Shown: positions 1 to 64,000 of the stretch, in pieces | Numbering within the stretch: the stretch's first letter is position 1 | Layout of the letters: the number at the start of each line of letters is the position of its first letter | Source of the DNA: Amorphoplanes friuliensis DSM 7358 | GTDB lineage: Bacteria; Actinomycetota; Actinomycetes; Mycobacteriales; Micromonosporaceae | NCBI RefSeq assembly: GCF_000494755.1 | Contig: NC_022657.1 | Location: 569,501-633,500 of the forward strand | Reading direction: 5' to 3' | DNA: 64,000 nt | Program-made: the position numbers and the translations under genes | The notes under the pieces: generated by a model | Told to the model about the DNA's origin: nothing | Database searches by the model: none | What the model saw: only the letters and a program-made list of their open reading frames with translations

Positions 1-3000
1 CGGGCGGCGCCGGGCGGCCAGCAGCACGGCGGCGTCCTCGCAGGCCGCGGCCAGCTCGGGCACCCGCCCCACGGCCCGGTAGTGCGCGACGACCTCCAGC
101 ACGGGCTGCGGGTCGCCCGAGAGCAACGCCTGGCAGCGGGCGGCGGCGGCCCAGGCACGGGCGGGCCGCACCTCCTTGGCCGCCTCGTCGGCACAGATCT
201 TCGTGGCCTGGCGGGCCACGTCCTCCCGGCCGATCTGCAGCGCGATCCGCATCGCGTCCGGCAGCCACTGATGGCGCAGCATCATCGGGGCGTACTCGGG
301 GGTCAGCAGGGGAGCGAGGATCGCCAGCGCGTCGGCCGGCCGGTCCTGCTGCTCGGCGCCCAGAGCCCGCGCGACCAGCAGGAAGTCGCAGCTCTCCCGC
401 TCGGCGTCGGTCGCCGGCAGCGCGTCGGCGGCGTCCAGGTGGGCTGCGGCCAGATCGGCGTCGTCGCGGTGCCCGGCGATCAGGGCGGCCACCCCGTGCA
501 GCAGCATCGTCACCGCACCGGGCTCCCGCATGCCCAGGAAGGTCACACCGGGTGCGTCGTCGGTGACCGCACTGACCTCGGCGGTCGCGTCGTCCCAGCG
601 CCCGAGCCAGTAGTACTGCACGGCCGAGGCGACCTGAAGGCTGGCGGGCAGCCGGTGGCGAATGGCGAAGAGTGCCGCCTCGCGCAGGGTCCGCTCAGCC
701 TCGTCCAGCCGGTCGAGGTTCTGCAGCGTGAACATGCGGTTGTCGAGCAGGTCGAAGTACATGCCGGCGAAGGTCGGGTGGTCGTGCATGATGTCCAGCG
801 CCCGATCGACGTACTCCAGGGCGCGTTCGTGATCGCGGCGGATCGAGTTGGTCAGCCACGTCGTCTGCAGCGCAAACGCGGCCTCGTACGGCTGGCCCAC
901 CGCAACAGCCTCGTCGTGCACCCGCTGCGCGTTCCGGTCGGCGCGGTCGAGGTCGTTCAGCTCGCCGCGGCGGAAGTTGGCCAGCAGCACCCGGTGCCGG
1001 GTCCGCCAGATCTCCGGCACGTCGGGGTCGTCGACGGCGCCGGCCAGCATGCCGATGGCACCGTCCGGGTCACCGCGCCGGAAGCGCATCGCCGCCAGCA
1101 GCTGGCGCATCTCCGCGCGGTCGGCCGGGTCGGTGGTGATGCCGAGCGCTTCGCGGGCCTCGTCCATCGGGTACCGGTCGTGGCGGAACTCCAGCTTGAC
1201 CAGGGCGACCAGCAGGGCCTCCCGCTGCCCGACCGTGGGCAGGGTCGTGGCCAGCACCTGACGCAGCAGCTCGCCCGCGATGCGGGGTGTGCGTTTGACG
1301 ACCTCCGCGTGATGCGTGACCAGCCAGCTCACCACCCACTCGTCGACCACCGGGGTCTCGGCGGCGAGCTGCTCGGCGACCCGGGTCACCGGGCTGCCAC
1401 CCCGGGAGAGGACCTCGGCGGTGTGCCGGTGCAGTGTCGACCGGACCGCCGCGGGGATGCTTTCGTGCAGCGCCTGCCGCAGGAACGGGTGCCGGAAAGC
1501 CAGGTCGGTGCCGGCGTCGACCACGACGTTCGCGGCCAGCGCCTCCTCGAGATTGACCATCAGGTCGAACGGTGACCGGCCGGTCACGGCGACCACGTCG
1601 TCGACGGCGAACTCGGTGCCCAGCAGGGCCGCGAGCCGCAGCACCTCCTGGGTGTCCTCGGTGAGGAAGTCCAGCGTCGCCCGCACCACGGCCAGCAGGG
1701 ACCGCGGTGCCTCCACGGACACCGACGCGTCGATCTCGGCCCGGCCGTCGCTGATCTCCACGACCCCACGGCGCAGCAGCGCGGTCGCCATCTCGCGGGC
1801 GCAGAGCGGATTGCCGCCGGAGCGGGGCACGATGCCGCGCAGATGCGGACCGATCCGGGCCCCGACCAGGGTGGTCACCAGGGCCTCGATGTCAGCGGCC
1901 GGCAACGCCTGGAGCATCAGCGTGTGCCCCTGCCGGGACTGGACACCACGCCGCAGCTGCGCCAGCGCGCGACCGTTCGGCTCGGGCCGGGCCGCGGCCA
2001 CCAGCAGCAGCGGCATCCGCCGGGTCGCCGCCACCAGGCGGTCCCAGAGCAGGACGCTGGCGTCGTCGGCCCACTGCAGATCGTCGACGACGAGGACGAG
2101 GGGCGCAACGGCACAGGTCGCCCGGACGTACGCGAGCACACGCTCCGCGGCACCGGCATCCTCGGAGTCGGCCCCGTGCATCTCACCGGCGAGGGCCGCC
2201 CGCCGCGGGTCGGGTGACTCCACCTCGATGCCGAGGGCGCGGGTGACCACCTGCAGGGGTACGTGCTGGTCGAGCTCGTCCGCCACACCCCAGGCGAGCT
2301 GGCAGCCGTCGTCCCCGACAGCGGCGAAAGCGGCGGTGAGCAGCTCGGTCTTGCCGATGCCGGGCTCGCCCTCGATCCAGACGGCGGCACCCGTGCCGGT
2401 GCTGACCGCGCGGACCAGGTCGCGGAGGCGTCCGAGCTCGGTGTCGCGGCCGACCAGCGGGCGCTCGGCCAGGCCGTCCCGGATGGCCTTGGCCACCGGT
2501 GTCGGCACGATGGGGGCGACCGGCTGCGGACCGGGAGCGGTGTCCGGTTCGGACGATCCCGCCAGCACCCGCCGGTGCAGCTCGGTCAGCGCGGGACCGG
2601 GCTCGACACCCAGCTCCGCGACCAGGGTCCGCCGGGCCGCCCGGAAGACCTCGAGCGCCTCGGCGTGCCGTCCGGTGCGGTGCAGGGCCAGCATCAGCAA
2701 CTCGTGCAACGGCTCGTGCAGGGGGTGGTCACGGACGAGTCCGGCCAGCTCCGCGACCAGGCCGTCGTCACCCAGCTCCATGACGATGCGCGCCCGCTGC
2801 TCGACCGCGGCCAGGCGGAGCTCGGCCAGGTGGGCGCGCTCGACCTCCAGCCGGTGACCGGACAGGCCGCCGTACGCCTCGCCGTGCCACAGGGCCAGCG
2901 CTTCGTCGAGCTGCGCCGCCGCGCCGGCGAGGTCACCGGACTCGCGCAGCTCGGTGGCCTGCGCGCACAGCTCGGCGAACCGGTCGCTGTCCAGCGCACC

Positions 3001-3321
3001 CGGCGAGACGCGCAGCAGGTAACCGGACGGGCCGGAGGCCAGCAACTCGTCCGTGCCCCGGTGGGTGCGGTCCGGGTCGAGGCTGCGCCGCAACCCGGAG
3101 ATGTAGGTGTAGACGCTGCCGGTCGCGGTGGCCGGGGCCGACGCACCCCACACCGCCTCGATCAGCTCGTCGCGGTTCACCATCCGGTTGGCGTTCGCCG
3201 TCAGCGCGGCGAAGAGCGCACGCTGGCGGCCGGGACCGAGATTGAGCTCCCGCTCCCCGAGCCAGGCCCGGACCGGGCCCAGCACCGAGATCCGGAGCCG
3301 GTCATCGGAAGAGGTCGGCAC
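1..3321 (-). CDS. BTAD/SARP-type transcriptional regulator with ATPase domain (C-terminus cut by window edge)
   Basis: An open frame of 1107 codons runs off the left edge without a stop. The GTG start at 3321 follows GGAGG at 3326-3330. Residues about 1-95 form an OmpR-like winged helix, about 100-250 a bacterial transcriptional activation (BTAD) domain, and about 270-450 an AAA/STAND ATPase with Walker A GEPGIGKT and Walker B LVLVVDDLQWADD. The rest is a helical, TPR-like region. Proteins of this layout are large cytoplasmic activators, often of secondary metabolism; the target here is unknown. It lies 55 bp downstream of a paralogue on the same strand (both start with the motif LGPVRAW), so the two are probably co-transcribed. 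The missing C-terminus may carry a further DNA-binding domain. Confidence 0.88.
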   Translation of the reverse strand, partial: MPTSSDDRLRISVLGPVRAWLGERELNLGPGRQRALFAALTANANRMVNRDELIEAVWGASAPATATGSVYTYISGLRRSLDPDRTHRGTDELLASGPSGYLLRVSPGALDSDRFAELCAQATELRESGDLAGAAAQLDEALALWHGEAYGGLSGHRLEVERAHLAELRLAAVEQRARIVMELGDDGLVAELAGLVRDHPLHEPLHELLMLALHRTGRHAEALEVFRAARRTLVAELGVEPGPALTELHRRVLAGSSEPDTAPGPQPVAPIVPTPVAKAIRDGLAERPLVGRDTELGRLRDLVRAVSTGTGAAVWIEGEPGIGKTELLTAAFAAVGDDGCQLAWGVADELDQHVPLQVVTRALGIEVESPDPRRAALAGEMHGADSEDAGAAERVLAYVRATCAVAPLVLVVDDLQWADDASVLLWDRLVAATRRMPLLLVAAARPEPNGRALAQLRRGVQSRQGHTLMLQALPAADIEALVTTLVGARIGPHLRGIVPRSGGNPLCAREMATALLRRGVVEISDGRAEIDASVSVEAPRSLLAVVRATLDFLTEDTQEVLRLAALLGTEFAVDDVVAVTGRSPFDLMVNLEEALAANVVVDAGTDLAFRHPFLRQALHESIPAAVRSTLHRHTAEVLSRGGSPVTRVAEQLAAETPVVDEWVVSWLVTHHAEVVKRTPRIAGELLRQVLATTLPTVGQREALLVALVKLEFRHDRYPMDEAREALGITTDPADRAEMRQLLAAMRFRRGDPDGAIGMLAGAVDDPDVPEIWRTRHRVLLANFRRGELNDLDRADRNAQRVHDEAVAVGQPYEAAFALQTTWLTNSIRRDHERALEYVDRALDIMHDHPTFAGMYFDLLDNRMFTLQNLDRLDEAERTLREAALFAIRHRLPASLQVASAVQYYWLGRWDDATAEVSAVTDDAPGVTFLGMREPGAVTMLLHGVAALIAGHRDDADLAAAHLDAADALPATDAERESCDFLLVARALGAEQQDRPADALAILAPLLTPEYAPMMLRHQWLPDAMRIALQIGREDVARQATKICADEAAKEVRPARAWAAAARCQALLSGDPQPVLEVVAHYRAVGRVPELAAACEDAAVLLAARRRP

Positions 3322-3376
3322 CTGTCCTCCGTCTCCGAGGTTCGGGGATCCCATACACGTGGAGACCACGCAGCCG

Positions 3377-5680
3377 TCAGCGGATAACAGAAATTGGATC
3401 AGGTGAGGTGATCGAGCGCCGCATGTGGGGCACAGTCGGGTTACCCGGCAGGTTCGGGCGCAGCTGGGCGAGCAGCGTCCGGAAGCGGTTCAACCACTGC
3501 TCAGGGGCCCTGCGGGCGCTGAGCACAAAACGCACGACCTCGGCGGCGGCCGCATAGTCGCCACTGCGGTCGTGGGTCGCGGCGACGATCCAGCGCATCT
3601 CCGCCTCCAGGGTCAGGTCGGTGGCCCGGGCCGCCACCCAGCCCGCCTCCGCGACGGCGTTGCGGTTCTCCCGGAACAGCAGCCGGGCCAGCCAGGCTGT
3701 CAGCTCGAGCCGGGTGTCGTGGTCGAGGTTGTACTGCGCGCGTGCCCGCTGCAGCACGGCGATCGTGGGCTTGGGGGCGCGTACGCGCAGTTCGTCGATG
3801 TGCGCGGTGAGCCACTGACTCGCCCACGGGTCCAGCGGCACCGGCCCGGCCAGGAGCTGCGCCACCACACGTTCCGGAGCGGCCCCCGCGGCGGCGATCT
3901 TCTCGGCGAACGAACGGTGCAGCATCACCCGCAGTGCGGTCGGCGTGCCCTCGTGCAGGACGCGGGCCACGATCCGGTGCTGGAACACCAGGTGTGGTCC
4001 CCGGCCGAGCACTCCCGCCGCACGGGCCGGGGCCAGCACCCGGTCGATCTCCTCGATCGGGCGGCCGGTCACCGCCGCGACCTCCGGCACCGTGCAGATG
4101 ACGTCACTGCCCGCACCGGTGTGGTCGGCGCTCAGGTAGGCCACGGCCCGCAGGATCTGCCGTGTCTCCTCACCGAGCGGATCGAGATGAGCCGAGACCG
4201 CGGCCAGCACCTCGGCCGGCAGCGGGTCGCCGGCCTCGGTCTCCGCGCCCACCGCGGCCGCAAGATGCCGCAGGTAGAAGGGGTTGCCGCCGGCGTCGGC
4301 CAGGAGGCGCCGCAGCGCCCGGGGCTCGGGCAGCTCGTCGGCCAGCAGGCGGATCAGCGCGGCCGCATCACCGGGAGGCAGCCCGCCGAGCAGCACCGGG
4401 CGCGGCCGCACCGCCCGGAGCGGATCTAGGCGATGATCGTCGGTGGCCGGTGCCCCCGCCCCCACGAGCAGCAGCGGCAGCTCCCGGGTCAGAGCGTGCA
4501 GCTCCGTCCAGACCCGCAGCGTGGCGTCGTCGGCCAGCTCCAGATCGTCGATGATCAGCACCAGGGGACCGGACGCGGCGATCCGGCGGACCACGGCCAC
4601 CGCCGCCTCCGCCGTCACCAGCTCAGGGCTCTCTTCGCCGGACAGGGCCGACTCGATGCACTCGCGCAACACACCGAGCGGCATGCGCCGGGCCACCTCG
4701 TCGCCGACACCCCAGCCGACCCGGCAGCCGGCCGGTGTCGCGTCCCGCAGCGCGGCCGTGAGCAGGGCCGACTTGCCCATGCCGGCGGTGCCCTGAAGCC
4801 AGACGCTGCCACCACGACCCGCAGCGACCTCGGTGACCGCGTCACGGAGCAGGCACAGCTCGGCGGCCCGCCCGATGAAAACGTCGGCCACCGGTGCGGC
4901 GGCGGGGCTGCTCTGCCCGCCGACGACCCGGGTGTGAACCGCGCGCAGCGCCGCACTCGGCTCGGTGCCCAGCTCGTCCCGGAGCAGCGTCCGCAGCCGG
5001 CTGTGCACCTCCAGGGCCTCGGACCGGCGGCCGCTCGCGTGCAGGGCGGACATCAGCAGGCCGTGCAGGTTTTCCTGCAGCGGGTACGCCGCCACCAGCG
5101 TGCGTAACGCGGCGATCGCCTCCTCGTGCCGGCCCAGCTCCACCAGCAGTCCGGCGTGCCGTTCCACCGTGGCCAGGCGCAGCTCGGTGAGGCGCAGGCG
5201 CTGGGCCTCGGCGTACGGGCCGGGGACGCCGGTCAGCGCCTCGCCCTGCCACAGGCCCATGGCCGCCTCCAGCGCGGCGAGCTCGCCGAGGCGGTCACCG
5301 GCGGCCCGGTGCCGGCGGCTGTCCTCCCGCAGCGACTCGAAGCGGTAGACGTCGACAACGTGGCCCGGCACGTGCAGGCAGTAACTGCCGCCACCGGAGG
5401 TGAGCATCTGCCCGGCGGCCCACCGGTCGCGGCTGGGCTCGAGAACCTGCCGCAGCGAGGAGACATAGGTGTAGACGTTGCCGGTCGCGCTCGCGGGCGG
5501 ATCGTCACCCCAGACCGCGGCGACCAGCTGTTCCCGGGAGACCGCGTGGTTGGCGTGCAGGGCGAGCACGCTGAAGACCGCCGTACGCCGGGCGGACCCC
5601 AGGGCGAGTTCGGCGCCGTCACGCCAGGCGCGGACAGGGCCGAGCAGACGAAGGTCCATGCCCTCGTGCGCTACCGCCAT
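3377..5680 (-). CDS. BTAD/SARP-type transcriptional regulator with ATPase domain
   Basis: This 767-residue protein is a paralogue of the neighbouring regulator. It has an N-terminal winged helix, a BTAD domain (about 95-250), and an ATPase domain with Walker A GTAGMGKS and Walker B LVLIIDDLELADD, followed by a shorter helical tail. The frame is open up to 5761, but homology begins at the LGPVRAW motif just after two candidate ATGs at 5680 and 5659; I chose 5680, and neither has a strong Shine-Dalgarno sequence. It is the first gene of an apparent two-gene unit. It ends about 340 residues earlier than its neighbour, so the pair has diverged in the C-terminal sensor region. Confidence 0.86.
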   Translation of the reverse strand: MAVAHEGMDLRLLGPVRAWRDGAELALGSARRTAVFSVLALHANHAVSREQLVAAVWGDDPPASATGNVYTYVSSLRQVLEPSRDRWAAGQMLTSGGGSYCLHVPGHVVDVYRFESLREDSRRHRAAGDRLGELAALEAAMGLWQGEALTGVPGPYAEAQRLRLTELRLATVERHAGLLVELGRHEEAIAALRTLVAAYPLQENLHGLLMSALHASGRRSEALEVHSRLRTLLRDELGTEPSAALRAVHTRVVGGQSSPAAAPVADVFIGRAAELCLLRDAVTEVAAGRGGSVWLQGTAGMGKSALLTAALRDATPAGCRVGWGVGDEVARRMPLGVLRECIESALSGEESPELVTAEAAVAVVRRIAASGPLVLIIDDLELADDATLRVWTELHALTRELPLLLVGAGAPATDDHRLDPLRAVRPRPVLLGGLPPGDAAALIRLLADELPEPRALRRLLADAGGNPFYLRHLAAAVGAETEAGDPLPAEVLAAVSAHLDPLGEETRQILRAVAYLSADHTGAGSDVICTVPEVAAVTGRPIEEIDRVLAPARAAGVLGRGPHLVFQHRIVARVLHEGTPTALRVMLHRSFAEKIAAAGAAPERVVAQLLAGPVPLDPWASQWLTAHIDELRVRAPKPTIAVLQRARAQYNLDHDTRLELTAWLARLLFRENRNAVAEAGWVAARATDLTLEAEMRWIVAATHDRSGDYAAAAEVVRFVLSARRAPEQWLNRFRTLLAQLRPNLPGNPTVPHMRRSITSPDPISVIR

Positions 5681-5728
5681 CGGTTTCCCAACCTCGTCGT
5701 CGTGGGATCGCTCCCGCCACTCAGCAGT

Positions 5729-5750
5729 TGAACGTGCAAGCTTTCGTTCA
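5729..5750. promoter_or_regulatory. Inverted repeat TGAACG-N10-CGTTCA, candidate operator
   Basis: Two perfect 6-bp arms face each other across a 10-bp spacer, about 50-70 bp upstream of the chosen start of the leftward BTAD regulator. This is where an operator or activator site would sit. Binding by a BTAD regulator is inference only; those often prefer direct repeats. Confidence 0.3.
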
Positions 5751-5801
5751 CCGCCGACCAACGTCCCCGTCAGGTGCCCTGCTAGGTGCGAAAATCCCCG
5801 T

Positions 5802-5818
5802 CCCCATTCTTAATGGGG
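5802..5818. repeat. Perfect hairpin CCCCATT-CTT-AATGGGG
   Basis: A 7-bp perfect stem with a 3-nt loop lies in the intergenic region. No T-run follows on either strand, so it is not a typical intrinsic terminator. It may be an operator or a structured leader of the leftward transcript. Confidence 0.35.
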
Positions 5819-6108
5819 CCGCGCAAGCGTGTGAATGCGCCGCGCGCGAACCACCATAGCGCTGCCTTAGCAGGTCCGCGCGTCGCCCTTTGCAGATTCT
5901 TTACCGTTCGGGGCTCCCGGCAGAATCCACAAAAACCCACAGTGGCGCCGCGTATCCGGGCAGCGATCGGTCAACCCGCCCGCGACGACGCGGGCAAAGA
6001 AGGCGGGAGACCCGGGCATGACCGGGCCCACGGCCTTCCGTGACCGCGGCTTCTTTGGTGGACTCGCTGCCGTGCCAGGTGCCTGCCGGGTGCGCTGAGG
6101 AGGGGTCG

Positions 6109-6435
6109 ATGAGCGGGGATTTCGCCGGTGACCTGTTCCTCACGCTCGCGACCGAGGGCCGCCTCGTGCTGGACCCGGTCAACGCCGACGAGGTCATTGC
6201 CGGGCTGGAGCGCACCCTCGCGATGATCAGGGCGAGGCTGCGGGTCATTCGCATCTGGCAGCAGCTGCCCGTGCAGCAGCTGGACGCGTTGCCGCCCGAG
6301 CTGCGCCAGGACGTGGTCGACGCGGTCTTCGTCGACCAGCTGGCACCCGGGCGTCTCGAGAGCGCGGTCGCCGAGCTGCCGAAGTACATCGAGGCGTTGC
6401 GCCGGGCCCGGGGACTGCTCCCGCCCGTCGATTAA
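6109..6435 (+). CDS. Small conserved-type hypothetical protein
   Basis: The protein has 108 residues, no membrane segment and no signal peptide. The ATG at 6109 is chosen because GAGGAGG lies just upstream; the frame itself is open from 6040. The sequence is mostly helical, with Leu-rich amphipathic stretches (for example IWQQLPVQQLDALPPELRQD) and few aromatic residues. I recognise no family. It precedes the LuxR-type regulator at 6595 and the large protein at 7244 on the same strand, and may belong functionally with them, but a structured 159-bp gap separates it from the regulator. Confidence 0.7.
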   Translation: MSGDFAGDLFLTLATEGRLVLDPVNADEVIAGLERTLAMIRARLRVIRIWQQLPVQQLDALPPELRQDVVDAVFVDQLAPGRLESAVAELPKYIEALRRARGLLPPVD

Positions 6436-6496
6436 CCCGCCGCAGAACATGAAGATGTTTTTATAGTTCGGCAATGAGCTGCGTCTATGGCTAAAC

Positions 6497-6545
6497 CTTC
6501 AGGACTTCTTCACGGCGATGAAGACGCCGTGGAGATTTTCTGAAG
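6497..6545 (+). promoter_or_regulatory. Structured leader upstream of the LuxR-type gene
   Basis: An inner hairpin (CACGGCG at 6511-6517 and CGCCGTG at 6525-6531, 7-nt loop) is enclosed by an outer pair, CTTCAG (6497-6502) with CTGAAG (6540-6545). The element ends about 50 nt before the GTG start at 6595. It could be a weak terminator or attenuator for the 6109 gene or a 5' leader structure; the sequence alone does not decide. Confidence 0.35.
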
Positions 6546-6594
6546 AACGCTTCCGGAGACTGACCCGGCCATAACGACCAAACCGGAGGTAGCA

Positions 6595-7218
6595 GTGGAA
6601 CAGGTGCGCGTAGCCCTGCAGGCATCGGATCCGCTCAGCCAGGCGGGACTTGCCAGCTATCTGCAGTCGCGCCCGGAGCTCACGCTGCTGCGCAGCGCCG
6701 ACCGGGCCGACGCCAAGGTCCTCGTCGTCTCCGTCGACCGCCTCACCACCGACGTCGTCGCCATGCTGCGCCGTTCCGCGGCCGAGGTGGGTGCGCCCGT
6801 CGTGCTGATCACCAACGAGATCACCGAGACGGAGCTGCTGACCGCCGTCGAGTGCCGGGTCGTCGCGATCCTGCCCCGGCCCGCCGTGACCGCCGAGCGC
6901 CTGGTGCACAGCGTGCTCGCCGCGGCTGCCGGTGGCGGCGTCATGCCCCCGAACCTCGTCGGTGAGCTCCTCAAGCACATCGAACGCCTCCAGCGCGACG
7001 TCCTCACCCCGCACGGCCTGAACGCGTCCGGCCTGACCCCGCGGGAGATCGACGTGCTGCGGCTGATGGCGGACGGGCTCGACACCAACGAGATCGCCGG
7101 CGAGCTCTGCTACTCCGAGCGCACCGTCAAGAACGTCATCTACGGGGTCACCCATCGCCTGAAGCTGCGCAACCGGTCACACGCGGTCGCGTACGCGTTG
7201 CGCTCCGGCATGATCTGA
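6595..7218 (+). CDS. LuxR/NarL-type regulator with an atypical receiver-like domain
   Basis: The protein has 207 residues with GTG start and Shine-Dalgarno CCGGAGG. Residues about 140-205 are a LuxR helix-turn-helix (LTPREIDVLRLMADG, then YSERTVKNVIYGV). The N-terminal 120 residues look like a response-regulator receiver fold, but the strand that should end in the phospho-acceptor Asp reads VLVVSVD, and the N-terminal acidic pair is also absent. It is therefore probably phosphorylation-independent. It lies 25 bp upstream of the large gene at 7244 and probably shares a transcript with it. Confidence 0.8.
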   Translation: MEQVRVALQASDPLSQAGLASYLQSRPELTLLRSADRADAKVLVVSVDRLTTDVVAMLRRSAAEVGAPVVLITNEITETELLTAVECRVVAILPRPAVTAERLVHSVLAAAAGGGVMPPNLVGELLKHIERLQRDVLTPHGLNASGLTPREIDVLRLMADGLDTNEIAGELCYSERTVKNVIYGVTHRLKLRNRSHAVAYALRSGMI

Positions 7219-7243
7219 GGTCGTTGCGGCTGGGAGGTGAGCG

Positions 7244-10183
7244 GTGCGCACGGCGTCGATCGAAAAACACACGGTAGGCAACGCCTTGGTCCTGCACGCC
7301 CGCGAGCGGATCAGCCCGGAGGCACAGTCGCTGGCGCTCGCGGTCGACGAGGACGCCGACAATGACATCGTTGTCCTCGACCTGCACGACGACCTGCCCG
7401 TCGGCATCTGGGAGTCGGTGGCCGGCGCCCTGCACCGGCAGCGGCGCGGCATCCGCCTGGTCATCTGCGGCGCCGGTCAGGACACCACCGTCCTCGCCGG
7501 ACAGTGGCTCTCCGACCGGCTCGGCCGCCCGGTCATCGCGCCCTACGGGCACATGATCCGCGGCGCGCACGGCGGCCTGTTCGTCCACGCGGCCGAGGGC
7601 AGCGGCTGGGTCCGCTACAGCCCCGGCCGCCCGCCCGCATGGGAGGCCAAGCGCTACCCGACCCCGGCCTGGGACGGCGCTGCCGCGGACTTCCTGCCGA
7701 CCAGCGCGGTCGGCGCCGTCGAACCCCTGCCCGGCGGCGTCTGGATCCGCGACACCCGCGACCAGCCGGCGATCGGCGACCACTGGCAGCGCCTCGCCGC
7801 GGCCCTGCCCTGCCAGCCGCAAGCGCTGACCATCGTGCTCGGCTGCCCCGGCACCCCGCCCCTGGCCCTCGACGACGTGGCCCGCTTCTGGCGTGACCTG
7901 GGCGAGGAGGGTCGCAGCCGCGCCCGCTTCGTCCACTACGGACCCGTGCAGCTCCCTGAGGGTGAGCCACTGGGGCAGGCGCTCGCCGACCTGCTCGAAG
8001 CACCGATCGTCTGCTTCACCGGCGTACCGGTGGGTCGCCCCGAGCGCCCCCGGATCCACACCGTCACCGAGGACGGCGACCTCGGCTGGCAGGTCTTCGC
8101 CCGCGAACTCGGCTACACCCCCCGCGTCCGATCCACGATGCCGGCCCGCACCCCCAAAATCCTGAGCTACCGCGCGCCCCTCATGCTCGGCGACCCCGCC
8201 GGCCCCCTGATCTACCGGTACGCGGAAGACGCCGTCGTCGAGATCATCCAGTCGGGGCTGTGGATCCGCGGCCCGGTGGCGCCCAGACACGCCGAACGTG
8301 TCCGCGCCCGCGCCGCCGACCCGTCCCTGCACGCCGTCGTCGTCGAGGACACCGACCCGTCCCGCGTGGTCCGCCTCCGCGAACTCGCCGAGGACCTCGT
8401 CGCCCGCCTCGACCCCCCGACCCGCTCCCGCAGCGCCATGCAGCTGGCGACGGCGGTCGTCCGCACCGGCCAGCGTGCCCAGGCCGCGGCGGGGGGTGTT
8501 GTGGCCGACGGCTCGACGTTCCGCTTCAGCAAGGCCGATCTGGCGCTGGACCAGATCCCGACGCCTCCCGCCGCAGGCATCGAGGTGGCGGCAGCCGGCA
8601 GTCTGGAGGTTGCGGTTCCCGCCGGTCTGGCCTCCGACGAGCTGGAATCCGACCGTCACGCAGCGCCGGCGGTGGTGCTCGGGGCTGCTAGTCGCGGCAA
8701 GGCGGGCGGCAGCCTGGCTGCTGCCGAACCGGCTGTGCCCGAGCGGCGCGTGCGTGACAGCCCTCCGTCGCGGCCTGGTCCGCAGCAGGACCGCAGCGTT
8801 TCGGTTCCGCTCTGGGACGAGGCTTCGTCGGACGTAGTGATACCGCGCTTCGACCCGCATCCGACACGGCTCCCGACCCGGCCGTCTGGATCACGGTCGG
8901 GGCAGGCCTCGTCGCCGGGTGAGCGGGTGATCACGCCTGAGGTTGCGGTCCGGGTTCTGGAAGCCCTCGACCAGGCCGGTGGTCGTCCCGTGGCCGAGTC
9001 GGTGTCCCGTAGCGCGTCCACGGTGGACGGCTCCGGGTCGGTCCTTCTCGAGGATCCTCCTGCGACGGACTACGTTCCCGCCCATGCCGGCCCGTCCCGG
9101 GTCGGCCCCTCCGAACTGACAGGCCGCGGCTCGTCGGATCTCGGCTCGTCGGATCTTGGCCGGTTCGGGGGCGCCGGTTCTAGACCAGCTGAACTCAGCT
9201 TCGACCCGTCCGACCTCGGCCGCTCCGGATCGGCTCCGAGCTCTCCCGCTCTCGGCTACTCCGGAACCGTAGGCTTGGGGCCGCCTCTCAACCCGCCCGC
9301 GCCGACCGTGCCCGGTCAACGGGACTCGGGGCCGAGTGAGCCCGTTCGTTTCGAGTCCGGCAAGCCCGAGGATGGTCCCGCGGTGTTGCCGCTGGCCGCG
9401 ACTCCGCGTCACCTGCGGTTCCAGACCACGCCTGAGTCCGATGCTCGCGGCCTGCCGACCCCGGTGGGTCTTGCGGAGGAGCGTGCCTGGCTGCGCAGCA
9501 CCTTCAGCCGTGAGTACGACGCGGCGGCCAGCTCGGTGTCTCGTGTGCTGTCCGAACACCCCGGCTTTCAGGCGGGGCCGGACACCATGGTCGACGCGGT
9601 GGCCGTCCGCCTCTACCTGTCGGCGCTGGGTGTGGGCCTCGATGCGGCTCTGCGTGACGGGGCGATCGGCCCGCAGGTTCCGTTCGCTCGCTGCGTCGCC
9701 AGCGGTCTTGGCCGGTTGCCCTCCCATCGTGGTGCGACGGTGCTGTCCGCTGAGTTGTCCGACGCCGACCTGCGGGAGATCCGTGACCGGGGTGTCCTCA
9801 CCGACTGGGGTTTCACCTCGGCTCTGACCGAGCCCCCGCCTGGCCTTCCGGGCAACGTCGACATCCTCATCTGGTCGATGACCGCGCGGCGGACCCGTCT
9901 GCTCGAACCCGATGACGACCACCGTGCTGATGGTCGTGTGCTGTTCCTGCCGGGTACCTCGTTCAAGGTTCTCGACGCGGCCGAACCTGGTTCGGAGACT
10001 CGTGGCCACCTGCTCCTTCGTGAGCTCTCCACCGACGAACCCGACCGTGGTCATGTGCCCTTCGATGATCTGGCTCTGTCGTCGTTGCGGCGCTCTGTCG
10101 AACAATGGGCGCGGTCGACGAGTCAGCCTGCTCTTGGGCCCGCTGCTACTCACCGCTTCACGACAGTTCCCGGTCTTTACTGA
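7244..10183 (+). CDS. Large multidomain protein with C-terminal ADP-ribosyltransferase-like fold, apparently catalytically degenerate
   Basis: The protein has 979 residues with a GTG start after GGGAGGTGAG. Residues about 1-420 contain two loosely similar alpha/beta units; the first (LVICGAG, then LSDRLGRPVIAP) resembles caspase/C80-like modules of actinobacterial polymorphic-toxin proteins. Residues about 430-690 are low-complexity Ser/Pro/Gly linker. Residues about 740-940 resemble an ADP-ribosyltransferase of the R-S-E class: Arg829 in SHRGA, T858-S859 in WGFTSAL, and the strand RVLFLPGTSFKV. The usual catalytic ExE pair maps to Asp896 and Arg898, so activity is doubtful. There is no signal peptide or transmembrane segment. 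A role as a secreted or toxin-like protein is inference. It is co-oriented with the LuxR-type gene upstream. Confidence 0.62.
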   Translation: MRTASIEKHTVGNALVLHARERISPEAQSLALAVDEDADNDIVVLDLHDDLPVGIWESVAGALHRQRRGIRLVICGAGQDTTVLAGQWLSDRLGRPVIAPYGHMIRGAHGGLFVHAAEGSGWVRYSPGRPPAWEAKRYPTPAWDGAAADFLPTSAVGAVEPLPGGVWIRDTRDQPAIGDHWQRLAAALPCQPQALTIVLGCPGTPPLALDDVARFWRDLGEEGRSRARFVHYGPVQLPEGEPLGQALADLLEAPIVCFTGVPVGRPERPRIHTVTEDGDLGWQVFARELGYTPRVRSTMPARTPKILSYRAPLMLGDPAGPLIYRYAEDAVVEIIQSGLWIRGPVAPRHAERVRARAADPSLHAVVVEDTDPSRVVRLRELAEDLVARLDPPTRSRSAMQLATAVVRTGQRAQAAAGGVVADGSTFRFSKADLALDQIPTPPAAGIEVAAAGSLEVAVPAGLASDELESDRHAAPAVVLGAASRGKAGGSLAAAEPAVPERRVRDSPPSRPGPQQDRSVSVPLWDEASSDVVIPRFDPHPTRLPTRPSGSRSGQASSPGERVITPEVAVRVLEALDQAGGRPVAESVSRSASTVDGSGSVLLEDPPATDYVPAHAGPSRVGPSELTGRGSSDLGSSDLGRFGGAGSRPAELSFDPSDLGRSGSAPSSPALGYSGTVGLGPPLNPPAPTVPGQRDSGPSEPVRFESGKPEDGPAVLPLAATPRHLRFQTTPESDARGLPTPVGLAEERAWLRSTFSREYDAAASSVSRVLSEHPGFQAGPDTMVDAVAVRLYLSALGVGLDAALRDGAIGPQVPFARCVASGLGRLPSHRGATVLSAELSDADLREIRDRGVLTDWGFTSALTEPPPGLPGNVDILIWSMTARRTRLLEPDDDHRADGRVLFLPGTSFKVLDAAEPGSETRGHLLLRELSTDEPDRGHVPFDDLALSSLRRSVEQWARSTSQPALGPAATHRFTTVPGLY

Positions 10184-10442
10184 CCCTCGGTGCGGCCGTC
10201 GCTTGCTAGCGCTGCGTGGTTGGCGGGGTTACTGCGCACCGGCGGCGGGGATGGTGTCCGTAGTTGGTTGCGGTTGGTGTCCCGCTGCGGGTCGGTGGCG
10301 CTCGTTGTTCAGGTCAACTGCTGGCACTGTGGGATGTTCGTCGTGGTTTTGTTCCGTAGCCACCGTGCGGGGGCCCGTGCGTGGTCGGCCTTATCGCCTT
10401 CATTGGATGTTCTTATCCCTGAGAGTGGGGTATCTCCTGGTC
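10184..10442 (+). other. Intergenic region, less GC-biased, ending in a promoter
   Basis: This 259-bp stretch has unusually many T residues and lacks the codon pattern of neighbouring genes. Short frames exist but none has a ribosome site or family resemblance. The 3' end carries the sigma-B-like promoter at 10409-10433. Confidence 0.45.
10409..10433 (+). promoter_or_regulatory. Sigma-B/SigF-like promoter GTTC-N15-GGGTAT
   Basis: The GGGTAT box (10428-10433) with GTTC 15 bp upstream closely resembles the actinobacterial stress promoter consensus (GTTT or GNNT, 14-16 bp, GGGTAT/C). The box ends 9 nt before the ATG at 10443, so the transcript would be almost leaderless, which fits the lack of a Shine-Dalgarno sequence. 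Confidence 0.5.
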
Positions 10443-10739
10443 ATGGCTACTTCTTGGAAGCCTGTGGATGAGCATGGGACGTTGTCGGCTGAGGAGCGTA
10501 AGGAGCTTCCGGACAGCGCCTATGCCTTTGCGGGTAAGCGTAAGGAACCGATGACCGATGCTGAGCATGTGCGGAATGCGATGGCTCGGTTCGATCAGGT
10601 GAAGGGTGTGACGGACGCTGAGCGGGACGAGGCTTTCGAGAACATCAAGGTCGCCGCGAAGCATTATGGGATCGAGATGACCGAGACGAGTTGGCGGCAG
10701 TTCGGGAAGAAGCCGCACACCACGAACAGCAGTCATTAG
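10443..10739 (+). CDS. DUF6582-like small protein
   Basis: The protein has 98 residues and is hydrophilic and charged. The pattern HGTLSAEERKELPDSAYAF, a basic KRKEPMTD segment, HVRNAMARFDQVKGV and a C-terminal SWRQFGKK matches my memory of DUF6582, small actinobacterial proteins of unknown function that also occur fused in phage-related proteins. Codon use is slightly less GC-rich than that of its neighbours. It ends tail-to-tail with the membrane protein gene (4-bp overlap). The upstream stress-type promoter suggests induction on entry to stationary phase or under stress. Confidence 0.72.
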   Translation: MATSWKPVDEHGTLSAEERKELPDSAYAFAGKRKEPMTDAEHVRNAMARFDQVKGVTDAERDEAFENIKVAAKHYGIEMTETSWRQFGKKPHTTNSSH

Positions 10740-11803
10740 GCCAGGACTGAGCCGAGGCCGACCTGGATGACGACCGCCAGGGCGTAGAGGCGGATGACGG
10801 TCAGGCTCGGGTTTGCCGCGATGGTGAAGGCGCCGATCAGGGCGAGGACGATGTGGTCCGTGCCGCCGCCGTTGGTCAGGCCCAGGCCGGTACTGATCAT
10901 CAGGCTCAGGACCGGGATGGCCAGGGCGACGGCGGCTGCGGCGTTCTGGCGGAGCAGGATCACCGCGGAGAGCAGGAAGACCGGCGAGGTGGCGATCGCC
11001 AGCAGGGTGGCGGTGAGGCCGTCCGTGCCGCCGCCGACGAGGTGGACCGCGTGGAAGGCGCCGCCGCTGAAGCGCCATTCCAGGTACGCCCAGCCGGTCA
11101 GCGCCGCGCACGCGGGGAAGATCAGCACGAGCATCGCGGCCTGGGTGGCGTACGGGATGCCCTGGTAGCGCCGGCGGGCGATGAGGGGTGCCGCGACGCC
11201 GATGGCCACGGCGTAGACGGCCACGTTGAGGTCGCAGGCAACGCCGATGCCCAGGGCCAGGCCGGCGCGGAATCCACCACCGGTGTCGCCGAGGCCGGTG
11301 AATTCGAGGAGTCCCGCCACGGCGAAGATCAGGGCGGCCAGGCCGGCGAAGGTGGCCAGGTCGTCGATTGCGGTGCGGGCGTAGACCGGCATCGCGCCGA
11401 TGCCGATGATGACCGGGGCGATCAGCCACCACGGGTGCTGCCGGCGGCGGAGGCGGGTGATCAGGAATTCCAGCACGAACGCCGCCAGCAGCGCGCCGGC
11501 TATCCCCAGGGCCAGTCTGCCGCCGGGCAGGGCGCCGGCGATGCCGGAGGGCAGGGGCGGGTACATGTCGCGGACAAAACCGAGGTCGCTAGAACCCCAC
11601 TTGATCTCGCTGCCGAGGCGGTCGAGCTTGGCGTTCGGGGTGTCGGGGCCGACGCCGCGGAAGATCGCCAGGAGGACGTAGGGCAGGGCGATGGCGCCGC
11701 CGAGGGCCAGGCGGCGAACCCACTCAGGTGCGGACCGGGTGGTCGGCGGTTTGTGGTGCGCTCCCGGGCGCCGGGTCGTTGGCGTCGACGGTGCTGAGAC
11801 CAT
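10736..11803 (-). CDS. Polytopic membrane protein of unknown function
   Basis: The protein has 355 residues. After a basic, Pro/Thr-rich N-terminus of about 30 residues there are roughly nine hydrophobic segments, with a periplasmic-type loop after the first (GPDTPNAKLDRLGSEIKW). The layout recalls GT-C glycosyltransferase cores or an export partner for the upstream GT2, but I see no diagnostic motif. The ATG at 11803 has GGGAG about 10 nt upstream and lies inside the upstream glycosyltransferase gene, giving an 80-bp overlap in another frame. The two genes are almost certainly translationally coupled. Confidence 0.7.
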   Translation of the reverse strand: MVSAPSTPTTRRPGAHHKPPTTRSAPEWVRRLALGGAIALPYVLLAIFRGVGPDTPNAKLDRLGSEIKWGSSDLGFVRDMYPPLPSGIAGALPGGRLALGIAGALLAAFVLEFLITRLRRRQHPWWLIAPVIIGIGAMPVYARTAIDDLATFAGLAALIFAVAGLLEFTGLGDTGGGFRAGLALGIGVACDLNVAVYAVAIGVAAPLIARRRYQGIPYATQAAMLVLIFPACAALTGWAYLEWRFSGGAFHAVHLVGGGTDGLTATLLAIATSPVFLLSAVILLRQNAAAAVALAIPVLSLMISTGLGLTNGGGTDHIVLALIGAFTIAANPSLTVIRLYALAVVIQVGLGSVLA

Positions 11804-13631
11804 GGGCGGTCTTCTCCCAGTAGTGCGGCTTGGTGATGAGCTGCCACAGCCCCTTGTAGGCGGCGATCGAGTGCATCAGCCAGTACGCCGGGTTGAGCAG
11901 CGCCCACGCGACGAGCTTGTAGCGGCGCCGTTTGAACGCGCCCATCATCGACACGTAGATCATCAGGGCGTTGCCGAGGAGCAGGTTGAGCAGGCTCATC
12001 CACATGACCCAGCCGGGGAAGTACGGGGCGAGGGCGTCCGGCGGGACGAGCAGCGAGACGAGGAACAGCGCGTACAGCGGGGGTACGCAGAGGAAGCTCA
12101 CGGGCGTGCCGCCGACCAGCATCACAAAGCCGAACGCCGCCCGCGGTCCGGTCTGCCGGAACAGCTTCACCGGATGCCGCAGGTGCACCAGCGTCGTCTG
12201 CATGTATCCCTTGATCCACCGCGAGCGCTGGCGGAGGAAATTGCCGTACGCCCGGTTCGCCTCCTCGAACGTCGTCGACTCGATGACACCGACGGTCCGG
12301 CCCAGCGCCGCGGCGCGGATGCCCAGGTCGGCGTCCTCGGTGACGTTGAACGGGTCCCAGCCGCCGAGGACCTTCAGGGCGTTCGTCCGGAAGTGGTTGG
12401 ACGTGCCGCCGAGCGGGATCGGCATCCGCCAAGCCTCGAGCCCCGGCAGCATGTAGTCGAACCAGAACGAGTACTCGAGCGTGAACATCCTGGTCAGGGC
12501 ATTTTCGTCGGCGTTGAAGTAATTCAGGGCCGCCTGCACGCAGACCAGTGACCGGTCACCGCGCCGGAACGCCACCACGGCCCGTTTGAGCTGGTCGGGG
12601 TCGGGCCGGTCCTCGGCGTCGTAGATGACCAGGTAGTCGCCGCGGGCCAGGAACAACCCCACGTTGCAGGCCTTCGGTTTGGTCTGCGGCGAGCCGCTGG
12701 GCACGGTGACGAAGGTGATCGTCTCCGGCGGGTTCGACGCCAGCGCCGCCTCCCGCGTCTCCCGGTCGTCCTCCTCCAGCAGCAGCAGGATCTGCAGCTT
12801 CGAGGTCGGATAGTCGAGCGCACCGAGGTTCGCCACCAGGTCCTTGACCACCTCGCTCTCCCGGAACACCGGGACAAGTACCGTGTACGGCGGCAGATCC
12901 GTGTCCTTGAGCGCGTCGACATCTTCCTTGGTCACACGTTGCAGTCCCTCGTACCGCACGCCGGTGAGGCACATGACGAACTTGAACGTCACGCTGACCA
13001 GGAACGCGAGCCCAACGGCGGCCGAGATCACCACGATCGTCCAGCGGGTGGCAAAAACCAGGCCGGCCAGGAGCAGCACCAGGCCGATCGCCAGCAGGAC
13101 CTTCTGCCGGCCGTTGAGCACGGTACGCGCGGAGCGGTCCTCGTCGCGCCGCCACAACCCGAGGCACGCCTCGTCGAGCACCTGACCCCGGAACGCCCGC
13201 ACGACGGCGGTGTCGATGTCGAGTCCGGTGGCCGCGGCGAAGACCACGTCGGCCTTGAGGATGCCGGCGACGTGTGCACGACGGGTGTCGGTGGGCGCCT
13301 CGGCCGTCGCGACCAGCACCCGATTACCGCCGATGTGGCGTACGGGGAACCAGCCCTCGTCGACGAGCTGGGCGGGATCGAGACCGGCGACCAGATCGTC
13401 GTCGAAGTCCTCCTCCTCGAGCGCGTCGAGGTAGAGCAGGTCCCAGGCCTCGGCGAGCACCCGGTAGACGTCGTGCCGGCGGACCATCCCGGCCGCGATG
13501 ACGATGCTCTCCAGGCGTGAACCGGTGCGGATCCGGGCGCGGATCGCGTCGGCCATCTGCTGCGGGGTGAGCAGGTTCGCGTTGACGAGGAGGTCGCCCA
13601 CGGCCATGGGTGCGACAGGTGACTGAACCAT
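11724..13631 (-). CDS. Family-2 glycosyltransferase with N-terminal MshEN/GspE_N-like domain
   Basis: The protein has 635 residues; ATG preceded by AGGGGG. Residues about 1-160 resemble the MshEN (type II secretion ATPase N-terminal) domain, which binds c-di-GMP in some proteins. Two membrane segments follow (about 185-230), then a processive-type GT2 domain with DAEDR, the acceptor motif TEDADLG and a QRSRWIKG box, then about three or four C-terminal membrane helices. This is the architecture of cellulose-synthase-like or NfrB-like enzymes making an extracellular polysaccharide. Three GGDEF-EAL proteins lie in the same window, so c-di-GMP control is plausible, but conservation of the binding motif was not verified. 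Confidence 0.82.
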   Translation of the reverse strand: MVQSPVAPMAVGDLLVNANLLTPQQMADAIRARIRTGSRLESIVIAAGMVRRHDVYRVLAEAWDLLYLDALEEEDFDDDLVAGLDPAQLVDEGWFPVRHIGGNRVLVATAEAPTDTRRAHVAGILKADVVFAAATGLDIDTAVVRAFRGQVLDEACLGLWRRDEDRSARTVLNGRQKVLLAIGLVLLLAGLVFATRWTIVVISAAVGLAFLVSVTFKFVMCLTGVRYEGLQRVTKEDVDALKDTDLPPYTVLVPVFRESEVVKDLVANLGALDYPTSKLQILLLLEEDDRETREAALASNPPETITFVTVPSGSPQTKPKACNVGLFLARGDYLVIYDAEDRPDPDQLKRAVVAFRRGDRSLVCVQAALNYFNADENALTRMFTLEYSFWFDYMLPGLEAWRMPIPLGGTSNHFRTNALKVLGGWDPFNVTEDADLGIRAAALGRTVGVIESTTFEEANRAYGNFLRQRSRWIKGYMQTTLVHLRHPVKLFRQTGPRAAFGFVMLVGGTPVSFLCVPPLYALFLVSLLVPPDALAPYFPGWVMWMSLLNLLLGNALMIYVSMMGAFKRRRYKLVAWALLNPAYWLMHSIAAYKGLWQLITKPHYWEKTAHGLSTVDANDPAPGSAPQTADHPVRT

Positions 13632-13737
13632 GCCGTCCCCCTGACCGCCGTCGGCTCCCCAGGTCAGGCTAGGAGAAACCGGACGTACGGTAGGTCCGAT
13701 CCGGGTAGTTAGTGGGTCTCACCTTGCGCCACGGCTG

Positions 13738-13743
13738 TAACTT
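13738..13743 (+). promoter_or_regulatory. -10 box TAACTT, leaderless start of the TetR gene
   Basis: TAACTT (TANNNT) ends 6 nt before the ATG at 13750, which is the spacing for transcription starting at the start codon. The G-run next to the ATG is too close to serve as a Shine-Dalgarno sequence. Confidence 0.45.
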
Positions 13744-13749
13744 CGGGGG

Positions 13750-14271
13750 ATGACGCCCGGGGGGATCAGGGACCGTTTCCGCGCGCAGATGCGCCAGGAG
13801 GTCAAGGACGCGGCCCTGCGCCAGCTCGCCGAGGGCGGACCGCAGGCGCTGTCGATCAACGCGATCGCCAAGGAGCTCGGCGTCTCCGGCCCGGCGCTCT
13901 ACCGCTACTTCGCCGGCCGCGACGCCCTGCTCACCGAGCTGATCCTGGACGCGTACACCGACCTGACCACCGCGATCTCCGCCGCATCGCGCCGTCTGCC
14001 GGAGCTGGCCGCGGCCTACCGCACGTGGGCGGCTGTCCATCCCCACCGGTACAGGCTGCTCTTCGGCGCGCCGCTGCCCGGGTACGACGCCCACGACGAG
14101 CGCCTCGACGACGCCTTGCAGCGGATGCTGACCGTGCTCGGGGCCGTTGCCGTGTGGAGCCGCCTGCACGGTTTTGTCAGCCTCGAGATCGAGGGCAACT
14201 TCACGTCGATGGGAGTCGACCCCGACGGCCTCTTCGCCGCCGAGGTCGAAGCCCTCAGTAGTGCGCGGTGA
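13750..14271 (+). CDS. TetR/AcrR-family transcriptional regulator
   Basis: The protein has 173 residues. Residues about 15-62 form the TetR helix-turn-helix (INAIAKELGVSGPALYRYFA). The C-terminal domain, with HPHRYRLLFG and a WSRLHGFVSLE segment, fits the WHG-type ligand domain of TetR proteins. The ligand and targets are unknown; it is divergent from the GT2 gene and convergent with the S66 peptidase gene, with a 17-bp tail overlap. Its binding site may include the weak repeat CGGAC/GTCCG at 13680-13698. Confidence 0.85.
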   Translation: MTPGGIRDRFRAQMRQEVKDAALRQLAEGGPQALSINAIAKELGVSGPALYRYFAGRDALLTELILDAYTDLTTAISAASRRLPELAAAYRTWAAVHPHRYRLLFGAPLPGYDAHDERLDDALQRMLTVLGAVAVWSRLHGFVSLEIEGNFTSMGVDPDGLFAAEVEALSSAR

Positions 14272-15298
14272 TCCGCCGCGCCGGCCCGTCGACGGTGATG
14301 CGCCCGCCGCAGGGCAGCACCCACTGCGGGCTGGTGTGCCCGAAGTCCACGCCGAAGACGGCCAGGGCGCCGGGGTTGTAGGCCTCCAGCGCCCGCAGCA
14401 CGGCCTCCCGCTGCTCCTCCCGGTATCGGTCACGTTCCTCGACGGGCCTGGGGTCGAAGAACACCGTGGCCTTGGCCGTGGCGACCAGGATCGCCGGGAA
14501 CTGCTCCAGCAGGCCGCGCTCGCCGAAGTTGCGCAGCATCCGGTGGACCTCCCCACCGGACGGCATCTCCTCGGACGTCTCCAGCAGCAGCACACACCCG
14601 GCGTAGTCCTCGACGGGCCGGACCCACCGGTCAGCCGCCAGCGTCCAGTGCAGGATCTCGAGGCTGCCACCCCACGCAGGCGCGGAGACGACCCGGTCGG
14701 GCTGATGCCAGAACCACCCGGGGCTGGGGAAGTCCGGCGGCGCCTGCGTCAGGGAGGTCCCCTCGTTCCACTCCACCTCCTCGTCGGTGAAGCGTTCCAG
14801 GGGCCGGATCTCGAGGTCACCCGGCGTGAAGAGCGCAGCCCGTAACGAGTCGGCGGAGACTGCCTGCAGGCCGCCGCCCCGGGCGACGTGCATCATCGTC
14901 GAGCCACCGTGGTACCCGGCGACACCGTGGGTCCAGAGCCAGTTCAGCAGGTTGGTGTTGTCCGAGAAGCCGAAGAACGGCTTCGGATCGGCCCGGAACG
15001 GCCCGGGATCGAGGTGCCGCAGCACGGTGATCTGGTCGTCACCGCCGATCGTCGCCAGGACGGCGCGGATCGACGGATCGGCCCAGGCTGCAGTCAGATC
15101 CGCGGCCCGTTCGGCTGCCGACGAATGCCGGCGCGTCGACGGGTATTCGACCGGCTCCAGCTGGAACTCCTCGCGGAGCCGGCGCAGTCCCTGCTCGTGC
15201 TGGGCGGGGAACTCCGCCGGAGCCGCGAAGGCCGGCGAGACGACGGCGACACGGTCGCCGGGAGACAGCTTGGGCGGGTCGGCGAAAACAGGACGCAT
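14255..15298 (-). CDS. LD-carboxypeptidase / MccF-like serine peptidase, family S66
   Basis: The protein has 347 residues and is cytoplasmic (no signal peptide). The S66 triad is visible: nucleophile Ser112 in GFSDNTN, Glu214 in WGGSLEIL and His321 in DFGHTSPQ. The N-terminal motif LSPGDRVAVVSPAF is typical. Family members cleave L,D bonds in recycled cell-wall tetrapeptides, or inactivate microcin C-like nucleotide peptides (MccF); the sequence alone does not separate the two. I chose the ATG at 15298 over the upstream one at 15334 because family similarity begins there. Confidence 0.85.
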   Translation of the reverse strand: MRPVFADPPKLSPGDRVAVVSPAFAAPAEFPAQHEQGLRRLREEFQLEPVEYPSTRRHSSAAERAADLTAAWADPSIRAVLATIGGDDQITVLRHLDPGPFRADPKPFFGFSDNTNLLNWLWTHGVAGYHGGSTMMHVARGGGLQAVSADSLRAALFTPGDLEIRPLERFTDEEVEWNEGTSLTQAPPDFPSPGWFWHQPDRVVSAPAWGGSLEILHWTLAADRWVRPVEDYAGCVLLLETSEEMPSGGEVHRMLRNFGERGLLEQFPAILVATAKATVFFDPRPVEERDRYREEQREAVLRALEAYNPGALAVFGVDFGHTSPQWVLPCGGRITVDGPARRITAHY

Positions 15299-15339
15299 GG
15301 ACACATCCAAGCCGCGTCCAGCCGGTCGGCGCACGTCAT

Positions 15340-16872
15340 TTAGGCGCGGCTCCGGGGGTGGACCGGCGGCCCGGCCATGTCGCAGTACGTCTGCACCGGG
15401 CTCTGGTCGCCGCCGACCGGTTCGATCGTCACCACGTCCCGGCCGTCGACGGGCGACCTCTTTGCCGGCGTGTGCGCGGGCAGGCGGCGCGGGATGAGAA
15501 CGGCCGCCAGCAGACCACCGATCACCATCAGGGCCGCGCAGATCAGCATCGAGTTGCGGTAGGTCGGGTGCAGGTCCTGGGCGTCGGTGAGGTTCCCGGT
15601 GCCGATGCCCGCCGCCAGCGGCAGCACGGCCACCGACAGCAGCCCGGCTGCCCGGGCCACCGCGTTGTTCACGCCACTGGCGATGCCGGCGAAGGTGTCG
15701 TCCAGCGCGCCCAGAGCCGTGGCGGTCAGCGGCGCCACCAGCAGGGACAGGCCGAGCCCGAAGATGATCACCGGGGGCAGGACGTCCGTCCAGTACGAGG
15801 CGCCCACGCCGATGCGGCTCATCCAGGCCAATGCCACGGCGCAGATGAGTGGCCCGACGGTCATCGGGAGGCGGGGGCCGATGCGCTGGCCCAGGGCGCC
15901 GGCCCGCGCCGACAGCACCAGCATCAGCGCTGTCACGGGCAGCAGCGCCAGACCGCCGGTGAGGGGGCTGAAGCCGGACACCACCTGCAGATTGAGGACA
16001 ACGAGGAAAAAGACACCGCCGTTGGCCGCGTACACGAGGAAGGTGACCAGGTTGGCGCCCGAGAAGGCCTTGGAGCTGAAGACGCCCAGCGGGAGCATCG
16101 GGTGGGCCGACCGCCGCTCGGTCAGCACGAACGCGGCCAGCCCGGCGACACCGATCAGCAGCGAGACCAGCACCTGCGGGCTGCCCGGACCGTTCGCCGG
16201 CCAGGCCGTGAAGCCGTAGGTGAGCCCGCCGAGGCCCGCGGCCCCGGTCAGGACACCGGTGACGTCGAGCCGGCGGGCGGCGTTCGGGTTGCGGGACTCG
16301 GGGACGTGCCGGGCCGCGACCACCATGACCAGCAGCGCGAGCGGCACGTTGATCAGGAAGATGAACCGCCAGTTGGCCACCTCGACCAGCCAGCCACCGA
16401 GGAACGGGCCCAGCGCGCCGCCGATGCCGCCGAGACCCGACCAGGCGCCGATCGCCTTGGCCCGGTCCTCACGGACGAACGACGCCTCGAGGATCGCCAG
16501 CGCACCCGGTGTCAGCAGCGCGCCGCCGATGCCCTGCAGGGTCCGGGCGGCGATGAGCGTCTCGATGTTCGGCGCGATCCCGCACAGCAGCGACGCCAGC
16601 GCGAACCAGCCGATGCCGATCATGAACACCCGCTTGCGCCCGAACCGGTCACCGAGCGAGCCGCCGAGCAGGATCAGCGAGGCGAGACTCAGGGCGTACC
16701 CGTTGACGGTCCACTGCAGGCCCGCCGCGCTGCTGTCGAGATCCCGCCCGATCGCGGGCAACGCGATGTTGACCACCGTGGCGTCGATGAACGCCAGGCT
16801 CGAACCGAGCACGGTCGCCAGCAGCACCCACCGTCCGGCGGAACTACGATATTCGATGAGCGGTGTTGTCAC
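15340..16872 (-). CDS. MFS drug exporter, DHA2 (14-TM, EmrB/QacA) family
   Basis: The protein has 510 residues with about 14 hydrophobic segments. DHA2 signatures are visible: FIDATVVNIALPAIGRDL in helix 1, GDRFGRKRV in the loop between helices 2 and 3, and GALGPFLGGWLVE in motif C. It is an inner-membrane proton-coupled exporter with unknown substrate. Its start overlaps the stop of the SDR gene by ATGA (16869-16872), so the two form a translationally coupled operon. Beyond the last helix there is a hydrophilic tail of about 45 residues. Confidence 0.9.
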   Translation of the reverse strand: MTTPLIEYRSSAGRWVLLATVLGSSLAFIDATVVNIALPAIGRDLDSSAAGLQWTVNGYALSLASLILLGGSLGDRFGRKRVFMIGIGWFALASLLCGIAPNIETLIAARTLQGIGGALLTPGALAILEASFVREDRAKAIGAWSGLGGIGGALGPFLGGWLVEVANWRFIFLINVPLALLVMVVAARHVPESRNPNAARRLDVTGVLTGAAGLGGLTYGFTAWPANGPGSPQVLVSLLIGVAGLAAFVLTERRSAHPMLPLGVFSSKAFSGANLVTFLVYAANGGVFFLVVLNLQVVSGFSPLTGGLALLPVTALMLVLSARAGALGQRIGPRLPMTVGPLICAVALAWMSRIGVGASYWTDVLPPVIIFGLGLSLLVAPLTATALGALDDTFAGIASGVNNAVARAAGLLSVAVLPLAAGIGTGNLTDAQDLHPTYRNSMLICAALMVIGGLLAAVLIPRRLPAHTPAKRSPVDGRDVVTIEPVGGDQSPVQTYCDMAGPPVHPRSRA

Positions 16873-17639
16873 AGGGTGCTGACCAGCCCTCCGTCGATGA
16901 CGAAGTCGGCGCCCGTCACGTTGCCGGCCCGGTCACTCGCGACCATCACCACCAACGCCGCCACCTCCTCCGGAGTGCTGAAACGACCCGTCACCGAGCC
17001 GCCGGCCGCCTGCGCGGCGACCGCCTCCGGGTCGACCCCGGCCGACGAACCCACGGTGGCGGCCACGCCATCCTTGCCCAGCCAGAGATCCGTCGCCACC
17101 GGTCCGGGGCTGACGGTGTTGACGCGTACACCCTGGGGGCCGAACTCCTTGGACAGGCTCTTGCAAAAGCTGGCCAGCGCCGACTTGGCGGCGCTGTAAT
17201 CCATGACCAGCGGGTCGGGCAGGGTGGCGTTGACCGAGCAGACCGTCACGATCGACCCGCGGCTCTCCAGCAGGTGCGGAAGCGCGGCCCGGCTCGCCCG
17301 CACGGTCGCGAGCAGGTCCAGCGTGAGCGTCGCGAGCCAGTCCTCGTCGGTGATCGACAAAAACCCGCCCGTCCGTGGATGCGCCGCGCCCACGTTGTTG
17401 ACCAGCAGATCCAGCCTCCCGTACGCCGAGACGGCGTCGTCGACGAGGCGTTGCGGGCCGTCGGGCGTACTGAGGTCGACCTCGACCGTGCGCACGCCCG
17501 CGGCCGCGTCACCCGGAAACTTCCGGGCCCCGGCCGTGACCAGCACGCCCTCCGCGACCAGCTCCGAGACGATGGCCAGTCCGATGCCCTTGCTGCCGCC
17601 GGTGACCACCGCGGTTCTGCCTGCCAGCCCGAGATCCAT
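16869..17639 (-). CDS. Short-chain dehydrogenase/reductase
   Basis: The protein has 256 residues and is a classical SDR: cofactor motif TGGSKGIG near residue 14, NNVG in the central strand, and the catalytic YSAAK. The C-terminus FVIDGGLVSTL is also typical. The substrate is unknown. It is the first gene of the SDR-MFS operon. The start is supported by TAGGGT 6 nt upstream (leaderless type). Confidence 0.9.
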   Translation of the reverse strand: MDLGLAGRTAVVTGGSKGIGLAIVSELVAEGVLVTAGARKFPGDAAAGVRTVEVDLSTPDGPQRLVDDAVSAYGRLDLLVNNVGAAHPRTGGFLSITDEDWLATLTLDLLATVRASRAALPHLLESRGSIVTVCSVNATLPDPLVMDYSAAKSALASFCKSLSKEFGPQGVRVNTVSPGPVATDLWLGKDGVAATVGSSAGVDPEAVAAQAAGGSVTGRFSTPEEVAALVVMVASDRAGNVTGADFVIDGGLVSTL

Positions 17640-17645
17640 GGCCGG

Positions 17646-17651
17646 ACCCTA
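17646..17651 (-). promoter_or_regulatory. -10 box TAGGGT, leaderless start of the SDR-MFS operon
   Basis: On the minus strand TAGGGT ends 6 nt before the ATG at 17639, and no Shine-Dalgarno sequence is present. Confidence 0.45.
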
Positions 17652-17689
17652 CGCGCGGGCAGGCACCCCCGGCATCCGTCAACCGACGG

Positions 17690-18166
17690 TCAGGCGGTGC
17701 GCCGCAGCGGCTGCGCAGCCGGCACGGGCCGGGCCATCCCGCCTCGCGCGGCGAGCAGTGCGGCCGAGGCCGCAGTCGCCGGCTTGTTCACCGGCGTCCG
17801 CTTCCGGCCCAGCAGCGTCTCCAGCCGCGTGAACAGCTCCGACCGGTGGTACGGCTTGGTCAGGTAGTCGTCGGCGCCCGCATCCATCCCGGCGAGGATC
17901 CGGTGGCCGTTCACGTCAGCACTGATCATCATGATCGGCAGGTGCGCGGTGGCCGGCTCGGACCGCAGCCGCCGGCACAGCTCGATCCCCGACAGCCCGG
18001 GCATCCGCACATCGAGCAGCACGGCATCGATCCCACCGGCGTCGGCCAGCCGCAGTGCGGTCTCCCCGTCCGCGGCCTCCACGGACCGGTGGCCGAGCTT
18101 CGCCAGCGCAAGCGTGATCAGCTCGCGGTGGTCAGCATCATCATCGGCGATGAGCACGGTCGGCAC
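17690..18166 (-). CDS. Stand-alone response regulator (CheY-like receiver)
   Basis: The protein has 158 residues. The GTG at 18166 follows GGAGGTGCTGCC, so I prefer it to the longer open frame from 18322. The receiver fold is complete: acidic ADDDADH near the N-terminus, phospho-acceptor in LLDVRMPG, the conserved Ser in MMISAD, and Lys in LTKPYH. The last 35 residues are Ala/Pro-rich with no output domain. It probably acts through protein-protein contact in a phosphorelay. No kinase lies next to it. Confidence 0.85.
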   Translation of the reverse strand: MPTVLIADDDADHRELITLALAKLGHRSVEAADGETALRLADAGGIDAVLLDVRMPGLSGIELCRRLRSEPATAHLPIMMISADVNGHRILAGMDAGADDYLTKPYHRSELFTRLETLLGRKRTPVNKPATAASAALLAARGGMARPVPAAQPLRRTA

Positions 18167-18313
18167 GGCAGCACCTCCAGCCAGTGGGCATTCGCAGAAC
18201 TGTTCGGCACACCCGTTTCGATCGCTGAGCCCTTCCAGCACATTCCCCCGACCGGATCTGACACCCGATCCCCTCTGAGCGCGTACGTTCCCCAGATGTG
18301 TCATGCGCACGTA

Positions 18314-18339
18314 CGTGCACATCGGCTAACATGTGCACG
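18314..18339. promoter_or_regulatory. HipB operator: CGTGCACAT-N8-ATGTGCACG over the hip promoter
   Basis: Two perfect 9-bp inverted arms are separated by 8 bp. E. coli HipB operators are also inverted arms with an 8-bp spacer (established). The spacer and right arm contain TAACAT (18327-18332), a good -10 box, so occupancy would block transcription. A further perfect palindrome, GCACGTACGTGC (18307-18318), overlaps the left arm. Confidence 0.72.
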
Positions 18340-18359
18340 AACGTTCTCAGGAGGCCGTG

Positions 18360-18629
18360 GTGAGAATCGACAGCATCGGCGATCTAGGCCTGTTTGTCCG
18401 TGACGAGCGACGCCGGCAAGGCCTGAGCCAGGAAGAACTCGCCATCCGGTCCGGCACCAGCCGCCGCTGGCTGTCCGACCTGGAGGGCGGCAAGGTAACG
18501 GTGGAAGCAGGCCTGACACTGAAGGTGATCGCCGCCTTGGACCTCATTCTCGAAGTCGGCCCGGCCCCCACTCCGGAGATCGACCTGGATGCGTTCCTCG
18601 ACAACCTCGGCGGTTCAGATGACCACTGA
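18360..18629 (+). CDS. hipB: HipB-like antitoxin, XRE-family DNA-binding protein
   Basis: The protein has 89 residues. The start is the second of two tandem GTG codons, 5 nt after AGGAGG (18349-18354). An XRE/Cro helix-turn-helix spans about 18-60 (RRRQGLSQEELAIRSGTSRR, WLSDLEGGK). The C-terminal ILEVG segment is as in HipB proteins. HipB binds HipA and represses its own operon. Here the frame is intact although the adjacent hipA is broken, so it survives as an orphan antitoxin or autoregulator. The hipA start lies inside it (11-bp overlap). Confidence 0.85.
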   Translation: MRIDSIGDLGLFVRDERRRQGLSQEELAIRSGTSRRWLSDLEGGKVTVEAGLTLKVIAALDLILEVGPAPTPEIDLDAFLDNLGGSDDH

Positions 18630-19808
18630 ACTGAGCGTCCTGCTGTCCGGTCGTAGGATCGGCACCCTCACCCAGGGGCGGGGCGGTGTGCTCACGCTGC
18701 AGTACGAGGCCGGCTGGACCGAATCGGCCGGTGCCCTACCGATCTCGCTGTCAATGCCGCTCACGACCCGCGTCCACACCGGTGCGGTCGTCCGTGCCTA
18801 CTGCCAAGGCCTGCTGCCGGACAGCGAACGAGTGCTCGAACGCTGGGCGCGCGACTTCTAGGTCTCGGCCGGAAATCCGTTCTCCCTGCTCAGCCACGTG
18901 GGTGAGGACTGCGCCGGCGCAGTGCAATTTGTCCGTTCTGAACGTGTCGAGGCTCTGCTCGCAAGGCAGGGTGGAATCGTTCCGCTCTCTGCGGATCAGA
19001 TAGCCGAGCGGCTACGAACTTTGCGTGGTGACCCGTCGGCCTGGCACTTGGCGGGCACCGGTCAATTCAGCCTTGCCGGCGCGTAGGCCAAGACGGCGCT
19101 CTACCGGGATTTTGAGTCCGGCCAATGGGGAGATCCTGGTGGAGTCACGCCGACCACGCACATCATCAAGCCGGCGATCGCAGGCTTTGACGACCATGAT
19201 CTGAACGAGCACCTGTGCCTGGCCGCTGCGCGATCGGTCGGCCTACGGGCGGCGGTCTCGCAGGTCGTGTCGTTCGGGGCCGAACGGGCTGTGGTCGTCG
19301 AACGTTACGACCGGCTCCCGGTTGGTGGCGGCACTGTGACCCGGATCCACCAGGAGGACCTGTGTCAGGCCAACGGGTTGGAGCCGACTCTGAAATATCA
19401 GAGCGACGGTGGCCCGACACCGGAATCGATCATCACGCTGCTGCGGAGGGCCGTCTCGCCCGCTCGGGTCGCGGAGGCGGAAGTCGGTCGATTTGTGGAT
19501 GCCCTCGCCCTCAACTGGCTCATTTGCGGGGACCGATGCGCATGCGCCTCGCGATGAAAGTGGGGTCTGAATATCGGATCGAGGCGATCACAGGCCGCCA
19601 TTGGACCGCGTTCGCTGTTGCCAACGGCCTGGATCCGAAGCGCACCATCGCTCGGGTCGATGAGCTGGCCGGTCGGCTGCCTGAGGCGTTCCGGGAGGTC
19701 GGGGGTAGCGCGGCTGTCGCAGGCATCGGCTCCGATCTGCCGGAGCGGCTGGCCGATCGGGTCTTGCAGCACACCAAGCGATGCCGGGAGGCTCTCGCGA
19801 ACGCTTGA
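18619..19808 (+). pseudogene. hipA: HipA-like kinase toxin, inactivated (two amber codons and a deletion/frameshift)
   Basis: One frame from the ATG at 18619 reads as HipA but is broken by TAG at 18859-18861 and 19084-19086. The second amber stands where HipA has the conserved Gln of FSLAGAQ.KTAL (here FSLAGA-stop-AKTAL); the first precedes VSAGNPFSLL. Both fit CAG-to-TAG transitions. Near 19532 the reading passes from NWLI and the catalytic GTDAHA region directly into the C-terminal part (RLAMKVGSEYRIEAITGRHW) in another frame, with about 30 residues missing; the short repeat GCGCATGCGC marks the junction. A functional serine/threonine kinase toxin cannot be made from this frame. Confidence 0.88.
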
Positions 19809-19832
19809 CCAGGGTCGGCGCTTGGCTACTGT
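19805..19832 (+). promoter_or_regulatory. Sigma-70-type promoter TTGACC-N16-TACTGT
   Basis: A good -35 (19805-19810) and -10 (19827-19832) lie 16 bp apart upstream of the GGDEF-EAL gene at 19860. The -35 overlaps the end of the hipA remnant. The leader would be about 20 nt with the Shine-Dalgarno sequence AGGGGG. Confidence 0.5.
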
Positions 19833-19859
19833 GCGGGGTTTCGAGGCCGATAGGGGGAC

Positions 19860-22085
19860 GTGAGCTGGAGAAACCGTGTGCTGGCCGGGGTCGGTGGCGG
19901 ATACGTCGTGAGCCTGGTCATCGTCTTCGCCGCTTCTCCGGAGGTGGCTGCCATCGCCTTCGGGATGGGCATTCTGCTCTCCACCGGGGTCGGGTTCGTG
20001 GCGGGGCTCAGGGCTGCGGGCCGGCCCGGTACGGATCGGCGCAGCCGGCTCATCTGGCGGCTGATCGCGGTGAGTTTTCTGTTCCAGATCGCCACCATGG
20101 TGCTGTTCGCGGTGCCCGGGGCGAAAATGACCTTCCCCGCGCCGGCGGACGGGGCGCGGATCAGCTTTGTGGTGTTGCTGTGCGTGGCGACGTGGGCGTT
20201 CCCGTTGAGCCGGGCGACGTCGCTGGAGCGGCGTAAGTCGGTGCTCGATGCGCTGACCGTGGTGGTTTCCGGGTCGATGCTGCTCTGGTACCTGATCCTC
20301 GGGCCGTACATGGCGGACCGGGGCACCTCGGCCGGCATCGTCGCCGCCGCGGCCGTGTACCCGATGCTGGACCTGCTGTTGATCTTTGGTTTGGCTCGGG
20401 TGTTGCTGCGCGGCACCGACAGTTCGGCCCGGCGGCCGATTCTGCTGCTGGCGGTCGGCACGCTTTTCCTCTTCGCCGGTGATGCGTGGGTCGGCTACAT
20501 GCAGGCGCACACGCCCGACGTCTACCGGGACGGCAAGTGGGATTTTGCCTGCGTGCTGACCATGCATTTTCTCTTCACGGCGGCCGCGATCGACCAGAAC
20601 CGGCCGCGGACCGGGCTCGCGTCCCGGCCCGGCCGTTACCGGCTCGGCGGCAATCTCCCGTACGCGGCCATCGGTGTCGGCTACGGGCTCATGATCATCG
20701 CGGCTTGGCACGAGCAGAACCGGTTCCCGTGGAGCGGGCTCACCGTCGGCGGCATCGCCATCACCGTCCTGGTCGTGCTGCGGCAGATCATGGTGCAGCG
20801 GGAGAGTGACGAGGTCGCGGCCACCGACGGGCTCACCGGTCTGGCGAACCGCTTCCGTTTTTCCGAGGTGCTGGGCCGGGGTCTGGACCGCGGCGGCCGC
20901 AACGGGCACACCACGGCCGTGCTGCTCGTCGACATGAACGGCTTCAAGCAGGTCAACGACACGATGGGGCACAAGGCCGGTGATGCGCTGCTGACCGCGT
21001 TCGCCCGGATGTTGCGGGACGGGATCCTCGGCTCCGATCTCGCGGCGCGGCTCGGCGGTGACGAGTTCGCGGTGGTGCTGCACGACATCGGTGGTGTGGC
21101 CAACGCTGAGGCGGTCGCTCGCCGGATCGCCGCGGCGACCGACGAACCGGTCATGATCGACGGGACGCCCGTCCGCGTGTCCGTGAGCATCGGCATCGCG
21201 GTGTCCGGCCCGGCGGAGCTGTCCCCGGACGAGCTCCTGCACCGCGCCGACGTGGCGATGTACCACGCCAAGCGCCGCGGCGGCGCCACCCGCTGGGCCT
21301 GCTTCGACGACCTGATGGGCGGCGACGACGGGGAGCCGTCGCTCGAGGACGACCTCCGGACCGCGGTTGCCGGCGGTCAGCTGCGCCTGCTCTACCAGCC
21401 GATCGTCGGGCTGCCGGACGGGGAGCTGATCGGTGTCGAGGCGCTGGTCCGCTGGGAGCACCCGCGGCGCGGCACGATCGCGCCCGACGTTTTCATCCCG
21501 TTGGCCGAGCGCATCGGTGTCATCGGTGAGCTGGGTCTGTGGGTGCTGCGGGAGGCCTGTACGAGCGCGCAGCGGTGGCCGGGCCTGCAGGTGAACGTCA
21601 ACGTGTCACCGTGTCAGCTGGACGAGGACCGTTTCAGCACCGACGTGCGCGCGATCGTGCGAGCCACGGGGATGGACCCGGGACTGCTGGTGCTGGAGGT
21701 GACCGAGAGCGCCTTGATCGCGGAGGAGGTGCCGCGGGCGCACCTGCAGATCCTCAGCGACGAGGGCATCCGGATCGCCCTCGACGACTTCGGTACGGGC
21801 TACTCGTCCCTGCGTTACCTGACTCAGCTCCCGATCGACACCCTCAAGATCGACCGCGGTTTTGTCGCCTCCCTCGACGGTACGGCCGAGGGCGCCGCCG
21901 TAGCCCAGGCCGTGCTGCGCCTGAGCCGGGTGCTGGGGCTCGACACCGTTGCCGAGGGCGTCGAGACCGCCGCCCAGGCCAGAGAGCTGACCCTGCTCGG
22001 CGGCACCAAGGCGCAAGGCTTCCACTTCGCCCGCCCCCAGCCCGCGGAGCAGATCTCCGAGCTGGTCACCGCGGCCCTCGGCTGA
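19860..22085 (+). CDS. Membrane GGDEF-EAL protein (c-di-GMP turnover)
   Basis: The protein has 741 residues; GTG start after AGGGGG. About nine N-terminal hydrophobic segments fill residues 1-310. A GGDEF domain follows (about 320-475) with intact GGDEF near 399, then an EAL domain (about 490-735) with intact EAL near 526 and the loop DDFGTGYSSL. The RxxD inhibitory site is not present (LGSD instead), so feedback inhibition of the cyclase is unlikely. Both synthesis and hydrolysis of c-di-GMP are possible; net activity cannot be read from sequence. It is a stand-alone gene with its own promoter. Confidence 0.92.
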   Translation: MSWRNRVLAGVGGGYVVSLVIVFAASPEVAAIAFGMGILLSTGVGFVAGLRAAGRPGTDRRSRLIWRLIAVSFLFQIATMVLFAVPGAKMTFPAPADGARISFVVLLCVATWAFPLSRATSLERRKSVLDALTVVVSGSMLLWYLILGPYMADRGTSAGIVAAAAVYPMLDLLLIFGLARVLLRGTDSSARRPILLLAVGTLFLFAGDAWVGYMQAHTPDVYRDGKWDFACVLTMHFLFTAAAIDQNRPRTGLASRPGRYRLGGNLPYAAIGVGYGLMIIAAWHEQNRFPWSGLTVGGIAITVLVVLRQIMVQRESDEVAATDGLTGLANRFRFSEVLGRGLDRGGRNGHTTAVLLVDMNGFKQVNDTMGHKAGDALLTAFARMLRDGILGSDLAARLGGDEFAVVLHDIGGVANAEAVARRIAAATDEPVMIDGTPVRVSVSIGIAVSGPAELSPDELLHRADVAMYHAKRRGGATRWACFDDLMGGDDGEPSLEDDLRTAVAGGQLRLLYQPIVGLPDGELIGVEALVRWEHPRRGTIAPDVFIPLAERIGVIGELGLWVLREACTSAQRWPGLQVNVNVSPCQLDEDRFSTDVRAIVRATGMDPGLLVLEVTESALIAEEVPRAHLQILSDEGIRIALDDFGTGYSSLRYLTQLPIDTLKIDRGFVASLDGTAEGAAVAQAVLRLSRVLGLDTVAEGVETAAQARELTLLGGTKAQGFHFARPQPAEQISELVTAALG

Positions 22086-22089
22086 CCCG

Positions 22090-22395
22090 TCACCAGGGGC
22101 GGGAGAGCCACTTGCGGGTTACTTCGGCTTCGACGTCCACGTTGTGGTGGCGGGCGAGCAGCAGCACCTGGCAGAGCACGTCGGCGATCTCCGCCCGGAA
22201 GTTCGCGGCCAGCTCGTCCGGGCTGCGGCCCTTGGCGCGGGCCTGACCGGTCTGCGCCAGGAAGGCCTGCGTCAGCTCGCCAACCTCTTCCTGCAGCTTG
22301 AGCAGGAACCACGTGTCGTCGCGGCGGAAGCCGAACTCCTCGGCGTACCGCTGGGAGACGATTTCGAGGTCTTCGGTGAGCCGGTGCAGGTCCAT
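22090..22395 (-). CDS. MazG-like nucleotide pyrophosphohydrolase
   Basis: The protein has 101 residues and is all-helical. The metal-binding motif LQEEVGELTQAF followed by EIADVLCQVLLLA is the MazG/dUTPase-type EExxE...ExxD pattern. Such proteins hydrolyse non-canonical NTPs as house-cleaning enzymes, or act in secondary pathways. It lies just downstream of pseG on the same strand. TAACTT 7 nt before its ATG suggests its own leaderless transcript rather than dependence on the glycan operon. Confidence 0.82.
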   Translation of the reverse strand: MDLHRLTEDLEIVSQRYAEEFGFRRDDTWFLLKLQEEVGELTQAFLAQTGQARAKGRSPDELAANFRAEIADVLCQVLLLARHHNVDVEAEVTRKWLSRPW

Positions 22396-22402
22396 GCGGT
22401 GG

Positions 22403-22408
22403 AAGTTA
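22403..22408 (-). promoter_or_regulatory. -10 box TAACTT overlapping the pseG stop codon
   Basis: The box starts with the TAA stop of the upstream gene and ends 7 nt before the MazG-like ATG at 22395. It fits a leaderless internal promoter. Confidence 0.4.
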
Positions 22409-23455
22409 CTGCGGGGCCGGGCGCAGACGGTCGAGCAGGGCGTCGGCGACCCGGGCGGTGCCGCGTCCGTCGACCGCGGACCAGGCCCGGGCGGCCAGGG
22501 CGGCGCGGCGTGACGGGCTCACCAGCAGGGTGCGCAGCAGGTCGACCGCTGCCCCCGATTCGAACGGGGACGACGTCAGGTCGGGCAGGTGCCCCAGGCC
22601 GGCCGCGAGACCGCGTGCGGTGGTCCGGCCGTACCCGATGATCTGGTTGTCGACGACCCAGACCAGGGCGGCGGGCAGGCCGAGGCAGAGGAGCTCCCAG
22701 GTCGACGTGCCGCTGGCGCTGATCGCCAGATCGGCGTCGGCGAGCAGTTTGGGCAGGTCGTCGGTCGGCGCGATGATGTCGAAGCGCTGGCCCGGTTCGG
22801 GTTCGAGCGCGAGCAGCTCGCGGCGCAGGCTGTCGTCGGCGGCCACGATCGTGGCCGTGCAGTCCATGCCGGTGCGGACCAGCAGCCGGCCCACGACCGG
22901 CGCCGCCCGGTAGGCGTCGGTCCCGCCGAAAAAGGCGACAACCTTCGGGGTACGCGCGGAGCCGCCACTCGGCGCCGTGGCGGGCCGCAAGTCGCGGACG
23001 GCGTGGCGCAGCAAGGCGTACTCGAGCCCGGCGAGCCGCACGGCACCCGGGGGCAGCGGCGGGTGCCGGCGTTCGGCGTCCAGGTTCTGGTCGACGAAGA
23101 TGTCGGCGTCCTGGTCGCGCAGGTCCCCGTCGACGATCGCCACGACGGCCCGTCCGCTCGCCCGCAGGGCACGGGAGTGCGCCGCCGGCACCTCGTAGGA
23201 GTCGATGACCACCGCGTCGAGGCCGAGCCGGTCCGCCGCGCCGACCATCCCGACGGTGTCGTAGGGCGCCGGATGCCACGGCAGGCCGCGGCTGGTCAGC
23301 TGCTGGGTCGCCCACTCGAGGCCGCCCAGGTCGCTGAGGAAGTGCACGGCCAGGCCGCGTGCGGTGAGCTCCTCGGCGAGGGCCACGCAGCGCAGCAGAT
23401 GCCCTACCCCGGTCCGTGGTCCGGCGTCGCAGCGGATCCCGATGGTGATCGTCAC
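22406..23455 (-). CDS. pseG: PseG/SpsG-like UDP-sugar hydrolase
   Basis: The protein has 349 residues with a GT-B-like fold. The N-terminal motif IRCDAGPRTGVGHLLRC contains the catalytic His (His19) of PseG proteins, and the C-terminal half has FFGGTDA and SASGTSTWELL as in that family. The established reaction is removal of UDP from UDP-2,4-diacetamido-2,4,6-trideoxy-beta-L-altropyranose, the step before condensation with phosphoenolpyruvate. The GTG start overlaps the stop of the cytidylyltransferase gene (GTGA, 23452-23455). It is the last gene of the minus-strand pse/sps operon. Confidence 0.85.
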   Translation of the reverse strand: MTITIGIRCDAGPRTGVGHLLRCVALAEELTARGLAVHFLSDLGGLEWATQQLTSRGLPWHPAPYDTVGMVGAADRLGLDAVVIDSYEVPAAHSRALRASGRAVVAIVDGDLRDQDADIFVDQNLDAERRHPPLPPGAVRLAGLEYALLRHAVRDLRPATAPSGGSARTPKVVAFFGGTDAYRAAPVVGRLLVRTGMDCTATIVAADDSLRRELLALEPEPGQRFDIIAPTDDLPKLLADADLAISASGTSTWELLCLGLPAALVWVVDNQIIGYGRTTARGLAAGLGHLPDLTSSPFESGAAVDLLRTLLVSPSRRAALAARAWSAVDGRGTARVADALLDRLRPAPQ

Positions 23456-24186
23456 GCCTGTGCGAGCTCCTTCTGCCGGACGTGCGCGTTGAGCACGGTC
23501 AGCTCCGGCCGTCCGGCGAGCCAGTCGGCGAGGGTGCGTACGGGCACCGGCCGGTCCCCGAAGTGGGCGACGACAGCCTCGATGAGCCGCCAGTCGTCCT
23601 CGGTGTCGAGGGTAAGCCTCAGGTGGGACAGATCGGGCTGCAGCGTGAGCCCGAGCACGTTGTAGTCGTACGGGTGGGAGTAGACGTACGAGGTGACGTG
23701 CGTCCGGTGGTGGTCGGTGGCCAGCTTGTCCAGCTGTCGCAGCACCTCGGTCCGCACGATCTCCACGTCGAGCCCGCGGGGGAGTGTCCGGGCGATCGAC
23801 GTGCTCAGGTAGTCCAGTGCCGGGGTGGCGGCGAAGACGTCGGTCGCCAGCATGATCAGCTCGGGGTCGAGCAGCGGGCAGTCGGCGGTGAAGCGCAGGA
23901 CGGCGTCGGACTCGTACTCGCACTCGTCGAGGACACCGAGGAAGCGGGTGAGCACGTCGTCGACCGGGCCGCGGTGCACGGCCACACCGATCGCATCGCA
24001 CTCGGCGACCACCGGGTCGTCGATCTCCTCGGTGGTGGTGGCGACGACCAGGTCGTCGAGGACACCGCTGTCACGGGCGGCCCGGACCACACGGTCGAGG
24101 ACGGTACGGCCACCGAGGCGCCGGAGCACCTTGCCCGGTAGCCGGGAGGAGCCCATCCGGGCCTGGACGATGCCGAGGGTACGCAT
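23452..24186 (-). CDS. SpsF/PseF-like cytidylyltransferase
   Basis: The protein has 244 residues. The nucleotidyltransferase signature IVQARMGSSRLPGKVLRRL at the N-terminus and FTADCPLLDP in the middle are those of SpsF-type CMP-sugar synthetases. The likely role is activation of the nonulosonic acid with CTP to CMP-sugar, the last soluble step. In Bacillus the equivalent spsF sits with spsC, spsD, spsE and spsG, the same gene set as in this window. ATG at 24186, 5 bp after the stop of the methyltransferase gene. Confidence 0.82.
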   Translation of the reverse strand: MRTLGIVQARMGSSRLPGKVLRRLGGRTVLDRVVRAARDSGVLDDLVVATTTEEIDDPVVAECDAIGVAVHRGPVDDVLTRFLGVLDECEYESDAVLRFTADCPLLDPELIMLATDVFAATPALDYLSTSIARTLPRGLDVEIVRTEVLRQLDKLATDHHRTHVTSYVYSHPYDYNVLGLTLQPDLSHLRLTLDTEDDWRLIEAVVAHFGDRPVPVRTLADWLAGRPELTVLNAHVRQKELAQA

Positions 24187-24191
24187 GAGAT

Positions 24192-25601
24192 TCAGTCCTT
24201 GAAGAGGGGGGAACGACGTGCTGCTCTGACGGCCTTGCGGGCGGCGCGGGCGCTGAACTTGGTGATGCGGTAGACGGCCCGGCCGCTGAACGCGTCGATC
24301 TGGAGGCGGGCGCGGCGCAGTTCGGCGTCGCGCAGGACAAGTTCGGTCTCGACGTAGGCGATGCGTTCGGCCGCGTCGGCCAGCTGTTCTTCGAGCCGCC
24401 GGACGTGTTCCTCGTGCTCCCGCAGGGAGTCGGGAACGACCGGGACGGCGGTGGGCACGGGCGAATCGGGGTCGAGCCCGGCCGCGGCGAGCAGGATCGT
24501 GGTCAGCGACGGCACGTCGGCCGCGCCGGGCCAGGGCTGCGCATAACCACCGGCGAGCAGCGTGTGCGCGAAGCGCTGCAGCGCTTCGGCCGGAGTGCCG
24601 TCGGCGGCGGTGGGGTCGAGCACCGCGAAGGTGTCGCCGTCGACCAGCACGTTGTCGAAGCTCGCTGTGGGCACAGCGGCGGCCCAGCCGGACAGCAGGC
24701 CACGGATGGCGGGCAGGTCGTGGCGCAGGCACGCGCCGATGAGCAGCTCCTCCAGCAGCCGGCCCTCGGGGAGATTCCCGGCGGCGTGGCCCAGCACCTG
24801 AGGGAGGACCAGGCTGCCGGCCGGACCCCGGTAGGCGAGCACCAGCCAGGACGGCGCGAGCTCGGCCCCGAGGCCGGCCCGCACTGCCGCGGCGGTGAGC
24901 CGGCGTGGGTCGCTGAGGACCGGGCGGCCCGCAAAGGCCGAGGCGACCGCTGCCGTGGCGAGCGCTCCGGCGGCTCCTTCCCGGAGTCCCGCGGGAGTGG
25001 CGGCGAACGTGGGGGTGGACGGCAGCGGCCAGGCGGCGCCGAGCCAGCCGATGCTCAGGCCCTCGGCGGTCAGACCCGCCTCGAGCCGGGCCGGGTTTCC
25101 GGGCTTGGTGCCGAACTCCCCGAGCGGACGCCAGGCGTCGGTGGTGTGCGCGAAGGTGACCGTCACCCGGTCGACGAGGCGGTGCACGCCGAGCTCGTTC
25201 TCGACCGACAGCAGCAGGGCGCCGCCGGGGCGCAGGGCCCGGCGCAGCACCTGGACGCTCTCGGCCCAGTCGTACTGCGGGCCCTCGACCGAGCACAACC
25301 GGTCGACACCGTCGAGGGCGACCACCACGTCGTACTGCTCGGTGTCGGTGAGTTTGGCCAGGCTTCCACAGAGGACGGTGACACCGCTGCCGGTCAGGGC
25401 GGCCGCGTCGGGCTCACCGCGGACGAGACAGGTCACCTCCGCGAAGCCCGCGAGGGCGGTGATCAGCTCCGGTGCGTGCGGGCCGGCCACCAGGACCCGG
25501 TCACCGAGCGGCCGGAGCAGCCCGATCAGTTCGGTCAGCAGCAGGCCGCCGACGGGCTCGCGGTCCGAGAAGCCGGCCATCTCGCCACCGATGAGCTTCA
25601 T
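24192..25601 (-). CDS. Class I SAM-dependent methyltransferase-like protein with C-terminal coiled coil
   Basis: The protein has 469 residues. The N-terminal 200 residues read as a Rossmann methyltransferase fold (DRVLVAGPHAP, YDVVVALDGVD, LRRALRPGGALLLSVEN), although the glycine-rich SAM motif is weak (VAGPHAPEL). The middle region is alpha/beta and unrecognised. Residues about 405-440 form a coiled coil (EEHVRRLEEQLADAAERIAY), followed by a very basic C-terminus. The start overlaps the upstream stop by ATGA. In a glycan operon this suggests O- or N-methylation of a sugar, with the coiled coil for assembly; the acceptor is unknown. Confidence 0.68.
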   Translation of the reverse strand: MKLIGGEMAGFSDREPVGGLLLTELIGLLRPLGDRVLVAGPHAPELITALAGFAEVTCLVRGEPDAAALTGSGVTVLCGSLAKLTDTEQYDVVVALDGVDRLCSVEGPQYDWAESVQVLRRALRPGGALLLSVENELGVHRLVDRVTVTFAHTTDAWRPLGEFGTKPGNPARLEAGLTAEGLSIGWLGAAWPLPSTPTFAATPAGLREGAAGALATAAVASAFAGRPVLSDPRRLTAAAVRAGLGAELAPSWLVLAYRGPAGSLVLPQVLGHAAGNLPEGRLLEELLIGACLRHDLPAIRGLLSGWAAAVPTASFDNVLVDGDTFAVLDPTAADGTPAEALQRFAHTLLAGGYAQPWPGAADVPSLTTILLAAAGLDPDSPVPTAVPVVPDSLREHEEHVRRLEEQLADAAERIAYVETELVLRDAELRRARLQIDAFSGRAVYRITKFSARAARKAVRAARRSPLFKD

Positions 25602-26422
25602 GCGGGCACCGCCGTCCGGGCGCCGGTCCAGCCGAGGATCGCGCGCAGCTCGGCGGGTGAGGCGAGGGTGCCCGCACCGAGCTCGTACAGCGCGGAGGCG
25701 GTGGCGTCGGCGGGGTCCGGGTGTGTGCCGTGCAGCTCGGGCCACTGGCGGCGGATGCGTTCGGCGGTCACGCGGACCTCGCCGTCGAGGTGCATCGGGT
25801 CGCCGTAGACGGCCGGTTCGCAGCCGGTGGCAGCGCCGTAGAGGACCGCGCTGCTGAGCCGGTTGGAGGCGACGCGGCGGTGCGCCCGCAGCTCCGCGAG
25901 CTGGTTGTGCAGGAACTTCGTGTCGGTGTCGAGCCAGCGCAGCCCGCGGTACCCGTGACAGATGACCCGCCCGGCCTGCTCGTAGCGCCGCCGCACCCTG
26001 TCGTCGCGGAACTCGTGCCAGTAGAGGCAGAAGGTGACCGGCCCGTCCTCGGTCTCGAGGATCTCGTCGATCAGCCGCTGGTGGTCACCGGCGATGTGCT
26101 GGCCCTCCCAGCCGTGGAACGGGTACCAGATCGTGCCTTCACGGGGTGCCTGCGAAGCCGGCTGTGTCGACAGCAGATAGAGGAAGGGGGCGCCGATCAC
26201 GGTCGCGTACCGGCGGCCCATCGACCAGGCGCGCCGCCGCGTCTGCTCCGACCAGACGAAGATCGGACGACCCGACACGTACGGCGTCCCGGCGCCGAGT
26301 CCGTCCACCACGTTCCAGCCGTGCTGCACGTACCCGTCGATCCGTGGTGGATGTTCGGGGTCGAGCCCGCAGTAGCCGGCCAGCACGTGCGCGTGGCCGT
26401 AGAAGTGGTTGGCGTGGTGCAC
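25598..26422 (-). CDS. Unrecognised protein of the pse/sps operon, possibly a glycosyltransferase
   Basis: The protein has 274 residues. The GTG at 26422 lies 4 nt after the aminotransferase stop, with GGAGAG upstream. It has an alpha/beta pattern rich in aromatic residues (HHANHFYGHAHVLAGYCG, IWYPFHGWEGQ, FCLYWHEFRD), a VASNRLSSAVLYGAATG segment and no membrane segment. These features are compatible with a GT-B-type glycosyltransferase or a polysaccharide-synthesis protein, but I cannot name a family. Its place between aminotransferase and methyltransferase genes makes a sugar-related role likely. Confidence 0.6.
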   Translation of the reverse strand: MHHANHFYGHAHVLAGYCGLDPEHPPRIDGYVQHGWNVVDGLGAGTPYVSGRPIFVWSEQTRRRAWSMGRRYATVIGAPFLYLLSTQPASQAPREGTIWYPFHGWEGQHIAGDHQRLIDEILETEDGPVTFCLYWHEFRDDRVRRRYEQAGRVICHGYRGLRWLDTDTKFLHNQLAELRAHRRVASNRLSSAVLYGAATGCEPAVYGDPMHLDGEVRVTAERIRRQWPELHGTHPDPADATASALYELGAGTLASPAELRAILGWTGARTAVPA

Positions 26423-26426
26423 GGGC

Positions 26427-27551
26427 TCAGCTCTCCAGAATCGTGCGCAAGGTGTCCACGACGCGGTCCTGGTCCGCGTCGCTGAGGTCGACGAACAGCG
26501 GCAGTGACAGCTGCTCGGCGTAGAAACCCTCGGCGACCGGGCACATGCCGCGGCGGTACCCGAGGTCCTCGAACGCCGGGTGCCAGTACGCGGGGATGTA
26601 GTTGACCTGCACGCCGATGCCCGCCGACCGCATCCGGTCGTAGACCTCACGCCGCCGGCCGTCCTGGATCCGTACGGGGTAGAGGTGACGCATCGGGTCG
26701 GCCCACGCCCGCCGGACCGGCAGTCGCAGCCCCGGCACGCCCGCGAGCAACTCGTCGTACCGTTCGGCCAGGGCGGTCCGGCGTGCCTTGAACGCGGACA
26801 GCCGCCGCAACTGCGAGCTGCCGAGCGCGCAGAGCACGTCCGGGAGCCGGTAGTTGAGGCCGAACTCGGGGACCTCCTGGTGCCAGCCGCCCTCGTCCGG
26901 GTGCCGCAGCATCGCCTTGTCCCGGGTGATGCCGACCGTGCGGAACCTCCGGGCCCGGTCCAGCAGCTCGGGAACCGTGCCGGCGACCGCGCCACCCTCA
27001 CCCGTGGTCAGGTTCTTCGTCGGGAAGAACGAGAACGTGGTCAGGTCGGCGAGCGTCCCGACCGGGCGACCGTGGTACGTCGACCCGATCGCGTGCGCGG
27101 CGTCGGCGATCAGCACCGCACCGGCCTGATCGGTGACTTTGCGCAGCTGGTCGTACTCGGCCGGGTGCCCGGCGTAGTCGACGGCGGTGACGGCCCTGGT
27201 CCGCGAGGTGACCGCGGCTTCGGCAGCCGCCGGGTCGAGGTTGGCGGTGTCGTCCTCGACGTCGGCGAAGACCACGGTCGCGCCGAGCATGGCCGCGGTC
27301 GACGCCGTCGCCACGAACGTCATCGGCGTGGTGACGACCTCGTCGCCCGGGCCGACCCCGGCCGCCGCGTACGCCGTGTGCAGCGCCGCGGTGCCGTTGA
27401 TGACCGCGACGCAGGGCGCACCGGCGATCCGCTCGAGATCGTTCTCGAACAGGTCGACGCGGGGACCGGTGGTGAGCCAGTCGCTGCGCAGTGCCGTCGA
27501 GACGGCTTCGATGTCCGCTTCGGTGACGTTCTGCCGCCCGTAGGGCAGCAT
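26427..27551 (-). CDS. pseC: PseC-like aminotransferase (DegT/DnrJ/EryC1 family)
   Basis: The protein has 374 residues and is a PLP-dependent sugar aminotransferase. The Schiff-base Lys is Lys179 in SFFPTKNLTTGEGG; INGTAALH and IADAAHAIGS bind PLP. PseC converts the 4-keto sugar made by PseB to UDP-4-amino-4,6-dideoxy-N-acetyl-beta-L-altrosamine, with glutamate as usual donor. I placed the ATG at 27551, sharing one base with the upstream TGA (TGATG), rather than further upstream. Confidence 0.87.
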   Translation of the reverse strand: MLPYGRQNVTEADIEAVSTALRSDWLTTGPRVDLFENDLERIAGAPCVAVINGTAALHTAYAAAGVGPGDEVVTTPMTFVATASTAAMLGATVVFADVEDDTANLDPAAAEAAVTSRTRAVTAVDYAGHPAEYDQLRKVTDQAGAVLIADAAHAIGSTYHGRPVGTLADLTTFSFFPTKNLTTGEGGAVAGTVPELLDRARRFRTVGITRDKAMLRHPDEGGWHQEVPEFGLNYRLPDVLCALGSSQLRRLSAFKARRTALAERYDELLAGVPGLRLPVRRAWADPMRHLYPVRIQDGRRREVYDRMRSAGIGVQVNYIPAYWHPAFEDLGYRRGMCPVAEGFYAEQLSLPLFVDLSDADQDRVVDTLRTILES

Positions 27552-28531
27552 CACTTCTCCTCGAGCAGGGCGCTCATCTCGTCGACCTCGAGCCACAGGT
27601 CGTTGTTGTCCGACCGGTAGTTGAAGCCGTCGGCGACACGCTCGCCACCCTCGGGGGTCTGGTATCCCCAGCTCGCGACGACCGGCTGCACCACGTAACG
27701 GTCGGGGAAACGCAGCGTGCGACGGCTGTCGTCGGCCGCGATCATCTCCTCGTGCAGCTTCTCGCCCGGCCGCATGCCCATCTCGTGCGTCGGGGCGTCC
27801 GGCGCGACGGCCTCGACCAGGTCGAGGATCCGCATGCTGGGGATGCGCGGCACGAACAGCTCGCCACCCTGCATCACGTCGAACGAGTCGACGACGAACT
27901 TCACGGCCGCGTCGAGGCTGATCCAGAAGCGCGTCATCCGCTTGTCGGTGATCGGCAGGCTCTTGCCCTCGGCGTTGAGCCGGCGGAACAGCGGCACGAC
28001 CGAACCGCGGCTGCCCATCACGTTGCCGTACCGCACGACCGCGAACCGGGTCGGGTGCGTGGCGGCGTAGTGGTTGCCCGCGATGAACAGCTTGTCGGCG
28101 ACCAGCTTGGTGGCGCCGTACAGGTTGATCGGGCTGGAGGCCTTGTCCGTGGACAGGGCGACGACCCGCTGGACGCCGGCGTTGATCGCGGCGTCGATGA
28201 CGTTCTGCGAGCCGTTGATGTTCGTCGCGACGTACTCCGAGGGGTTGTACTCGGCGGTGTCGACCTGCTTCAGGGCGGCGGCGTGCACGACGTGGTCGAC
28301 GCCGTGCATGGCGCGGGCCAGGCGGTCACGGTCGCGGATGTCGCCGATGAAGAACCGCAGGCGCGGGTCGTCGCCGAACATCTGCCGGACCTCGTACTGC
28401 TTCAGCTCGTCGCGGGAGAACACGACGATGCGCTGCGGGTCCAGGTTGGCCAGCGCGTGACCCAGGAAGGCCTTGCCGAACGACCCGGTCGCGCCGGTGA
28501 CCAGGATCGACGATCCACTCAACACACTCAT
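27551..28531 (-). CDS. pseB: PseB-like UDP-GlcNAc 4,6-dehydratase (inverting)
   Basis: The protein has 326 residues and is an extended SDR. NAD(P)-binding TGATGSFGKAF, then HAAALKQVDTAEYNP, which is typical of the inverting PseB/FlaA1 short type, and LYGATKLVADKL in the active-site region. The reaction is dehydration plus C5 inversion of UDP-GlcNAc, the first committed step. The ATG at 28531 follows GGGAG. It is the first gene of the minus-strand operon and faces the acyl carrier protein operon across a 185-bp divergent promoter region. Confidence 0.9.
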   Translation of the reverse strand: MSVLSGSSILVTGATGSFGKAFLGHALANLDPQRIVVFSRDELKQYEVRQMFGDDPRLRFFIGDIRDRDRLARAMHGVDHVVHAAALKQVDTAEYNPSEYVATNINGSQNVIDAAINAGVQRVVALSTDKASSPINLYGATKLVADKLFIAGNHYAATHPTRFAVVRYGNVMGSRGSVVPLFRRLNAEGKSLPITDKRMTRFWISLDAAVKFVVDSFDVMQGGELFVPRIPSMRILDLVEAVAPDAPTHEMGMRPGEKLHEEMIAADDSRRTLRFPDRYVVQPVVASWGYQTPEGGERVADGFNYRSDNNDLWLEVDEMSALLEEK

Positions 28532-28572
28532 TAATTGCTCCCGGGGGGTGGCACGGGCATTCACGAGGCGGA

Positions 28573-28578
28573 AGCATA
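28573..28578 (-). promoter_or_regulatory. Candidate -10 box TATGCT for the pse operon
   Basis: On the minus strand TATGCT lies 41 nt upstream of the pseB ATG. No convincing TTGACA-like -35 is seen; TGGAAA at about the right distance is weak. Tentative. Confidence 0.3.
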
Positions 28579-28633
28579 ACCGCGGCGCAAGGCATTTCCA
28601 GAGGCTGAAAGAAACGCCTGCCGCAATTCATGT

Positions 28634-28646
28634 CGAGTTCAACTCG
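28634..28646. promoter_or_regulatory. Palindrome CGAGTT-C-AACTCG in the divergent pse/ACP promoter region
   Basis: Perfect 6-bp arms about a single central base, in the middle of the 185 bp between two divergent glycan operons. This is a plausible operator for joint control; no regulator is encoded next to it. Confidence 0.35.
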
Positions 28647-28716
28647 GCTTTGTCGCCGCGTCGCGACCGCTGAGGCAAGGTGGGTTCCTTCGTCCACCCG
28701 TGCTTGGAGTAACCCC

Positions 28717-28962
28717 GTGATTGAGCTGCAGAGACTGCGTGAAGCGTTCCGGACGTCGCTGGATCTGCCCGCCGATGCACCCGTCGACGACCTGCACTAC
28801 CAGGACAACGAGAAGTGGGATTCGCTCGCGCACATGTCATTGGTCGCGGCCATCGAAGATGAATTCTCGGTAATGATCGACACCGACGACGTCATCAATA
28901 TGTCCAGCTTCGGCGAGGCCATGCGAATTCTCGGTAAATACGGGGTGGACTTCAATGAGTGA
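28717..28962 (+). CDS. Acyl carrier protein
   Basis: The protein has 81 residues, is acidic and four-helix. The phosphopantetheine attachment Ser36 lies in KWDSLAHMSL, and DEFSVMIDTDDV is the usual helix III region. The GTG start follows GGAG at a spacing of 7. It is a dedicated carrier protein, not the housekeeping AcpP, judging by its place at the head of a seven-gene operon with a ketoreductase, an AMP-ligase and LuxE/LuxC-type enzymes. The likely cargo is a fatty or hydroxy-fatty acyl group. Confidence 0.88.
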   Translation: MIELQRLREAFRTSLDLPADAPVDDLHYQDNEKWDSLAHMSLVAAIEDEFSVMIDTDDVINMSSFGEAMRILGKYGVDFNE

Positions 28963-29692
28963 ACGGGTTGCTCTCGTCACGGGAGCCTCCCGCGGTATCG
29001 GTCTGGCCGTCGCCCGGCGTCTCGCCGAGCAGGGCCACGATCTTGTCGTGCACGGCCATCGAGCGGACGTCATCGCGGAGGTCGCGGCCGAGCTGGCCGG
29101 CAAGTACGCGGTGACGGTCGTCCCGGCGCACGGTGACATCGCCGACCCGGAGACCAGCCGAGTGCTGATGCGGGTGGCGTTCGAGAACTTCCGGCGGCTC
29201 GACGCGCTGGTGGTCAACGCCGGCACCCACGCGGCCGGTGTCCTCGGCATGACCGACGACGCCACCGTGCAGCGGCTCTTCGCGGTCAACGCGATCGGTG
29301 CCGCGCACACGCTGCAGGGGGCGGTACGGCTGCTCGGCCGTGGGCGTACCCCGGCGGTGGTGCTCGTGTCGTCGATCACCGGGACCGAGGGTGCGGCCGG
29401 CCAGGCCATCTACGCCGCGTCGAAGGCCGCGGTCAGCGGCCTGGCGCTGTCCGCGGCGAAGGAGCTCGGGCCGCGCGGCATCCGCGTCAACGCCGTGGCG
29501 CCCGGTTTCATCACCACCGACATGCTCGACACGCTCGACGATCGCGGCCGCGCGCAGCGGATCGCGAGCACCGCGCTCGGCCGGCTGGGCGAGGCCGGCG
29601 AGGTTGCCGACGTGGTGGCGTTCCTGCTCTCCGACCAGGCCCGGTTCGTGACCGGGCAGGTGCTCGGGGTCGACGGAGGACTCTCGCTGTGA
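28955..29692 (+). CDS. FabG-like 3-oxoacyl-ACP reductase (SDR)
   Basis: The protein has 245 residues, close to housekeeping FabG in length. TGASRGIG cofactor motif, NAG, catalytic Ser in VSSITG and YAASK, and C-terminal VTGQVLGVDGGLSL. It overlaps the ACP gene by 8 bp. The adjacent carrier protein makes an acyl-ACP substrate more likely than a free sugar. No ketosynthase is present in the operon, so the 3-oxoacyl substrate would come from elsewhere. Confidence 0.87.
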   Translation: MSERVALVTGASRGIGLAVARRLAEQGHDLVVHGHRADVIAEVAAELAGKYAVTVVPAHGDIADPETSRVLMRVAFENFRRLDALVVNAGTHAAGVLGMTDDATVQRLFAVNAIGAAHTLQGAVRLLGRGRTPAVVLVSSITGTEGAAGQAIYAASKAAVSGLALSAAKELGPRGIRVNAVAPGFITTDMLDTLDDRGRAQRIASTALGRLGEAGEVADVVAFLLSDQARFVTGQVLGVDGGLSL

Positions 29693-31020
29693 ACCTGTTC
29701 CATCCCGAGGCCCGGGTGCTCGACGCGGCGACCGGCGAGGTCCTGGACCGGACCCGGGTCGACGCGGCGGCGGCCGCCTTCGAGAGCCGTCCGCCCGGCG
29801 TTGTGTTCGCGTTGATGCCGACCGAGCTGGACGCCGTTGCGCTCTATCTCGGCGCGTTCGCCGCTCACCGCCCGATCGCGCTGCTGGACCCGGACCTTGA
29901 CCACACCGTGCTGCTCGACCTCGTCGAGCGGTTCGCTCCGGCACTGGTCACCGGCGTGACCACGGGACCGCCCGACGGTTACACCGCCGAGGACGGCTGG
30001 TGGGTGCGGGACGAACCGGCGGTGACACCGCACCCCGACCTGGGCCTGCTGCTCACCACCAGCGGTTCCACGGGCAACCCGAAACTGGTCCGGCTCTCCC
30101 GTGCGGCCGTGCTGGCCAACGCCGCGGCCATCGGCGAGAGCCTCGGCATCACCGCGGACGACGTCGCGCCGACCACGTTGCCGCTGTTCTACACGTTCGG
30201 CCTGTCGGTGCTCAACAGCCATCTGCTGCGCGGCGCCACGGTTGTCCTCGAACGCACCGGCATCCTGCAACGCGACTTCTGGCAGGCCGTCGAAAGCTAC
30301 GGCGTCACCTCGCTGGCCGCTGTGCCCTACCAGTACGAGATGCTGCGCCGCCTGCGCTTCGACCCGGCGAAATACCCCGCGCTGCGGACGCTCACCCAGG
30401 CCGGTGGCCGGTTGCGCACCGCGCTGGTCGAGGACTTCGCGCAGCGGATGGCGTCCGTCGGCGGCCGGCTCTTTGTCATGTACGGCCAGACCGAGGCGAC
30501 CGCCCGCATGGCCGTGCTGCCACCCGGCCACCTGCCCGGCAAGCTCGGCTCCGCCGGCCTGCCGATCCCCGGCGGCTCCTTCTCGATCGCGGACGGCGAG
30601 GTCGTTTTCACCGGACCCAACGTCATGCTCGGGTACGCCGAGAGCAGCGCCGATCTCGCCCGCGGTGACGACCTCGGCGGTGTCCTGCGCACCGGCGACC
30701 TGGGCCACCTCGACGACGACGGTTTCCTCTTCCTCACCGGGCGGTCGAAGCGCATCGGCAAGGTCTTCGGCGTGCGCGTCAACCTCGACGACGTCGAGCG
30801 CACGCTGGCCGCGCACGGGGCCGTCGCGGCGGTGGCGGGCGACGACAAGCTGCACGTTTTTGTCGAGGGCGCCGACTCCGAGGCCGCGCGCTCGGTCCGC
30901 GGCGAGCTGGCGGGATTCCTCGACACCCACTTCTCCGGCCTGGACGTGCGCGGCATCGAAGCGCTGCCGCTGCTGCCCACCGGAAAGATCGACTACCGGT
31001 CGCTGGAGGCCCTGGTATGA
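29689..31020 (+). CDS. AMP-forming acyl ligase (ANL superfamily)
   Basis: The protein has 443 residues, shorter than typical acyl-CoA synthetases (500 or more). The P-loop LTTSGSTGNPK, YGQTEA, RTGDLGHLDDDGFLFLTGR and the C-terminal catalytic Lys in LPTGKIDY are all present. It should activate a carboxylic acid as acyl-AMP and pass it to CoA or to the ACP encoded two genes upstream. The compact N-terminus resembles that of ligases working with carrier proteins. The GTG start overlaps the FabG-like stop (GTGA). Confidence 0.87.
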   Translation: MNLFHPEARVLDAATGEVLDRTRVDAAAAAFESRPPGVVFALMPTELDAVALYLGAFAAHRPIALLDPDLDHTVLLDLVERFAPALVTGVTTGPPDGYTAEDGWWVRDEPAVTPHPDLGLLLTTSGSTGNPKLVRLSRAAVLANAAAIGESLGITADDVAPTTLPLFYTFGLSVLNSHLLRGATVVLERTGILQRDFWQAVESYGVTSLAAVPYQYEMLRRLRFDPAKYPALRTLTQAGGRLRTALVEDFAQRMASVGGRLFVMYGQTEATARMAVLPPGHLPGKLGSAGLPIPGGSFSIADGEVVFTGPNVMLGYAESSADLARGDDLGGVLRTGDLGHLDDDGFLFLTGRSKRIGKVFGVRVNLDDVERTLAAHGAVAAVAGDDKLHVFVEGADSEAARSVRGELAGFLDTHFSGLDVRGIEALPLLPTGKIDYRSLEALV

Positions 31021-32054
31021 GTCTGTTCACCTTGGCCCAGCCCGAGCGTGAGGCGTTGCTGCTCAAGGAGTTGTCCGGGCTGGTCGAGCACCACCGGGCC
31101 AACTGCGAGCCCTACGACCGCATCCTCGCGGCCAACGGCTACACCGAGGCCGGCTCGGTCGCCGGGCTGCCCTGGCTGCCGGTGCGGCTCTTCAAGAACC
31201 TGGAACTGAAGAGCATCCCGGACGACGAGGTCTTCAAGGTCCTGACCTCCAGCGGCACCACCGGCGAGGTCAGCCGCATCTACCTGGACAAGGCCGCTGC
31301 CGCGACGCAGACCCGCCAGCTCGGTGCGACCCTGCAGACCGTGCTCGGCCCGAAGCGCCTCCCGATGCTGCTGGTCGACACCAAGGCGCTGCTCAAGGAC
31401 CGCCGCTCGTTCAGCGCCCGCGGCGCCGGGGTCCTCGGCATGGCCACCTTCGGCCGCGACCACGTCTGGGCCTTGGACGAGGAAGGCGTGCCGGACCTCG
31501 AAGCTCTGCGCGGCTTCCTGGCCAAGCACGGCAACGCGCCGTTTCTCATCTTCGGCTTCACCTACCTGGTCTGGCTGCATCTCTACGAGGTCGCGCGGGA
31601 CAACGGGCTCGACCTGAGCAACGGCATCCTGATCCACTCCGGCGGCTGGAAGAAGCTCGTCGACCAGGCGGTCTCCCCGGAGGAGTTCCGTCGCCGGCTG
31701 GCCCGGGACACCGGCCTGGTGAACAGCCACAACTTCTACGGGATGGTCGAGCAGATCGGCACGATCTTCCTCGAGGGGCCCTCGGGTGGCTCGCTCTACT
31801 GCCCGGACTTCGCGGATGTGATCATCCGCAACCCCGAGACCTGGGAAGAACAACCGGTCGGTGAGCCCGGCCTGATCGAGGTCGTGAGCACCCTGCCGAC
31901 CTCGTACCCCGGACACGTCCTGCTGACCGAGGACCTGGGTGTGGTGCACGGCGTCGACGACGGCGACTGGCCCGGCAAACGTTTCTCCGTGCTCGGGCGC
32001 CTGCCGCGCGCCGAGGCCAGGGGCTGTTCCGACACGTACAAGGAGGCGGCATGA
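31017..32054 (+). CDS. LuxE-family acyl-protein synthetase
   Basis: The protein has 345 residues. The ATP-binding motif LTSSGTTG (about residue 80) and the segments GRDHVWALDEEG and NSHNFYGMVEQIGTIF are those of the LuxE / acyl-protein synthetase family. In luminous bacteria LuxE activates a fatty acid as acyl-AMP, carries it on a Cys and hands it to LuxC. No luciferase (luxA/B) or thioesterase (luxD) gene is nearby, so the role is not light emission. It overlaps the ligase and LuxC-like genes by ATGA on both sides. Confidence 0.86.
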   Translation: MSLFTLAQPEREALLLKELSGLVEHHRANCEPYDRILAANGYTEAGSVAGLPWLPVRLFKNLELKSIPDDEVFKVLTSSGTTGEVSRIYLDKAAAATQTRQLGATLQTVLGPKRLPMLLVDTKALLKDRRSFSARGAGVLGMATFGRDHVWALDEEGVPDLEALRGFLAKHGNAPFLIFGFTYLVWLHLYEVARDNGLDLSNGILIHSGGWKKLVDQAVSPEEFRRRLARDTGLVNSHNFYGMVEQIGTIFLEGPSGGSLYCPDFADVIIRNPETWEEQPVGEPGLIEVVSTLPTSYPGHVLLTEDLGVVHGVDDGDWPGKRFSVLGRLPRAEARGCSDTYKEAA

Positions 32055-33235
32055 GGTTCCGGTTCGGGGATCCTGGTGATCTCACAGCGCCGTCGCAGGA
32101 CCGGCTCACCGTCGGCGACCCGCGGGTGGTCGACTTCCTGTCCCGCTTCGCGCGCAAGCTGCTCGCGCCCGCGGTCGCCCGGCGCCACCCCGAGCTGGGC
32201 TCGCTCGGATACTTCCTGCGCCCGGCCGAGCTGACCCGGGCCGCCGCCCGCCTGGAGAGGCCCGACGCGTTCGTCTTCCCGCGCGGCAACGTCTTCCACG
32301 TGCCACCGGCCAATGTGGACACCATCTTCGTCTACTCGTGGGCGCTGTCCGCGCTGGCCGGCAACCACAATGTCGTCCGGATCTCGGCGCGGTCGGCCGG
32401 TGCGGCGGAAACCGTGCTGGAGACGCTGAACGCGACCCTCGAGGACGCCGATCCGGTGATCGGCCGCACTCAGCGCATGGTCACCTACGGGCGGGACGAC
32501 ACGATCACGGCCGCCCTCAGCGCCTGGTGCGACCTGCGGGTGATCTGGGGCGGCGACAGCGCCGTCACCACGATCCGGAAGCACCCGCTGCGCCCGTCGG
32601 CGCGCGATCTGACGTTCCCCGACCGCACGTCCTGGGCCGCGTTGTCCGTACCCGGGTGGCGGGCTGCAGATCCGGCGGCCAAGCGCGCCGCGGCGACCGG
32701 TTTTGCCAACGACGCGTACTGGTTCGACCAGGCTGCCTGTTCGTCACCGCGCACGGTGTTCCTGGTCGGTGGTGACCCGGCCGGTGTCGCCGACGAGTTC
32801 CTCGAGCTGCTCAGCGAGGTTGTCGCGCGGCGCGGCTGGGCCGTCGACGCGGCGATGGCGGTGGAGAAGCGGGTCAACGCGTACGGGCTCGCGGCCTCGG
32901 GTGCGGTGACCGCGATGGCGTTCCCGGAGAACGCCGTGACCTCGCTGGCGCTGGCCGAGGTGGCCGACGCACCGCGGCGGTGGATCGGCGCCGGGGCGTT
33001 CCCGTTCGCGAGCGTCGGCAAGCTCGAGGACCTGGTGCCGGCGATGAACCGGCAGGACCAGACGTTCAGCCACTTCGGCTTCGCACCGGCCGAGCTGAAG
33101 GCGTTCGCCCTCGCGCTCGGTGGCCGCGGCGTCGACCGCATCGTGCCGTTCGGGTCGGCGCTCACCTTCAGCGCGATCTGGGACGGCTTCGACCTGCCGC
33201 GGGAGTTCACGCGGCTCACCACGCTCGAGACATAG
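32051..33235 (+). CDS. LuxC-family acyl-CoA/acyl-protein reductase
   Basis: The protein has 394 residues of the aldehyde-dehydrogenase fold. The nucleophile Cys230 in DQAACSSPRTVFL matches the ACSSP motif of LuxC reductases; PPANVDTIFVYSWALSALAGN is the usual N-terminal landmark (positions about 85-105). LuxC reduces the LuxE-bound acyl group with NADPH to an aldehyde. With the LuxE-like gene immediately upstream this forms a two-component fatty-acid reductase of unknown destination. Eight bases separate it from the glycosyltransferase gene. Confidence 0.87.
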   Translation: MRFRFGDPGDLTAPSQDRLTVGDPRVVDFLSRFARKLLAPAVARRHPELGSLGYFLRPAELTRAAARLERPDAFVFPRGNVFHVPPANVDTIFVYSWALSALAGNHNVVRISARSAGAAETVLETLNATLEDADPVIGRTQRMVTYGRDDTITAALSAWCDLRVIWGGDSAVTTIRKHPLRPSARDLTFPDRTSWAALSVPGWRAADPAAKRAAATGFANDAYWFDQAACSSPRTVFLVGGDPAGVADEFLELLSEVVARRGWAVDAAMAVEKRVNAYGLAASGAVTAMAFPENAVTSLALAEVADAPRRWIGAGAFPFASVGKLEDLVPAMNRQDQTFSHFGFAPAELKAFALALGGRGVDRIVPFGSALTFSAIWDGFDLPREFTRLTTLET

Positions 33236-33243
33236 GGGACCCC

Positions 33244-34227
33244 GTGGAGGGCACTGTTCTGTCGGTCGTCGTGCCGATGTACAACGAGGAAGCCGTGATT
33301 CCCGCGCTGGTCGAGCGGCTCCGGCCGGTGCTCGACAATCTCGGTGTCACCTACGAGGTGGTGGCTGTCGACGACGGCAGCCGCGACCGTACGGCTCACC
33401 TGCTCTTCGAGTACGGACGCACCTGGCCGGAGCTGCGCCTGGTCAAACTGCGGCGCAACAGCGGGCACCAGGCGGCGCTGACCGCGGGTCTGCAGCGCGC
33501 CAAGGGCGACTGGATCGTCAGCATCGACGCCGACCTGCAGGACCCGCCGGAGACCATCGCGGAGATGCTGCGGGTGGCCCGTGAGCAGGGACTCGACGTC
33601 GTCTACGGGGTGCGCTCCGACCGCAGCACCGACACCGTGTTCAAGCGGCACACCGCCGGCGCCTACTACCGGCTCATGCGCCGGATGGTCGGCGGCGACG
33701 TGCCCGCCCAGGCCGGCGACTTCCGGCTGCTCAGCCGTGATGTGGTCGAGGTGCTGAAGAAGCTGCCCGAGCGTGCGCCGGTCTACCGGTTGCTGGTGCC
33801 GTCGCTCGGTTTTGCCTCGGCCGAGGTCACCTACGCGCGGGAACGCCGCGCCGCCGGTGAGACGAAGTACCCGCTGCGCAAGATGGTCGCCCTCGCCTGG
33901 GACAGCACCGCGAACTTCTCCGCGGCACCGCTGCGCATCGCGACCTGGCTCGGCGCGTTCTCGTTCGTGGCCTGCATCGCGCTGATGATCTTCGGCGTGG
34001 TGGTCTGGGCCAACGGCACGGTCATCCCCGGCTGGACGTCGCTCTTCCTCGCGGTCCTGCTGCTCTCCGCGGTGCAACTGATCTGCCTCGGGTTGCTCGG
34101 CGAGTATGTGGCCCGGATCTACCGCACGGTGCAGGACCGGCCGACATTCCACATCGGATTCGACTCGGCCGCCGAGGCTCAGCGGATCGAGATCCCGCAG
34201 CAGAGGTCGGCGGCTGCCCTCCCGTGA
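33244..34227 (+). CDS. Polyprenyl-phosphate glycosyltransferase (GT2, GtrB/ArnC/DPM1-like)
   Basis: The protein has 327 residues; GTG start after AGGGG. GT2 motifs LSVVVPMYNEE, VAVDDGSRD and SIDADLQDPPE are present, then two C-terminal membrane helices (about 235-300). This is the layout of GtrB/ArnC enzymes, which move a sugar from a nucleotide donor to undecaprenyl phosphate on the cytoplasmic face. The next gene encodes a large membrane protein that could be the transferase using that lipid-linked sugar outside. It overlaps it by GTGA. Confidence 0.87.
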   Translation: MEGTVLSVVVPMYNEEAVIPALVERLRPVLDNLGVTYEVVAVDDGSRDRTAHLLFEYGRTWPELRLVKLRRNSGHQAALTAGLQRAKGDWIVSIDADLQDPPETIAEMLRVAREQGLDVVYGVRSDRSTDTVFKRHTAGAYYRLMRRMVGGDVPAQAGDFRLLSRDVVEVLKKLPERAPVYRLLVPSLGFASAEVTYARERRAAGETKYPLRKMVALAWDSTANFSAAPLRIATWLGAFSFVACIALMIFGVVVWANGTVIPGWTSLFLAVLLLSAVQLICLGLLGEYVARIYRTVQDRPTFHIGFDSAAEAQRIEIPQQRSAAALP

Positions 34228-36494
34228 CCACGCTGCTGACCCGGCCGGCTCCGGCGCCGGCCGCCGCGTCCCGCCCCGCGCTGCGTCCCTGGCTCGCCGC
34301 CGTACCGTGGCTGCTTGTTGCCGTGGTGCTGGCGGGCGCGCTCTACCGCGCGGACGTCCCGGGCCGGGAGATCGCGACCTACGGCCTCTACTTCCTGGCC
34401 GGGGTCGTCCCGCCCGGCACACTGGTCCACCGGGCGATCCGCGGCAGCCGCGGCAACCTGCCCGAGGACCTCGGCTACGGCGCCGCGACCGGCCTGTTCG
34501 TGCAGATCGTCGGCTGGGCGCTGGCCGCGGCCACCGGCCTCCAGGCCCTGCTGATCGGCTGGCCGGTGCTCGTGCTGGTCGCCTTCGTCGCCGTGCCCCG
34601 GCTGCGGCAGCACTGGCGGATCGCCGAGCCCGAACCGCTTCCCCTGCGCTGGTCCTGGCTGATCTGCGGGGCGCTGCTCGGCGTGATCGCCTGGGGTGCG
34701 GCGGCGTGGTCGGGCACCCCGCTGCCACCGGCCGACGCGGTCTACTACCAGGACCTGATGTACCACCTCGCGCTGGTGCAGGAGATGACCCGCGCGATGC
34801 CGTTCGAGGTGCCGCAACTCGCCGGTGACACCCTGCGCTACCACTACCTGTCCGACGCCGACATGGCCGCCGCCAGCATGATCACCGGAATCTCGCCGGC
34901 GACCGTGCTGCTCCGCCTCTGGATGGTGCCGATCGGTGCGACCGCGGTGCTGGTCGTCGCGGCACTGACCCGCGAACTCAGCGGCAAGTGGTGGGCCGGT
35001 CCGCTGGCCGGTGGTGTCGCGTTCGCAGGCATGCCGCTCACCCTCGGCGCCCCGATCGACGCGTACGGCGGCAGTTCGCTGTCCTACGCGAGCCCGTCAC
35101 AGACGTACGCGATGCCGCTGCTCGGTCTGCTCGTGGCGATCGTGGTCGACCTGCTGCGCGGACGGAAGCTCGGCCCGGCCTCGTTCCTCGCACCACCCCT
35201 GGCCCTGGTCTGTGCGGGCGCCAAGTCGAGCGCACTGCCGCCCCTGATCGCCGGTCTGGGCCTGGCCGCCCTGGTCGTCTGGTGGCGGGACAAGAGGTTT
35301 CCCCGGGCGGCGGCCGGCCTTCTGCTGGCGCTGACCGTGGTGATGCTGATCGGCACCCGGCTCTTCGCCGGTGGTGGTGCCGGAACGCTCGGCGTGCAGC
35401 CGTTGAGTCTGCTGCGATGGATGGAGCCGTATTCCAAGACGCTGGGTACCGGCGACGGTGTGGCACCGGGCGGGCTGATCGCCCCGGGACTGCAGGGGAT
35501 CGGGCTGACCGGTGGCGGGTTTGTCGCCGGAGTCATCGGCTGGTGGGTGCTCATGCAGTCGCCCCGGCTGCTCGGGCTGCTGTCGCTGCGGCGGCGCTCG
35601 GATCCGGCGGCGTGGCTGCTCGGCGGCATGACCGTGGCCGGTGCCGGCGCGGCCTGGGCCCTGTGGCACCCGTCGGCCAGCCAGCTCTACTTCTTCCTCT
35701 GCGCCGCGCCCTTCGGGGTGGTGCTCACGGTCTGGATGCTCGCCGAGCGGACACGCCACTGGTGGGTACCGGTGGCCGGACTGCTCGCCGGTGCACTGTG
35801 GAGTGTCGTCGCGCCGGTGGTGGCGGCTCCGGCGCGGAACACCCTGGGCGGGTGGGCGTGGGCTCTCGCCGTACCGGTGCTGCGGACCTTGGGTCTGGTG
35901 GTGATCGCCGCGATCCTGGTGCTGGCCCTGCGCCGCAGGTTCCGGGTCCTGGCCACCGCGGTGACCGCCGCGGTGCTGGGGGCGAGTCTCGCGACCGGCC
36001 TGGCGGGCTTCGTCCGCGTCCTGGGACAGGAGACAGGTCAGCCGTCGACGGCTCGCATGGTCACGCAGGAGGAGATGGGCGCAGCGCTGTGGCTCGACGA
36101 GCATGCGGCCGACGACGACGTGGTGGCGACCAACGTGCACTGCACGCCGATGGCGCGGTACCAGCCGTGTGACGCCCGGGCGTTCTGGGTCGCCGGGCTC
36201 GGTGGCCACCGCACGCTGGTGGAGAGCTGGGCCTACTCGGACGAGACCGTGGCGGCCAACGGCGTCGGCGGCCTCAAGTACGTCCTCCAACCGCCGCCCG
36301 ACCAGGCCCTGTACGACCTGAACCAGCGCGCTTTCACCACCGCGGATCCGGCGGACCTGACCCGTCTCCGTCAGCAGTACGGCGTGAAGTGGCTCTTCGC
36401 CGACACCCGGGCCGGAGAGGTCTCGCCGGACCTGGCCCGGCTGGCGCAGCTGCGCCACACCAGCGGGCCGGTGACGATCTACGAACTGCGCTGA
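34224..36494 (+). CDS. Large polytopic membrane protein, GT-C glycosyltransferase-like
   Basis: The protein has 756 residues. About 13-14 hydrophobic segments fill residues 25-610; a soluble C-terminal domain of about 145 residues follows, facing outside by prediction. The loop with ADAVYYQDLMYHLALVQEM before the fifth segment carries acidic residues as expected for a GT-C active site, and the C-terminal ALWLDEHAADDDVVATN pattern occurs in YfhO/GT-C-like proteins. The likely role is transfer of a lipid-linked sugar to a surface acceptor, paired with the GT2 upstream. It is the last gene of the operon; its end overlaps the convergent DUF4180 gene by 16 bp. Confidence 0.7.
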   Translation: MTTLLTRPAPAPAAASRPALRPWLAAVPWLLVAVVLAGALYRADVPGREIATYGLYFLAGVVPPGTLVHRAIRGSRGNLPEDLGYGAATGLFVQIVGWALAAATGLQALLIGWPVLVLVAFVAVPRLRQHWRIAEPEPLPLRWSWLICGALLGVIAWGAAAWSGTPLPPADAVYYQDLMYHLALVQEMTRAMPFEVPQLAGDTLRYHYLSDADMAAASMITGISPATVLLRLWMVPIGATAVLVVAALTRELSGKWWAGPLAGGVAFAGMPLTLGAPIDAYGGSSLSYASPSQTYAMPLLGLLVAIVVDLLRGRKLGPASFLAPPLALVCAGAKSSALPPLIAGLGLAALVVWWRDKRFPRAAAGLLLALTVVMLIGTRLFAGGGAGTLGVQPLSLLRWMEPYSKTLGTGDGVAPGGLIAPGLQGIGLTGGGFVAGVIGWWVLMQSPRLLGLLSLRRRSDPAAWLLGGMTVAGAGAAWALWHPSASQLYFFLCAAPFGVVLTVWMLAERTRHWWVPVAGLLAGALWSVVAPVVAAPARNTLGGWAWALAVPVLRTLGLVVIAAILVLALRRRFRVLATAVTAAVLGASLATGLAGFVRVLGQETGQPSTARMVTQEEMGAALWLDEHAADDDVVATNVHCTPMARYQPCDARAFWVAGLGGHRTLVESWAYSDETVAANGVGGLKYVLQPPPDQALYDLNQRAFTTADPADLTRLRQQYGVKWLFADTRAGEVSPDLARLAQLRHTSGPVTIYELR

Positions 36495-36850
36495 GTCAGG
36501 TGAGCGTCGAGGGCGTCGAGGTCGGGCACGAACCAGATGTGCCGGCCGCGGTTCGACTCGTGGACCAGGGCCCGCAGCGACTCGCTGGCGGCCAGCCGCT
36601 CGGAGATGTCGCCGACGATCGCGAGCCGGATCTGATAGTTGACGAACTTCTGCATGACCTCGCCGGCCAGCCCGGTGCGGAGCTCGAAGAAGTCGTCGCT
36701 CAGCCGTGACACCGGCAGGGCGACGACCTCGGAACGCGTGAAGGCCGAGCCGATCACGTCGAGCGCGTCCTGCACACCGGTGACCACCGGGCCGTCGGCG
36801 TCGCAGACCAGTACGGGCACACCGTTGCGCTCCTGCACCTGCTCGCTCAT
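36479..36850 (-). CDS. DUF4180 protein
   Basis: The protein has 123 residues. The pattern LVCDADGPVVTGVQDALDVIG, a central VVALPVSRLSDDFFELRTGLAGEVMQKF and the end HIWFVPDLDALDAHL match DUF4180, single-domain proteins of unknown function. It overlaps the DNA-binding protein gene upstream by ATGA, and such HTH-DUF4180 pairs suggest a joint regulatory unit. Confidence 0.8.
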   Translation of the reverse strand: MSEQVQERNGVPVLVCDADGPVVTGVQDALDVIGSAFTRSEVVALPVSRLSDDFFELRTGLAGEVMQKFVNYQIRLAIVGDISERLAASESLRALVHESNRGRHIWFVPDLDALDAHLTQRSS

Positions 36851-37290
36851 CGCTGCTCGCCGATCAGGCCGTTCGCGGAGTCGAGCAGGTCGTCGACCAT
36901 CCGCATGATGTCCGCGGTGTCCGTCAGGCCACCCAGGATCACGATTTTCATCCGGGACCGTTCCTCGTCGTGGATCGTCTGGATGCGCAGTGGCTCGGGG
37001 GAGTCCCGCCGGGACTGGGCCCCGGCGGTCAGCACGGTGGTGAGCCGGCTCGCCGCGGCGACGTCGATGCCGTCGATCTCGACGATGCTGGACGCCTCGG
37101 CCCGCCGACGTCCGGTGTTCGCGACGGCCGGCTCGCCGGTCAGTGCGGCCAGATCGGCCCGGGAGATCCGGTACTGCTTGCCGATCTTGACCGCCTTGAG
37201 CCGGCCGTCGCGGACATAACTCCGGACAGTGCGGACGTGCAGCCCCAATTGCTCGGCCACCTGCTCGACCGAGTACAGATCGTTCCCCAT
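36847..37290 (-). CDS. Excisionase/MerR-type helix-turn-helix protein
   Basis: The protein has 147 residues. Residues 5-52 form the HTH_17 fold (YSVEQVAEQLGLHVRTVRSY, LKAVKIGKQYRISRADL). The C-terminal 70 residues (IVILGGLTDTADIMRMVDDL) form a small alpha/beta domain of unknown role. It is probably the DNA-binding partner of the co-encoded DUF4180 protein. No phage integrase is nearby, so a recombination role is unlikely. AGGGAG sits just before the ATG. Confidence 0.8.
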   Translation of the reverse strand: MGNDLYSVEQVAEQLGLHVRTVRSYVRDGRLKAVKIGKQYRISRADLAALTGEPAVANTGRRRAEASSIVEIDGIDVAAASRLTTVLTAGAQSRRDSPEPLRIQTIHDEERSRMKIVILGGLTDTADIMRMVDDLLDSANGLIGEQR

Positions 37291-37333
37291 TGCTCCCTAT
37301 CCCGCGCGTTTCAGGGAAGCATAGGGCATGAAT

Positions 37334-37849
37334 CTACTGATTGGGGATGAGGAACTCCGACCGGTAGTCGGCGGCGAGCCGGGCCGCCTTCGCCTTGGAC
37401 TCGTTCTGCTGCTCCTCGGTGAGCTCCGGCGGGGGTGCGGTCCGGCTGTCGACCGGCGCCGCGAAGGCCGCGAAATACTCCTCCTGACCGGCCGGGGTGC
37501 ACATGCAGAGCATCCGGGCCGGCACGTCGAAGCTGTTGTGGAAGAAGTGCGGGGCGTTCGCCGGGATGTTGACCGTCTGCCCGGCCCGGACCACGTGCTT
37601 CTCACCGCGGAAGGTGAACTCGACGGCCCCCTCGAGCAGCGTGAACATCTCCTCGAAGTCGTGCCGGTGCGGCGGCGGGCCACCACCGGGCGGCACGAAC
37701 ATGTCGATCAGTGTGTAGCGGCCCGCGGTCTGGTCGCCGCTGACCAGCACGGTGTAGGTGTCACCGACCACGCTGAGATGAACGACGTCGGGGTCGTCCG
37801 GACTGACAACAACAAGGTCGCGGCCGGGGTTGTCGGCGGGGAGCGTCAT
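37334..37849 (-). CDS. Cupin-domain protein
   Basis: The protein has 171 residues. A single cupin barrel spans about 35-115 with metal-ligand motifs PPHRHDFEEMFTLLEG (two His and Glu) and PANAPHFFHNS. The C-terminal 50 residues are helical and charged. Such proteins may be small-molecule dioxygenases, isomerases or sensors; the substrate is unknown. The start overlaps the quinone-reductase stop by ATGA, so it belongs to the MarR-controlled operon. Confidence 0.85.
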   Translation of the reverse strand: MTLPADNPGRDLVVVSPDDPDVVHLSVVGDTYTVLVSGDQTAGRYTLIDMFVPPGGGPPPHRHDFEEMFTLLEGAVEFTFRGEKHVVRAGQTVNIPANAPHFFHNSFDVPARMLCMCTPAGQEEYFAAFAAPVDSRTAPPPELTEEQQNESKAKAARLAADYRSEFLIPNQ

Positions 37850-38775
37850 GCGGTCACCCCGGTCGTGAGGATGACCTTGCCGCGGAGCTTGCCTGCCGCA
37901 CCCAGTTCCTGGACCTGTTTTGTCTCCGCGATCGGGTAGCGGCCCGAGACGTCCACGGTGATTTCGCCGGCGTCGATGCGGCGGACGATCTCGGCCAGCT
38001 GCGCCGCGTCGCTGCGGACGTACATCTGGATGGTCCGGACCTTGCGCTCGGTGTCCTCCGGTGCCGGGGAGGCGGTGGTGACCACCACGCCACCGGGCTT
38101 GACCAGCGCAACCAGGGCCGCCATGGCCTTCTCGTCGACGCCGGCCAGGTTGAGGACAACGTCGACCGGCACGTCGACGGCGTCGGCCACGGTTGTGGCG
38201 GTGTAGTCGATGATCTGATCGGCGCCGGCCGCCCGGACCGCCTCCGTGCTGCGCGGTGAGGCCGTGGCGATGACGGTCGCACCGGCCTGCTTGGCGAATT
38301 GCACGGCATATCCGCCGACGCCGCCACCCGCACCGTTGATGAGCACACGCTGGCCGGCCTGCAGCTGCGCGTGCTCGAACAGGCCCTGCCAGGCGGTCAG
38401 GGCGACCGCGGGAACGGCGGCGGCGTCGGCGAGCGGGATGGTGGCGGGCGCCGCGGTCAGGATCTCGGCCGGGGCCACCGCGAACTCGGCGGCAGCACCG
38501 TCGGCCGTCATCGGCAGGAAACCGACAACGGCGTCGCCCGGCCGGAAGCCCGGGCCCTCGACGACCGTGCCGGCGACATCGATGCCGGGGATGTGCGGCA
38601 GCTCGATGGGCATCACCGGCTGGAGAAACCCGCCGCGGAGCCCGTTGTCGACCGGGTTGAACGACGTCGCGGCGACCTTGACGAGCACCTGCCCGGCGGC
38701 GGGGACGGGTTGCTCGACGTCCTCCAGCCGCAGGACCGACGTGTCGCCGAACTCGTGGTATCGCAGAGCCTTCAT
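37846..38775 (-). CDS. NADPH:quinone reductase-like oxidoreductase (MDR family)
   Basis: The protein has 309 residues. GroES-like N-terminal domain and a Rossmann domain with INGAGGGVGGYAVQFAKQAG. There are no zinc-ligand cysteines, as in the zeta-crystallin/QOR branch. The likely reaction is NADPH-dependent reduction of quinones or activated alkenes. The ATG at 38775 follows AGGAGG. It is divergent from a marR gene with two matching operators in the shared promoter, so induction by an electrophile or phenolic ligand is expected. Confidence 0.88.
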   Translation of the reverse strand: MKALRYHEFGDTSVLRLEDVEQPVPAAGQVLVKVAATSFNPVDNGLRGGFLQPVMPIELPHIPGIDVAGTVVEGPGFRPGDAVVGFLPMTADGAAAEFAVAPAEILTAAPATIPLADAAAVPAVALTAWQGLFEHAQLQAGQRVLINGAGGGVGGYAVQFAKQAGATVIATASPRSTEAVRAAGADQIIDYTATTVADAVDVPVDVVLNLAGVDEKAMAALVALVKPGGVVVTTASPAPEDTERKVRTIQMYVRSDAAQLAEIVRRIDAGEITVDVSGRYPIAETKQVQELGAAGKLRGKVILTTGVTA

Positions 38776-38795
38776 GGTTGACCTCCTGCTCAGCT

Positions 38796-38811
38796 GCTTC
38801 GAACTCGAAGC
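38796..38811. promoter_or_regulatory. MarR operator copy 1: GCTTCGA-AC-TCGAAGC
   Basis: Perfect 7-bp inverted arms, same arms as copy 2. It lies just downstream of the quinone-reductase -10 box, between promoter and start codon. Confidence 0.72.
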
Positions 38812-38819
38812 ACTCATGA

Positions 38820-38847
38820 AAAGTAGCACGCTTCGAATTCGAAGCAA
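38820..38847 (-). promoter_or_regulatory. Quinone-reductase operon promoter TTGCTT-N16-TACTTT
   Basis: On the minus strand the -35 (38842-38847) and -10 (38820-38825) lie 16 bp apart. Operator copy 2 occupies most of the spacer and part of the -35, so repression by MarR would be direct. Confidence 0.6.
38830..38845. promoter_or_regulatory. MarR operator copy 2: GCTTCGA-AT-TCGAAGC
   Basis: A perfect 16-bp palindrome whose arms equal those of copy 1, centres 34 bp apart (about three helical turns). It covers the -35 region of the divergent marR promoter as well as the spacer of the leftward promoter. Confidence 0.75.
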
Positions 38848-38857
38848 GTCCGAGCCG

Positions 38858-38863
38858 TAGGAT
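38858..38863 (+). promoter_or_regulatory. -10 box TAGGAT, leaderless start of the MarR gene
   Basis: TAGGAT ends 6 nt before the GTG at 38870; no Shine-Dalgarno sequence is present. Confidence 0.5.
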
Positions 38864-38869
38864 GGTTCC

Positions 38870-39427
38870 GTGACAGAGGCCACGCCCATGGACGCCGAGC
38901 AGCTCGGCGCCTACCTGGCGCTCAAGGACGTCAGCAGCTTGCTCGAACACGCGGTGGAGCAGCAGCTGCGGGTCGACGGCGGGCTCAGCGGCCCGCAGTT
39001 CCAGATCCTGGCTCGCCTGAGCGCCGCACCCGAGCGACGCCTGCGGATGACGGACGTGGCGGACAGCATGGTCTACAGCCGCAGCGGCCTGACCTACCAG
39101 GCGGGACAGCTGGAGAAGGCGGGACTGATCAAGCGCACGCCCGGCGAGGACGACGAGCGCAGCATCATCGTGACGCTGACCCCCGCCGGCCAGGCCCGGC
39201 TGGACCAGGTCCTGCCCGGCCACATCGAGGTGGTGCAGAGCCTGCTGCTGACCTCACTGAGCCGCCGGGACATCACCACGATCACCGAGATCCTCGGCCG
39301 GGTCCGCGACCGCATGCGTACCGCCCCGCCGCGCTCGGCCGCGCCCCGCTCCACGGCCACTCGCTCGACCGTCTCCCGCTCCACCGCCGCCTCCCGTCGG
39401 AAAGCCGGTGAGCGGGACACCCCTTAG
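38870..39427 (+). CDS. MarR-family transcriptional regulator
   Basis: The protein has 185 residues. The MarR winged helix spans about 35-140: LSGPQFQILARLS, then RMTDVADSMVYSRSGLTYQ as recognition region and wing GEDDERSIIVTLT. The last 35 residues are an unusual Arg/Ser/Thr/Ala-rich tail absent from ordinary MarR proteins, coded opposite the convergent MFS gene. It probably represses itself and the quinone-reductase/cupin operon through the two 16-bp operators. Confidence 0.88.
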   Translation: MTEATPMDAEQLGAYLALKDVSSLLEHAVEQQLRVDGGLSGPQFQILARLSAAPERRLRMTDVADSMVYSRSGLTYQAGQLEKAGLIKRTPGEDDERSIIVTLTPAGQARLDQVLPGHIEVVQSLLLTSLSRRDITTITEILGRVRDRMRTAPPRSAAPRSTATRSTVSRSTAASRRKAGERDTP

Positions 39428-40582
39428 CGCCACCGCGCCGGCGACCAGGCAGAGGGCCGCCAGGGTGAGGACGTATGGGACGCCGAGGCCGTGGCCCAGG
39501 GCCAGGCCGCCCAGCACCGGTGCCAGCACGGGGCCGGCCTGCTGCGACAGGGCAAAAACGGCGTTGTAGCGGCCGCGCAGCTCGTCCGGCGCCAGGTCGT
39601 TCACCAGCGCGGGAAGGGTGGGGGAGAGCAGCGCCTCACCCAGGGCAAAAACACCCAGTGACAGGACGATCAGCGCCGGGCTGCCGACGCCGGCGGCGAG
39701 CGTGACCCAGGCCGCCGCGAAGAAGACGGCCGACAGCGCCGCCACGCGCAGCCGGGACCGGCCGCGGACCCAGCGCAGTACCGGCAGCTGCACCAGCAGC
39801 AGAACGGTGATGTTGAGGGCGAACGCCACCCCGGCCACCCGGGACGAGCTGCCACCCGGACCGGTCACCCAGGCCGCAAAAACCGTGCTCGTCTGGGCCA
39901 GTGCGAACACCGTGAGCAACGTGTTGACCAGCAGGGCACCGAGCAGCCGCCGGTCGCGCAGCACCACGCGGTAGCCGCCGCCGGTCCGGGGCGCCGGAGG
40001 TGGGAGCGACGGCAGCCTGACGAGCAGCATGGCCGCCGCGAAGACGAGATAGGACAGGGCGTCGACCAGCAGGATCGCCACGTAGGGCCCAGCGGTCTCG
40101 CCGACCGTGATCAAGCCTGCGACCAGGGCGCCGGCCCCGAAGGCGGCGTTGGCGCCGGTGTAACGCAGGGCGAAGATCGGCCCGCGCTCACGCGGCGGGG
40201 CGAGCTCACTCAGCAGGGTGGCGAAGCTGTTCCAGGTCAGGCCACCCGAGCAGCCGTAGACGACAGCCGCGCCGAAGGCGGCGGCCACCGTGGTCGCCGG
40301 GGCGAAGAGCGCGATGCCGACACCACCGAGCGCCAGACCACCCACGAACGCCCGCAGCGATCCCACCCGGTCGACCAGCGGGCCGGTCAGCGGCACAACG
40401 ACCAGGCCCGTCACGCCGATGGTGGCCAGGATCAGGCCCGCGGTGGGCAGCGGGATGCCACGGATCGTGTGCAGGTAGACCAGCAGGAAAGGCATGGTCA
40501 GGCCGCTGCCGAGACACGACAGGGTGTTCAGGCCGAGCGCGAGCCACGCGTCCCGGCCGATCGGCGGCAGCCATCTCCTCAT
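39254..40582 (-). CDS. MFS transporter (12-TM, drug-efflux type)
   Basis: The protein has 442 residues with about 12 hydrophobic segments; VPLTGPLVDRVGSLRAFVGG is the family motif in the loop between helices 2 and 3. The substrate is unknown. After the last helix there is a hydrophilic tail of about 45 residues, Gly/Arg-rich, read through DNA that also codes for the MarR tail on the other strand (174-bp antisense overlap). TAGCGT 7 nt before the ATG indicates a leaderless transcript. Confidence 0.85.
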   Translation of the reverse strand: MRRWLPPIGRDAWLALGLNTLSCLGSGLTMPFLLVYLHTIRGIPLPTAGLILATIGVTGLVVVPLTGPLVDRVGSLRAFVGGLALGGVGIALFAPATTVAAAFGAAVVYGCSGGLTWNSFATLLSELAPPRERGPIFALRYTGANAAFGAGALVAGLITVGETAGPYVAILLVDALSYLVFAAAMLLVRLPSLPPPAPRTGGGYRVVLRDRRLLGALLVNTLLTVFALAQTSTVFAAWVTGPGGSSSRVAGVAFALNITVLLLVQLPVLRWVRGRSRLRVAALSAVFFAAAWVTLAAGVGSPALIVLSLGVFALGEALLSPTLPALVNDLAPDELRGRYNAVFALSQQAGPVLAPVLGGLALGHGLGVPYVLTLAALCLVAGAVALRGVPLTGFPTGGGGGAGDGRASGRGAGRGRARRGGTHAVADPAEDLGDRGDVPAAQ

Positions 40583-40589
40583 GCCCGCG

Positions 40590-40595
40590 ACGCTA
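40590..40595 (-). promoter_or_regulatory. -10 box TAGCGT, leaderless start of the MFS gene
   Basis: On the minus strand TAGCGT ends 7 nt before the ATG at 40582, with no Shine-Dalgarno sequence. Confidence 0.5.
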
Positions 40596-40615
40596 GGCCG
40601 GGGGTGTGACAGCTT

Positions 40616-41716
40616 TCAGCTCGCGACCGCCGCGTAGATCAGCGCCGCGACGCCTTCCATCGCGTCGTCGTCGCCGGAGCCCAGGTAGTTCTTGGTCACC
40701 GCGATCGAGAGGTTCAGCTCGGGGTAGAAACCGGCCAGGCTGCCGCCGTTGCCGCTCCAGCCGTACCGGGCGCCGCCGAGCTGGTACGCGTACCCGAGGG
40801 ACTTGGGCAGGTCGCCGCCGAAGGCCCAGTCGGGGCCGTCGGTGACCACGGTGGTGATCTCCTTGAGGCGTTCCGGCGAGATCAGGCGGACGCCGTCGAC
40901 CTCGCCCATCAGGGCCGCGTACATCCGCGCGATGCCGCGGGCGCTGACCGTGGCCGCCGAGGGGATGTCGGTCCGCAGGATGTCGCGCCGGTTCGCCAGC
41001 ATGGCGTTGGGGCGTACGCCCAGCGGGCAGATCTTGTCGAAGTTCTCGATGCGTTCGCTGAGCAGCTCCAGCGCCGCGTTCCAGTTGCGGTCCTTGAGCC
41101 GGGCGACCCGGTTGACCTGCTCGGTCGGTACGCCGAAGAAGAGCTCGCGGTCGGCGTCGAGGGGCCGGGCGATGTCCTCGGCCAGCACCCAGGCGATCGG
41201 CCGGTGCACGGCCCGCCGGACGACCTCGCCGATCAGCCAGCCGTACGTCCATGTGTGCAGGCCGTGCCGGGTGCCGGGCTCCCACATCGGTGCCGAGCCG
41301 GCGATCGTCCGGCACATGCGGTCCCAGTCGAGGAAGTCCTCGGGCGAGGTGAACGACGGCAGCTGCGGCACCCCCGCCGAGTGCGACAGGGCGTGCCGCA
41401 GTGTGGTTTTCTTCTTGTCGTGCCGGGCGTACTCCGGCCACACGTCGGCGATGCGCAGGTCGTAGTCGAGCTGACCCTTCTCGGCCAGGACGTGCACGAC
41501 CGTGCTGGTCAGCCCGGCGCCGGTCGAGAAGCTGAAGAACGGCGTGTCCGGCGTGACCATCTGACCGGTGGACTCGTCCGCCAGCCCGGACACCACGTTC
41601 ACGATCAGGGCGCCGTCGAGGTACGCGGCGACCTGCACGCCGATCTCCCGCCCGGCACCGACCAGACCGTCGATCGTCCGCTGCACCTTGCCCTGCAGCT
41701 CACTCCAGTCGTCCAC
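40616..41716 (-). CDS. Beta-lactamase/EstB-fold protein with degenerate active site
   Basis: The protein has 366 residues and no signal peptide. The overall pattern is that of class C beta-lactamase-like esterases (HALSHSAGVPQLPSF, WEPGTRHGLHTWTYGWL, GYAYQLGGARYGWSGNGGS). The SxxK motif reads STGA, so the general-base Lys appears replaced by Ala (codon GCC), and the Tyr usual in the HGYHA-type motif is Leu (HGLHT). If the alignment is right it is not an active hydrolase. The frame is open from a TTG at 41734; I prefer the GTG at 41716, preceded by a -10-like GATGCT. Confidence 0.72.
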   Translation of the reverse strand: MDDWSELQGKVQRTIDGLVGAGREIGVQVAAYLDGALIVNVVSGLADESTGQMVTPDTPFFSFSTGAGLTSTVVHVLAEKGQLDYDLRIADVWPEYARHDKKKTTLRHALSHSAGVPQLPSFTSPEDFLDWDRMCRTIAGSAPMWEPGTRHGLHTWTYGWLIGEVVRRAVHRPIAWVLAEDIARPLDADRELFFGVPTEQVNRVARLKDRNWNAALELLSERIENFDKICPLGVRPNAMLANRRDILRTDIPSAATVSARGIARMYAALMGEVDGVRLISPERLKEITTVVTDGPDWAFGGDLPKSLGYAYQLGGARYGWSGNGGSLAGFYPELNLSIAVTKNYLGSGDDDAMEGVAALIYAAVAS

Positions 41717-41864
41717 ACTCTCAGCATCGCGCAATTCGCACCGCCCGTGCCGCGATTTGCGCAGGTCAGGGAGGCTTCGCCCGCAAAAGGGTTGAGGGAG
41801 GGGTCGGGTTAACCCTACTGTCGACCGGGCGGCCAGCGGGATCGGTTCGGAGGCCGCCGATGCC

Positions 41865-41870
41865 TAGCGT
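41865..41870 (+). promoter_or_regulatory. -10 box TAGCGT, leaderless start of the histidine kinase gene
   Basis: TAGCGT ends 7 nt before the ATG at 41878. In-frame ATGs at 41860 and 41872 exist; 41860 also has GGAGG upstream, so a longer form is possible. Confidence 0.45.
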
Positions 41871-41877
41871 CATGGGC

Positions 41878-43185
41878 ATGGACACCACCATCGCCCCCGG
41901 AGAGCTGAGCAGCAGCGTGGCCGGTCGCCTTTTCCGCCAGCTCGGGCTGGACACCCAGTACATCCTGCTCGGCTTCCCGCTGGGCCTGATCACCCTCGTG
42001 CTCAGCATGGCCGGCTTCTGGGTGGGCATCGGCACGATGATCATCTGGCTGGGTCTGCCGATCCTGGTGGGCACGTTCATGATGGCGCGCGGCTTCGCCA
42101 CGGTGGAGCGAGCGCGGCTGGCGCCGGTGCTCGGCCGCCGGATGCCGCACCCCCACTACAAGCGGGCTGCGGAGGGCTCGACGCTGGTCAAGCGGGTCGT
42201 CACCCCGGTCACCGACGGGCAGTCCTGGCTCGATCTGCTGCACGGCATCTTCCGCTTCATCCCCAGCACCATCGCGTTCGTCTTTGCGATCGTCTGGTGG
42301 GTGGGCGCGCTCGGGGGTCTGACCTTCCCGCTCTGGGACTGGTCGATCCCGCGCGGCCCGGACGAGCAGGACCTGCCGATGCTGCTGGGTCTCGGTGACG
42401 CCTGGTCGACCCGGGTCATCTTCCACATGGCGATCGGCTTCTTCTTCGCCGGCACGCTCTACCCGGTGATCCGCGGCATGGCGCTGCTCGAGGCGCTCTT
42501 CGCCCGGGGTCTGCTCAGCGGGGTCAACGAGCTGCGCGAGCAAGTCGCCGAGGCGCACGCCGCACGCGACGTCGCCCAGGCGCAGAAGAGCGCGGCCGTC
42601 TCCGCCGAGGCCACCGCACTGCGCCGCCTCGAGCGGGACATCCACGACGGACCGCAGCAGCGGCTGGTCCGGCTGGCCATGGACCTCGGCCGCGCCGAGC
42701 AGCAGTTCAGCACCGACCCCGAGGCGGCCCGGGCGACTGTTGCCGAGGCGCTCAGCCAGACCCGGGAGACCCTGGACGAGCTGCGGGCGCTGTCGCGGGG
42801 CATCGCCCCGCCGATCCTGGTCGACCGGGGGCTGCAGGCGGCGCTGACCGCCCTGGCCGGCCGGTGCACGATCCCCGTCGACCTCGACGCCCCGCCGCTG
42901 GCCCGCCTCGACCCGGCCGTCGAGACGACCGCCTACTTCGTGGTGGCCGAGGCACTCACCAACGTCGCCAAGCACAGTTACGCCAGCGAGGTCCAGGTCA
43001 GCGTGCAGCGCGCCTCGGCCGGTCTGCTGATCACCGTCGCGGACGACGGTGTCGGCGGTGCGAGCCTGGCCAAGGGGCACGGCCTGTCCGGCCTGTCCGA
43101 CCGCGTTCAGGCGGCCGGTGGCGTGATGAATGTCGACAGCCCGGCCGGTCTGGGAACCACCCTCACGGTGGCCCTCCCCCTGTAA
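41878..43185 (+). CDS. NarL-type sensor histidine kinase
   Basis: The protein has 435 residues. Two pairs of hydrophobic segments (about 25-75 and 125-205) flank a loop with the sensor-type domain common in actinobacterial membrane kinases. A coiled coil leads to the HisKA_3 domain with phospho-acceptor His in RDIHDGPQQRLVRLAMDLG (about 255), then the ATPase domain with the N box EALTNVAKHS and a GLSGLSDRV G box. It pairs with the response regulator 28 bp downstream. Its position near an MMPL transporter suggests envelope-stress control; this is inference. Confidence 0.88.
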   Translation: MDTTIAPGELSSSVAGRLFRQLGLDTQYILLGFPLGLITLVLSMAGFWVGIGTMIIWLGLPILVGTFMMARGFATVERARLAPVLGRRMPHPHYKRAAEGSTLVKRVVTPVTDGQSWLDLLHGIFRFIPSTIAFVFAIVWWVGALGGLTFPLWDWSIPRGPDEQDLPMLLGLGDAWSTRVIFHMAIGFFFAGTLYPVIRGMALLEALFARGLLSGVNELREQVAEAHAARDVAQAQKSAAVSAEATALRRLERDIHDGPQQRLVRLAMDLGRAEQQFSTDPEAARATVAEALSQTRETLDELRALSRGIAPPILVDRGLQAALTALAGRCTIPVDLDAPPLARLDPAVETTAYFVVAEALTNVAKHSYASEVQVSVQRASAGLLITVADDGVGGASLAKGHGLSGLSDRVQAAGGVMNVDSPAGLGTTLTVALPL

Positions 43186-43200
43186 AGACGCGCTAGCCCC

Positions 43201-43206
43201 TAGGCT
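43201..43206 (+). promoter_or_regulatory. -10 box TAGGCT, leaderless start of the response regulator gene
   Basis: TAGGCT ends 7 nt before the ATG at 43214; there is no Shine-Dalgarno sequence in the short gap after the kinase gene. Confidence 0.5.
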
Positions 43207-43213
43207 CGTCGGC

Positions 43214-43858
43214 ATGCGGGTGGTGATTGCCGACGACGCCGTGCTGTTGCGCGAGGGTCTGGTCCGGCTGGTGGAAGAGAACGACTGCACCGTCGTCGCG
43301 GCTGTCGGCGACGGGCCGTCGCTCGTCCAGGCCATCGCCGAGCACCGGCCCGATGTGTCCATCGTGGACGTGCGAATGCCGCCGTCCCACACCGACGAGG
43401 GTCTGCGTGCCGCCGTCGAGGCCCGTGGCAAGGTGCCGGGCAGCCCGGTGCTGGTGCTCTCCCAGTACGTCGAGGTCGAGTACGCCGACGACCTGCTCGC
43501 CGATCGCCTCGGGGCGGTCGGTTACCTGCTCAAGGACCGTGTCTCCGAGATCGCCGAGTTTATGGACGCGCTGCGCCGGGTGGCCGGCGGCGGCACCGTG
43601 CTCGATCCCGAGGTGGTCGGTCAGCTCCTCGTGCGCCGCCGCCGGGACGACCCGCTGCGTAATCTCACACCCCGCGAACGTGAGGTCCTGGGTCTGATGG
43701 CCGAGGGCCGGTCCAACACCGCGATCGCCCGCAAGCTCGTGGTGACCGAGGGCGCGGTGGAGAAGCACGTCCGCAACATCTTCACCAAGCTCGACCTGCC
43801 CCCGGACACGGAACAGCACCGTCGTGTCCTGGCCGTGCTGGCCTACCTCCAGTCGTGA
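43214..43858 (+). CDS. NarL/LuxR-type response regulator
   Basis: The protein has 214 residues. Complete receiver (IADDAVLLREGL, phospho-acceptor in VSIVDVRMPP, LKDRV Lys) and a C-terminal LuxR helix-turn-helix (LTPREREVLGLMAEGRSN, VTEGAVEKHVRNIFTKL). It is the partner of the upstream kinase. It may have its own leaderless promoter besides readthrough. The end overlaps the next gene by GTGA. Confidence 0.92.
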   Translation: MRVVIADDAVLLREGLVRLVEENDCTVVAAVGDGPSLVQAIAEHRPDVSIVDVRMPPSHTDEGLRAAVEARGKVPGSPVLVLSQYVEVEYADDLLADRLGAVGYLLKDRVSEIAEFMDALRRVAGGGTVLDPEVVGQLLVRRRRDDPLRNLTPREREVLGLMAEGRSNTAIARKLVVTEGAVEKHVRNIFTKLDLPPDTEQHRRVLAVLAYLQS

Positions 43859-44274
43859 CCTCCACCCTCAGCAGCGCCGAGGTGAGCCGGTGGCGTGCGG
43901 CCGTGGGGGACAGCAGGATCGGTGAGCCGGTCGCGGGCGCCGATCTCACCCGGCTGCCGCCGGACCTCCGTGCGTTTTACCAGGTCGTCGGCGAGGTGTC
44001 GTTGCCCGACGTGGAGAACGGCTACTGGATCCACCGGCCGCCGGGGCCGGGCGTCGACAACGGCCAGCCGTACGTCCTGAGCGACGGGCGCCCGATCGTC
44101 GTCTTCGGCAGTGACGGCGGTGGTGCACTCTTCGCCCTGTGCGGTTCTGCGGTGCTGCGGCTGGCCGGTGGTGCCGAGGTCGGCGGCGTGTACGACGAGG
44201 ACGGCGCGACCGTGGTGGCCGCCGATCTGCGGGAATTCCTCGCTCTTCTGCTGCGCGGAGCCGGCCGGCCGTAG
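43855..44274 (+). CDS. SMI1/KNR4 (SUKH)-like small protein
   Basis: The protein has 139 residues and is soluble. The pattern LPPDLRAFYQVVGEVSLPD, then NGYWIHRPPG, IVVFGSDGGGALFALC and a C-terminal DLREFLALLLRG is reminiscent of SUKH-fold proteins, which often act as immunity or scaffold proteins. The GTG start overlaps the response-regulator stop, so it is co-translated with the two-component system. No toxin gene is adjacent, so immunity function is not supported. Confidence 0.6.
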   Translation: MTSTLSSAEVSRWRAAVGDSRIGEPVAGADLTRLPPDLRAFYQVVGEVSLPDVENGYWIHRPPGPGVDNGQPYVLSDGRPIVVFGSDGGGALFALCGSAVLRLAGGAEVGGVYDEDGATVVAADLREFLALLLRGAGRP

Positions 44275-44332
44275 GGCTAGCCCTACCATCGAAGCGCCAG
44301 GTCACCGGATCGTTTACGGGGTGCGTACTCCC

Positions 44333-44338
44333 TAGCGT
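44333..44338 (+). promoter_or_regulatory. -10 box TAGCGT, leaderless start of the MMPL gene
   Basis: TAGCGT ends 8 nt before the ATG at 44347; the intervening AATTCCC has no Shine-Dalgarno match. Confidence 0.5.
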
Positions 44339-44346
44339 CAATTCCC

Positions 44347-46536
44347 ATGAAGCACAGGGAAAAAGTCACCGGTATCGCGGCACGGGCCGCGATGTGGAGT
44401 GCGCGACATCGCACTCTTGCGATCCTCGGATGGATCGCCTTTGTTGTCGGCGTGACCATCCTCAGCGGACAGATCGGCACCCGTGAGGCGTCGAGCAGTG
44501 ATCAGGGGCACGGCGAGTCGGGGCGCGCTGAAAAGATCGTCGAGCAGGCCGGCTTCCCGGTCCGCCCGGCGGGTGAGATGGTCCTGATCCAGGGCGCCGA
44601 CCGTGACAAGGCCGTCGCCGACGTCACGAAGACCCTGACCGGCCGCGAGGGTGTCGCCGGGGTGGCCGACCCGCTGGTCTCGCCCGACGGCAACTCCACG
44701 CTGGTGCCGTTCACCATGAGCGGTGACCCGGAGACCGCCAAGGACCGGGTCCTGCCGCTGCTCGACGCGGTCGCCGACGTGCAGGCGCGGCACCCGGGGG
44801 TGCTGGTCGCGGAGGCCGGTGACGCCAGCGGTTCCAAGCTCATCGGCGACGCGCTCGACGAGGGCCTGACCAGGTTGTCCATGCTCTCCATCCCGGTCTC
44901 GCTCGGCATCCTGCTGGTGGCGTTCGGCGCGGTGGTCGCCGCGGTGCTGCCGGTCGGTCTGGCCGTGACCGCCGTGGTCGCCGCAATCGGCTTGCTCGCG
45001 GGGGCGAGCCGCTTTGCACCGACCGTCGACGAGACGATGCACGTGATGCTCCTCGTCGGCCTGGCGGTCGGGGTCGACTACTGCCTCTTCTACATCCGCC
45101 GGGAACGCGACGAGCGCCGCAACGGCGCCGATCCGCACCGCGCGCTGGTCATCGCCGCGCAGACGTCCGGCCGGTCGATCTGGATCTCCGGGCTCACGGT
45201 CATCGTGGCCATGGCCGGCATGTTCTTCACCCAGGACGCGACGTTCACCAGCTTTGCGGTGGGCACGATCCTCGTGGTGGCCACGGCGGTCCTCGGGTCG
45301 CTGACCGTTCTCCCCGCGCTGCTCTCGGCGCTGGGCGACAAGGTCGACGCGATCAAGATCCCGGGTCTCTACCGCCGGCGCAACGACGGCCGCGTCTGGA
45401 ACGCGATCCTGCGGGTCGTCCTGGCCAAGCCGCTGATCTCGACGATCGTCGCCGTCGGTGTGCTGGCCGCGCTCGCCTACCCGATGCTGGACCTGCGCAC
45501 CAAGGGCGAGAGCATCGAGGACGTCTCACCGAACTCCGCCATCGTGCAGACCTACGTGAAGATCGGCGAGGCGTTCCCCAGCGAGACCGTCCCGGCCGAG
45601 GTTGTCGTCCAGGCGCCGACCGTGCGCGGACCGCAGTTCGACGCCGCTCTGGCGGACTTCCGCACCGCGGCCAAGGCCAGCGGGCAGCTGCTCGAGCCGA
45701 TCGACGTGCGGGTCAACCCCGCCGGGACGGTCGCGGTCGTCTCGGTCGGCCTGGTCGGCAACGGCAGTGACCGTACGTCGGAAAGCGCCGTCGACACGTT
45801 GCGGGGGAGGGTAGCGCCGGACGCGTTCGGCCAGGTGCCCGGTGCGACGGTGGCGGTCGGGGGTGACACCGCCGGCAGCATGGACTTCAACCAGCGGCTC
45901 GACGAGTCACTGCCGTGGGTCTTCGGCTTTGTGCTCGGCCTGGCGTTCCTGCTGCTGCTCGTCTCGTTCCGGTCGGTCGTCGTCGCGATCACCGGTGTGG
46001 TGCTGAACCTGCTGTCCGTCGCGGCGGCCTACGGCATGCTGGTCTTCGTCTTCCAGTACGGCCACTTCGAGTCGTTCCTGCAGTTCAAGTCCGGTGGTGG
46101 CATCACGAACTGGATGCCGCTGTTCCTCTTCATCATCCTGTTCGGATTGTCGATGGACTACCACGTCTTCGTGCTGAGCCGGATCCGCGAGGGCCACGAC
46201 AGGGGTCTCCCGACCCGTCAGGCGGTCTCCCAGGGCATCGGCAGCACGGCCGGTGTGATCACGAGCGCCGCGGTGGTCATGGTGGCGGTCTTCTCCCTCT
46301 TCGCCACCCTGCCGCTGACCGCGACCAAGGAACTCGGCGTCGGCCTCGCCGCCGCGGTCCTCCTCGACGCCACCATCATCCGCGCAGTCCTCCTACCAGC
46401 CGTGATGGCCCTCCTCGGCGAAAAGAACTGGTACCTCCCCCGCTGGCTCAACTGGCTACCCACCATCGCCCACGAACCACCCCCGGCGGTCACCCAAGAA
46501 CCCGCCACCGACCGAGAGCTGATCCCAACGGCTTGA
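44347..46536 (+). CDS. MMPL-family RND transporter
   Basis: The protein has 729 residues. Twelve hydrophobic segments in the RND 1+5+1+5 layout with two extracytoplasmic loops (about 45-170 and 375-520). The proton-relay Asp-Tyr pairs of MMPL proteins are visible in AVGVDYCLFYI and GLSMDYHVFVL. Family members export lipids, siderophores or antibiotics. The gene follows a two-component system and ends at a strong terminator. The substrate is unknown. Confidence 0.9.
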   Translation: MKHREKVTGIAARAAMWSARHRTLAILGWIAFVVGVTILSGQIGTREASSSDQGHGESGRAEKIVEQAGFPVRPAGEMVLIQGADRDKAVADVTKTLTGREGVAGVADPLVSPDGNSTLVPFTMSGDPETAKDRVLPLLDAVADVQARHPGVLVAEAGDASGSKLIGDALDEGLTRLSMLSIPVSLGILLVAFGAVVAAVLPVGLAVTAVVAAIGLLAGASRFAPTVDETMHVMLLVGLAVGVDYCLFYIRRERDERRNGADPHRALVIAAQTSGRSIWISGLTVIVAMAGMFFTQDATFTSFAVGTILVVATAVLGSLTVLPALLSALGDKVDAIKIPGLYRRRNDGRVWNAILRVVLAKPLISTIVAVGVLAALAYPMLDLRTKGESIEDVSPNSAIVQTYVKIGEAFPSETVPAEVVVQAPTVRGPQFDAALADFRTAAKASGQLLEPIDVRVNPAGTVAVVSVGLVGNGSDRTSESAVDTLRGRVAPDAFGQVPGATVAVGGDTAGSMDFNQRLDESLPWVFGFVLGLAFLLLLVSFRSVVVAITGVVLNLLSVAAAYGMLVFVFQYGHFESFLQFKSGGGITNWMPLFLFIILFGLSMDYHVFVLSRIREGHDRGLPTRQAVSQGIGSTAGVITSAAVVMVAVFSLFATLPLTATKELGVGLAAAVLLDATIIRAVLLPAVMALLGEKNWYLPRWLNWLPTIAHEPPPAVTQEPATDRELIPTA

Positions 46537-46548
46537 TGCGCACACAGC

Positions 46549-46579
46549 AAAGGGCGGCCGCTAAAGCGGCCGCCCTTTT
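46549..46579 (+). terminator. Strong intrinsic terminator after the MMPL gene
   Basis: AAAGGGCGGCCGC pairs perfectly with GCGGCCGCCCTTT over 13 bp around the 4-nt loop TAAA and ends in TTTT. Because the stem is flanked by A and T runs it could work in both directions. Confidence 0.88.
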
Positions 46580-46677
46580 GCCATAACTACAGCCCGGCGG
46601 TCCCGGCCACGGCATTGTGTCGCAGTAAGGCCGGGCTGTGTGTCACTGAACTTCACTGTGCCCGTACAGAAAGGGGC

Positions 46678-46851
46678 TCAGCTTTTGAAAGCGTCCTTGA
46701 TGTTTTCGCCGGCCTGCTTGAGCTTGGAGGTCGACTGGTCCGCCTTGCCCTCGGCCTCGAGCTTCTCGTTGTCGGTCGCCCGGCCGACGCCCTCCTTGAC
46801 CTTGCCGCCCAGCTCTTCGGACTTGTTGTCAATCTTGTCATCGGCACCCAT
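46678..46851 (-). CDS. CsbD-family stress protein
   Basis: The protein has 57 residues, is highly charged and has the repeat-like helix pattern of CsbD (SEELGGKVKEGVGRATDNEK, KADQSTSKLKQAGENIKDAF). The ATG at 46851 follows GGAGG. CsbD is a sigma-B-dependent general stress protein in Bacillus (established); its function is unknown. The upstream sigma-B-type promoter at 46888-46912 fits this. Confidence 0.9.
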   Translation of the reverse strand: MGADDKIDNKSEELGGKVKEGVGRATDNEKLEAEGKADQSTSKLKQAGENIKDAFKS

Positions 46852-46887
46852 GAGAACCTCCAGGTAATTGGGCCTACGCCCCAACGG

Positions 46888-46912
46888 GTACCCGTAACGC
46901 CGATCGTCAACC
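46888..46912 (-). promoter_or_regulatory. Sigma-B-type promoter GGTT-N15-GGGTAC for csbD
   Basis: On the minus strand GGTT (46909-46912) and GGGTAC (46888-46893), 15 bp apart, match the Streptomyces sigma-B consensus GNNT-N14-16-GGGTAC/T. The box lies 36 nt before the CsbD start, and the -35 overlaps the end of the upstream GGDEF-EAL gene. Confidence 0.65.
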
Positions 46913-49234
46913 CTTGATGGCCGGAAAAGCTTGCCCGGCGGCAACCAAGGTCGGCATCAGTGAGCGGTCCTCGTGCAGCAGTTCGGAGAATTTGTCCGCC
47001 GGCATCGGCCGCGCGAAGTAGTAGCCCTGTGCGGCGATGTAGCCGAGTGAGAGCAGTTGTTCGGCCTGTTCGGCGGTTTCGACGCCTTCCGCGACCGCGT
47101 GGAGTCCCAGCGCCTGCGCGAGGTGGATCACCGCGGCGGACACGGGCGGGCGGCCGTCGATCTCCGCCTGGGTGAACGAGCGGTCCAGTTTGATCTCGTC
47201 GATGGGGCAGTCGTGCAGCAGTGTCAGCGTGGAGTGGCCGGTGCCGAAGTCGTCGAGTGACACCCGCAGGCCCAGGGCGCGCAGGCGGTGGAGGTTGACG
47301 ACGGACTGGCCCGGTTCGAGCGCCATCGTCTCGGTGATCTCGAGGACGATGCGGTCGGCAGTGAGGTGGTGTTCGGTCAGGAGGGCGGCCACGCCGTCAG
47401 CGAAGCCGGGTTCGCGCAGGTCGCGGGCCGAGACGTTGACGTTCAGGACGCCGGGTGCCGCCTCGCCGTGTTCCGCGATCCAGGCGGCGAGCTGCGCGAA
47501 GGCTGTCCGTATGACCCAGCGGCCGAGCGGCACGATCAGGCCGGTGCGTTCGGCGACGGGGATGAACGAGTCCGGGGCCAGGGTGCCGCGGGTCGGGTGG
47601 GCCCAGCGGACCAGTGCCTCGGAGCCCATGATCCGGCCGTCGTCGAGCGAGACGATCGGCTGGTAGACGAGGAAGAGCTGATCGCCGGTGATGGCTTCGC
47701 GCAGCTCGGCACCCAGGTGGGCGTGTTCCGAGCCGTTCGCCGCCATGCCGGCCTCGTAGTGCAGGTAGGTCGTGCCGGTGAGGTTCTTGGCCGCGTACAT
47801 CGCGATGTCGGCGTGCCGCAGCAGGACCGAGGGTTCGTCGCCGGTCCGGCCGTCGGCGATGCCGATGCTGGCCCGGATCGGCAGCTCGTGGCCGTCGGCG
47901 TAGACGGGCTGGCGCAGCGCGTTCAGCATCCGTTCGGCGGCCTGGTCCGCGGCGGCCGGGTCGGCGTCGTCGAGGACCACCACGAACTCGTCACCGCCGA
48001 GGCGGGCGACCGTGTCCTCGGTGCGGACGCAGCCCTGGAGGCGCTGGGCGACACCGACGAGGAGCAGGTCGCCGACCTCGTGACCCAGGGTGTCGTTGAC
48101 CTCCTTGAAGTCGTCGAGGTCGATCAGGGCGACGGCCACCGGGCGGTCGCCGGGAGTGTTCAGGGCCTTCTGGAGCCGGGTGTGGAAGAGCACGCGGTTC
48201 GGCAGCTGGGTCAGGGCGTCGTGGGTGGCGCCGTGATCGAGGCGTTCCAGCAGGCGGCTGTTGTCGCGGAACGCGGTGAGCTGCCGCAACACCACCAGGG
48301 CGGTGATCAGCACGGCTGCCGCGACGACCACGAACTCCCCGCTGTCGTGACGCATGGTGACCGCGATGAGTAGTCCGTCCACCGCGGCGACGGCCGCGTA
48401 CGGGAGCAGGCTGAAGGAGCGCTGCCGCCGGGTGACCGTTCCGCGCCGCGGGCCGTAGGTGGCGGCACGCTGGTAGGTCGCCGCGAAGGTGGCGAAGAAG
48501 TAGACGACGGGTGCGCTGGCCATGTCCGGGAACAAATGCGGGTCGACCGCTTCGAACGGCGCACGCAGCATCGGACCGACCGCGCCGACCAGCATGGCCA
48601 GGCCGAGCATCCGCAGGGCGCGGTTGTCGACGTAGAGGTGGCTGGACAGAACGAACTTGGCCACCGCGAAGACGGCGAGCAGGGCGATGACAGTGACGAA
48701 GAGCGACACGTAAACGGCGGTCCGGTCGCCGGTGTTCAGCGCGTTCCGGGTCGAGAACTGCCAGATGAACACCGCTGTGGCCAGCATCAGCGTGCCGGCG
48801 TCGAGGATCACCCGGAGCAGCTCACCCGGGGTCTGACGGCCCAGCGGCAGCCGGTAGAGGGCGTACATGATGAAGGCCACGCCGACGCCGCAGAGGCCGA
48901 GCATGGCGGGCCCGGTGTGCTCGCCGCGCGGATCGTCCGTGGTCAGGACGTCGAAGGTCTGCGCGGTGATGCCGACGCCGACACAGGCCACGGCCCAGGT
49001 CAGCAGGCGCCAGAAGCGTCGGGTGGGGTCCGGCAGTGCGGGCGCGAGCGCGGTGCGGCGGAAGGCCAGGAAGGCCACGACGGCCCCGGCCACCTGCGGC
49101 ACCCAGAGCAGCACCTTGGGCCCGAACGGGTGCCAGAAGTCGGCCGCCACCAGCACGACCGAGACGAGCGCGAGGGCACCTGACGTCTGCAGCAGCCGAT
49201 CATGGCGGGCGAGAGGCAGCTCGGACGCGCCCAT
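46907..49234 (-). CDS. Membrane GGDEF-EAL protein with intact inhibitory site
   Basis: The protein has 775 residues; ATG after GAAGGAG. About nine hydrophobic segments occupy residues 15-330. The GGDEF domain (about 340-495) has intact GGDEF near 411 and the RxxD inhibitory site RTED five residues before it. The EAL domain (about 510-760) has EAL near 538, VNVSARDL and DDFGTGHSTL. The cyclase is therefore expected to be feedback-inhibited by c-di-GMP. It is divergent from the second glycan operon, which could be under c-di-GMP influence. Confidence 0.92.
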   Translation of the reverse strand: MGASELPLARHDRLLQTSGALALVSVVLVAADFWHPFGPKVLLWVPQVAGAVVAFLAFRRTALAPALPDPTRRFWRLLTWAVACVGVGITAQTFDVLTTDDPRGEHTGPAMLGLCGVGVAFIMYALYRLPLGRQTPGELLRVILDAGTLMLATAVFIWQFSTRNALNTGDRTAVYVSLFVTVIALLAVFAVAKFVLSSHLYVDNRALRMLGLAMLVGAVGPMLRAPFEAVDPHLFPDMASAPVVYFFATFAATYQRAATYGPRRGTVTRRQRSFSLLPYAAVAAVDGLLIAVTMRHDSGEFVVVAAAVLITALVVLRQLTAFRDNSRLLERLDHGATHDALTQLPNRVLFHTRLQKALNTPGDRPVAVALIDLDDFKEVNDTLGHEVGDLLLVGVAQRLQGCVRTEDTVARLGGDEFVVVLDDADPAAADQAAERMLNALRQPVYADGHELPIRASIGIADGRTGDEPSVLLRHADIAMYAAKNLTGTTYLHYEAGMAANGSEHAHLGAELREAITGDQLFLVYQPIVSLDDGRIMGSEALVRWAHPTRGTLAPDSFIPVAERTGLIVPLGRWVIRTAFAQLAAWIAEHGEAAPGVLNVNVSARDLREPGFADGVAALLTEHHLTADRIVLEITETMALEPGQSVVNLHRLRALGLRVSLDDFGTGHSTLTLLHDCPIDEIKLDRSFTQAEIDGRPPVSAAVIHLAQALGLHAVAEGVETAEQAEQLLSLGYIAAQGYYFARPMPADKFSELLHEDRSLMPTLVAAGQAFPAIKG

Positions 49235-49383
49235 CCATCAACTCCTTCGAAAAACAGTCCCGGTACTGCCCTGTTCGGTCGGTCCGCGCCGGTTTTGAGA
49301 GATTGCGGCCCGCCTCACCCCGGACCGCTCCCGGCCAACTCGGGTTTCTCCATTGGTCACCCGGGCGGACCAGCGTGACGGGT

Positions 49384-50427
49384 ATGAATACCGTGCTGCT
49401 GTCGGTCGTCGTCCCGGTGTACGCCGTCGAGGGCTACCTCTATCAGTGCCTCGAGTCGATCCGGGCCGGTCTGAGCCCGGCCGACACCGCGGCCGTCGAG
49501 GTCATCGCGGTGGACGACGCGTCGCCGGACAGCTGTGGTGACATGCTCGACAGCTACGCGGCCCGGCACGGTGACCTGCGTGTTGTGCACCTGAGCCAGA
49601 ACGTCGGGCTGGGTCTGGCCCGCAACGCCGGACTGGCCGAGGCCCGCGGCGAGTACGTGTGGTTCGTCGACAGCGACGACTGGCTGCCGGCGGGTTCGGT
49701 CACCGAGGTCCTGACCGCACTCCGGCGGGACGAACCGGACGTTCTGCTCATCGATCACCTGCGGGTGCACGAGAACGGCCGCCTGGAGGTTGACGCCAGC
49801 AGCCACGTGCTGCAGGACACCTCGTTGCCGAGCCTGCTCCGGCTGCAGCACACGGCGTGGAATCGCGTCGTCCGCCGCGGCCTGCTCACCGAGCTCGACC
49901 TGCGGTTCCAGCCCGGCTGGTACGAGGACGTGCCGTTCAGCAACCCGGTGCTGATCGCCGCGAAGCGTGTGAGTGTGCTCGACCGGGTCTGTTACCACTA
50001 CCGGGTCGGCCGGCTCGGGGCGATCACCGCGACCCGGAGCGACCGCCATTTCGAGGCCTTCGACCAGTACGACCGGATGCTCGCCTGGGTGGCCGCCCGC
50101 GACCCCGAGCCGTGGCTGCGCCACCAGTTGTTCACCTTGATGGTCAACCACCTGCTGGTCGTCGCGGGCAACGACGGGCGGCTGCACCCGCGCCGCCGCC
50201 GGGCGTTCTTCAAGCGCATCGCCGCCCACTACCGCCGCTACCAGCCCGCGGGTCACGTGCCGGACGGCGGGATCAAGCACTGTCTGGTCCGGCTGAACAG
50301 CTACCCGATGTACGCCGGGCTGCGTCACGCGTACCGGATCGTCAAGAGCGACCCCGAGCCGTCACCTGCGGTTCGCCCCAGTCTCGCCTCGTCGCCACGA
50401 CCGGCTCAGGCTGCGCCCATACGGTGA
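49384..50427 (+). CDS. Family-2 glycosyltransferase (soluble, teichoic-acid/capsule type)
   Basis: The protein has 347 residues. GT2 motifs LSVVVPVYAVEGYL, VIAVDDASPDSC and the DxD region WFVDSDDWL are followed by a helical acceptor domain with WNRVVRRGLL and a basic, Pro-rich C-terminus. There are no membrane helices. The segment PGWYEDVPFSN is typical of enzymes such as TagF/EpsJ-like GT2. It opens the second nonulosonate operon, 35 bp before the acetyltransferase gene; it may attach a sugar during glycan assembly. Confidence 0.84.
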   Translation: MNTVLLSVVVPVYAVEGYLYQCLESIRAGLSPADTAAVEVIAVDDASPDSCGDMLDSYAARHGDLRVVHLSQNVGLGLARNAGLAEARGEYVWFVDSDDWLPAGSVTEVLTALRRDEPDVLLIDHLRVHENGRLEVDASSHVLQDTSLPSLLRLQHTAWNRVVRRGLLTELDLRFQPGWYEDVPFSNPVLIAAKRVSVLDRVCYHYRVGRLGAITATRSDRHFEAFDQYDRMLAWVAARDPEPWLRHQLFTLMVNHLLVVAGNDGRLHPRRRRAFFKRIAAHYRRYQPAGHVPDGGIKHCLVRLNSYPMYAGLRHAYRIVKSDPEPSPAVRPSLASSPRPAQAAPIR

Positions 50428-50462
50428 CGCCTCCGTACGTGAACGTGAGAGGTGCCTGAAGA

Positions 50463-50930
50463 GTGCTGCGTCCCGCTGCCGATGCCGACCGCGACACCGT
50501 GCTCGCCTGGCGCAACCACCCCGACGTGCGCGCGGTCAGCCTGACCACCCACGTGATCGCGCCCGAGGAACACGCGAAGTGGTGGGACGTGGTCCTCGAG
50601 GACCCGGACCGGCACGTGCTCATCCACGACGACAGCGGCGTTGTCATCTTCGACTGCCGGGAGGACCCGCCGAGCTGGAGTTTCTACCTCGACGTCGAGG
50701 GACTGGGGGCGGGTCTGCTCGCGGGCTGGATGCGGCTCGAGAAGGAAGCCGTCGCGTACGCGTTCGGTGAGCTGGGGCTGACCCGGCTGGGCGGGGAGAC
50801 GCTCGCCACCAACAAACAGGTGCTCGCGCTGCACCGGCGCTTCGGGTTCACCGAGGTGCGCCGGTACGAGCGACTGATCGACGGCACGCCACAGGTTGTG
50901 GTGTGGACCGAAAGAGGGATACCGCAGTGA
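50463..50930 (+). CDS. pseH: PseH/SpsD-like N-acetyltransferase (GNAT)
   Basis: The protein has 155 residues. GNAT fold with LRPAADADRDTVLAWRNHPD at the start and RFGFTEVRRYERL at the end, as in PseH. It should acetylate the 4-amino group of the PseC product to give the 2,4-diacetamido sugar used by PseG. The end overlaps the synthase gene by GTGA, so it is tightly linked to the same pathway. GTG start. Confidence 0.82.
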   Translation: MLRPAADADRDTVLAWRNHPDVRAVSLTTHVIAPEEHAKWWDVVLEDPDRHVLIHDDSGVVIFDCREDPPSWSFYLDVEGLGAGLLAGWMRLEKEAVAYAFGELGLTRLGGETLATNKQVLALHRRFGFTEVRRYERLIDGTPQVVVWTERGIPQ

Positions 50931-51967
50931 TCGTCAACGACGTGGAGATCGGTGCCGGCCGGCGGCCGTACATCGTGGCCGAGATGTCCGGCAACCACAA
51001 CGGCTCGCTGGACCGGGCGCTGGCCCTGGTGGATGCCGCGGCCGACGCCGGCGCGCACGCCATCAAGATCCAGACGTACACGGCCGACACCATGACCGTG
51101 GACGTGAAGCACCCGCGCTTCCAGATCTCCCAGGGTCACGAGCTGTGGGGCAACGAGTACCTCTACCAGCTCTACGAGCGGGCACACACCCCGTGGGAGT
51201 GGCACGAGGCGATCTTCGAGCGCGCCCGCGGCCGCGGGCTGACGCCGTTCTCCAGCCCGTTCGACCGGACCGCGGTCGACCTGCTGGAGAAGCTGGACGC
51301 CCCGATGTACAAGATCGCGTCGTCCGAGATCACCGATCTGCCGCTGATCCGGCTGTGCGCGAGCACCGGCAAGCCGCTGATCATCTCCACCGGCATGGCG
51401 AGCGTGCAGGAGATCGCCGCTGCGGTCGACGCCGCGCGGGGCGCCGGTTGCCAGGACCTGGTCGTGCTCTCCTGCACGGCGTCGTACCCGGCCCCGCCCG
51501 AGCACACCAACCTGCGCCGCATCCCGGTGCTGGCCGAGGCGTTCCGGGTGCCGATCGGGCTGAGCGACCACACGCTCGGCATCGGCGTACCGATCGCGTC
51601 GGTGGCCTTCGGTGCGTGCCTGATCGAGAAGCACGTGACCCTCGACCGCGGCGACGGTGGTGTCGACTCCGCGTTCTCCCTCGAGCCGGCCGAGCTGAGC
51701 AGCCTGGTCGTCGAGTCGGAGCGCGCCTGGCAGGCACTCGGCACCACGTCCATCGGCCCGACCGAGGCCGAGAAGGAGGGGCTGCGGTTCCGCCGTTCCC
51801 TCTACGTGGTCGCCGACGTCCGCGCCGGTGACACCGTCACCGAGGACAACGTCCGGTCGATCCGTCCCACGGGCGGTCTGGCACCGGACGCGATCGGCAT
51901 GGTTCTCGGCCGCACCTTCACCCAGGACGCGGCCAAGGGCACGCCGCTCACCTGGGACCTGATCTGA
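50927..51967 (+). CDS. pseI: PseI/NeuB-family nonulosonic acid synthase
   Basis: The protein has 346 residues. TIM-barrel NeuB domain with YIVAEMSGNHNGSLDRA at the N-terminus, KIQTYTADTMT, SSPFDRTAVDLLE, YKIASSEITD and LSDHTLG; C-terminal SAF/antifreeze-like domain from about residue 290. It condenses the PseG product with phosphoenolpyruvate to the 9-carbon acid. The residues fit the pseudaminic acid synthase branch best, but legionaminic-type specificity is not excluded. Start GTG at 50927, coupled to the acetyltransferase stop. Confidence 0.88.
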   Translation: MIVNDVEIGAGRRPYIVAEMSGNHNGSLDRALALVDAAADAGAHAIKIQTYTADTMTVDVKHPRFQISQGHELWGNEYLYQLYERAHTPWEWHEAIFERARGRGLTPFSSPFDRTAVDLLEKLDAPMYKIASSEITDLPLIRLCASTGKPLIISTGMASVQEIAAAVDAARGAGCQDLVVLSCTASYPAPPEHTNLRRIPVLAEAFRVPIGLSDHTLGIGVPIASVAFGACLIEKHVTLDRGDGGVDSAFSLEPAELSSLVVESERAWQALGTTSIGPTEAEKEGLRFRRSLYVVADVRAGDTVTEDNVRSIRPTGGLAPDAIGMVLGRTFTQDAAKGTPLTWDLI

Positions 51968-51985
51968 AAGGCACGGACACTAACG

Positions 51986-53569
51986 GTGTGGCTCAACGCG
52001 AACAGCAAGGAACTGCAGTGGTTCCTGGAGTCGGCGCAGGTCTACTGGGAGAAGAACCTCCCGCGGCCGGCTGACGACGCCGTCATCCTGGTCGAGGCGT
52101 TCCACCAGGACATCCGCGTGAACCTGCGCAACCTGGCGTTCGCCAACGCCATCCGCCGGCTGCACCCGGCCCGGATGGTGGTGCTGACCGGCGTCGAGGA
52201 GCAGTGGCAGCGCACGCTGTGGAGCGGCTTCGACATCGGCAAGGTGCGGGACGTCTCCCAGGCCTTCGCGGCGTCCGAGGTGATCGACGTCTGGGACCGG
52301 GTCCGCAAGATGACCGAGCCCGGTGCGCCGGACCAGCTGCTGCTCGATTACACGGACGCGACGTACTGCCGCCTCGCCAAGGTGCCGAGTCTGCCCGAGG
52401 GCTACCGCGACCGGGCCGACTACCGGCTGCGGCACGCGTACGCGACCCGGCTCTTCAAGCTCTACCAGGGTCTTTTCGAGCCGGGGAACGTCGTCGCGCT
52501 GGTCACCAGCCACGTCGACTACGACCAGTGGGGTCTGGCCGTCGAGTCCGCGCGCCGCGCCGGCGTGCCGATCATCCACACCCAGCAGACCGGTTGCCTG
52601 AAGGCGTACGGGTTGTTCCCGGAGAACGACACCGGCACCGAGACCTTCCGCGGTGAGCTCACCCGTCAGATCGGCGACGTCTTCGAGACTCAGGTGTGGC
52701 CGCGCCGTGAGGAGCTCAAGCCGATCGCGGAGCTCGTCGCCTGGCGAGCCAAGGTCAACCTGGGCCGCCCGAGCTGGTGGCGTGGCGGTGTGACCGCGTC
52801 GGTGGACCTGAACAACCCCGCCGAGCGGGCCCGCCTGCGCAGCCACGTCGTGGACCGGCTGGGCTTCGACCCGGACCGCCCGGTGGTCACCGTTTTCAAC
52901 CACGCGGTCTCGGATGCGCTCGGCACCAACCGCGAGCTGTTCCCGAGCCTCGCCGACTGGTTCTCCGACACCGCGGCCTACGCGGCCGAGCACCCCGAGG
53001 CGCAGTGGCTCTTCCTGGACCACCCGAGCCAGGCCCTCTACGACTCGACCGGCTTCTTCGACTCGGTCGCCGCGAAGTACAAGAAGGTCAAGCACCTCGC
53101 GTTCCGGCCGAGTGCCACGCTGAGCAAGAACGCCCTGTGGAGCCTGACCGACCTCGGCGTCACCGTGCGGGGGAGCGTGAGCAACGAGCTGCCCGCGTAC
53201 GGCATCCCGGTGATCCAGGCCGGCTGGTCCGAGTGGAGTTCCTGCGGGTTGTCCACGGTGGTCGACGACCAGGACGCGTACTGGAAGACCCTCGAGCAGA
53301 GCATCACCGCCATCCGGGACGGCGCCGACCTGGTCACCGAGGAGCAGGTCCGGCGCGCCCGGCTCTGGCTCTGGCTCTACCGCAGCGGCACCGACGTGGT
53401 CACCCCGCTGGTGCCGCAGTGGGAGGTGTGGCCGGCCGACGTGCTGCTCAAGACGATGCGTGCGACGTTCCGGCACATCGAGGCCGACTCCGACCCGCTC
53501 TTCACCGCGGTCGAGCGGATGTGGACCCGCAAGGAGCCGATGCTGACCCGGACGGACTTCCGGACATGA
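51986..53569 (+). CDS. Unrecognised cytoplasmic protein, probable GT-B-fold glycosyltransferase
   Basis: The protein has 527 residues with no signal or membrane segment. Two alpha/beta halves can be made out: AVILVEAFHQDIRVNLRN, then VVALVTSHVDYDQWGLAVES and VPIIHTQQTGCLKAYGLFP; and PVVTVFNHAVSDALG, QWLFLDHPSQALYD, ELPAYGIPVIQAGWSEWSSCG. The second-half layout resembles capsule transferases of the KpsC/KpsS or CDP-glycerol transferase type. Directly after the synthase gene, it is my best candidate for the nonulosonate transferase. GTG start. Confidence 0.6.
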   Translation: MWLNANSKELQWFLESAQVYWEKNLPRPADDAVILVEAFHQDIRVNLRNLAFANAIRRLHPARMVVLTGVEEQWQRTLWSGFDIGKVRDVSQAFAASEVIDVWDRVRKMTEPGAPDQLLLDYTDATYCRLAKVPSLPEGYRDRADYRLRHAYATRLFKLYQGLFEPGNVVALVTSHVDYDQWGLAVESARRAGVPIIHTQQTGCLKAYGLFPENDTGTETFRGELTRQIGDVFETQVWPRREELKPIAELVAWRAKVNLGRPSWWRGGVTASVDLNNPAERARLRSHVVDRLGFDPDRPVVTVFNHAVSDALGTNRELFPSLADWFSDTAAYAAEHPEAQWLFLDHPSQALYDSTGFFDSVAAKYKKVKHLAFRPSATLSKNALWSLTDLGVTVRGSVSNELPAYGIPVIQAGWSEWSSCGLSTVVDDQDAYWKTLEQSITAIRDGADLVTEEQVRRARLWLWLYRSGTDVVTPLVPQWEVWPADVLLKTMRATFRHIEADSDPLFTAVERMWTRKEPMLTRTDFRT

Positions 53570-54519
53570 TCGGCGCCTGGTTCGCCACCGACTACGACGT
53601 CGCCCCGGCGGTGATCGAGCTGCCGGTCGACGTCACGAGCGGCCGGCACGAGGGTGTCTGCATCGTCGATCAGGTCGTCCGCGGCACCGGCATCGTCGGC
53701 CGGGTGACCGGCGACTACGGCGCTGTCGGTCTCAAGGTGAGCAGCCCCGGATATGCCACTCGGGTCACCATCCAGGTCCAGCTCGACGAGCTCGCGACCC
53801 GCTGGTGGTCCGACCGGGTGCGCCCGTCGATCACCGCGCCCGAGCTGCCGCGGCTCGTGCTGGTCCGGGCACAGGGTGAGCTCCGCGGCGCCGCCCTGCT
53901 CGCCCGGCGGCAGGGCCTGCGCCGCGCCGGGAGCGCCAAGGCCACGGTCTCGTTCGACCTGACGGCCGCGGAGCTCGACGGTGACGGCCTGCTGATGGTC
54001 GAGCTGGCCGAACCCCCGCGACCGGCGTGGACGTCCGGCCGCATCGCGGCGCGGGCCGCTCTGGGCGTCCGGATCGACACCATTTCCGTACGCCCGCAGC
54101 AGCCGTCGGCCGCCGACGACAGCCGATCGGATCCGAGCGGTTGTGACCTGGCCCTGCTCCCGGCGAACCCGCCGGAGCGTTTCCGGCTGGAGGTGGGTCC
54201 TGTTCCACCGGCGCCGCCGTTGCCGCGTTCGCCGTCGACCAGGCTGACCCGCCGCAAGCCGGCCCGCGCGGGTTTCAAGGTGCTGCGGGCCGCCCGCCGC
54301 GCCGGCACCCGTGTGGTCGCCGAGGTGGCCAAGTCCCGGCCGGGCTCGGGCCTGAGTGTGCACGCGGTTGATCTGCAGACCGGCGCGGCGGTGCCGGTGG
54401 AGGTCCTGTCGCACGGCTCCGGCCACGTCGACCTGCGGCTGGCCGGTCCGGCCGCGGGCCCGGTCCTGCTCGGCCTGGAACAGGGCGACCGGGGTCTCTC
54501 CTGCCGGGTCGTCCCGTGA
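53566..54519 (+). CDS. Hypothetical protein of the nonulosonate operon
   Basis: The protein has 317 residues and I recognise no family. It is rich in short beta-strands (VTIQVQLDELATRWW, ATVSFDLTAAELDGDGLLMVEL), which suggests beta-sandwich domains at both ends, with a basic Pro/Arg-rich linker at about 215-260. There is no signal peptide. It overlaps its neighbours by ATGA and GTGA on both sides, so it is made with them. Confidence 0.6.
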   Translation: MIGAWFATDYDVAPAVIELPVDVTSGRHEGVCIVDQVVRGTGIVGRVTGDYGAVGLKVSSPGYATRVTIQVQLDELATRWWSDRVRPSITAPELPRLVLVRAQGELRGAALLARRQGLRRAGSAKATVSFDLTAAELDGDGLLMVELAEPPRPAWTSGRIAARAALGVRIDTISVRPQQPSAADDSRSDPSGCDLALLPANPPERFRLEVGPVPPAPPLPRSPSTRLTRRKPARAGFKVLRAARRAGTRVVAEVAKSRPGSGLSVHAVDLQTGAAVPVEVLSHGSGHVDLRLAGPAAGPVLLGLEQGDRGLSCRVVP

Positions 54520-55538
54520 TCCACCGCCCGTTGCTCGGCGCGGACCCGGAGGACAACCGGCGCGTGCTCCAGCAGGTGCTGGACACCGTTCCCGCCGGAA
54601 AGCTCGAGCTTCCGCCCGGTGTGCACGTGCTCGCCGACGGCCTGCGGGTGCCCGGCGGCTGGACCATCCGCGGTTCGGAGATTGCCGGGGCCAACGGCGG
54701 CCCGCCCGGCACCTGGCTCGAGTCGATCGGCACGACCGGCCACCCGGTCCTGCACATCGTCGGCTCGGACGTCGCGGTCAGTGATCTGGGTCTGCGCCCG
54801 CCGCCGGCCGACCCGGGTGAGCACGGTGGCGACCGCGGTACGGCCGTGACCGTCGGCGAATATCTCTACCCGGCGACTCCGGAGTGGATCGCCCGTGTCG
54901 ACCTGCGCCGCCTGCACGTGGAACGCCCGACCGAGAAGCACGCGAACTGCATCGCCCTGATGGGTGCCGTCCGGGACGTCACCCTGCACGACATCACCGT
55001 GCGCGGCGGTTACACGGGTGTGGCCGTGCACTGGGGTGCGGTGGGTGCGGACGTGTCCTCGATCGAGGGCCCGACCTACCACCCGCACCACCTCACCATC
55101 ACCGACCTGCGGGTGAGCGACGCGATCGAGGGCTTCTACCTCAGCTCCGTCCACGATGTCCGGGTCGAGGGCGCCTGCCTGCGGGACGTCGAGATGGGCT
55201 TCCGGCTGCTGCCCGGTGACAACACGGACCGTTTTGTGAGCTCGCCGGTGGTCGGCTCCGCGATCACCATCGCCGACGTCTGCGTCCGCTGGCACGGCCC
55301 GCGGTACGCCGTACGGGTCGCGGGCTGGGGCCGCAGCGAGGTCGACGGTGTGGTGAGCGTGCTGCGCTACCGGGACACGGTGATCCGTGACTGTGTGCTG
55401 CGCGGCAGCGGCTCGGCCGAGTCGTGGTCGCCGATGGTTGTCGAACGGGCCGACGGCGTCGAGTTGCGTGACAATGTGTTCGAGACTTCGACTTCCAGCG
55501 ATTCCTCAGACTGCTGTATTCGCACTCCCAGTGTGTGA
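54516..55538 (+). CDS. Right-handed beta-helix protein (pectin-lyase-like fold)
   Basis: The protein has 340 residues without a signal peptide. Regular 20-25-residue rungs ending in D.V or N.F pairs (VSDLGLRPP, VDLRRLHVE, VTLHDITVRGGYTGVAVH, LTITDLRVSDAIEGFYLSSV, TVIRDCVLRGS) mark a parallel beta-helix. Such folds bind or cleave polysaccharides; no catalytic motif can be assigned. As the last gene of the operon it may act on or scaffold the glycan. The GTG start overlaps the preceding stop. Confidence 0.75.
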   Translation: MIHRPLLGADPEDNRRVLQQVLDTVPAGKLELPPGVHVLADGLRVPGGWTIRGSEIAGANGGPPGTWLESIGTTGHPVLHIVGSDVAVSDLGLRPPPADPGEHGGDRGTAVTVGEYLYPATPEWIARVDLRRLHVERPTEKHANCIALMGAVRDVTLHDITVRGGYTGVAVHWGAVGADVSSIEGPTYHPHHLTITDLRVSDAIEGFYLSSVHDVRVEGACLRDVEMGFRLLPGDNTDRFVSSPVVGSAITIADVCVRWHGPRYAVRVAGWGRSEVDGVVSVLRYRDTVIRDCVLRGSGSAESWSPMVVERADGVELRDNVFETSTSSDSSDCCIRTPSV

Positions 55539-55647
55539 TCCAAACCACACTCGCCTCGATCAAATCGCCCTTCACCTCGGACAACGCGACCCATGATCGT
55601 CCCCTACAGTGGACCCTCTAAACGCGAATAATGTTCGAGAGGACGTC

Positions 55648-57087
55648 ATGGGCCTGACTCGGAAAGATGTGCTGAAGCTCGCCGGAGCGAGCGCCGGAGC
55701 CGCGGCGGTGGGCCGGCTGGGCCTCGCGGGTGCGGGAGCGCTCCCGCAGCCCGAGGCGATGGCCCAGGCGTCGGTGCTGGGCAGCGACTCGATCATCACG
55801 CGGGACGTCGCGGTGATCGGCGGCGGCGCCACGGGTACCTACGCGGCGATCCGCCTGAGGGACATGGGCAAGAGCGTCGCCGTGATCGAGACCGCCGACC
55901 GGCTCGGTGGCCACACGCACACCTACACCGACCCGGCGACGGGCGGCAAGGTCGACATCGGCGTCATCGTCTGGCACGAGCTGCCGATCGTGCGCGACTG
56001 GTTCGCTCGCTTCGACGTGCCGCTGGAGAAGGCGTCCTTCGACAGCCCCGGCATGGTGTCGAAGTACGTCGACTACCGCACCGGCAAGGAGGTCACCGGG
56101 TACACCCCGAGCGACCCGTCGGCCGCTCTGGGGGCGTACGCCGCGCAGCTCGCCCAGTACCCGTACCTGGAGGCGGGCTTCGACCTGCCCAACCCGGTGC
56201 CGCCGGACCTGCTGCTGCCGTTCGGCGACTTCGTCAAGAAGTACGACTTGGGCGCGGTCGTCGGCACGATCTTCAACTTCGGCCAGGGCCTCGGTGACCT
56301 GCTGCGTCAGCCGACCCTGTACGTCTTCAAGAACTTCGGTCTCGACATCCTGCGCAACCTGCAGGTCGGCTTCCTGACCACGGCCCGGCACAACAACAGC
56401 GAGCTCTACGAGAAGGCCCGCGCCGAGCTCGGTGCGGACGCCCTGCTGCGCAGCCGGGTCGTCGCCACCGACCGGGACGCCGCCGGGTACGCGAACATCC
56501 TGGTGCAGACCCCGTCCGGTCTGAAGATCATCCGGGCGAAGAAGCTCGTGGTGACGATCCCGCCGAAGCTCGACAACCTGTTCGGCTTCGACCTCGACGC
56601 GACCGAGGCCGGGCTGTTCGCCCAGTTCGGCAACAGCGCCTATTACACGGGTCTGCTGCGGAACACCGGGATCCCGGACAACATGGCCGTGACCAACATC
56701 GGCCAGGGCACGGCGTACAACCTGCCGTCGCTGCCCGGTGTTTACTCGATCTCCCCGTCGGGCATCCCGGGCCTGCACCAGGTGAAGTACGGCAGCCCGT
56801 ACCAGCTCTCCGAGACGTCCGTGAAGGCGGACATCCTGGCGGGCGTGAAGCGGCTGCGGACCGCCGGCACGGTCGACACGAGGACGCCGGAGTTCGCGGT
56901 GTTCTCCAGCCACAGCCCGTTCGAGCTGACCGTCCCCACGGGCGCGATCAAGTCGGGCTTCTACAAGAAGCTGGGTGCGCTGCAGGGACGCAACCGCACG
57001 TTCTACACGGGCGCCGCGTTCCACACGCACGACTCGTCGCTGCTGTGGCAGTTCACCGAGGCGCTGCTGCCGCGCATCGCCGCCTGA
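55648..57087 (+). CDS. FAD-dependent amine-oxidase-like oxidoreductase with Tat-like leader
   Basis: The protein has 479 residues; ATG after GAGAGG. The N-terminus (LTRKDVLKLAGASAGAAA) resembles a Tat signal, but the twin arginine is Arg-Lys; export is therefore uncertain. The FAD/Rossmann motif VAVIGGGATGTYAAIRL with ETADRLGGHTHTY is at about 52-95, and the C-terminal part (FYTGAAFHTHDSSLLWQFTE) completes the flavoprotein fold. The substrate is unknown. TACAGT at 55605-55610 is a possible -10. A strong hairpin follows the gene. Confidence 0.82.
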   Translation: MGLTRKDVLKLAGASAGAAAVGRLGLAGAGALPQPEAMAQASVLGSDSIITRDVAVIGGGATGTYAAIRLRDMGKSVAVIETADRLGGHTHTYTDPATGGKVDIGVIVWHELPIVRDWFARFDVPLEKASFDSPGMVSKYVDYRTGKEVTGYTPSDPSAALGAYAAQLAQYPYLEAGFDLPNPVPPDLLLPFGDFVKKYDLGAVVGTIFNFGQGLGDLLRQPTLYVFKNFGLDILRNLQVGFLTTARHNNSELYEKARAELGADALLRSRVVATDRDAAGYANILVQTPSGLKIIRAKKLVVTIPPKLDNLFGFDLDATEAGLFAQFGNSAYYTGLLRNTGIPDNMAVTNIGQGTAYNLPSLPGVYSISPSGIPGLHQVKYGSPYQLSETSVKADILAGVKRLRTAGTVDTRTPEFAVFSSHSPFELTVPTGAIKSGFYKKLGALQGRNRTFYTGAAFHTHDSSLLWQFTEALLPRIAA

Positions 57088-57105
57088 CACGTTGTTCCCC
57101 GGAAC

Positions 57106-57145
57106 GAGGCCGGGGGTGGACGCCGCCACGTCCGCCCCCGGCCTC
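57106..57145 (+). terminator. GC-rich hairpin after the flavoprotein gene
   Basis: GAGGCCGGGGG pairs with CCCCCGGCCTC (11 bp) and, inside one G-T pair, GGACG with CGTCC, around a 6-nt loop. No T-run follows, as often in actinomycete terminators. Confidence 0.65.
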
Positions 57146-57159
57146 CCGTGACTCTGGGC

Positions 57160-57165
57160 TAGCGT
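57160..57165 (+). promoter_or_regulatory. -10 box TAGCGT, leaderless start of the crcB pair
   Basis: TAGCGT ends 6 nt before the GTG at 57172; no Shine-Dalgarno sequence. Confidence 0.5.
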
Positions 57166-57171
57166 GAGCCG

Positions 57172-57558
57172 GTGCGCGAAGATCCGGACCTCCCGGTGCT
57201 GGCGGCGATCTCGGCCGGCGGTGTCGTGGGCGCGCTGGCCCGCTACGGCATCTCCACCGCCTGGCCGCACGACCCGCCGGCGTTCAACTGGGCGATCTGG
57301 ACCGTCAACGTCACCGGGTGCCTGCTGATCGGCGTCCTGATGGTCCTGATCAGCCGGTTCTGGCCGGAGCAGCGCCTGATCCGCCCGTTCTGGGGTGTGG
57401 GTGTCCTCGGCGGTTACACCACTTTCTCCACCGCCACCGTCGACGTCCTGCACACGGCGCCGGCAACGGCCCTGCTCTACCTCACGGCCACCCTGATCGG
57501 CGCGATCCTGGCGGTCTGGGCCGGCACGGTCCTCGCGGAAGCGGTGGTCCGCCGATGA
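57172..57558 (+). CDS. crcB: Fluoride channel subunit CrcB/Fluc (first of pair)
   Basis: The protein has 128 residues and four membrane helices. Family motifs GGVVGALARYGIS, WTVNVTGCLLIG and GGYTTFSTAT are all present. It exports fluoride as a dual-topology dimer; tandem paralogues in Gram-positive bacteria form heterodimers (established). The next gene overlaps it by ATGA. No fluoride riboswitch can fit in the few bases between promoter and start. Confidence 0.92.
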   Translation: MREDPDLPVLAAISAGGVVGALARYGISTAWPHDPPAFNWAIWTVNVTGCLLIGVLMVLISRFWPEQRLIRPFWGVGVLGGYTTFSTATVDVLHTAPATALLYLTATLIGAILAVWAGTVLAEAVVRR

Positions 57559-57911
57559 CCCTGCTGCTGGTCGCCCTGGGCGCGGCGGTCGGTGCGCCCC
57601 TGCGTTACCTGACGGACCGCGCGGTCCAGGCCCGGCACAGCTCCGGCTTCCCGTGGGGCACGTTCACGGTCAACATCGCCGGATCGCTGCTGCTGGGCTT
57701 CCTGCTCGGGCTCCCCGTCGCCCCCTGGCTGGCCGCCCTTCTGGGTACGGGATTCTGCGGCGCCCTCACGACGTACTCGACCTTCAGTCTCGAGATCCTG
57801 CGCCTGGCCCGCGGGGGTGAGCGGTTCCTCGCTGCGGCGTACGCGATCGGCAGTGTCCTGGCCGGTCTCGGCGCGGCAATGGTCGGGGTGCTCATCGCGC
57901 AAGCGGTGTGA
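57555..57911 (+). CDS. crcB: Fluoride channel subunit CrcB/Fluc (second of pair)
   Basis: The protein has 118 residues and four membrane helices. Motifs GAAVGAPLRYLTDRAV, TVNIAGSLLLGFL and GFCGALTTYSTFS. It is clearly diverged from the first copy, as expected for a fixed-orientation partner in a heterodimeric channel. ATG at 57555 overlaps the preceding stop. Confidence 0.92.
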   Translation: MTLLLVALGAAVGAPLRYLTDRAVQARHSSGFPWGTFTVNIAGSLLLGFLLGLPVAPWLAALLGTGFCGALTTYSTFSLEILRLARGGERFLAAAYAIGSVLAGLGAAMVGVLIAQAV

Positions 57912-57947
57912 TGCAACCTTCCGGCGGCCCTCTGGTGTCCTTGGACC

Positions 57948-58445
57948 ATGAACCGCTGGGATGCACCGATGGAGTTCGAGGACTTCATCCGCAGCAGACA
58001 TGCCGCGCTGCTGCGCTTCGCCCACGTGCTGACCGGTGATCCGCACGTAGCGCAGGACGTCGTGCAGGAGGCGCTGGAACGCGCGGGCATGTCCTGGCGC
58101 CGGATCCAGCGCAAGGACGACCCGGAGGGGTACGTCCGCCGGGCCATCGTGAACCGCCACCTCAACCGGATCCGGTCCCTGCGCCGGGAACGGCTGGTCG
58201 ACGCCCCGCCGGACGCCGGATATCTCGACGCCGAGCCGCGCGACACGACGATCTGGAACCTGCTGGCCACCCTGCCCAAGAAACAGCGGGCGGCGCTGGT
58301 CTGCCGTTACTACCTGGACCTGTCCGAGGCGCAGACCGCCGAGCTGCTCGGCTGCTCGGTGGGCACGGTCAAGAGCAACAGCTCCCGTGCCCTGGCGAAG
58401 CTGCGCGCGGCACTGCCCGCGACGACGATCGGAAGTGGCATCTGA
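57948..58445 (+). CDS. SigE-family RNA polymerase sigma factor (ECF-like)
   Basis: The protein has 165 residues. Region 2 (FIRSRHAALLRFAHVLTGD, VAQDVVQEALERA) and region 4 (LPKKQRAALVCRYYLDLSEA, LLGCSVGTVKSNSSRALAKL) are those of the actinobacterial SigE family, small group-IV factors. The start may be the ATG at 57969 (MEFEDF), which matches family N-termini better. It overlaps the next gene by one base (TGATG), whose membrane protein may be its regulator. Confidence 0.9.
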   Translation: MNRWDAPMEFEDFIRSRHAALLRFAHVLTGDPHVAQDVVQEALERAGMSWRRIQRKDDPEGYVRRAIVNRHLNRIRSLRRERLVDAPPDAGYLDAEPRDTTIWNLLATLPKKQRAALVCRYYLDLSEAQTAELLGCSVGTVKSNSSRALAKLRAALPATTIGSGI

Positions 58446-59488
58446 TGGACCTGGAAACCGATCTGCGGACCGCCCTGGGCGACTCCCGTCACGAGCTTGT
58501 CCCTCCGCCGCACGCCACCGAGACGATCGTCCGCAACGTGTGTCGCCGCCGGCGTCGCCGCACGGTTACCTGGGCCGCGGCCGGGCTGATCGTGGTCGCT
58601 GTGGGAGTGCCGGTCGCGCTGCGTGTGTCGCCGTCCGATTCCACGGTCGTCACCGCGGACGGCACGGTGGGCTGGGTCGCCGAGCCGCTGGCGCAGGCGC
58701 CGCAGCTGGCCCGGCGCAGTCCGCGTCCCGCCGCGCCGGCCTGCGATCCGGCCAAGCTCAATCCGACCATCGGTTACGAAGACGTCCTCGCCGCGGACGG
58801 CACGATGCTCCGCAGTGTCGTGGTCACCAACCGGACCGACCGCCGCTGCACGCTGTCCGGCATACCGACGGTGAAGGGCACGCTGACGTCGACGGGTGCC
58901 CGGACGACGGTGGTCGCCTACCCGGTCGCGGACGAGCCCGGTGAGCTGCGCCAATATCCGGCGACGATCGACCCGGGCGAGGCGGCCCGCGTCGACGTGA
59001 CCAAGGGCAGTGCGGGCTGCGACGCAACCGAGCTGACCGACGTGGTGCTGGAGTTCGGGGCACGGTCCTTCCCGGCCTCACCGAAGTCGGACGAGGTGAT
59101 GTGCGCGCCGCGGGCCGGCTCCTGGTATGTCCGGCCGCCGCTGCTCAACGCACCGGTGATGGCGAAGATCAGCGCGCCGGCGCAGGTCAGGCGAGGGGAG
59201 ACCTTCGACTACACGGTCGAGCTCACCAACGGCTACAACCGGACCTTCTCGTACGGCGGTTGCCCGGCGTACCGGCAGGAGTTCGCGGGGAGCAAGGGGT
59301 GGTTCCGGCTCAACTGCGGACCACGGAAGATCGGCCCCCACTCGTCGGTCACGTACGCGATGCGGGCCACCGTGCCGAAGGACGCCGAGAAGGGTGGCCG
59401 GCTGACGTGGATGGCGGCGATGCCCGACGGTGAGGTTGTCATCGCGAACCTCGACACGGGTGGCGTACCGGTCGAGATCGTGAAATGA
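58445..59488 (+). CDS. Membrane-anchored protein with DUF4232-like domain, possible sigma-factor partner
   Basis: The protein has 347 residues: cytoplasmic N-terminus of about 40 residues ending in a very basic run (CRRRRRR), one membrane helix (about 41-60), then an extracytoplasmic part. Residues about 98-220 resemble DUF4232 (LRSVVVTNRTDRRCTLSGIP); the remainder is a second beta-sandwich-like domain (GETFDYTVELTNGYNRTF). Its place after the sigma gene fits proteins of the anti-sigma position, but no zinc HxxxCxxC motif is present, so anti-sigma action is only a possibility. Confidence 0.75.
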   Translation: MDLETDLRTALGDSRHELVPPPHATETIVRNVCRRRRRRTVTWAAAGLIVVAVGVPVALRVSPSDSTVVTADGTVGWVAEPLAQAPQLARRSPRPAAPACDPAKLNPTIGYEDVLAADGTMLRSVVVTNRTDRRCTLSGIPTVKGTLTSTGARTTVVAYPVADEPGELRQYPATIDPGEAARVDVTKGSAGCDATELTDVVLEFGARSFPASPKSDEVMCAPRAGSWYVRPPLLNAPVMAKISAPAQVRRGETFDYTVELTNGYNRTFSYGGCPAYRQEFAGSKGWFRLNCGPRKIGPHSSVTYAMRATVPKDAEKGGRLTWMAAMPDGEVVIANLDTGGVPVEIVK

Positions 59489-59524
59489 GGTCCGGCAGGG
59501 ACAGCGGATGATCATGAGAGTTGT

Positions 59525-59530
59525 TACGTT
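59525..59530 (+). promoter_or_regulatory. -10 box TACGTT, leaderless start of the DUF4190 gene
   Basis: TACGTT ends 7 nt before the GTG at 59538. This supports that start over an upstream in-frame ATG at 59508. Confidence 0.45.
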
Positions 59531-59537
59531 GCCCGGC

Positions 59538-60263
59538 GTGAACGAACAGCCTCCGGCCTACGGGGATGCCCAGGGCTTCGGCGCCGCGCCCGCCGGCCAG
59601 CTCCCGCCGCCTCCGGCGTACCCACCGGGCGCGCCCTACGCGAACTACCCGCCGCCGCCGCACCAGCAGCAACAGCACACCGGGACCAACGGTTTTGCCA
59701 TCGCGTCGCTGATCTTCGGCCTGCTCGGTGGTGTGCTGTTCGGCATCATCTTCGGCATCGTCGCGCTGACCCAGATCCGCAAGCGTGGCCAGCGGGGCAA
59801 GGGCATGGCGATCGCCGGCCTCTCCCTGGCGGGCTGCTGGCTGCTGCTCATCGCCGGCGGCGCGACCTACGGCATCATCTCGGCAGCCAACGAAGGCCCG
59901 CCCGGGCAGCGTGCCGACGACAGCATGTCAATCTCGCGGCTCGAGGCGGGCGACTGCCTCGAGACCCTGGAGGAGACGACCTACGTCGGGCGCATGCCGG
60001 TGGTCGCCTGCACCACGCCCCACGAGGGTGAGGTCTACGCCGTGTTCGACCTGGCCGAAGGTCCCTGGCCCGGCGAGGAGAAGGTGCGGGAAGCGGCCGC
60101 GAAGCGCTGCAACACCGAGTTCGACCTCTACGCCAAGAAGTCCGACGTCGAGCTCGAGTTCTACTCGATCACGCCCGTGTCGAGCGACTGGTGGAGTGAC
60201 CGCGGGGTGATCTGCATCGTCACCGACCCGGCCGGCAGGACCACGACGTCAGTGGCCGACTGA
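59538..60263 (+). CDS. DUF4190 membrane protein with septum-formation-like C-terminal domain
   Basis: The protein has 241 residues: a Pro/Tyr/Gln-rich N-terminus of about 50 residues, two membrane helices joined by a short basic loop (ALTQIRKRGQRGKG), the DUF4190 pattern, then an extracytoplasmic domain (LEAGDCLETLEETTYVGRMP, VACTTPHEGEVYAVF) with four Cys, as in septum-formation family proteins of actinobacteria. The function is unknown. It ends tail-to-tail with the GAF-GGDEF-EAL gene (15-bp overlap). Confidence 0.8.
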   Translation: MNEQPPAYGDAQGFGAAPAGQLPPPPAYPPGAPYANYPPPPHQQQQHTGTNGFAIASLIFGLLGGVLFGIIFGIVALTQIRKRGQRGKGMAIAGLSLAGCWLLLIAGGATYGIISAANEGPPGQRADDSMSISRLEAGDCLETLEETTYVGRMPVVACTTPHEGEVYAVFDLAEGPWPGEEKVREAAAKRCNTEFDLYAKKSDVELEFYSITPVSSDWWSDRGVICIVTDPAGRTTTSVAD

Positions 60264-62522
60264 GCCGCCCGCGGCCGGGAAGAGCAGCTCACTCATGTCG
60301 TCGTCGGTGAGAGGCTCGGCGAAGTAGTAGCCCTGACCCAGCTCGCAGTTGCCGTCGGTCAGCTCGTTCAGCTGCTCCAGATCCTCGATGCCCTCGGCGA
60401 TCGTGGACAGGTGCAGGGCCTGACCGAGCTGGATGATGCCCAGGGTCAGGGCGGCCGCGGTCGGCTCGTCACCGACGTCGTCGACGAACGACTTGTCAAT
60501 CTTGATGATGTCGACCGGGAAACGGCGCAGGTACGCCAGGCTCGAGTAGCCCGTGCCGAAGTCGTCGATCGCCAGGCGGGCGCCCAGGCTCTTGATCTGC
60601 TCCAGCTGGTGCAGCGTCGACGGACGGTGGTCCACGAGCAGCGACTCCGTCAGCTCGATGACCAGGCACTCTGCCGGCAGACCGCTGTCCTCCAGCGCCG
60701 ACGCCACCCGCTGCGGCAGATCGGCCTGGTCGAGCTGGACCGCCGACAGGTTCACGCTCACGGTCAAGGGCTTCTCGCCCACGCGGCGCAGGTTCCACTG
60801 CGCGGCCTGACGGCAGGCCTCCCGCAGGACCCATTCGCCGATCGGGACGATCATCCCGGTCTCCTCGGCCAGCGGGATGAAGTCCAGCGGCGGGATGATG
60901 CCCCGCTCCGGGTGCTGCCAGCGCACCAGCGCCTCCAGACCGGTGATCTCACCCGTCCGCAGGTGCACGATCGGCTGGTACCGCAGCTCGAACTCGTGCC
61001 GTACGACCGCCCGGCGCAGGTCGGCCTCGAGCTGCAGGCCCGCCTGGAACACCGCCTGCAGCGCCGGCTCGAAGATCTCGAAGCGGTCCTTGCCCTGCTT
61101 CTTCGCCTGGTACATGGCCAGATCGGCGGAGACCATCAGCTCCTGGGCCTCGTGCCCACCGGCGACCGAGTACGCGACGCCGATGCTGCAGCTGATGAAC
61201 GTCTCCTTGCCGCCCAGCTCGAACGGCTCCCGCATCGCCTCGAGGATCCGGCGGGCCACGGGGACGGCCTCGTCGACACCGTGTGTCAGCGGCAGCAGCA
61301 CCGCGAACTCGTCGCCGCCCAGGCGTGCGGCCATGTCGGCCGAGCGCAGGCAGCCGCGGACCCGATCGGCCACGGCGATCAGCAGCTTGTCACCGGCGGC
61401 GTGACCCAGGGAGTCGTTGACCACCTTGAAACGGTCGAGGTCGACGAAGAGCATCGCCACGCCCGCGTTCTCGTGCTCGGCGGTCACGAACGCCCGCTCC
61501 ATGCGGGCCTGGAACAGCGCGCGGCTGGCCAGCCCGGTCAGCGAGTCGTGGAACGCCTCGTTCATGGCCTCCAGCGTGCGGGCGTCGGTCAGCGCCAGGC
61601 TGACGTGCTCGGCGAAGGCGCGCAGGACCTCCTGGGCCGGCTTGTCCCACTCGCGCGGCCCGGTGGAGGTGCCGACGGTCAGGCAGCCGACGACCTCGCC
61701 GTTCTCGTGCACGGGGACGGCCATCACGGCCTTCATCTTCGAGCGCACGACCTCGGGGATGGCGATCGGCGAATTGGCGTAGTCCTCGACCATGACCAGC
61801 TCGTCACCGAGCACGGCCAGGCCGGCGACACCCGCGGACGGCAGGGGCACCCGCTTCATCCTCGGCAGCACATCCGGGGGGAAACCCACGCTGGAGACCA
61901 TGCTCCCGACCGACGGGTCGTCCTTCTCCAGCAGGTTGAGCGACGCCAGCTCCAGGTCCAGCAGCTCGGCGGCGCCGGCGGTGATGGCGTCCAGGATGTG
62001 CTGGAGCGGTGCCCGGCGGGCGATCAGCCGCTGGATCCGGGTCAGGTGCTCGAAGAGCCGTTGCCGTTCCTGCAGCGAGTCGGTCAGCCGGTCGTTCTCC
62101 TCGACCTGGAGGCGTTCCCTCTCGACGACGGTCAGGGCCTGCAGGCTCAGCTCGAGCACCCGGGCCATGCCGCGGAGCAGGCAGACGTCCTCGGCCGAGA
62201 AGTCCGGGCCGGTGCGTCCGAGGACCAGAACCCCGGGCGTCTGTCCGCCGATCGGGGCGCCGGTGACCGCGTACGCGGTGCCGGCCAGCATCAGCGTGCT
62301 GCGGCGACCGGCGGCGACCTCGGCCAGCACCTCCGGCCGCACCTGTTCGGCGGGTACGCCGAGGGCGGCGACCACGCAGTCGTCGATCACCAGCACGGCG
62401 ACCTCGGCCTCCAGAGCGCGCGCAGCACACTCCACGGCCGCGAATTGCGCGGCCGGCCCGTCCGGCCGGTCAGCGACCGCGGAGAGGAACTCCGTCAGTT
62501 GCTGCGTTGCGAGCATGCCCAT
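60249..62522 (-). CDS. GAF-GGDEF-EAL protein (soluble c-di-GMP enzyme)
   Basis: The protein has 757 residues and no membrane helices. Two GAF-like sensor regions (about 1-130 and 160-310) are joined by a coiled coil (VERERLQVEENDRLTDSLQE). GGDEF is intact near 400 with the RxxD inhibitory site RSAD five residues before; the EAL domain has EAL near 529, VNLSAVQL and DDFGTGYSSL. It can in principle make and break c-di-GMP in response to a cytoplasmic ligand. The frame is open to 62699, but the ATG at 62522 (or 62516) fits best; a -10-like GACAAT lies 7 nt before it. Confidence 0.9.
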   Translation of the reverse strand: MGMLATQQLTEFLSAVADRPDGPAAQFAAVECAARALEAEVAVLVIDDCVVAALGVPAEQVRPEVLAEVAAGRRSTLMLAGTAYAVTGAPIGGQTPGVLVLGRTGPDFSAEDVCLLRGMARVLELSLQALTVVERERLQVEENDRLTDSLQERQRLFEHLTRIQRLIARRAPLQHILDAITAGAAELLDLELASLNLLEKDDPSVGSMVSSVGFPPDVLPRMKRVPLPSAGVAGLAVLGDELVMVEDYANSPIAIPEVVRSKMKAVMAVPVHENGEVVGCLTVGTSTGPREWDKPAQEVLRAFAEHVSLALTDARTLEAMNEAFHDSLTGLASRALFQARMERAFVTAEHENAGVAMLFVDLDRFKVVNDSLGHAAGDKLLIAVADRVRGCLRSADMAARLGGDEFAVLLPLTHGVDEAVPVARRILEAMREPFELGGKETFISCSIGVAYSVAGGHEAQELMVSADLAMYQAKKQGKDRFEIFEPALQAVFQAGLQLEADLRRAVVRHEFELRYQPIVHLRTGEITGLEALVRWQHPERGIIPPLDFIPLAEETGMIVPIGEWVLREACRQAAQWNLRRVGEKPLTVSVNLSAVQLDQADLPQRVASALEDSGLPAECLVIELTESLLVDHRPSTLHQLEQIKSLGARLAIDDFGTGYSSLAYLRRFPVDIIKIDKSFVDDVGDEPTAAALTLGIIQLGQALHLSTIAEGIEDLEQLNELTDGNCELGQGYYFAEPLTDDDMSELLFPAAGGSVGH

Positions 62523-62928
62523 GACCCCGATTGTCGGTCCGCGAGCACCGGAGCTGAGGCGTTTCCCATGACCGTTTTCCGGTCGCGGCCCGGCCGATGC
62601 CCCACGAGGGGCCTTCATAAAGGTCCGGTAACAACCTTCAGGGGCCCGTGAAGGGCCGCCGGACGACCGATCACACACGCCCGGGCCTACCGAGCTCACA
62701 CGCCGGGCACCACCTGGGCAGGATTTTGGGGCAATCGGGCATGACCTTCATCCTGCTTCGTGAGCCGATGGGATGATATTGGGCGGGTGGCGAGCCGACC
62801 GAAGCGGGCACAGATACAACAAAACTGCCGAGTCTGTGATGGCGGCCACACGTTTCACCGGTGTTACAAATGGTCCACGGCAGCCGCGGGTCGAGCGAAT
62901 GCCAGGGGGAACGGGCCGGAGGTGCGGA
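62523..62928. other. 406-bp intergenic region between divergent genes
   Basis: No convincing gene. It holds two neighbouring inverted repeats with shared ends, CCTT-CATA-AAGG (62611-62622) and CCTTCA-N8-TGAAGG (62634-62653), upstream of the GGDEF-EAL gene. AT-richer DNA (ATGATATTGGG near 62773) follows and may carry the deoR promoter. Confidence 0.45.
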
Positions 62929-63690
62929 TTGAATGCGGATGAGCGGCAGCATCAGATCGTCGCACTCGCGCGGCGGCAGGGTGAGGTGGACGTTGCCAAA
63001 CTGTCGGCCGAGCTGACCGTTTCCGCGGAAACCATCCGGCGTGATCTGCGACTGCTGGAAAAGCACGGTCTCCTCCGTCGTACGCATGGCGGTGCGTACC
63101 CGGTGGAGACCGCCAAATTCGAGACCGACCTCGCGATGCGCACCACGCGCGGGGTCCCCGAGAAGCGACGGATCGCGGCCGCGGCCGTCGCCCTGCTCGG
63201 CGACGCGGAGACCATCTTCATCGACGAGGGCTTCACCCCGCAGCTGATCGCGGAGGCGCTGCCGACCGACCGTCCGCTCACCATCGTCACGGCCTCGCTG
63301 AACACCGCGGCCTGGCTGGCCACGTCCTCGCCCGCGACCGTGCTGCTGCTCGGAGGCCGGGTCCGCGGCCGCACGCTGGCCACGGTCGACCACTGGGCCA
63401 GCACCATGCTGGCCGGTTTTGTCATCGACCTCGCGTTCGTCGGCGCCAACGGCATCTCCCGCGAGGTGGGCCTCACCACGCCGGATCCCGCCGTCGCCGA
63501 CGTCAAGGCGCAGGCCGTACGCGCGGCCCGCCGGAAGATTTTTGCCGGCATCCACACGAAATTCGGCGTGCGCACGTTCTGCCGTTTCGCCGAGATATCG
63601 GATTTCGAGTCACTGGTCACGGACACCGGTCTGCCGGCGTCCGAGGCGCACCGTTATTCACGGCTCGGACCCCAGGTGATCCGGGTCTAA
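62929..63690 (+). CDS. DeoR-family transcriptional regulator (TTG start)
   Basis: The protein has 253 residues. DeoR winged helix (ERQHQIVALARRQGEVDVAK, SAETIRRDLRLLEKHGLLRR) and the C-terminal sugar-phosphate sensor domain with IFIDEGFT, LLLGGRVRG and VGANGISREVGLTT. The TTG at 62929 lies 6 nt after GGAGG (62918-62922) and gives the usual N-terminus LNADERQHQI; the in-frame ATG at 62899 has no ribosome site. It probably controls the sugar ABC transporter starting 81 bp downstream. Confidence 0.88.
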   Translation: MNADERQHQIVALARRQGEVDVAKLSAELTVSAETIRRDLRLLEKHGLLRRTHGGAYPVETAKFETDLAMRTTRGVPEKRRIAAAAVALLGDAETIFIDEGFTPQLIAEALPTDRPLTIVTASLNTAAWLATSSPATVLLLGGRVRGRTLATVDHWASTMLAGFVIDLAFVGANGISREVGLTTPDPAVADVKAQAVRAARRKIFAGIHTKFGVRTFCRFAEISDFESLVTDTGLPASEAHRYSRLGPQVIRV

Positions 63691-63713
63691 ACCGAAATTC
63701 AATTCACCTTCAG

Positions 63714-63737
63714 TGCCGGGACAATCTTTTTCCGGCA
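63714..63737. promoter_or_regulatory. Inverted repeat TGCCGG-N12-CCGGCA, candidate DeoR operator
   Basis: Perfect 6-bp arms lie between the deoR gene and the lipoprotein gene, where an operator for the transporter operon is expected. The AT-rich spacer (ACAATCTTTTT) may contain the -10. Confidence 0.38.
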
Positions 63738-63771
63738 TGGCTCGTGCATTTCTTCAAACGGAGGATCTGCT

Positions 63772-64000
63772 GTGCAAAAACCAGGTAAGAAGCTCTCCTT
63801 CCTGATCGCGGGGGCCGCCGCAAGCGCCCTCGTGCTCTCCGGGTGTTCCGGCGCCGGATCGACCGGCGGCGGCGACGCCGCGGACAACACCATCACCGTG
63901 CTCATGGTCGGCAACCCGCAGATGGAGGACATCCAGAAGCTCACTGCCGACAACTTCACCAAGACGAGCGGCGTCACGGTGAAGTTCACGATCCTCCCGG
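63772..64000 (+). CDS. Sugar ABC transporter substrate-binding lipoprotein (N-terminal part)
   Basis: The frame runs off the right edge; 76 codons are visible. The GTG start follows GGAGG (63760-63764). Lipoprotein signal: basic KPGKK, hydrophobic stretch and lipobox LSGC at about residue 25, then a Gly/Ser/Ala-rich linker. The mature start (NTITVLMVGNPQMEDIQKL) is typical of family-1 sugar or polyol binding proteins. With the DeoR gene upstream it probably begins a carbohydrate uptake operon. Confidence 0.85.
   Translation, partial: MQKPGKKLSFLIAGAAASALVLSGCSGAGSTGGGDAADNTITVLMVGNPQMEDIQKLTADNFTKTSGVTVKFTILP

What the first reader, a model, noticed from the sequence alone, without database searches (positions are those of the whole stretch)
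28717..36494. Lux-type fatty-acid reductase operon without luciferase, coupled to lipid-linked glycosyl transfer
Seven tightly packed genes encode an ACP (Ser36), a FabG-like reductase, an AMP-ligase, a LuxE-like acyl-protein synthetase, a LuxC-like reductase (Cys230), a GtrB-like GT2 and a GT-C-like membrane protein. No luxA, luxB or luxD, and no ketosynthase, is present. The set can activate an acid, hold and reduce a 3-oxoacyl group on ACP and make an aldehyde. It is back to back with the pse operon. Inference: it makes an acyl- or alkyl-type decoration, or a lipid-aldehyde intermediate, for a nonulosonate-containing surface glycan. Acyl-ACP-based decoration of flagellin sugars is known in Pseudomonas (hydroxybutyryl on a viosamine derivative); a LuxE/LuxC route for this would be new to my knowledge.
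Basis: partly seen in the sequence, partly recalled or inferred. Interest (0 to 1): 0.82.

Follow-up and report, generated by a model that had tools for sequence, protein, structure and literature searches.

The report
Malate-to-dihydroxybutyryl tag for pseudaminic acid
This soil actinobacterium carries a five-gene set, found often in the same gene order in very different bacteria and lying back to back with genes for a sialic-acid-like sugar, that is predicted to turn malate into a small hydroxyacyl tag and to put it on that sugar, which would give a product to so-called fatty-acid genes of flagellar sugar islands.

Summary
In detail: seven packed genes (28717-36494) encode an ACP, SDR, AMP-ligase, LuxE- and LuxC-type enzymes, a lipid-sugar GT2 and a large membrane protein, divergent from pseB; the window holds a full predicted pse set. 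The novelty claim fails: the five genes beside pse genes are published for Aeromonas flagellin islands, the families also for enterobacterial ones, both read as a 'liposugar' route. The fatty/alkyl reading is not supported. Best reading is the Vibrio cholerae O1 tetronate logic: LuxE/LuxC and SDR turn malate into 2,4-dihydroxybutyrate, ligase and ACP activate it, an N-acyltransferase transfers it. Support: conserved catalytic residues; GNATs are the commonest flanking family; 5 of 80 loci carry an LDH-family enzyme with the Arg recalled as malate mark; dihydroxybutyryl for one acetyl of pseudaminic acid gives 376.148, matching the 376.14 Da sugar of an Aeromonas strain with the module. In the genus the module tracks NeuB (28/28 vs 0/8); no Maf match in 200 family genomes, so a cell-surface glycan is likelier than flagellin. 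No reaction was tested.

The parts
28717..28962 (+). acyl carrier protein (Ser36)
   Evidence: PF00550 1.5e-5; F11, Y28, W34, D35, S36, H39, L42 near-invariant among 132 best hits
28955..29692 (+). SDR; predicted semialdehyde reductase
   Evidence: PF13561 6.5e-55; below FabG equivalog cut-off; S140/Y153/K157 near-invariant among 131 best hits
29689..31020 (+). AMP-forming ligase; predicted hydroxyacyl-ACP ligase
   Evidence: PF00501 5.7e-37; TSGxTGxxK, D337, R352, K433 near-invariant among 136 best hits
31017..32054 (+). LuxE-type acyl-protein synthetase (Cys337)
   Evidence: PF04443 4.7e-45; RGCSD aligns with KGCSL of 7xc6 LuxE; near-invariant among 142 best hits
32051..33235 (+). LuxC-type thioester reductase (Cys230)
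   Evidence: PF05893 1.8e-27; DQAAC aligns with DQQAC of 7xc6 LuxC; near-invariant among 139 best hits
33244..34227 (+). GT2, PgfS/ArnC-like polyprenyl-phosphate sugar transferase with C-terminal TM helices
   Evidence: NF047588 188.8 of 500 bits, NF007986 172.9 of 529 bits, both below cut-off; about 3 TM by hydropathy
34224..36494 (+). membrane protein, about 13 TM, GT-C-like (function inferred)
   Evidence: no Pfam or NCBIfam match; hydropathy; BLAST relative in 31 of 58 family loci, often after LuxC
27551..28531 (-). PseB
   Evidence: TIGR03589 491.5 bits over cut-off 407.75
26427..27551 (-). PseC
   Evidence: TIGR03588 395.1 bits, cut-off 423.5
25598..26428 (-). GT-B-like protein, candidate glycosyltransferase
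24192..25601 (-). protein of unknown function, methyltransferase-like by eye
   Evidence: no Pfam or NCBIfam match; BLAST relative in 35 of 58 family loci
23452..24186 (-). cytidylyltransferase, predicted PseF
   Evidence: PF02348 5.3e-30; TIGR03584 31 of 205.7 bits
22406..23455 (-). PseG-like
   Evidence: TIGR03590 139.3 of 153.55 bits
50463..50930 (+). PseH-like GNAT; predicted N-acyltransferase
   Evidence: TIGR03585 68 of 93.1 bits; PF13302 1.4e-8
50903..51967 (+). PseI
   Evidence: TIGR03586 474.5 bits over cut-off 340.25
51986..53569 (+). GT-B protein, KpsC-like; candidate CMP-nonulosonate transferase

Best explanation
The five genes ACP, SDR, AMP-ligase, LuxE and LuxC most likely form a pathway that makes a short hydroxyacyl-ACP, probably 2,4-dihydroxybutyryl (3-deoxytetronyl) from malate, and the acyl group would then be put by a PseH-type GNAT on the amino group of the pseudaminic-acid precursor predicted for the pse genes around it. 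Inferred steps: LuxE activates the outer carboxylate of malate as AMP ester and Cys337 thioester; LuxC (Cys230) reduces it to the semialdehyde; the SDR reduces that to 2,4-dihydroxybutyrate; the ligase loads it on ACP Ser36; the GNAT N-acylates. CMP activation and KpsC/TagF-like GT-B enzymes would carry the sugar into a cell-surface glycan, with the GT2 and the membrane protein adding a lipid-linked sugar outside. Shown by calls: gene set, order, near-invariant catalytic residues, linkage to pse genes and acyltransferases. Not shown: any reaction.
For: Each of the five enzymes has a job and no ketosynthase, luxD or luxAB is needed; two separate carboxylate-activating enzymes are explained. V. 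cholerae O1 precedent: VC0248-VC0252 are assigned to tetronate synthesis (PMC3441752), ligase RfbL is described as activating 2,4-dihydroxybutanoic acid for CoA or carrier RfbK (PMC12208996), RfbN holds a LuxE domain (PMC4772473). Order ACP-SDR-ligase-LuxE-LuxC in 51 of 58 family loci and in 36 of 80 loci elsewhere, 11 more of these with SDR and ACP swapped; all five families in 68 of 80. Catalytic residues near-invariant. Of 140 ORFs called next to the module in at most 75 of 80 loci (some spurious), 35 are GNATs, the commonest family, and 7 hexapeptide acyltransferases. Five of 80 loci have an LDH-family gene after LuxC, in one with a gene between; all five have Arg where 1ldn has Gln, recalled as the malate mark. 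Mass: Pse5Ac7Ac residue 316.127 with one acetyl replaced by C4H6O3 = 376.148, against 376.14 Da in A. piscicola AH-3, a Group II strain; it also has an unexplained 102 Da unit, and C4H6O3 is 102.032. A. caviae Sch3N, described without the large kind of island (absence of the module inferred), is tabulated with plain Pse5Ac7Ac (PMC3958885). In the genus, LuxE and strong NeuB coincide, 28 of 28 vs 0 of 8.
Against: No enzyme assay or structure exists for this locus. In the window PseH lies about 14 kb past the operon, and the solved H. pylori PseH uses acetyl-CoA, not an ACP (PMC4363471). The closest solved relative of the LDH-family neighbour, 1y6j, is named L-lactate dehydrogenase yet has Arg at the same place, so that mark is not proof. 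376.148 is shared by isomers such as O-methylglyceryl; within 0.012 Da eight formulas fit, four of them CHNO, C4H6O3 the only one of C, H and O alone. A review calls the AH-3 lateral-flagellin derivative 'probably phosphorylated', though phospho-Pse computes to 396.09. In 26 of 80 loci no acyltransferase was found by BLAST, and 12 of 80 lack one or more of the five (some on short contigs, several without the SDR). Outside the genus LuxE goes less clearly with NeuB (14 of 30 vs 27 of 134, p 0.0045) than with flagellin (16 of 30 vs 10 of 134, p 5e-8). Five family loci have LuxE-LuxC without the other three beside them. No LDH-family gene was found in the family loci or the window. I had no V. 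cholerae sequence to compare; that its alcohol dehydrogenase is of another family than this SDR is recalled.
Confidence: 0.57

Rival explanations
1. The module makes another short N-acyl group, for example 3-hydroxybutyryl (ligase plus FabG-type reduction of acetoacetyl-ACP) or O-methylglyceryl, for the same amino sugar.
For: The SDR is of the FabG fold; hydroxybutyryl on sugars is known (recalled). O-methylglyceryl has the same mass as dihydroxybutyryl.
Against: 3-hydroxybutyryl leaves LuxE and LuxC without a role, and its Pse form is 360.153, not 376.14. Of 80 loci chosen by LuxE, LuxC is in 78 and the ligase in 80, the SDR in 69.
Confidence: 0.2
2. As first proposed: a true fatty acid is reduced to an aldehyde or alcohol that makes an alkyl or lipid part of the glycan.
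For: Family names LuxE and LuxC; published readings of the same genes as 'liposugar' or fatty-aldehyde channelling.
Against: Curated long-chain models score 60 of 550 and 39 of 750 bits; no long acyl mass among the Aeromonas values seen; N-acyltransferases are the commonest neighbours; a ligase and ACP for the finished acid would be superfluous.
Confidence: 0.08
3. The acyl group goes on flagellin sugar in this organism, as in Aeromonas.
For: The genome has flagellin; outside the genus LuxE is enriched with flagellin, 16 of 30 against 10 of 134, not corrected for relatedness.
Against: PF01973 (named MptE-like; that Maf belongs to it is recalled): 0 of 200 family genomes, 9 of 10 module-bearing genomes of other groups picked by hand. 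All 8 LuxE-less genomes of the genus keep flagellin; 8 genomes have LuxE and strong NeuB but no flagellin. The flagellin genes lie about 1.2 Mb away if the contig is circular.
Confidence: 0.2
4. The acyl group decorates a different amino sugar handled by the GT2 and membrane protein, and the pse genes are only neighbours.
For: Other family genomes pair the module with a DegT-type aminotransferase and a GNAT but no strong NeuB.
Against: In the genus LuxE and strong NeuB come and go together, 28 of 28 vs 0 of 8; the divergent pseB-module arrangement recurs in the genus and in several other genera.
Confidence: 0.15

Closest known systems
Aeromonas Group II polar flagellin glycosylation island, orf1-3, luxE, luxC (PMC7874193)
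   Same: Same five gene families beside pse genes; a GT2 gene follows luxC
   Different: There with maf genes and, in many strains, next to flagellar genes; here no Maf-family match, flagellin distant, and the GT2 is of the lipid-linked PgfS/ArnC type followed by a large membrane protein. The passages seen give no product beyond a possible liposugar.
Enterobacteriaceae flagellin glycosylation islands with Acp, FabG, CaiC, LuxE, LuxC (PMC4875605)
   Same: Same gene families
   Different: Read as a liposugar component; different host group; the passage seen does not say that pse genes are beside them
Vibrio cholerae O1 tetronate genes VC0248-VC0252
   Same: ACP, ligase, LuxE-domain protein and acylation of an amino sugar
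   Different: Acceptor is perosamine in an O antigen; the alcohol dehydrogenase there is of another family (recalled), here an SDR
lux fatty-acid reductase (LuxC-LuxE, structure 7xc6)
   Same: LuxC and LuxE families and active-site cysteines
   Different: No luxD, luxA or luxB found among the 37 window proteins scanned; scores far under the long-chain models

Membership tests
Aeromonas-type FGI acyl module | ACP, SDR, AMP-ligase, LuxE, LuxC together in order | tested here: met
   six Aeromonas loci (L126, L129, L130, L134, L135, L139) show the same order
Aeromonas-type FGI acyl module | beside pseudaminic acid genes | tested here: met
   pseB and pseC divergent, pseF and pseG follow, pseH and pseI at 50.5-52.0 kb
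Aeromonas-type FGI acyl module | linked to flagellin glycosylation through Maf | tested here: not met
   0 of 200 family genomes by PF01973, control 9 of 10
V. cholerae-type tetronate pathway | ligase, ACP and LuxE-domain protein together | tested here: met
   that the V. cholerae set has these is from passages of PMC3441752, PMC12208996 and PMC4772473
V. cholerae-type tetronate pathway | alcohol dehydrogenase of the same family | not tested
   SDR here; the V. cholerae enzyme is recalled to be of another family, no sequence was fetched
V. cholerae-type tetronate pathway | product is 2,4-dihydroxybutyryl on an amino sugar | tested here: inconclusive
   mass fit in a relative only
lux bioluminescence operon | LuxE and LuxC reach the curated long-chain models | tested here: not met
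   60.2 of 550 and 39.2 of 750 bits
pseudaminic acid pathway | PseB and PseI over curated cut-offs | tested here: met
   491.5 vs 407.75; 474.5 vs 340.25
pseudaminic acid pathway | PseC, PseG, PseH, PseF over curated cut-offs | tested here: not met
   395.1/423.5, 139.3/153.55, 68/93.1, 31/205.7 bits; assigned by best match and context

The most novel reading that the evidence does not exclude
The LuxE/LuxC 'fatty-acid' genes in nonulosonate and other glycan clusters across bacterial phyla form one family of malate-fed carboxylate-reductase modules that make N-hydroxyacyl groups: a C4 dihydroxybutyryl group in the basic form, explaining the 376 Da pseudaminic acid of Aeromonas, and a C6 polyhydroxyacyl group in the form that adds a two-subunit transketolase.
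Probability: 0.43. Interest if true: 0.8.

Novelty: new variant of a known kind. Interest (0 to 1): 0.62.

Why it matters
A gene set that annotators call luminescence or fatty-acid genes would become a predictable source of a small acyl group on bacterial sialic-acid-like sugars. That gives a product to 'fatty acid' genes in flagellin islands, offers a structure for a 376 Da sugar and a 102 Da unit left unassigned in the Aeromonas paper, and gives actinobacterial cell surfaces a testable new decoration. Each enzyme step can be assayed with simple acids such as malate and 2,4-dihydroxybutyrate.

Tried and rejected
Fatty aldehyde or lipid product: set aside on scores, masses and context. Flagellin as the target here: disfavoured. 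F. psychrophilum 3,5-dihydroxyhexanoyl route: that set has ketosynthases, none found here (passages). Shewanella sfm genes: SO_3261-3265 are NeuB, a TPP enzyme, an SDR, a methyltransferase and an ATP-grasp protein, no LuxE/LuxC among them (passages). E. coli genomes with the Kosakonia module DNA: no match. Phage records: one weak LuxE match, 22% identity. Papers in which the sought terms did not occur: PMC10059132, PMC13317340, PMC7371886; PMC9290775, PMC6388019 and PMC7439481 gave nothing used (passages). Alcohol dehydrogenases in loci without SDR: looked at by eye only, nothing firm. Rfam: no match in the window. The Treponema denticola flagellin glycan (450.2 Da, methoxy-trihydroxyhexanoyl nonulosonate) is recalled; of 72 papers found, the 12 listed did not hold 'trihydroxy'; trihydroxy-methoxyhexanoyl Pse computes to 450.185.

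Counts and dropped rows: one search used lists copied by hand; flagellin = 62 genomes over cut-off (G042 dropped); strong NeuB = 69 of 79 genomes with a match, ten with weaker matches (E 3.6e-39 or worse) dropped; LuxE = 58 genomes, including G020 whose LuxE is of a different type (L095). Fisher tests ignore relatedness. Flank tally: one ORF each side if within 600 bp and at most 700 aa, from the 75 of 80 loci in which LuxE was labelled; some are antisense ORFs or genes between module members. Residue conservation is over the best BLAST hit per locus of 143 loci, which for the SDR may be another SDR. The first module count stopped with a script error after the 80-locus part; the family part was rerun. 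On re-reading I lowered the main confidence from 0.60 to 0.57 and the novel case from 0.45 to 0.43, because 1y6j shares the Arg.
Full report
What is there. The window lies at 569501-633500 of a 9,376,071-base contig; the named close relatives of its LuxE are Actinoplanes and allied genera. The seven genes are real and nearly all overlap. A pse operon runs the other way from 28531: PseB, PseC, a GT-B-like protein, an unknown protein, a cytidylyltransferase and a PseG-like protein. PseH-like GNAT and PseI follow at 50463-51967, with a GT2 before and a KpsC-like GT-B protein after. PseB and PseI pass the curated cut-offs; PseC, PseG and PseH fall short, and PseF is assigned by family and context.

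Active enzymes. Over the best hit per locus, ACP Ser36 (132 hits), SDR Ser140/Tyr153/Lys157 (131), ligase loop, Asp337, Arg352 and Lys433 (136), LuxE Cys337 (142) and LuxC Cys230 (139) are near-invariant. LuxE Cys337 and LuxC Cys230 align with cysteines of the 7xc6 LuxE-LuxC complex (that these carry the acyl group is recalled). Neither protein comes near the long-chain luminescence models.

Already in print. Passages of PMC7874193 and its Discussion, part 1 of 2, describe ACP, 3-oxoacyl-ACP reductase, AMP-dependent synthetase, luxE, luxC and a following GT2 between pse genes in the Group II islands of 98 Aeromonas strains (the GT2 in 97). A passage of PMC4875605 lists the same families in flagellin islands of 71-80 enterobacterial strains. 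Both suggest a liposugar. So the gene set beside pse genes is not new; the actinobacterial setting and the product are open.

How wide. All five families are in 68 of 80; the order here is in 36 of 80, with SDR and ACP swapped in 11. In the own family 51 of 58 loci have this order, five have LuxE-LuxC only, one a variant, one an unrelated LuxE. Over the phylum only 3 of 396 genomes, the own one included, match at E 1e-40, so the trait is sporadic.

What it goes with. Own-family survey, 200 genomes: LuxE in 58, flagellin over cut-off in 62, strong NeuB in 69, PF01973 (recalled as the Maf family) in 0 against 9 of 10 module-bearing genomes of other groups picked by hand. Within the genus 28 of 36 have LuxE; the same 28 have strong NeuB and the other 8 do not; all 36 have flagellin. 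Outside the genus, LuxE goes with flagellin in 16 of 30 against 10 of 134 (p 5e-8) and with NeuB in 14 of 30 against 27 of 134 (p 0.0045); relatedness is not corrected for, and here the link to flagellin is the stronger one. Eight genomes have LuxE and NeuB but no flagellin; sixteen have LuxE without strong NeuB, several of these with a DegT-type aminotransferase in the locus and a GNAT next to the module. In the 80 loci: NeuB in 38, DegT without NeuB in 17, neither by BLAST in 25; an acyltransferase directly at the module in 47, elsewhere in 7, none found in 26. The commonest Pfam family among 140 flanking ORFs is GNAT (35). The pattern is acylation of amino sugars, nonulosonates most often.

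Which acyl group. V. [quoted passage not shown] VC0248-VC0252 are assigned to it (PMC3441752, passages), RfbL is described as activating 2,4-dihydroxybutanoic acid and attaching it to CoA or RfbK (PMC12208996, passages), and RfbN has a LuxE domain (PMC4772473, passages). The same logic uses all five genes here. Two checks were open to me. First, substrate: five of 80 loci have an LDH-family gene after LuxC, in one case with a gene between; HMMER aligns the residue that is Gln in 1ldn with Arg in L169 and the same Arg is in all five. That this change makes a malate dehydrogenase is recalled from classic work on the Bacillus enzyme. Against it: 1y6j, the best match, is named L-lactate dehydrogenase and also has Arg there. 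Second, mass: swapping one acetyl of Pse5Ac7Ac for C4H6O3 gives 376.148. The sugar on A. piscicola AH-3 flagellin, a Group II strain, is 376.14, kept when fgi-1 is deleted; that strain also has an unexplained 102 Da unit (PMC7874193). A. caviae Sch3N is tabulated with plain Pse5Ac7Ac (PMC3958885, passages), though PMC7874193 speaks of a putative derivative there; that Sch3N lacks the module is inferred from its island type. An isomer such as O-methylglyceryl would weigh the same. The original 2012 mass paper is not held. The solved H. pylori PseH uses acetyl-CoA (PMC4363471, passages), so use of an ACP substrate by a PseH-type GNAT is an inference.

Verdict. Observation confirmed; novelty claim and lipid reading not upheld; best reading is a tetronate-type N-acyl module for pseudaminic acid. 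A search for papers joining dihydroxybutyryl and pseudaminic or nonulosonic acids found 169 with two or more of the terms; among the 25 listed none holds both (listing only).

Noticed in passing
L125, L138, L151, L153, L167, L173, L175 and others: About 16 of 80 loci hold genes for a two-subunit transketolase with the module; a C2 extension of the aldehyde to a C6 polyhydroxyacyl group would fit.
   Followed up: partly
L159:9296, L166:9298, L168:9293, L177:9289: A type II thioesterase (PF00975) sits between ligase and LuxE in several clostridial and one spirochaete locus.
   Followed up: partly
L158:13083-14864, L160:13159-14952: Two Rhizobiaceae loci without a detected SDR have an IlvB-like TPP enzyme (by eye) and a NeuB near the module, reminiscent of Shewanella sfm genes.
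   Followed up: no
L054, L065, L069, L071, L078: Five genomes of one sister genus have LuxE-LuxC with pseF and pseG but no ACP, SDR or ligase beside them.
   Followed up: no
window 36479-37290 (-): DUF4180 protein and a helix-turn-helix protein directly after the operon.
   Followed up: no
window 19860-22085 (+) and 46907-49234 (-): GGDEF-EAL type proteins near both pse groups (the second confirmed by Pfam, the first read by eye).
   Followed up: no
L100 (NZ_LT559118.1): In Nonomuraea the pse genes, relatives of both unknown pse-operon proteins, the module and a GT-C-like protein lie in one cluster of about 20 kb; the record is an 11.85-Mb 'plasmid', probably a chromosome.
   Followed up: partly
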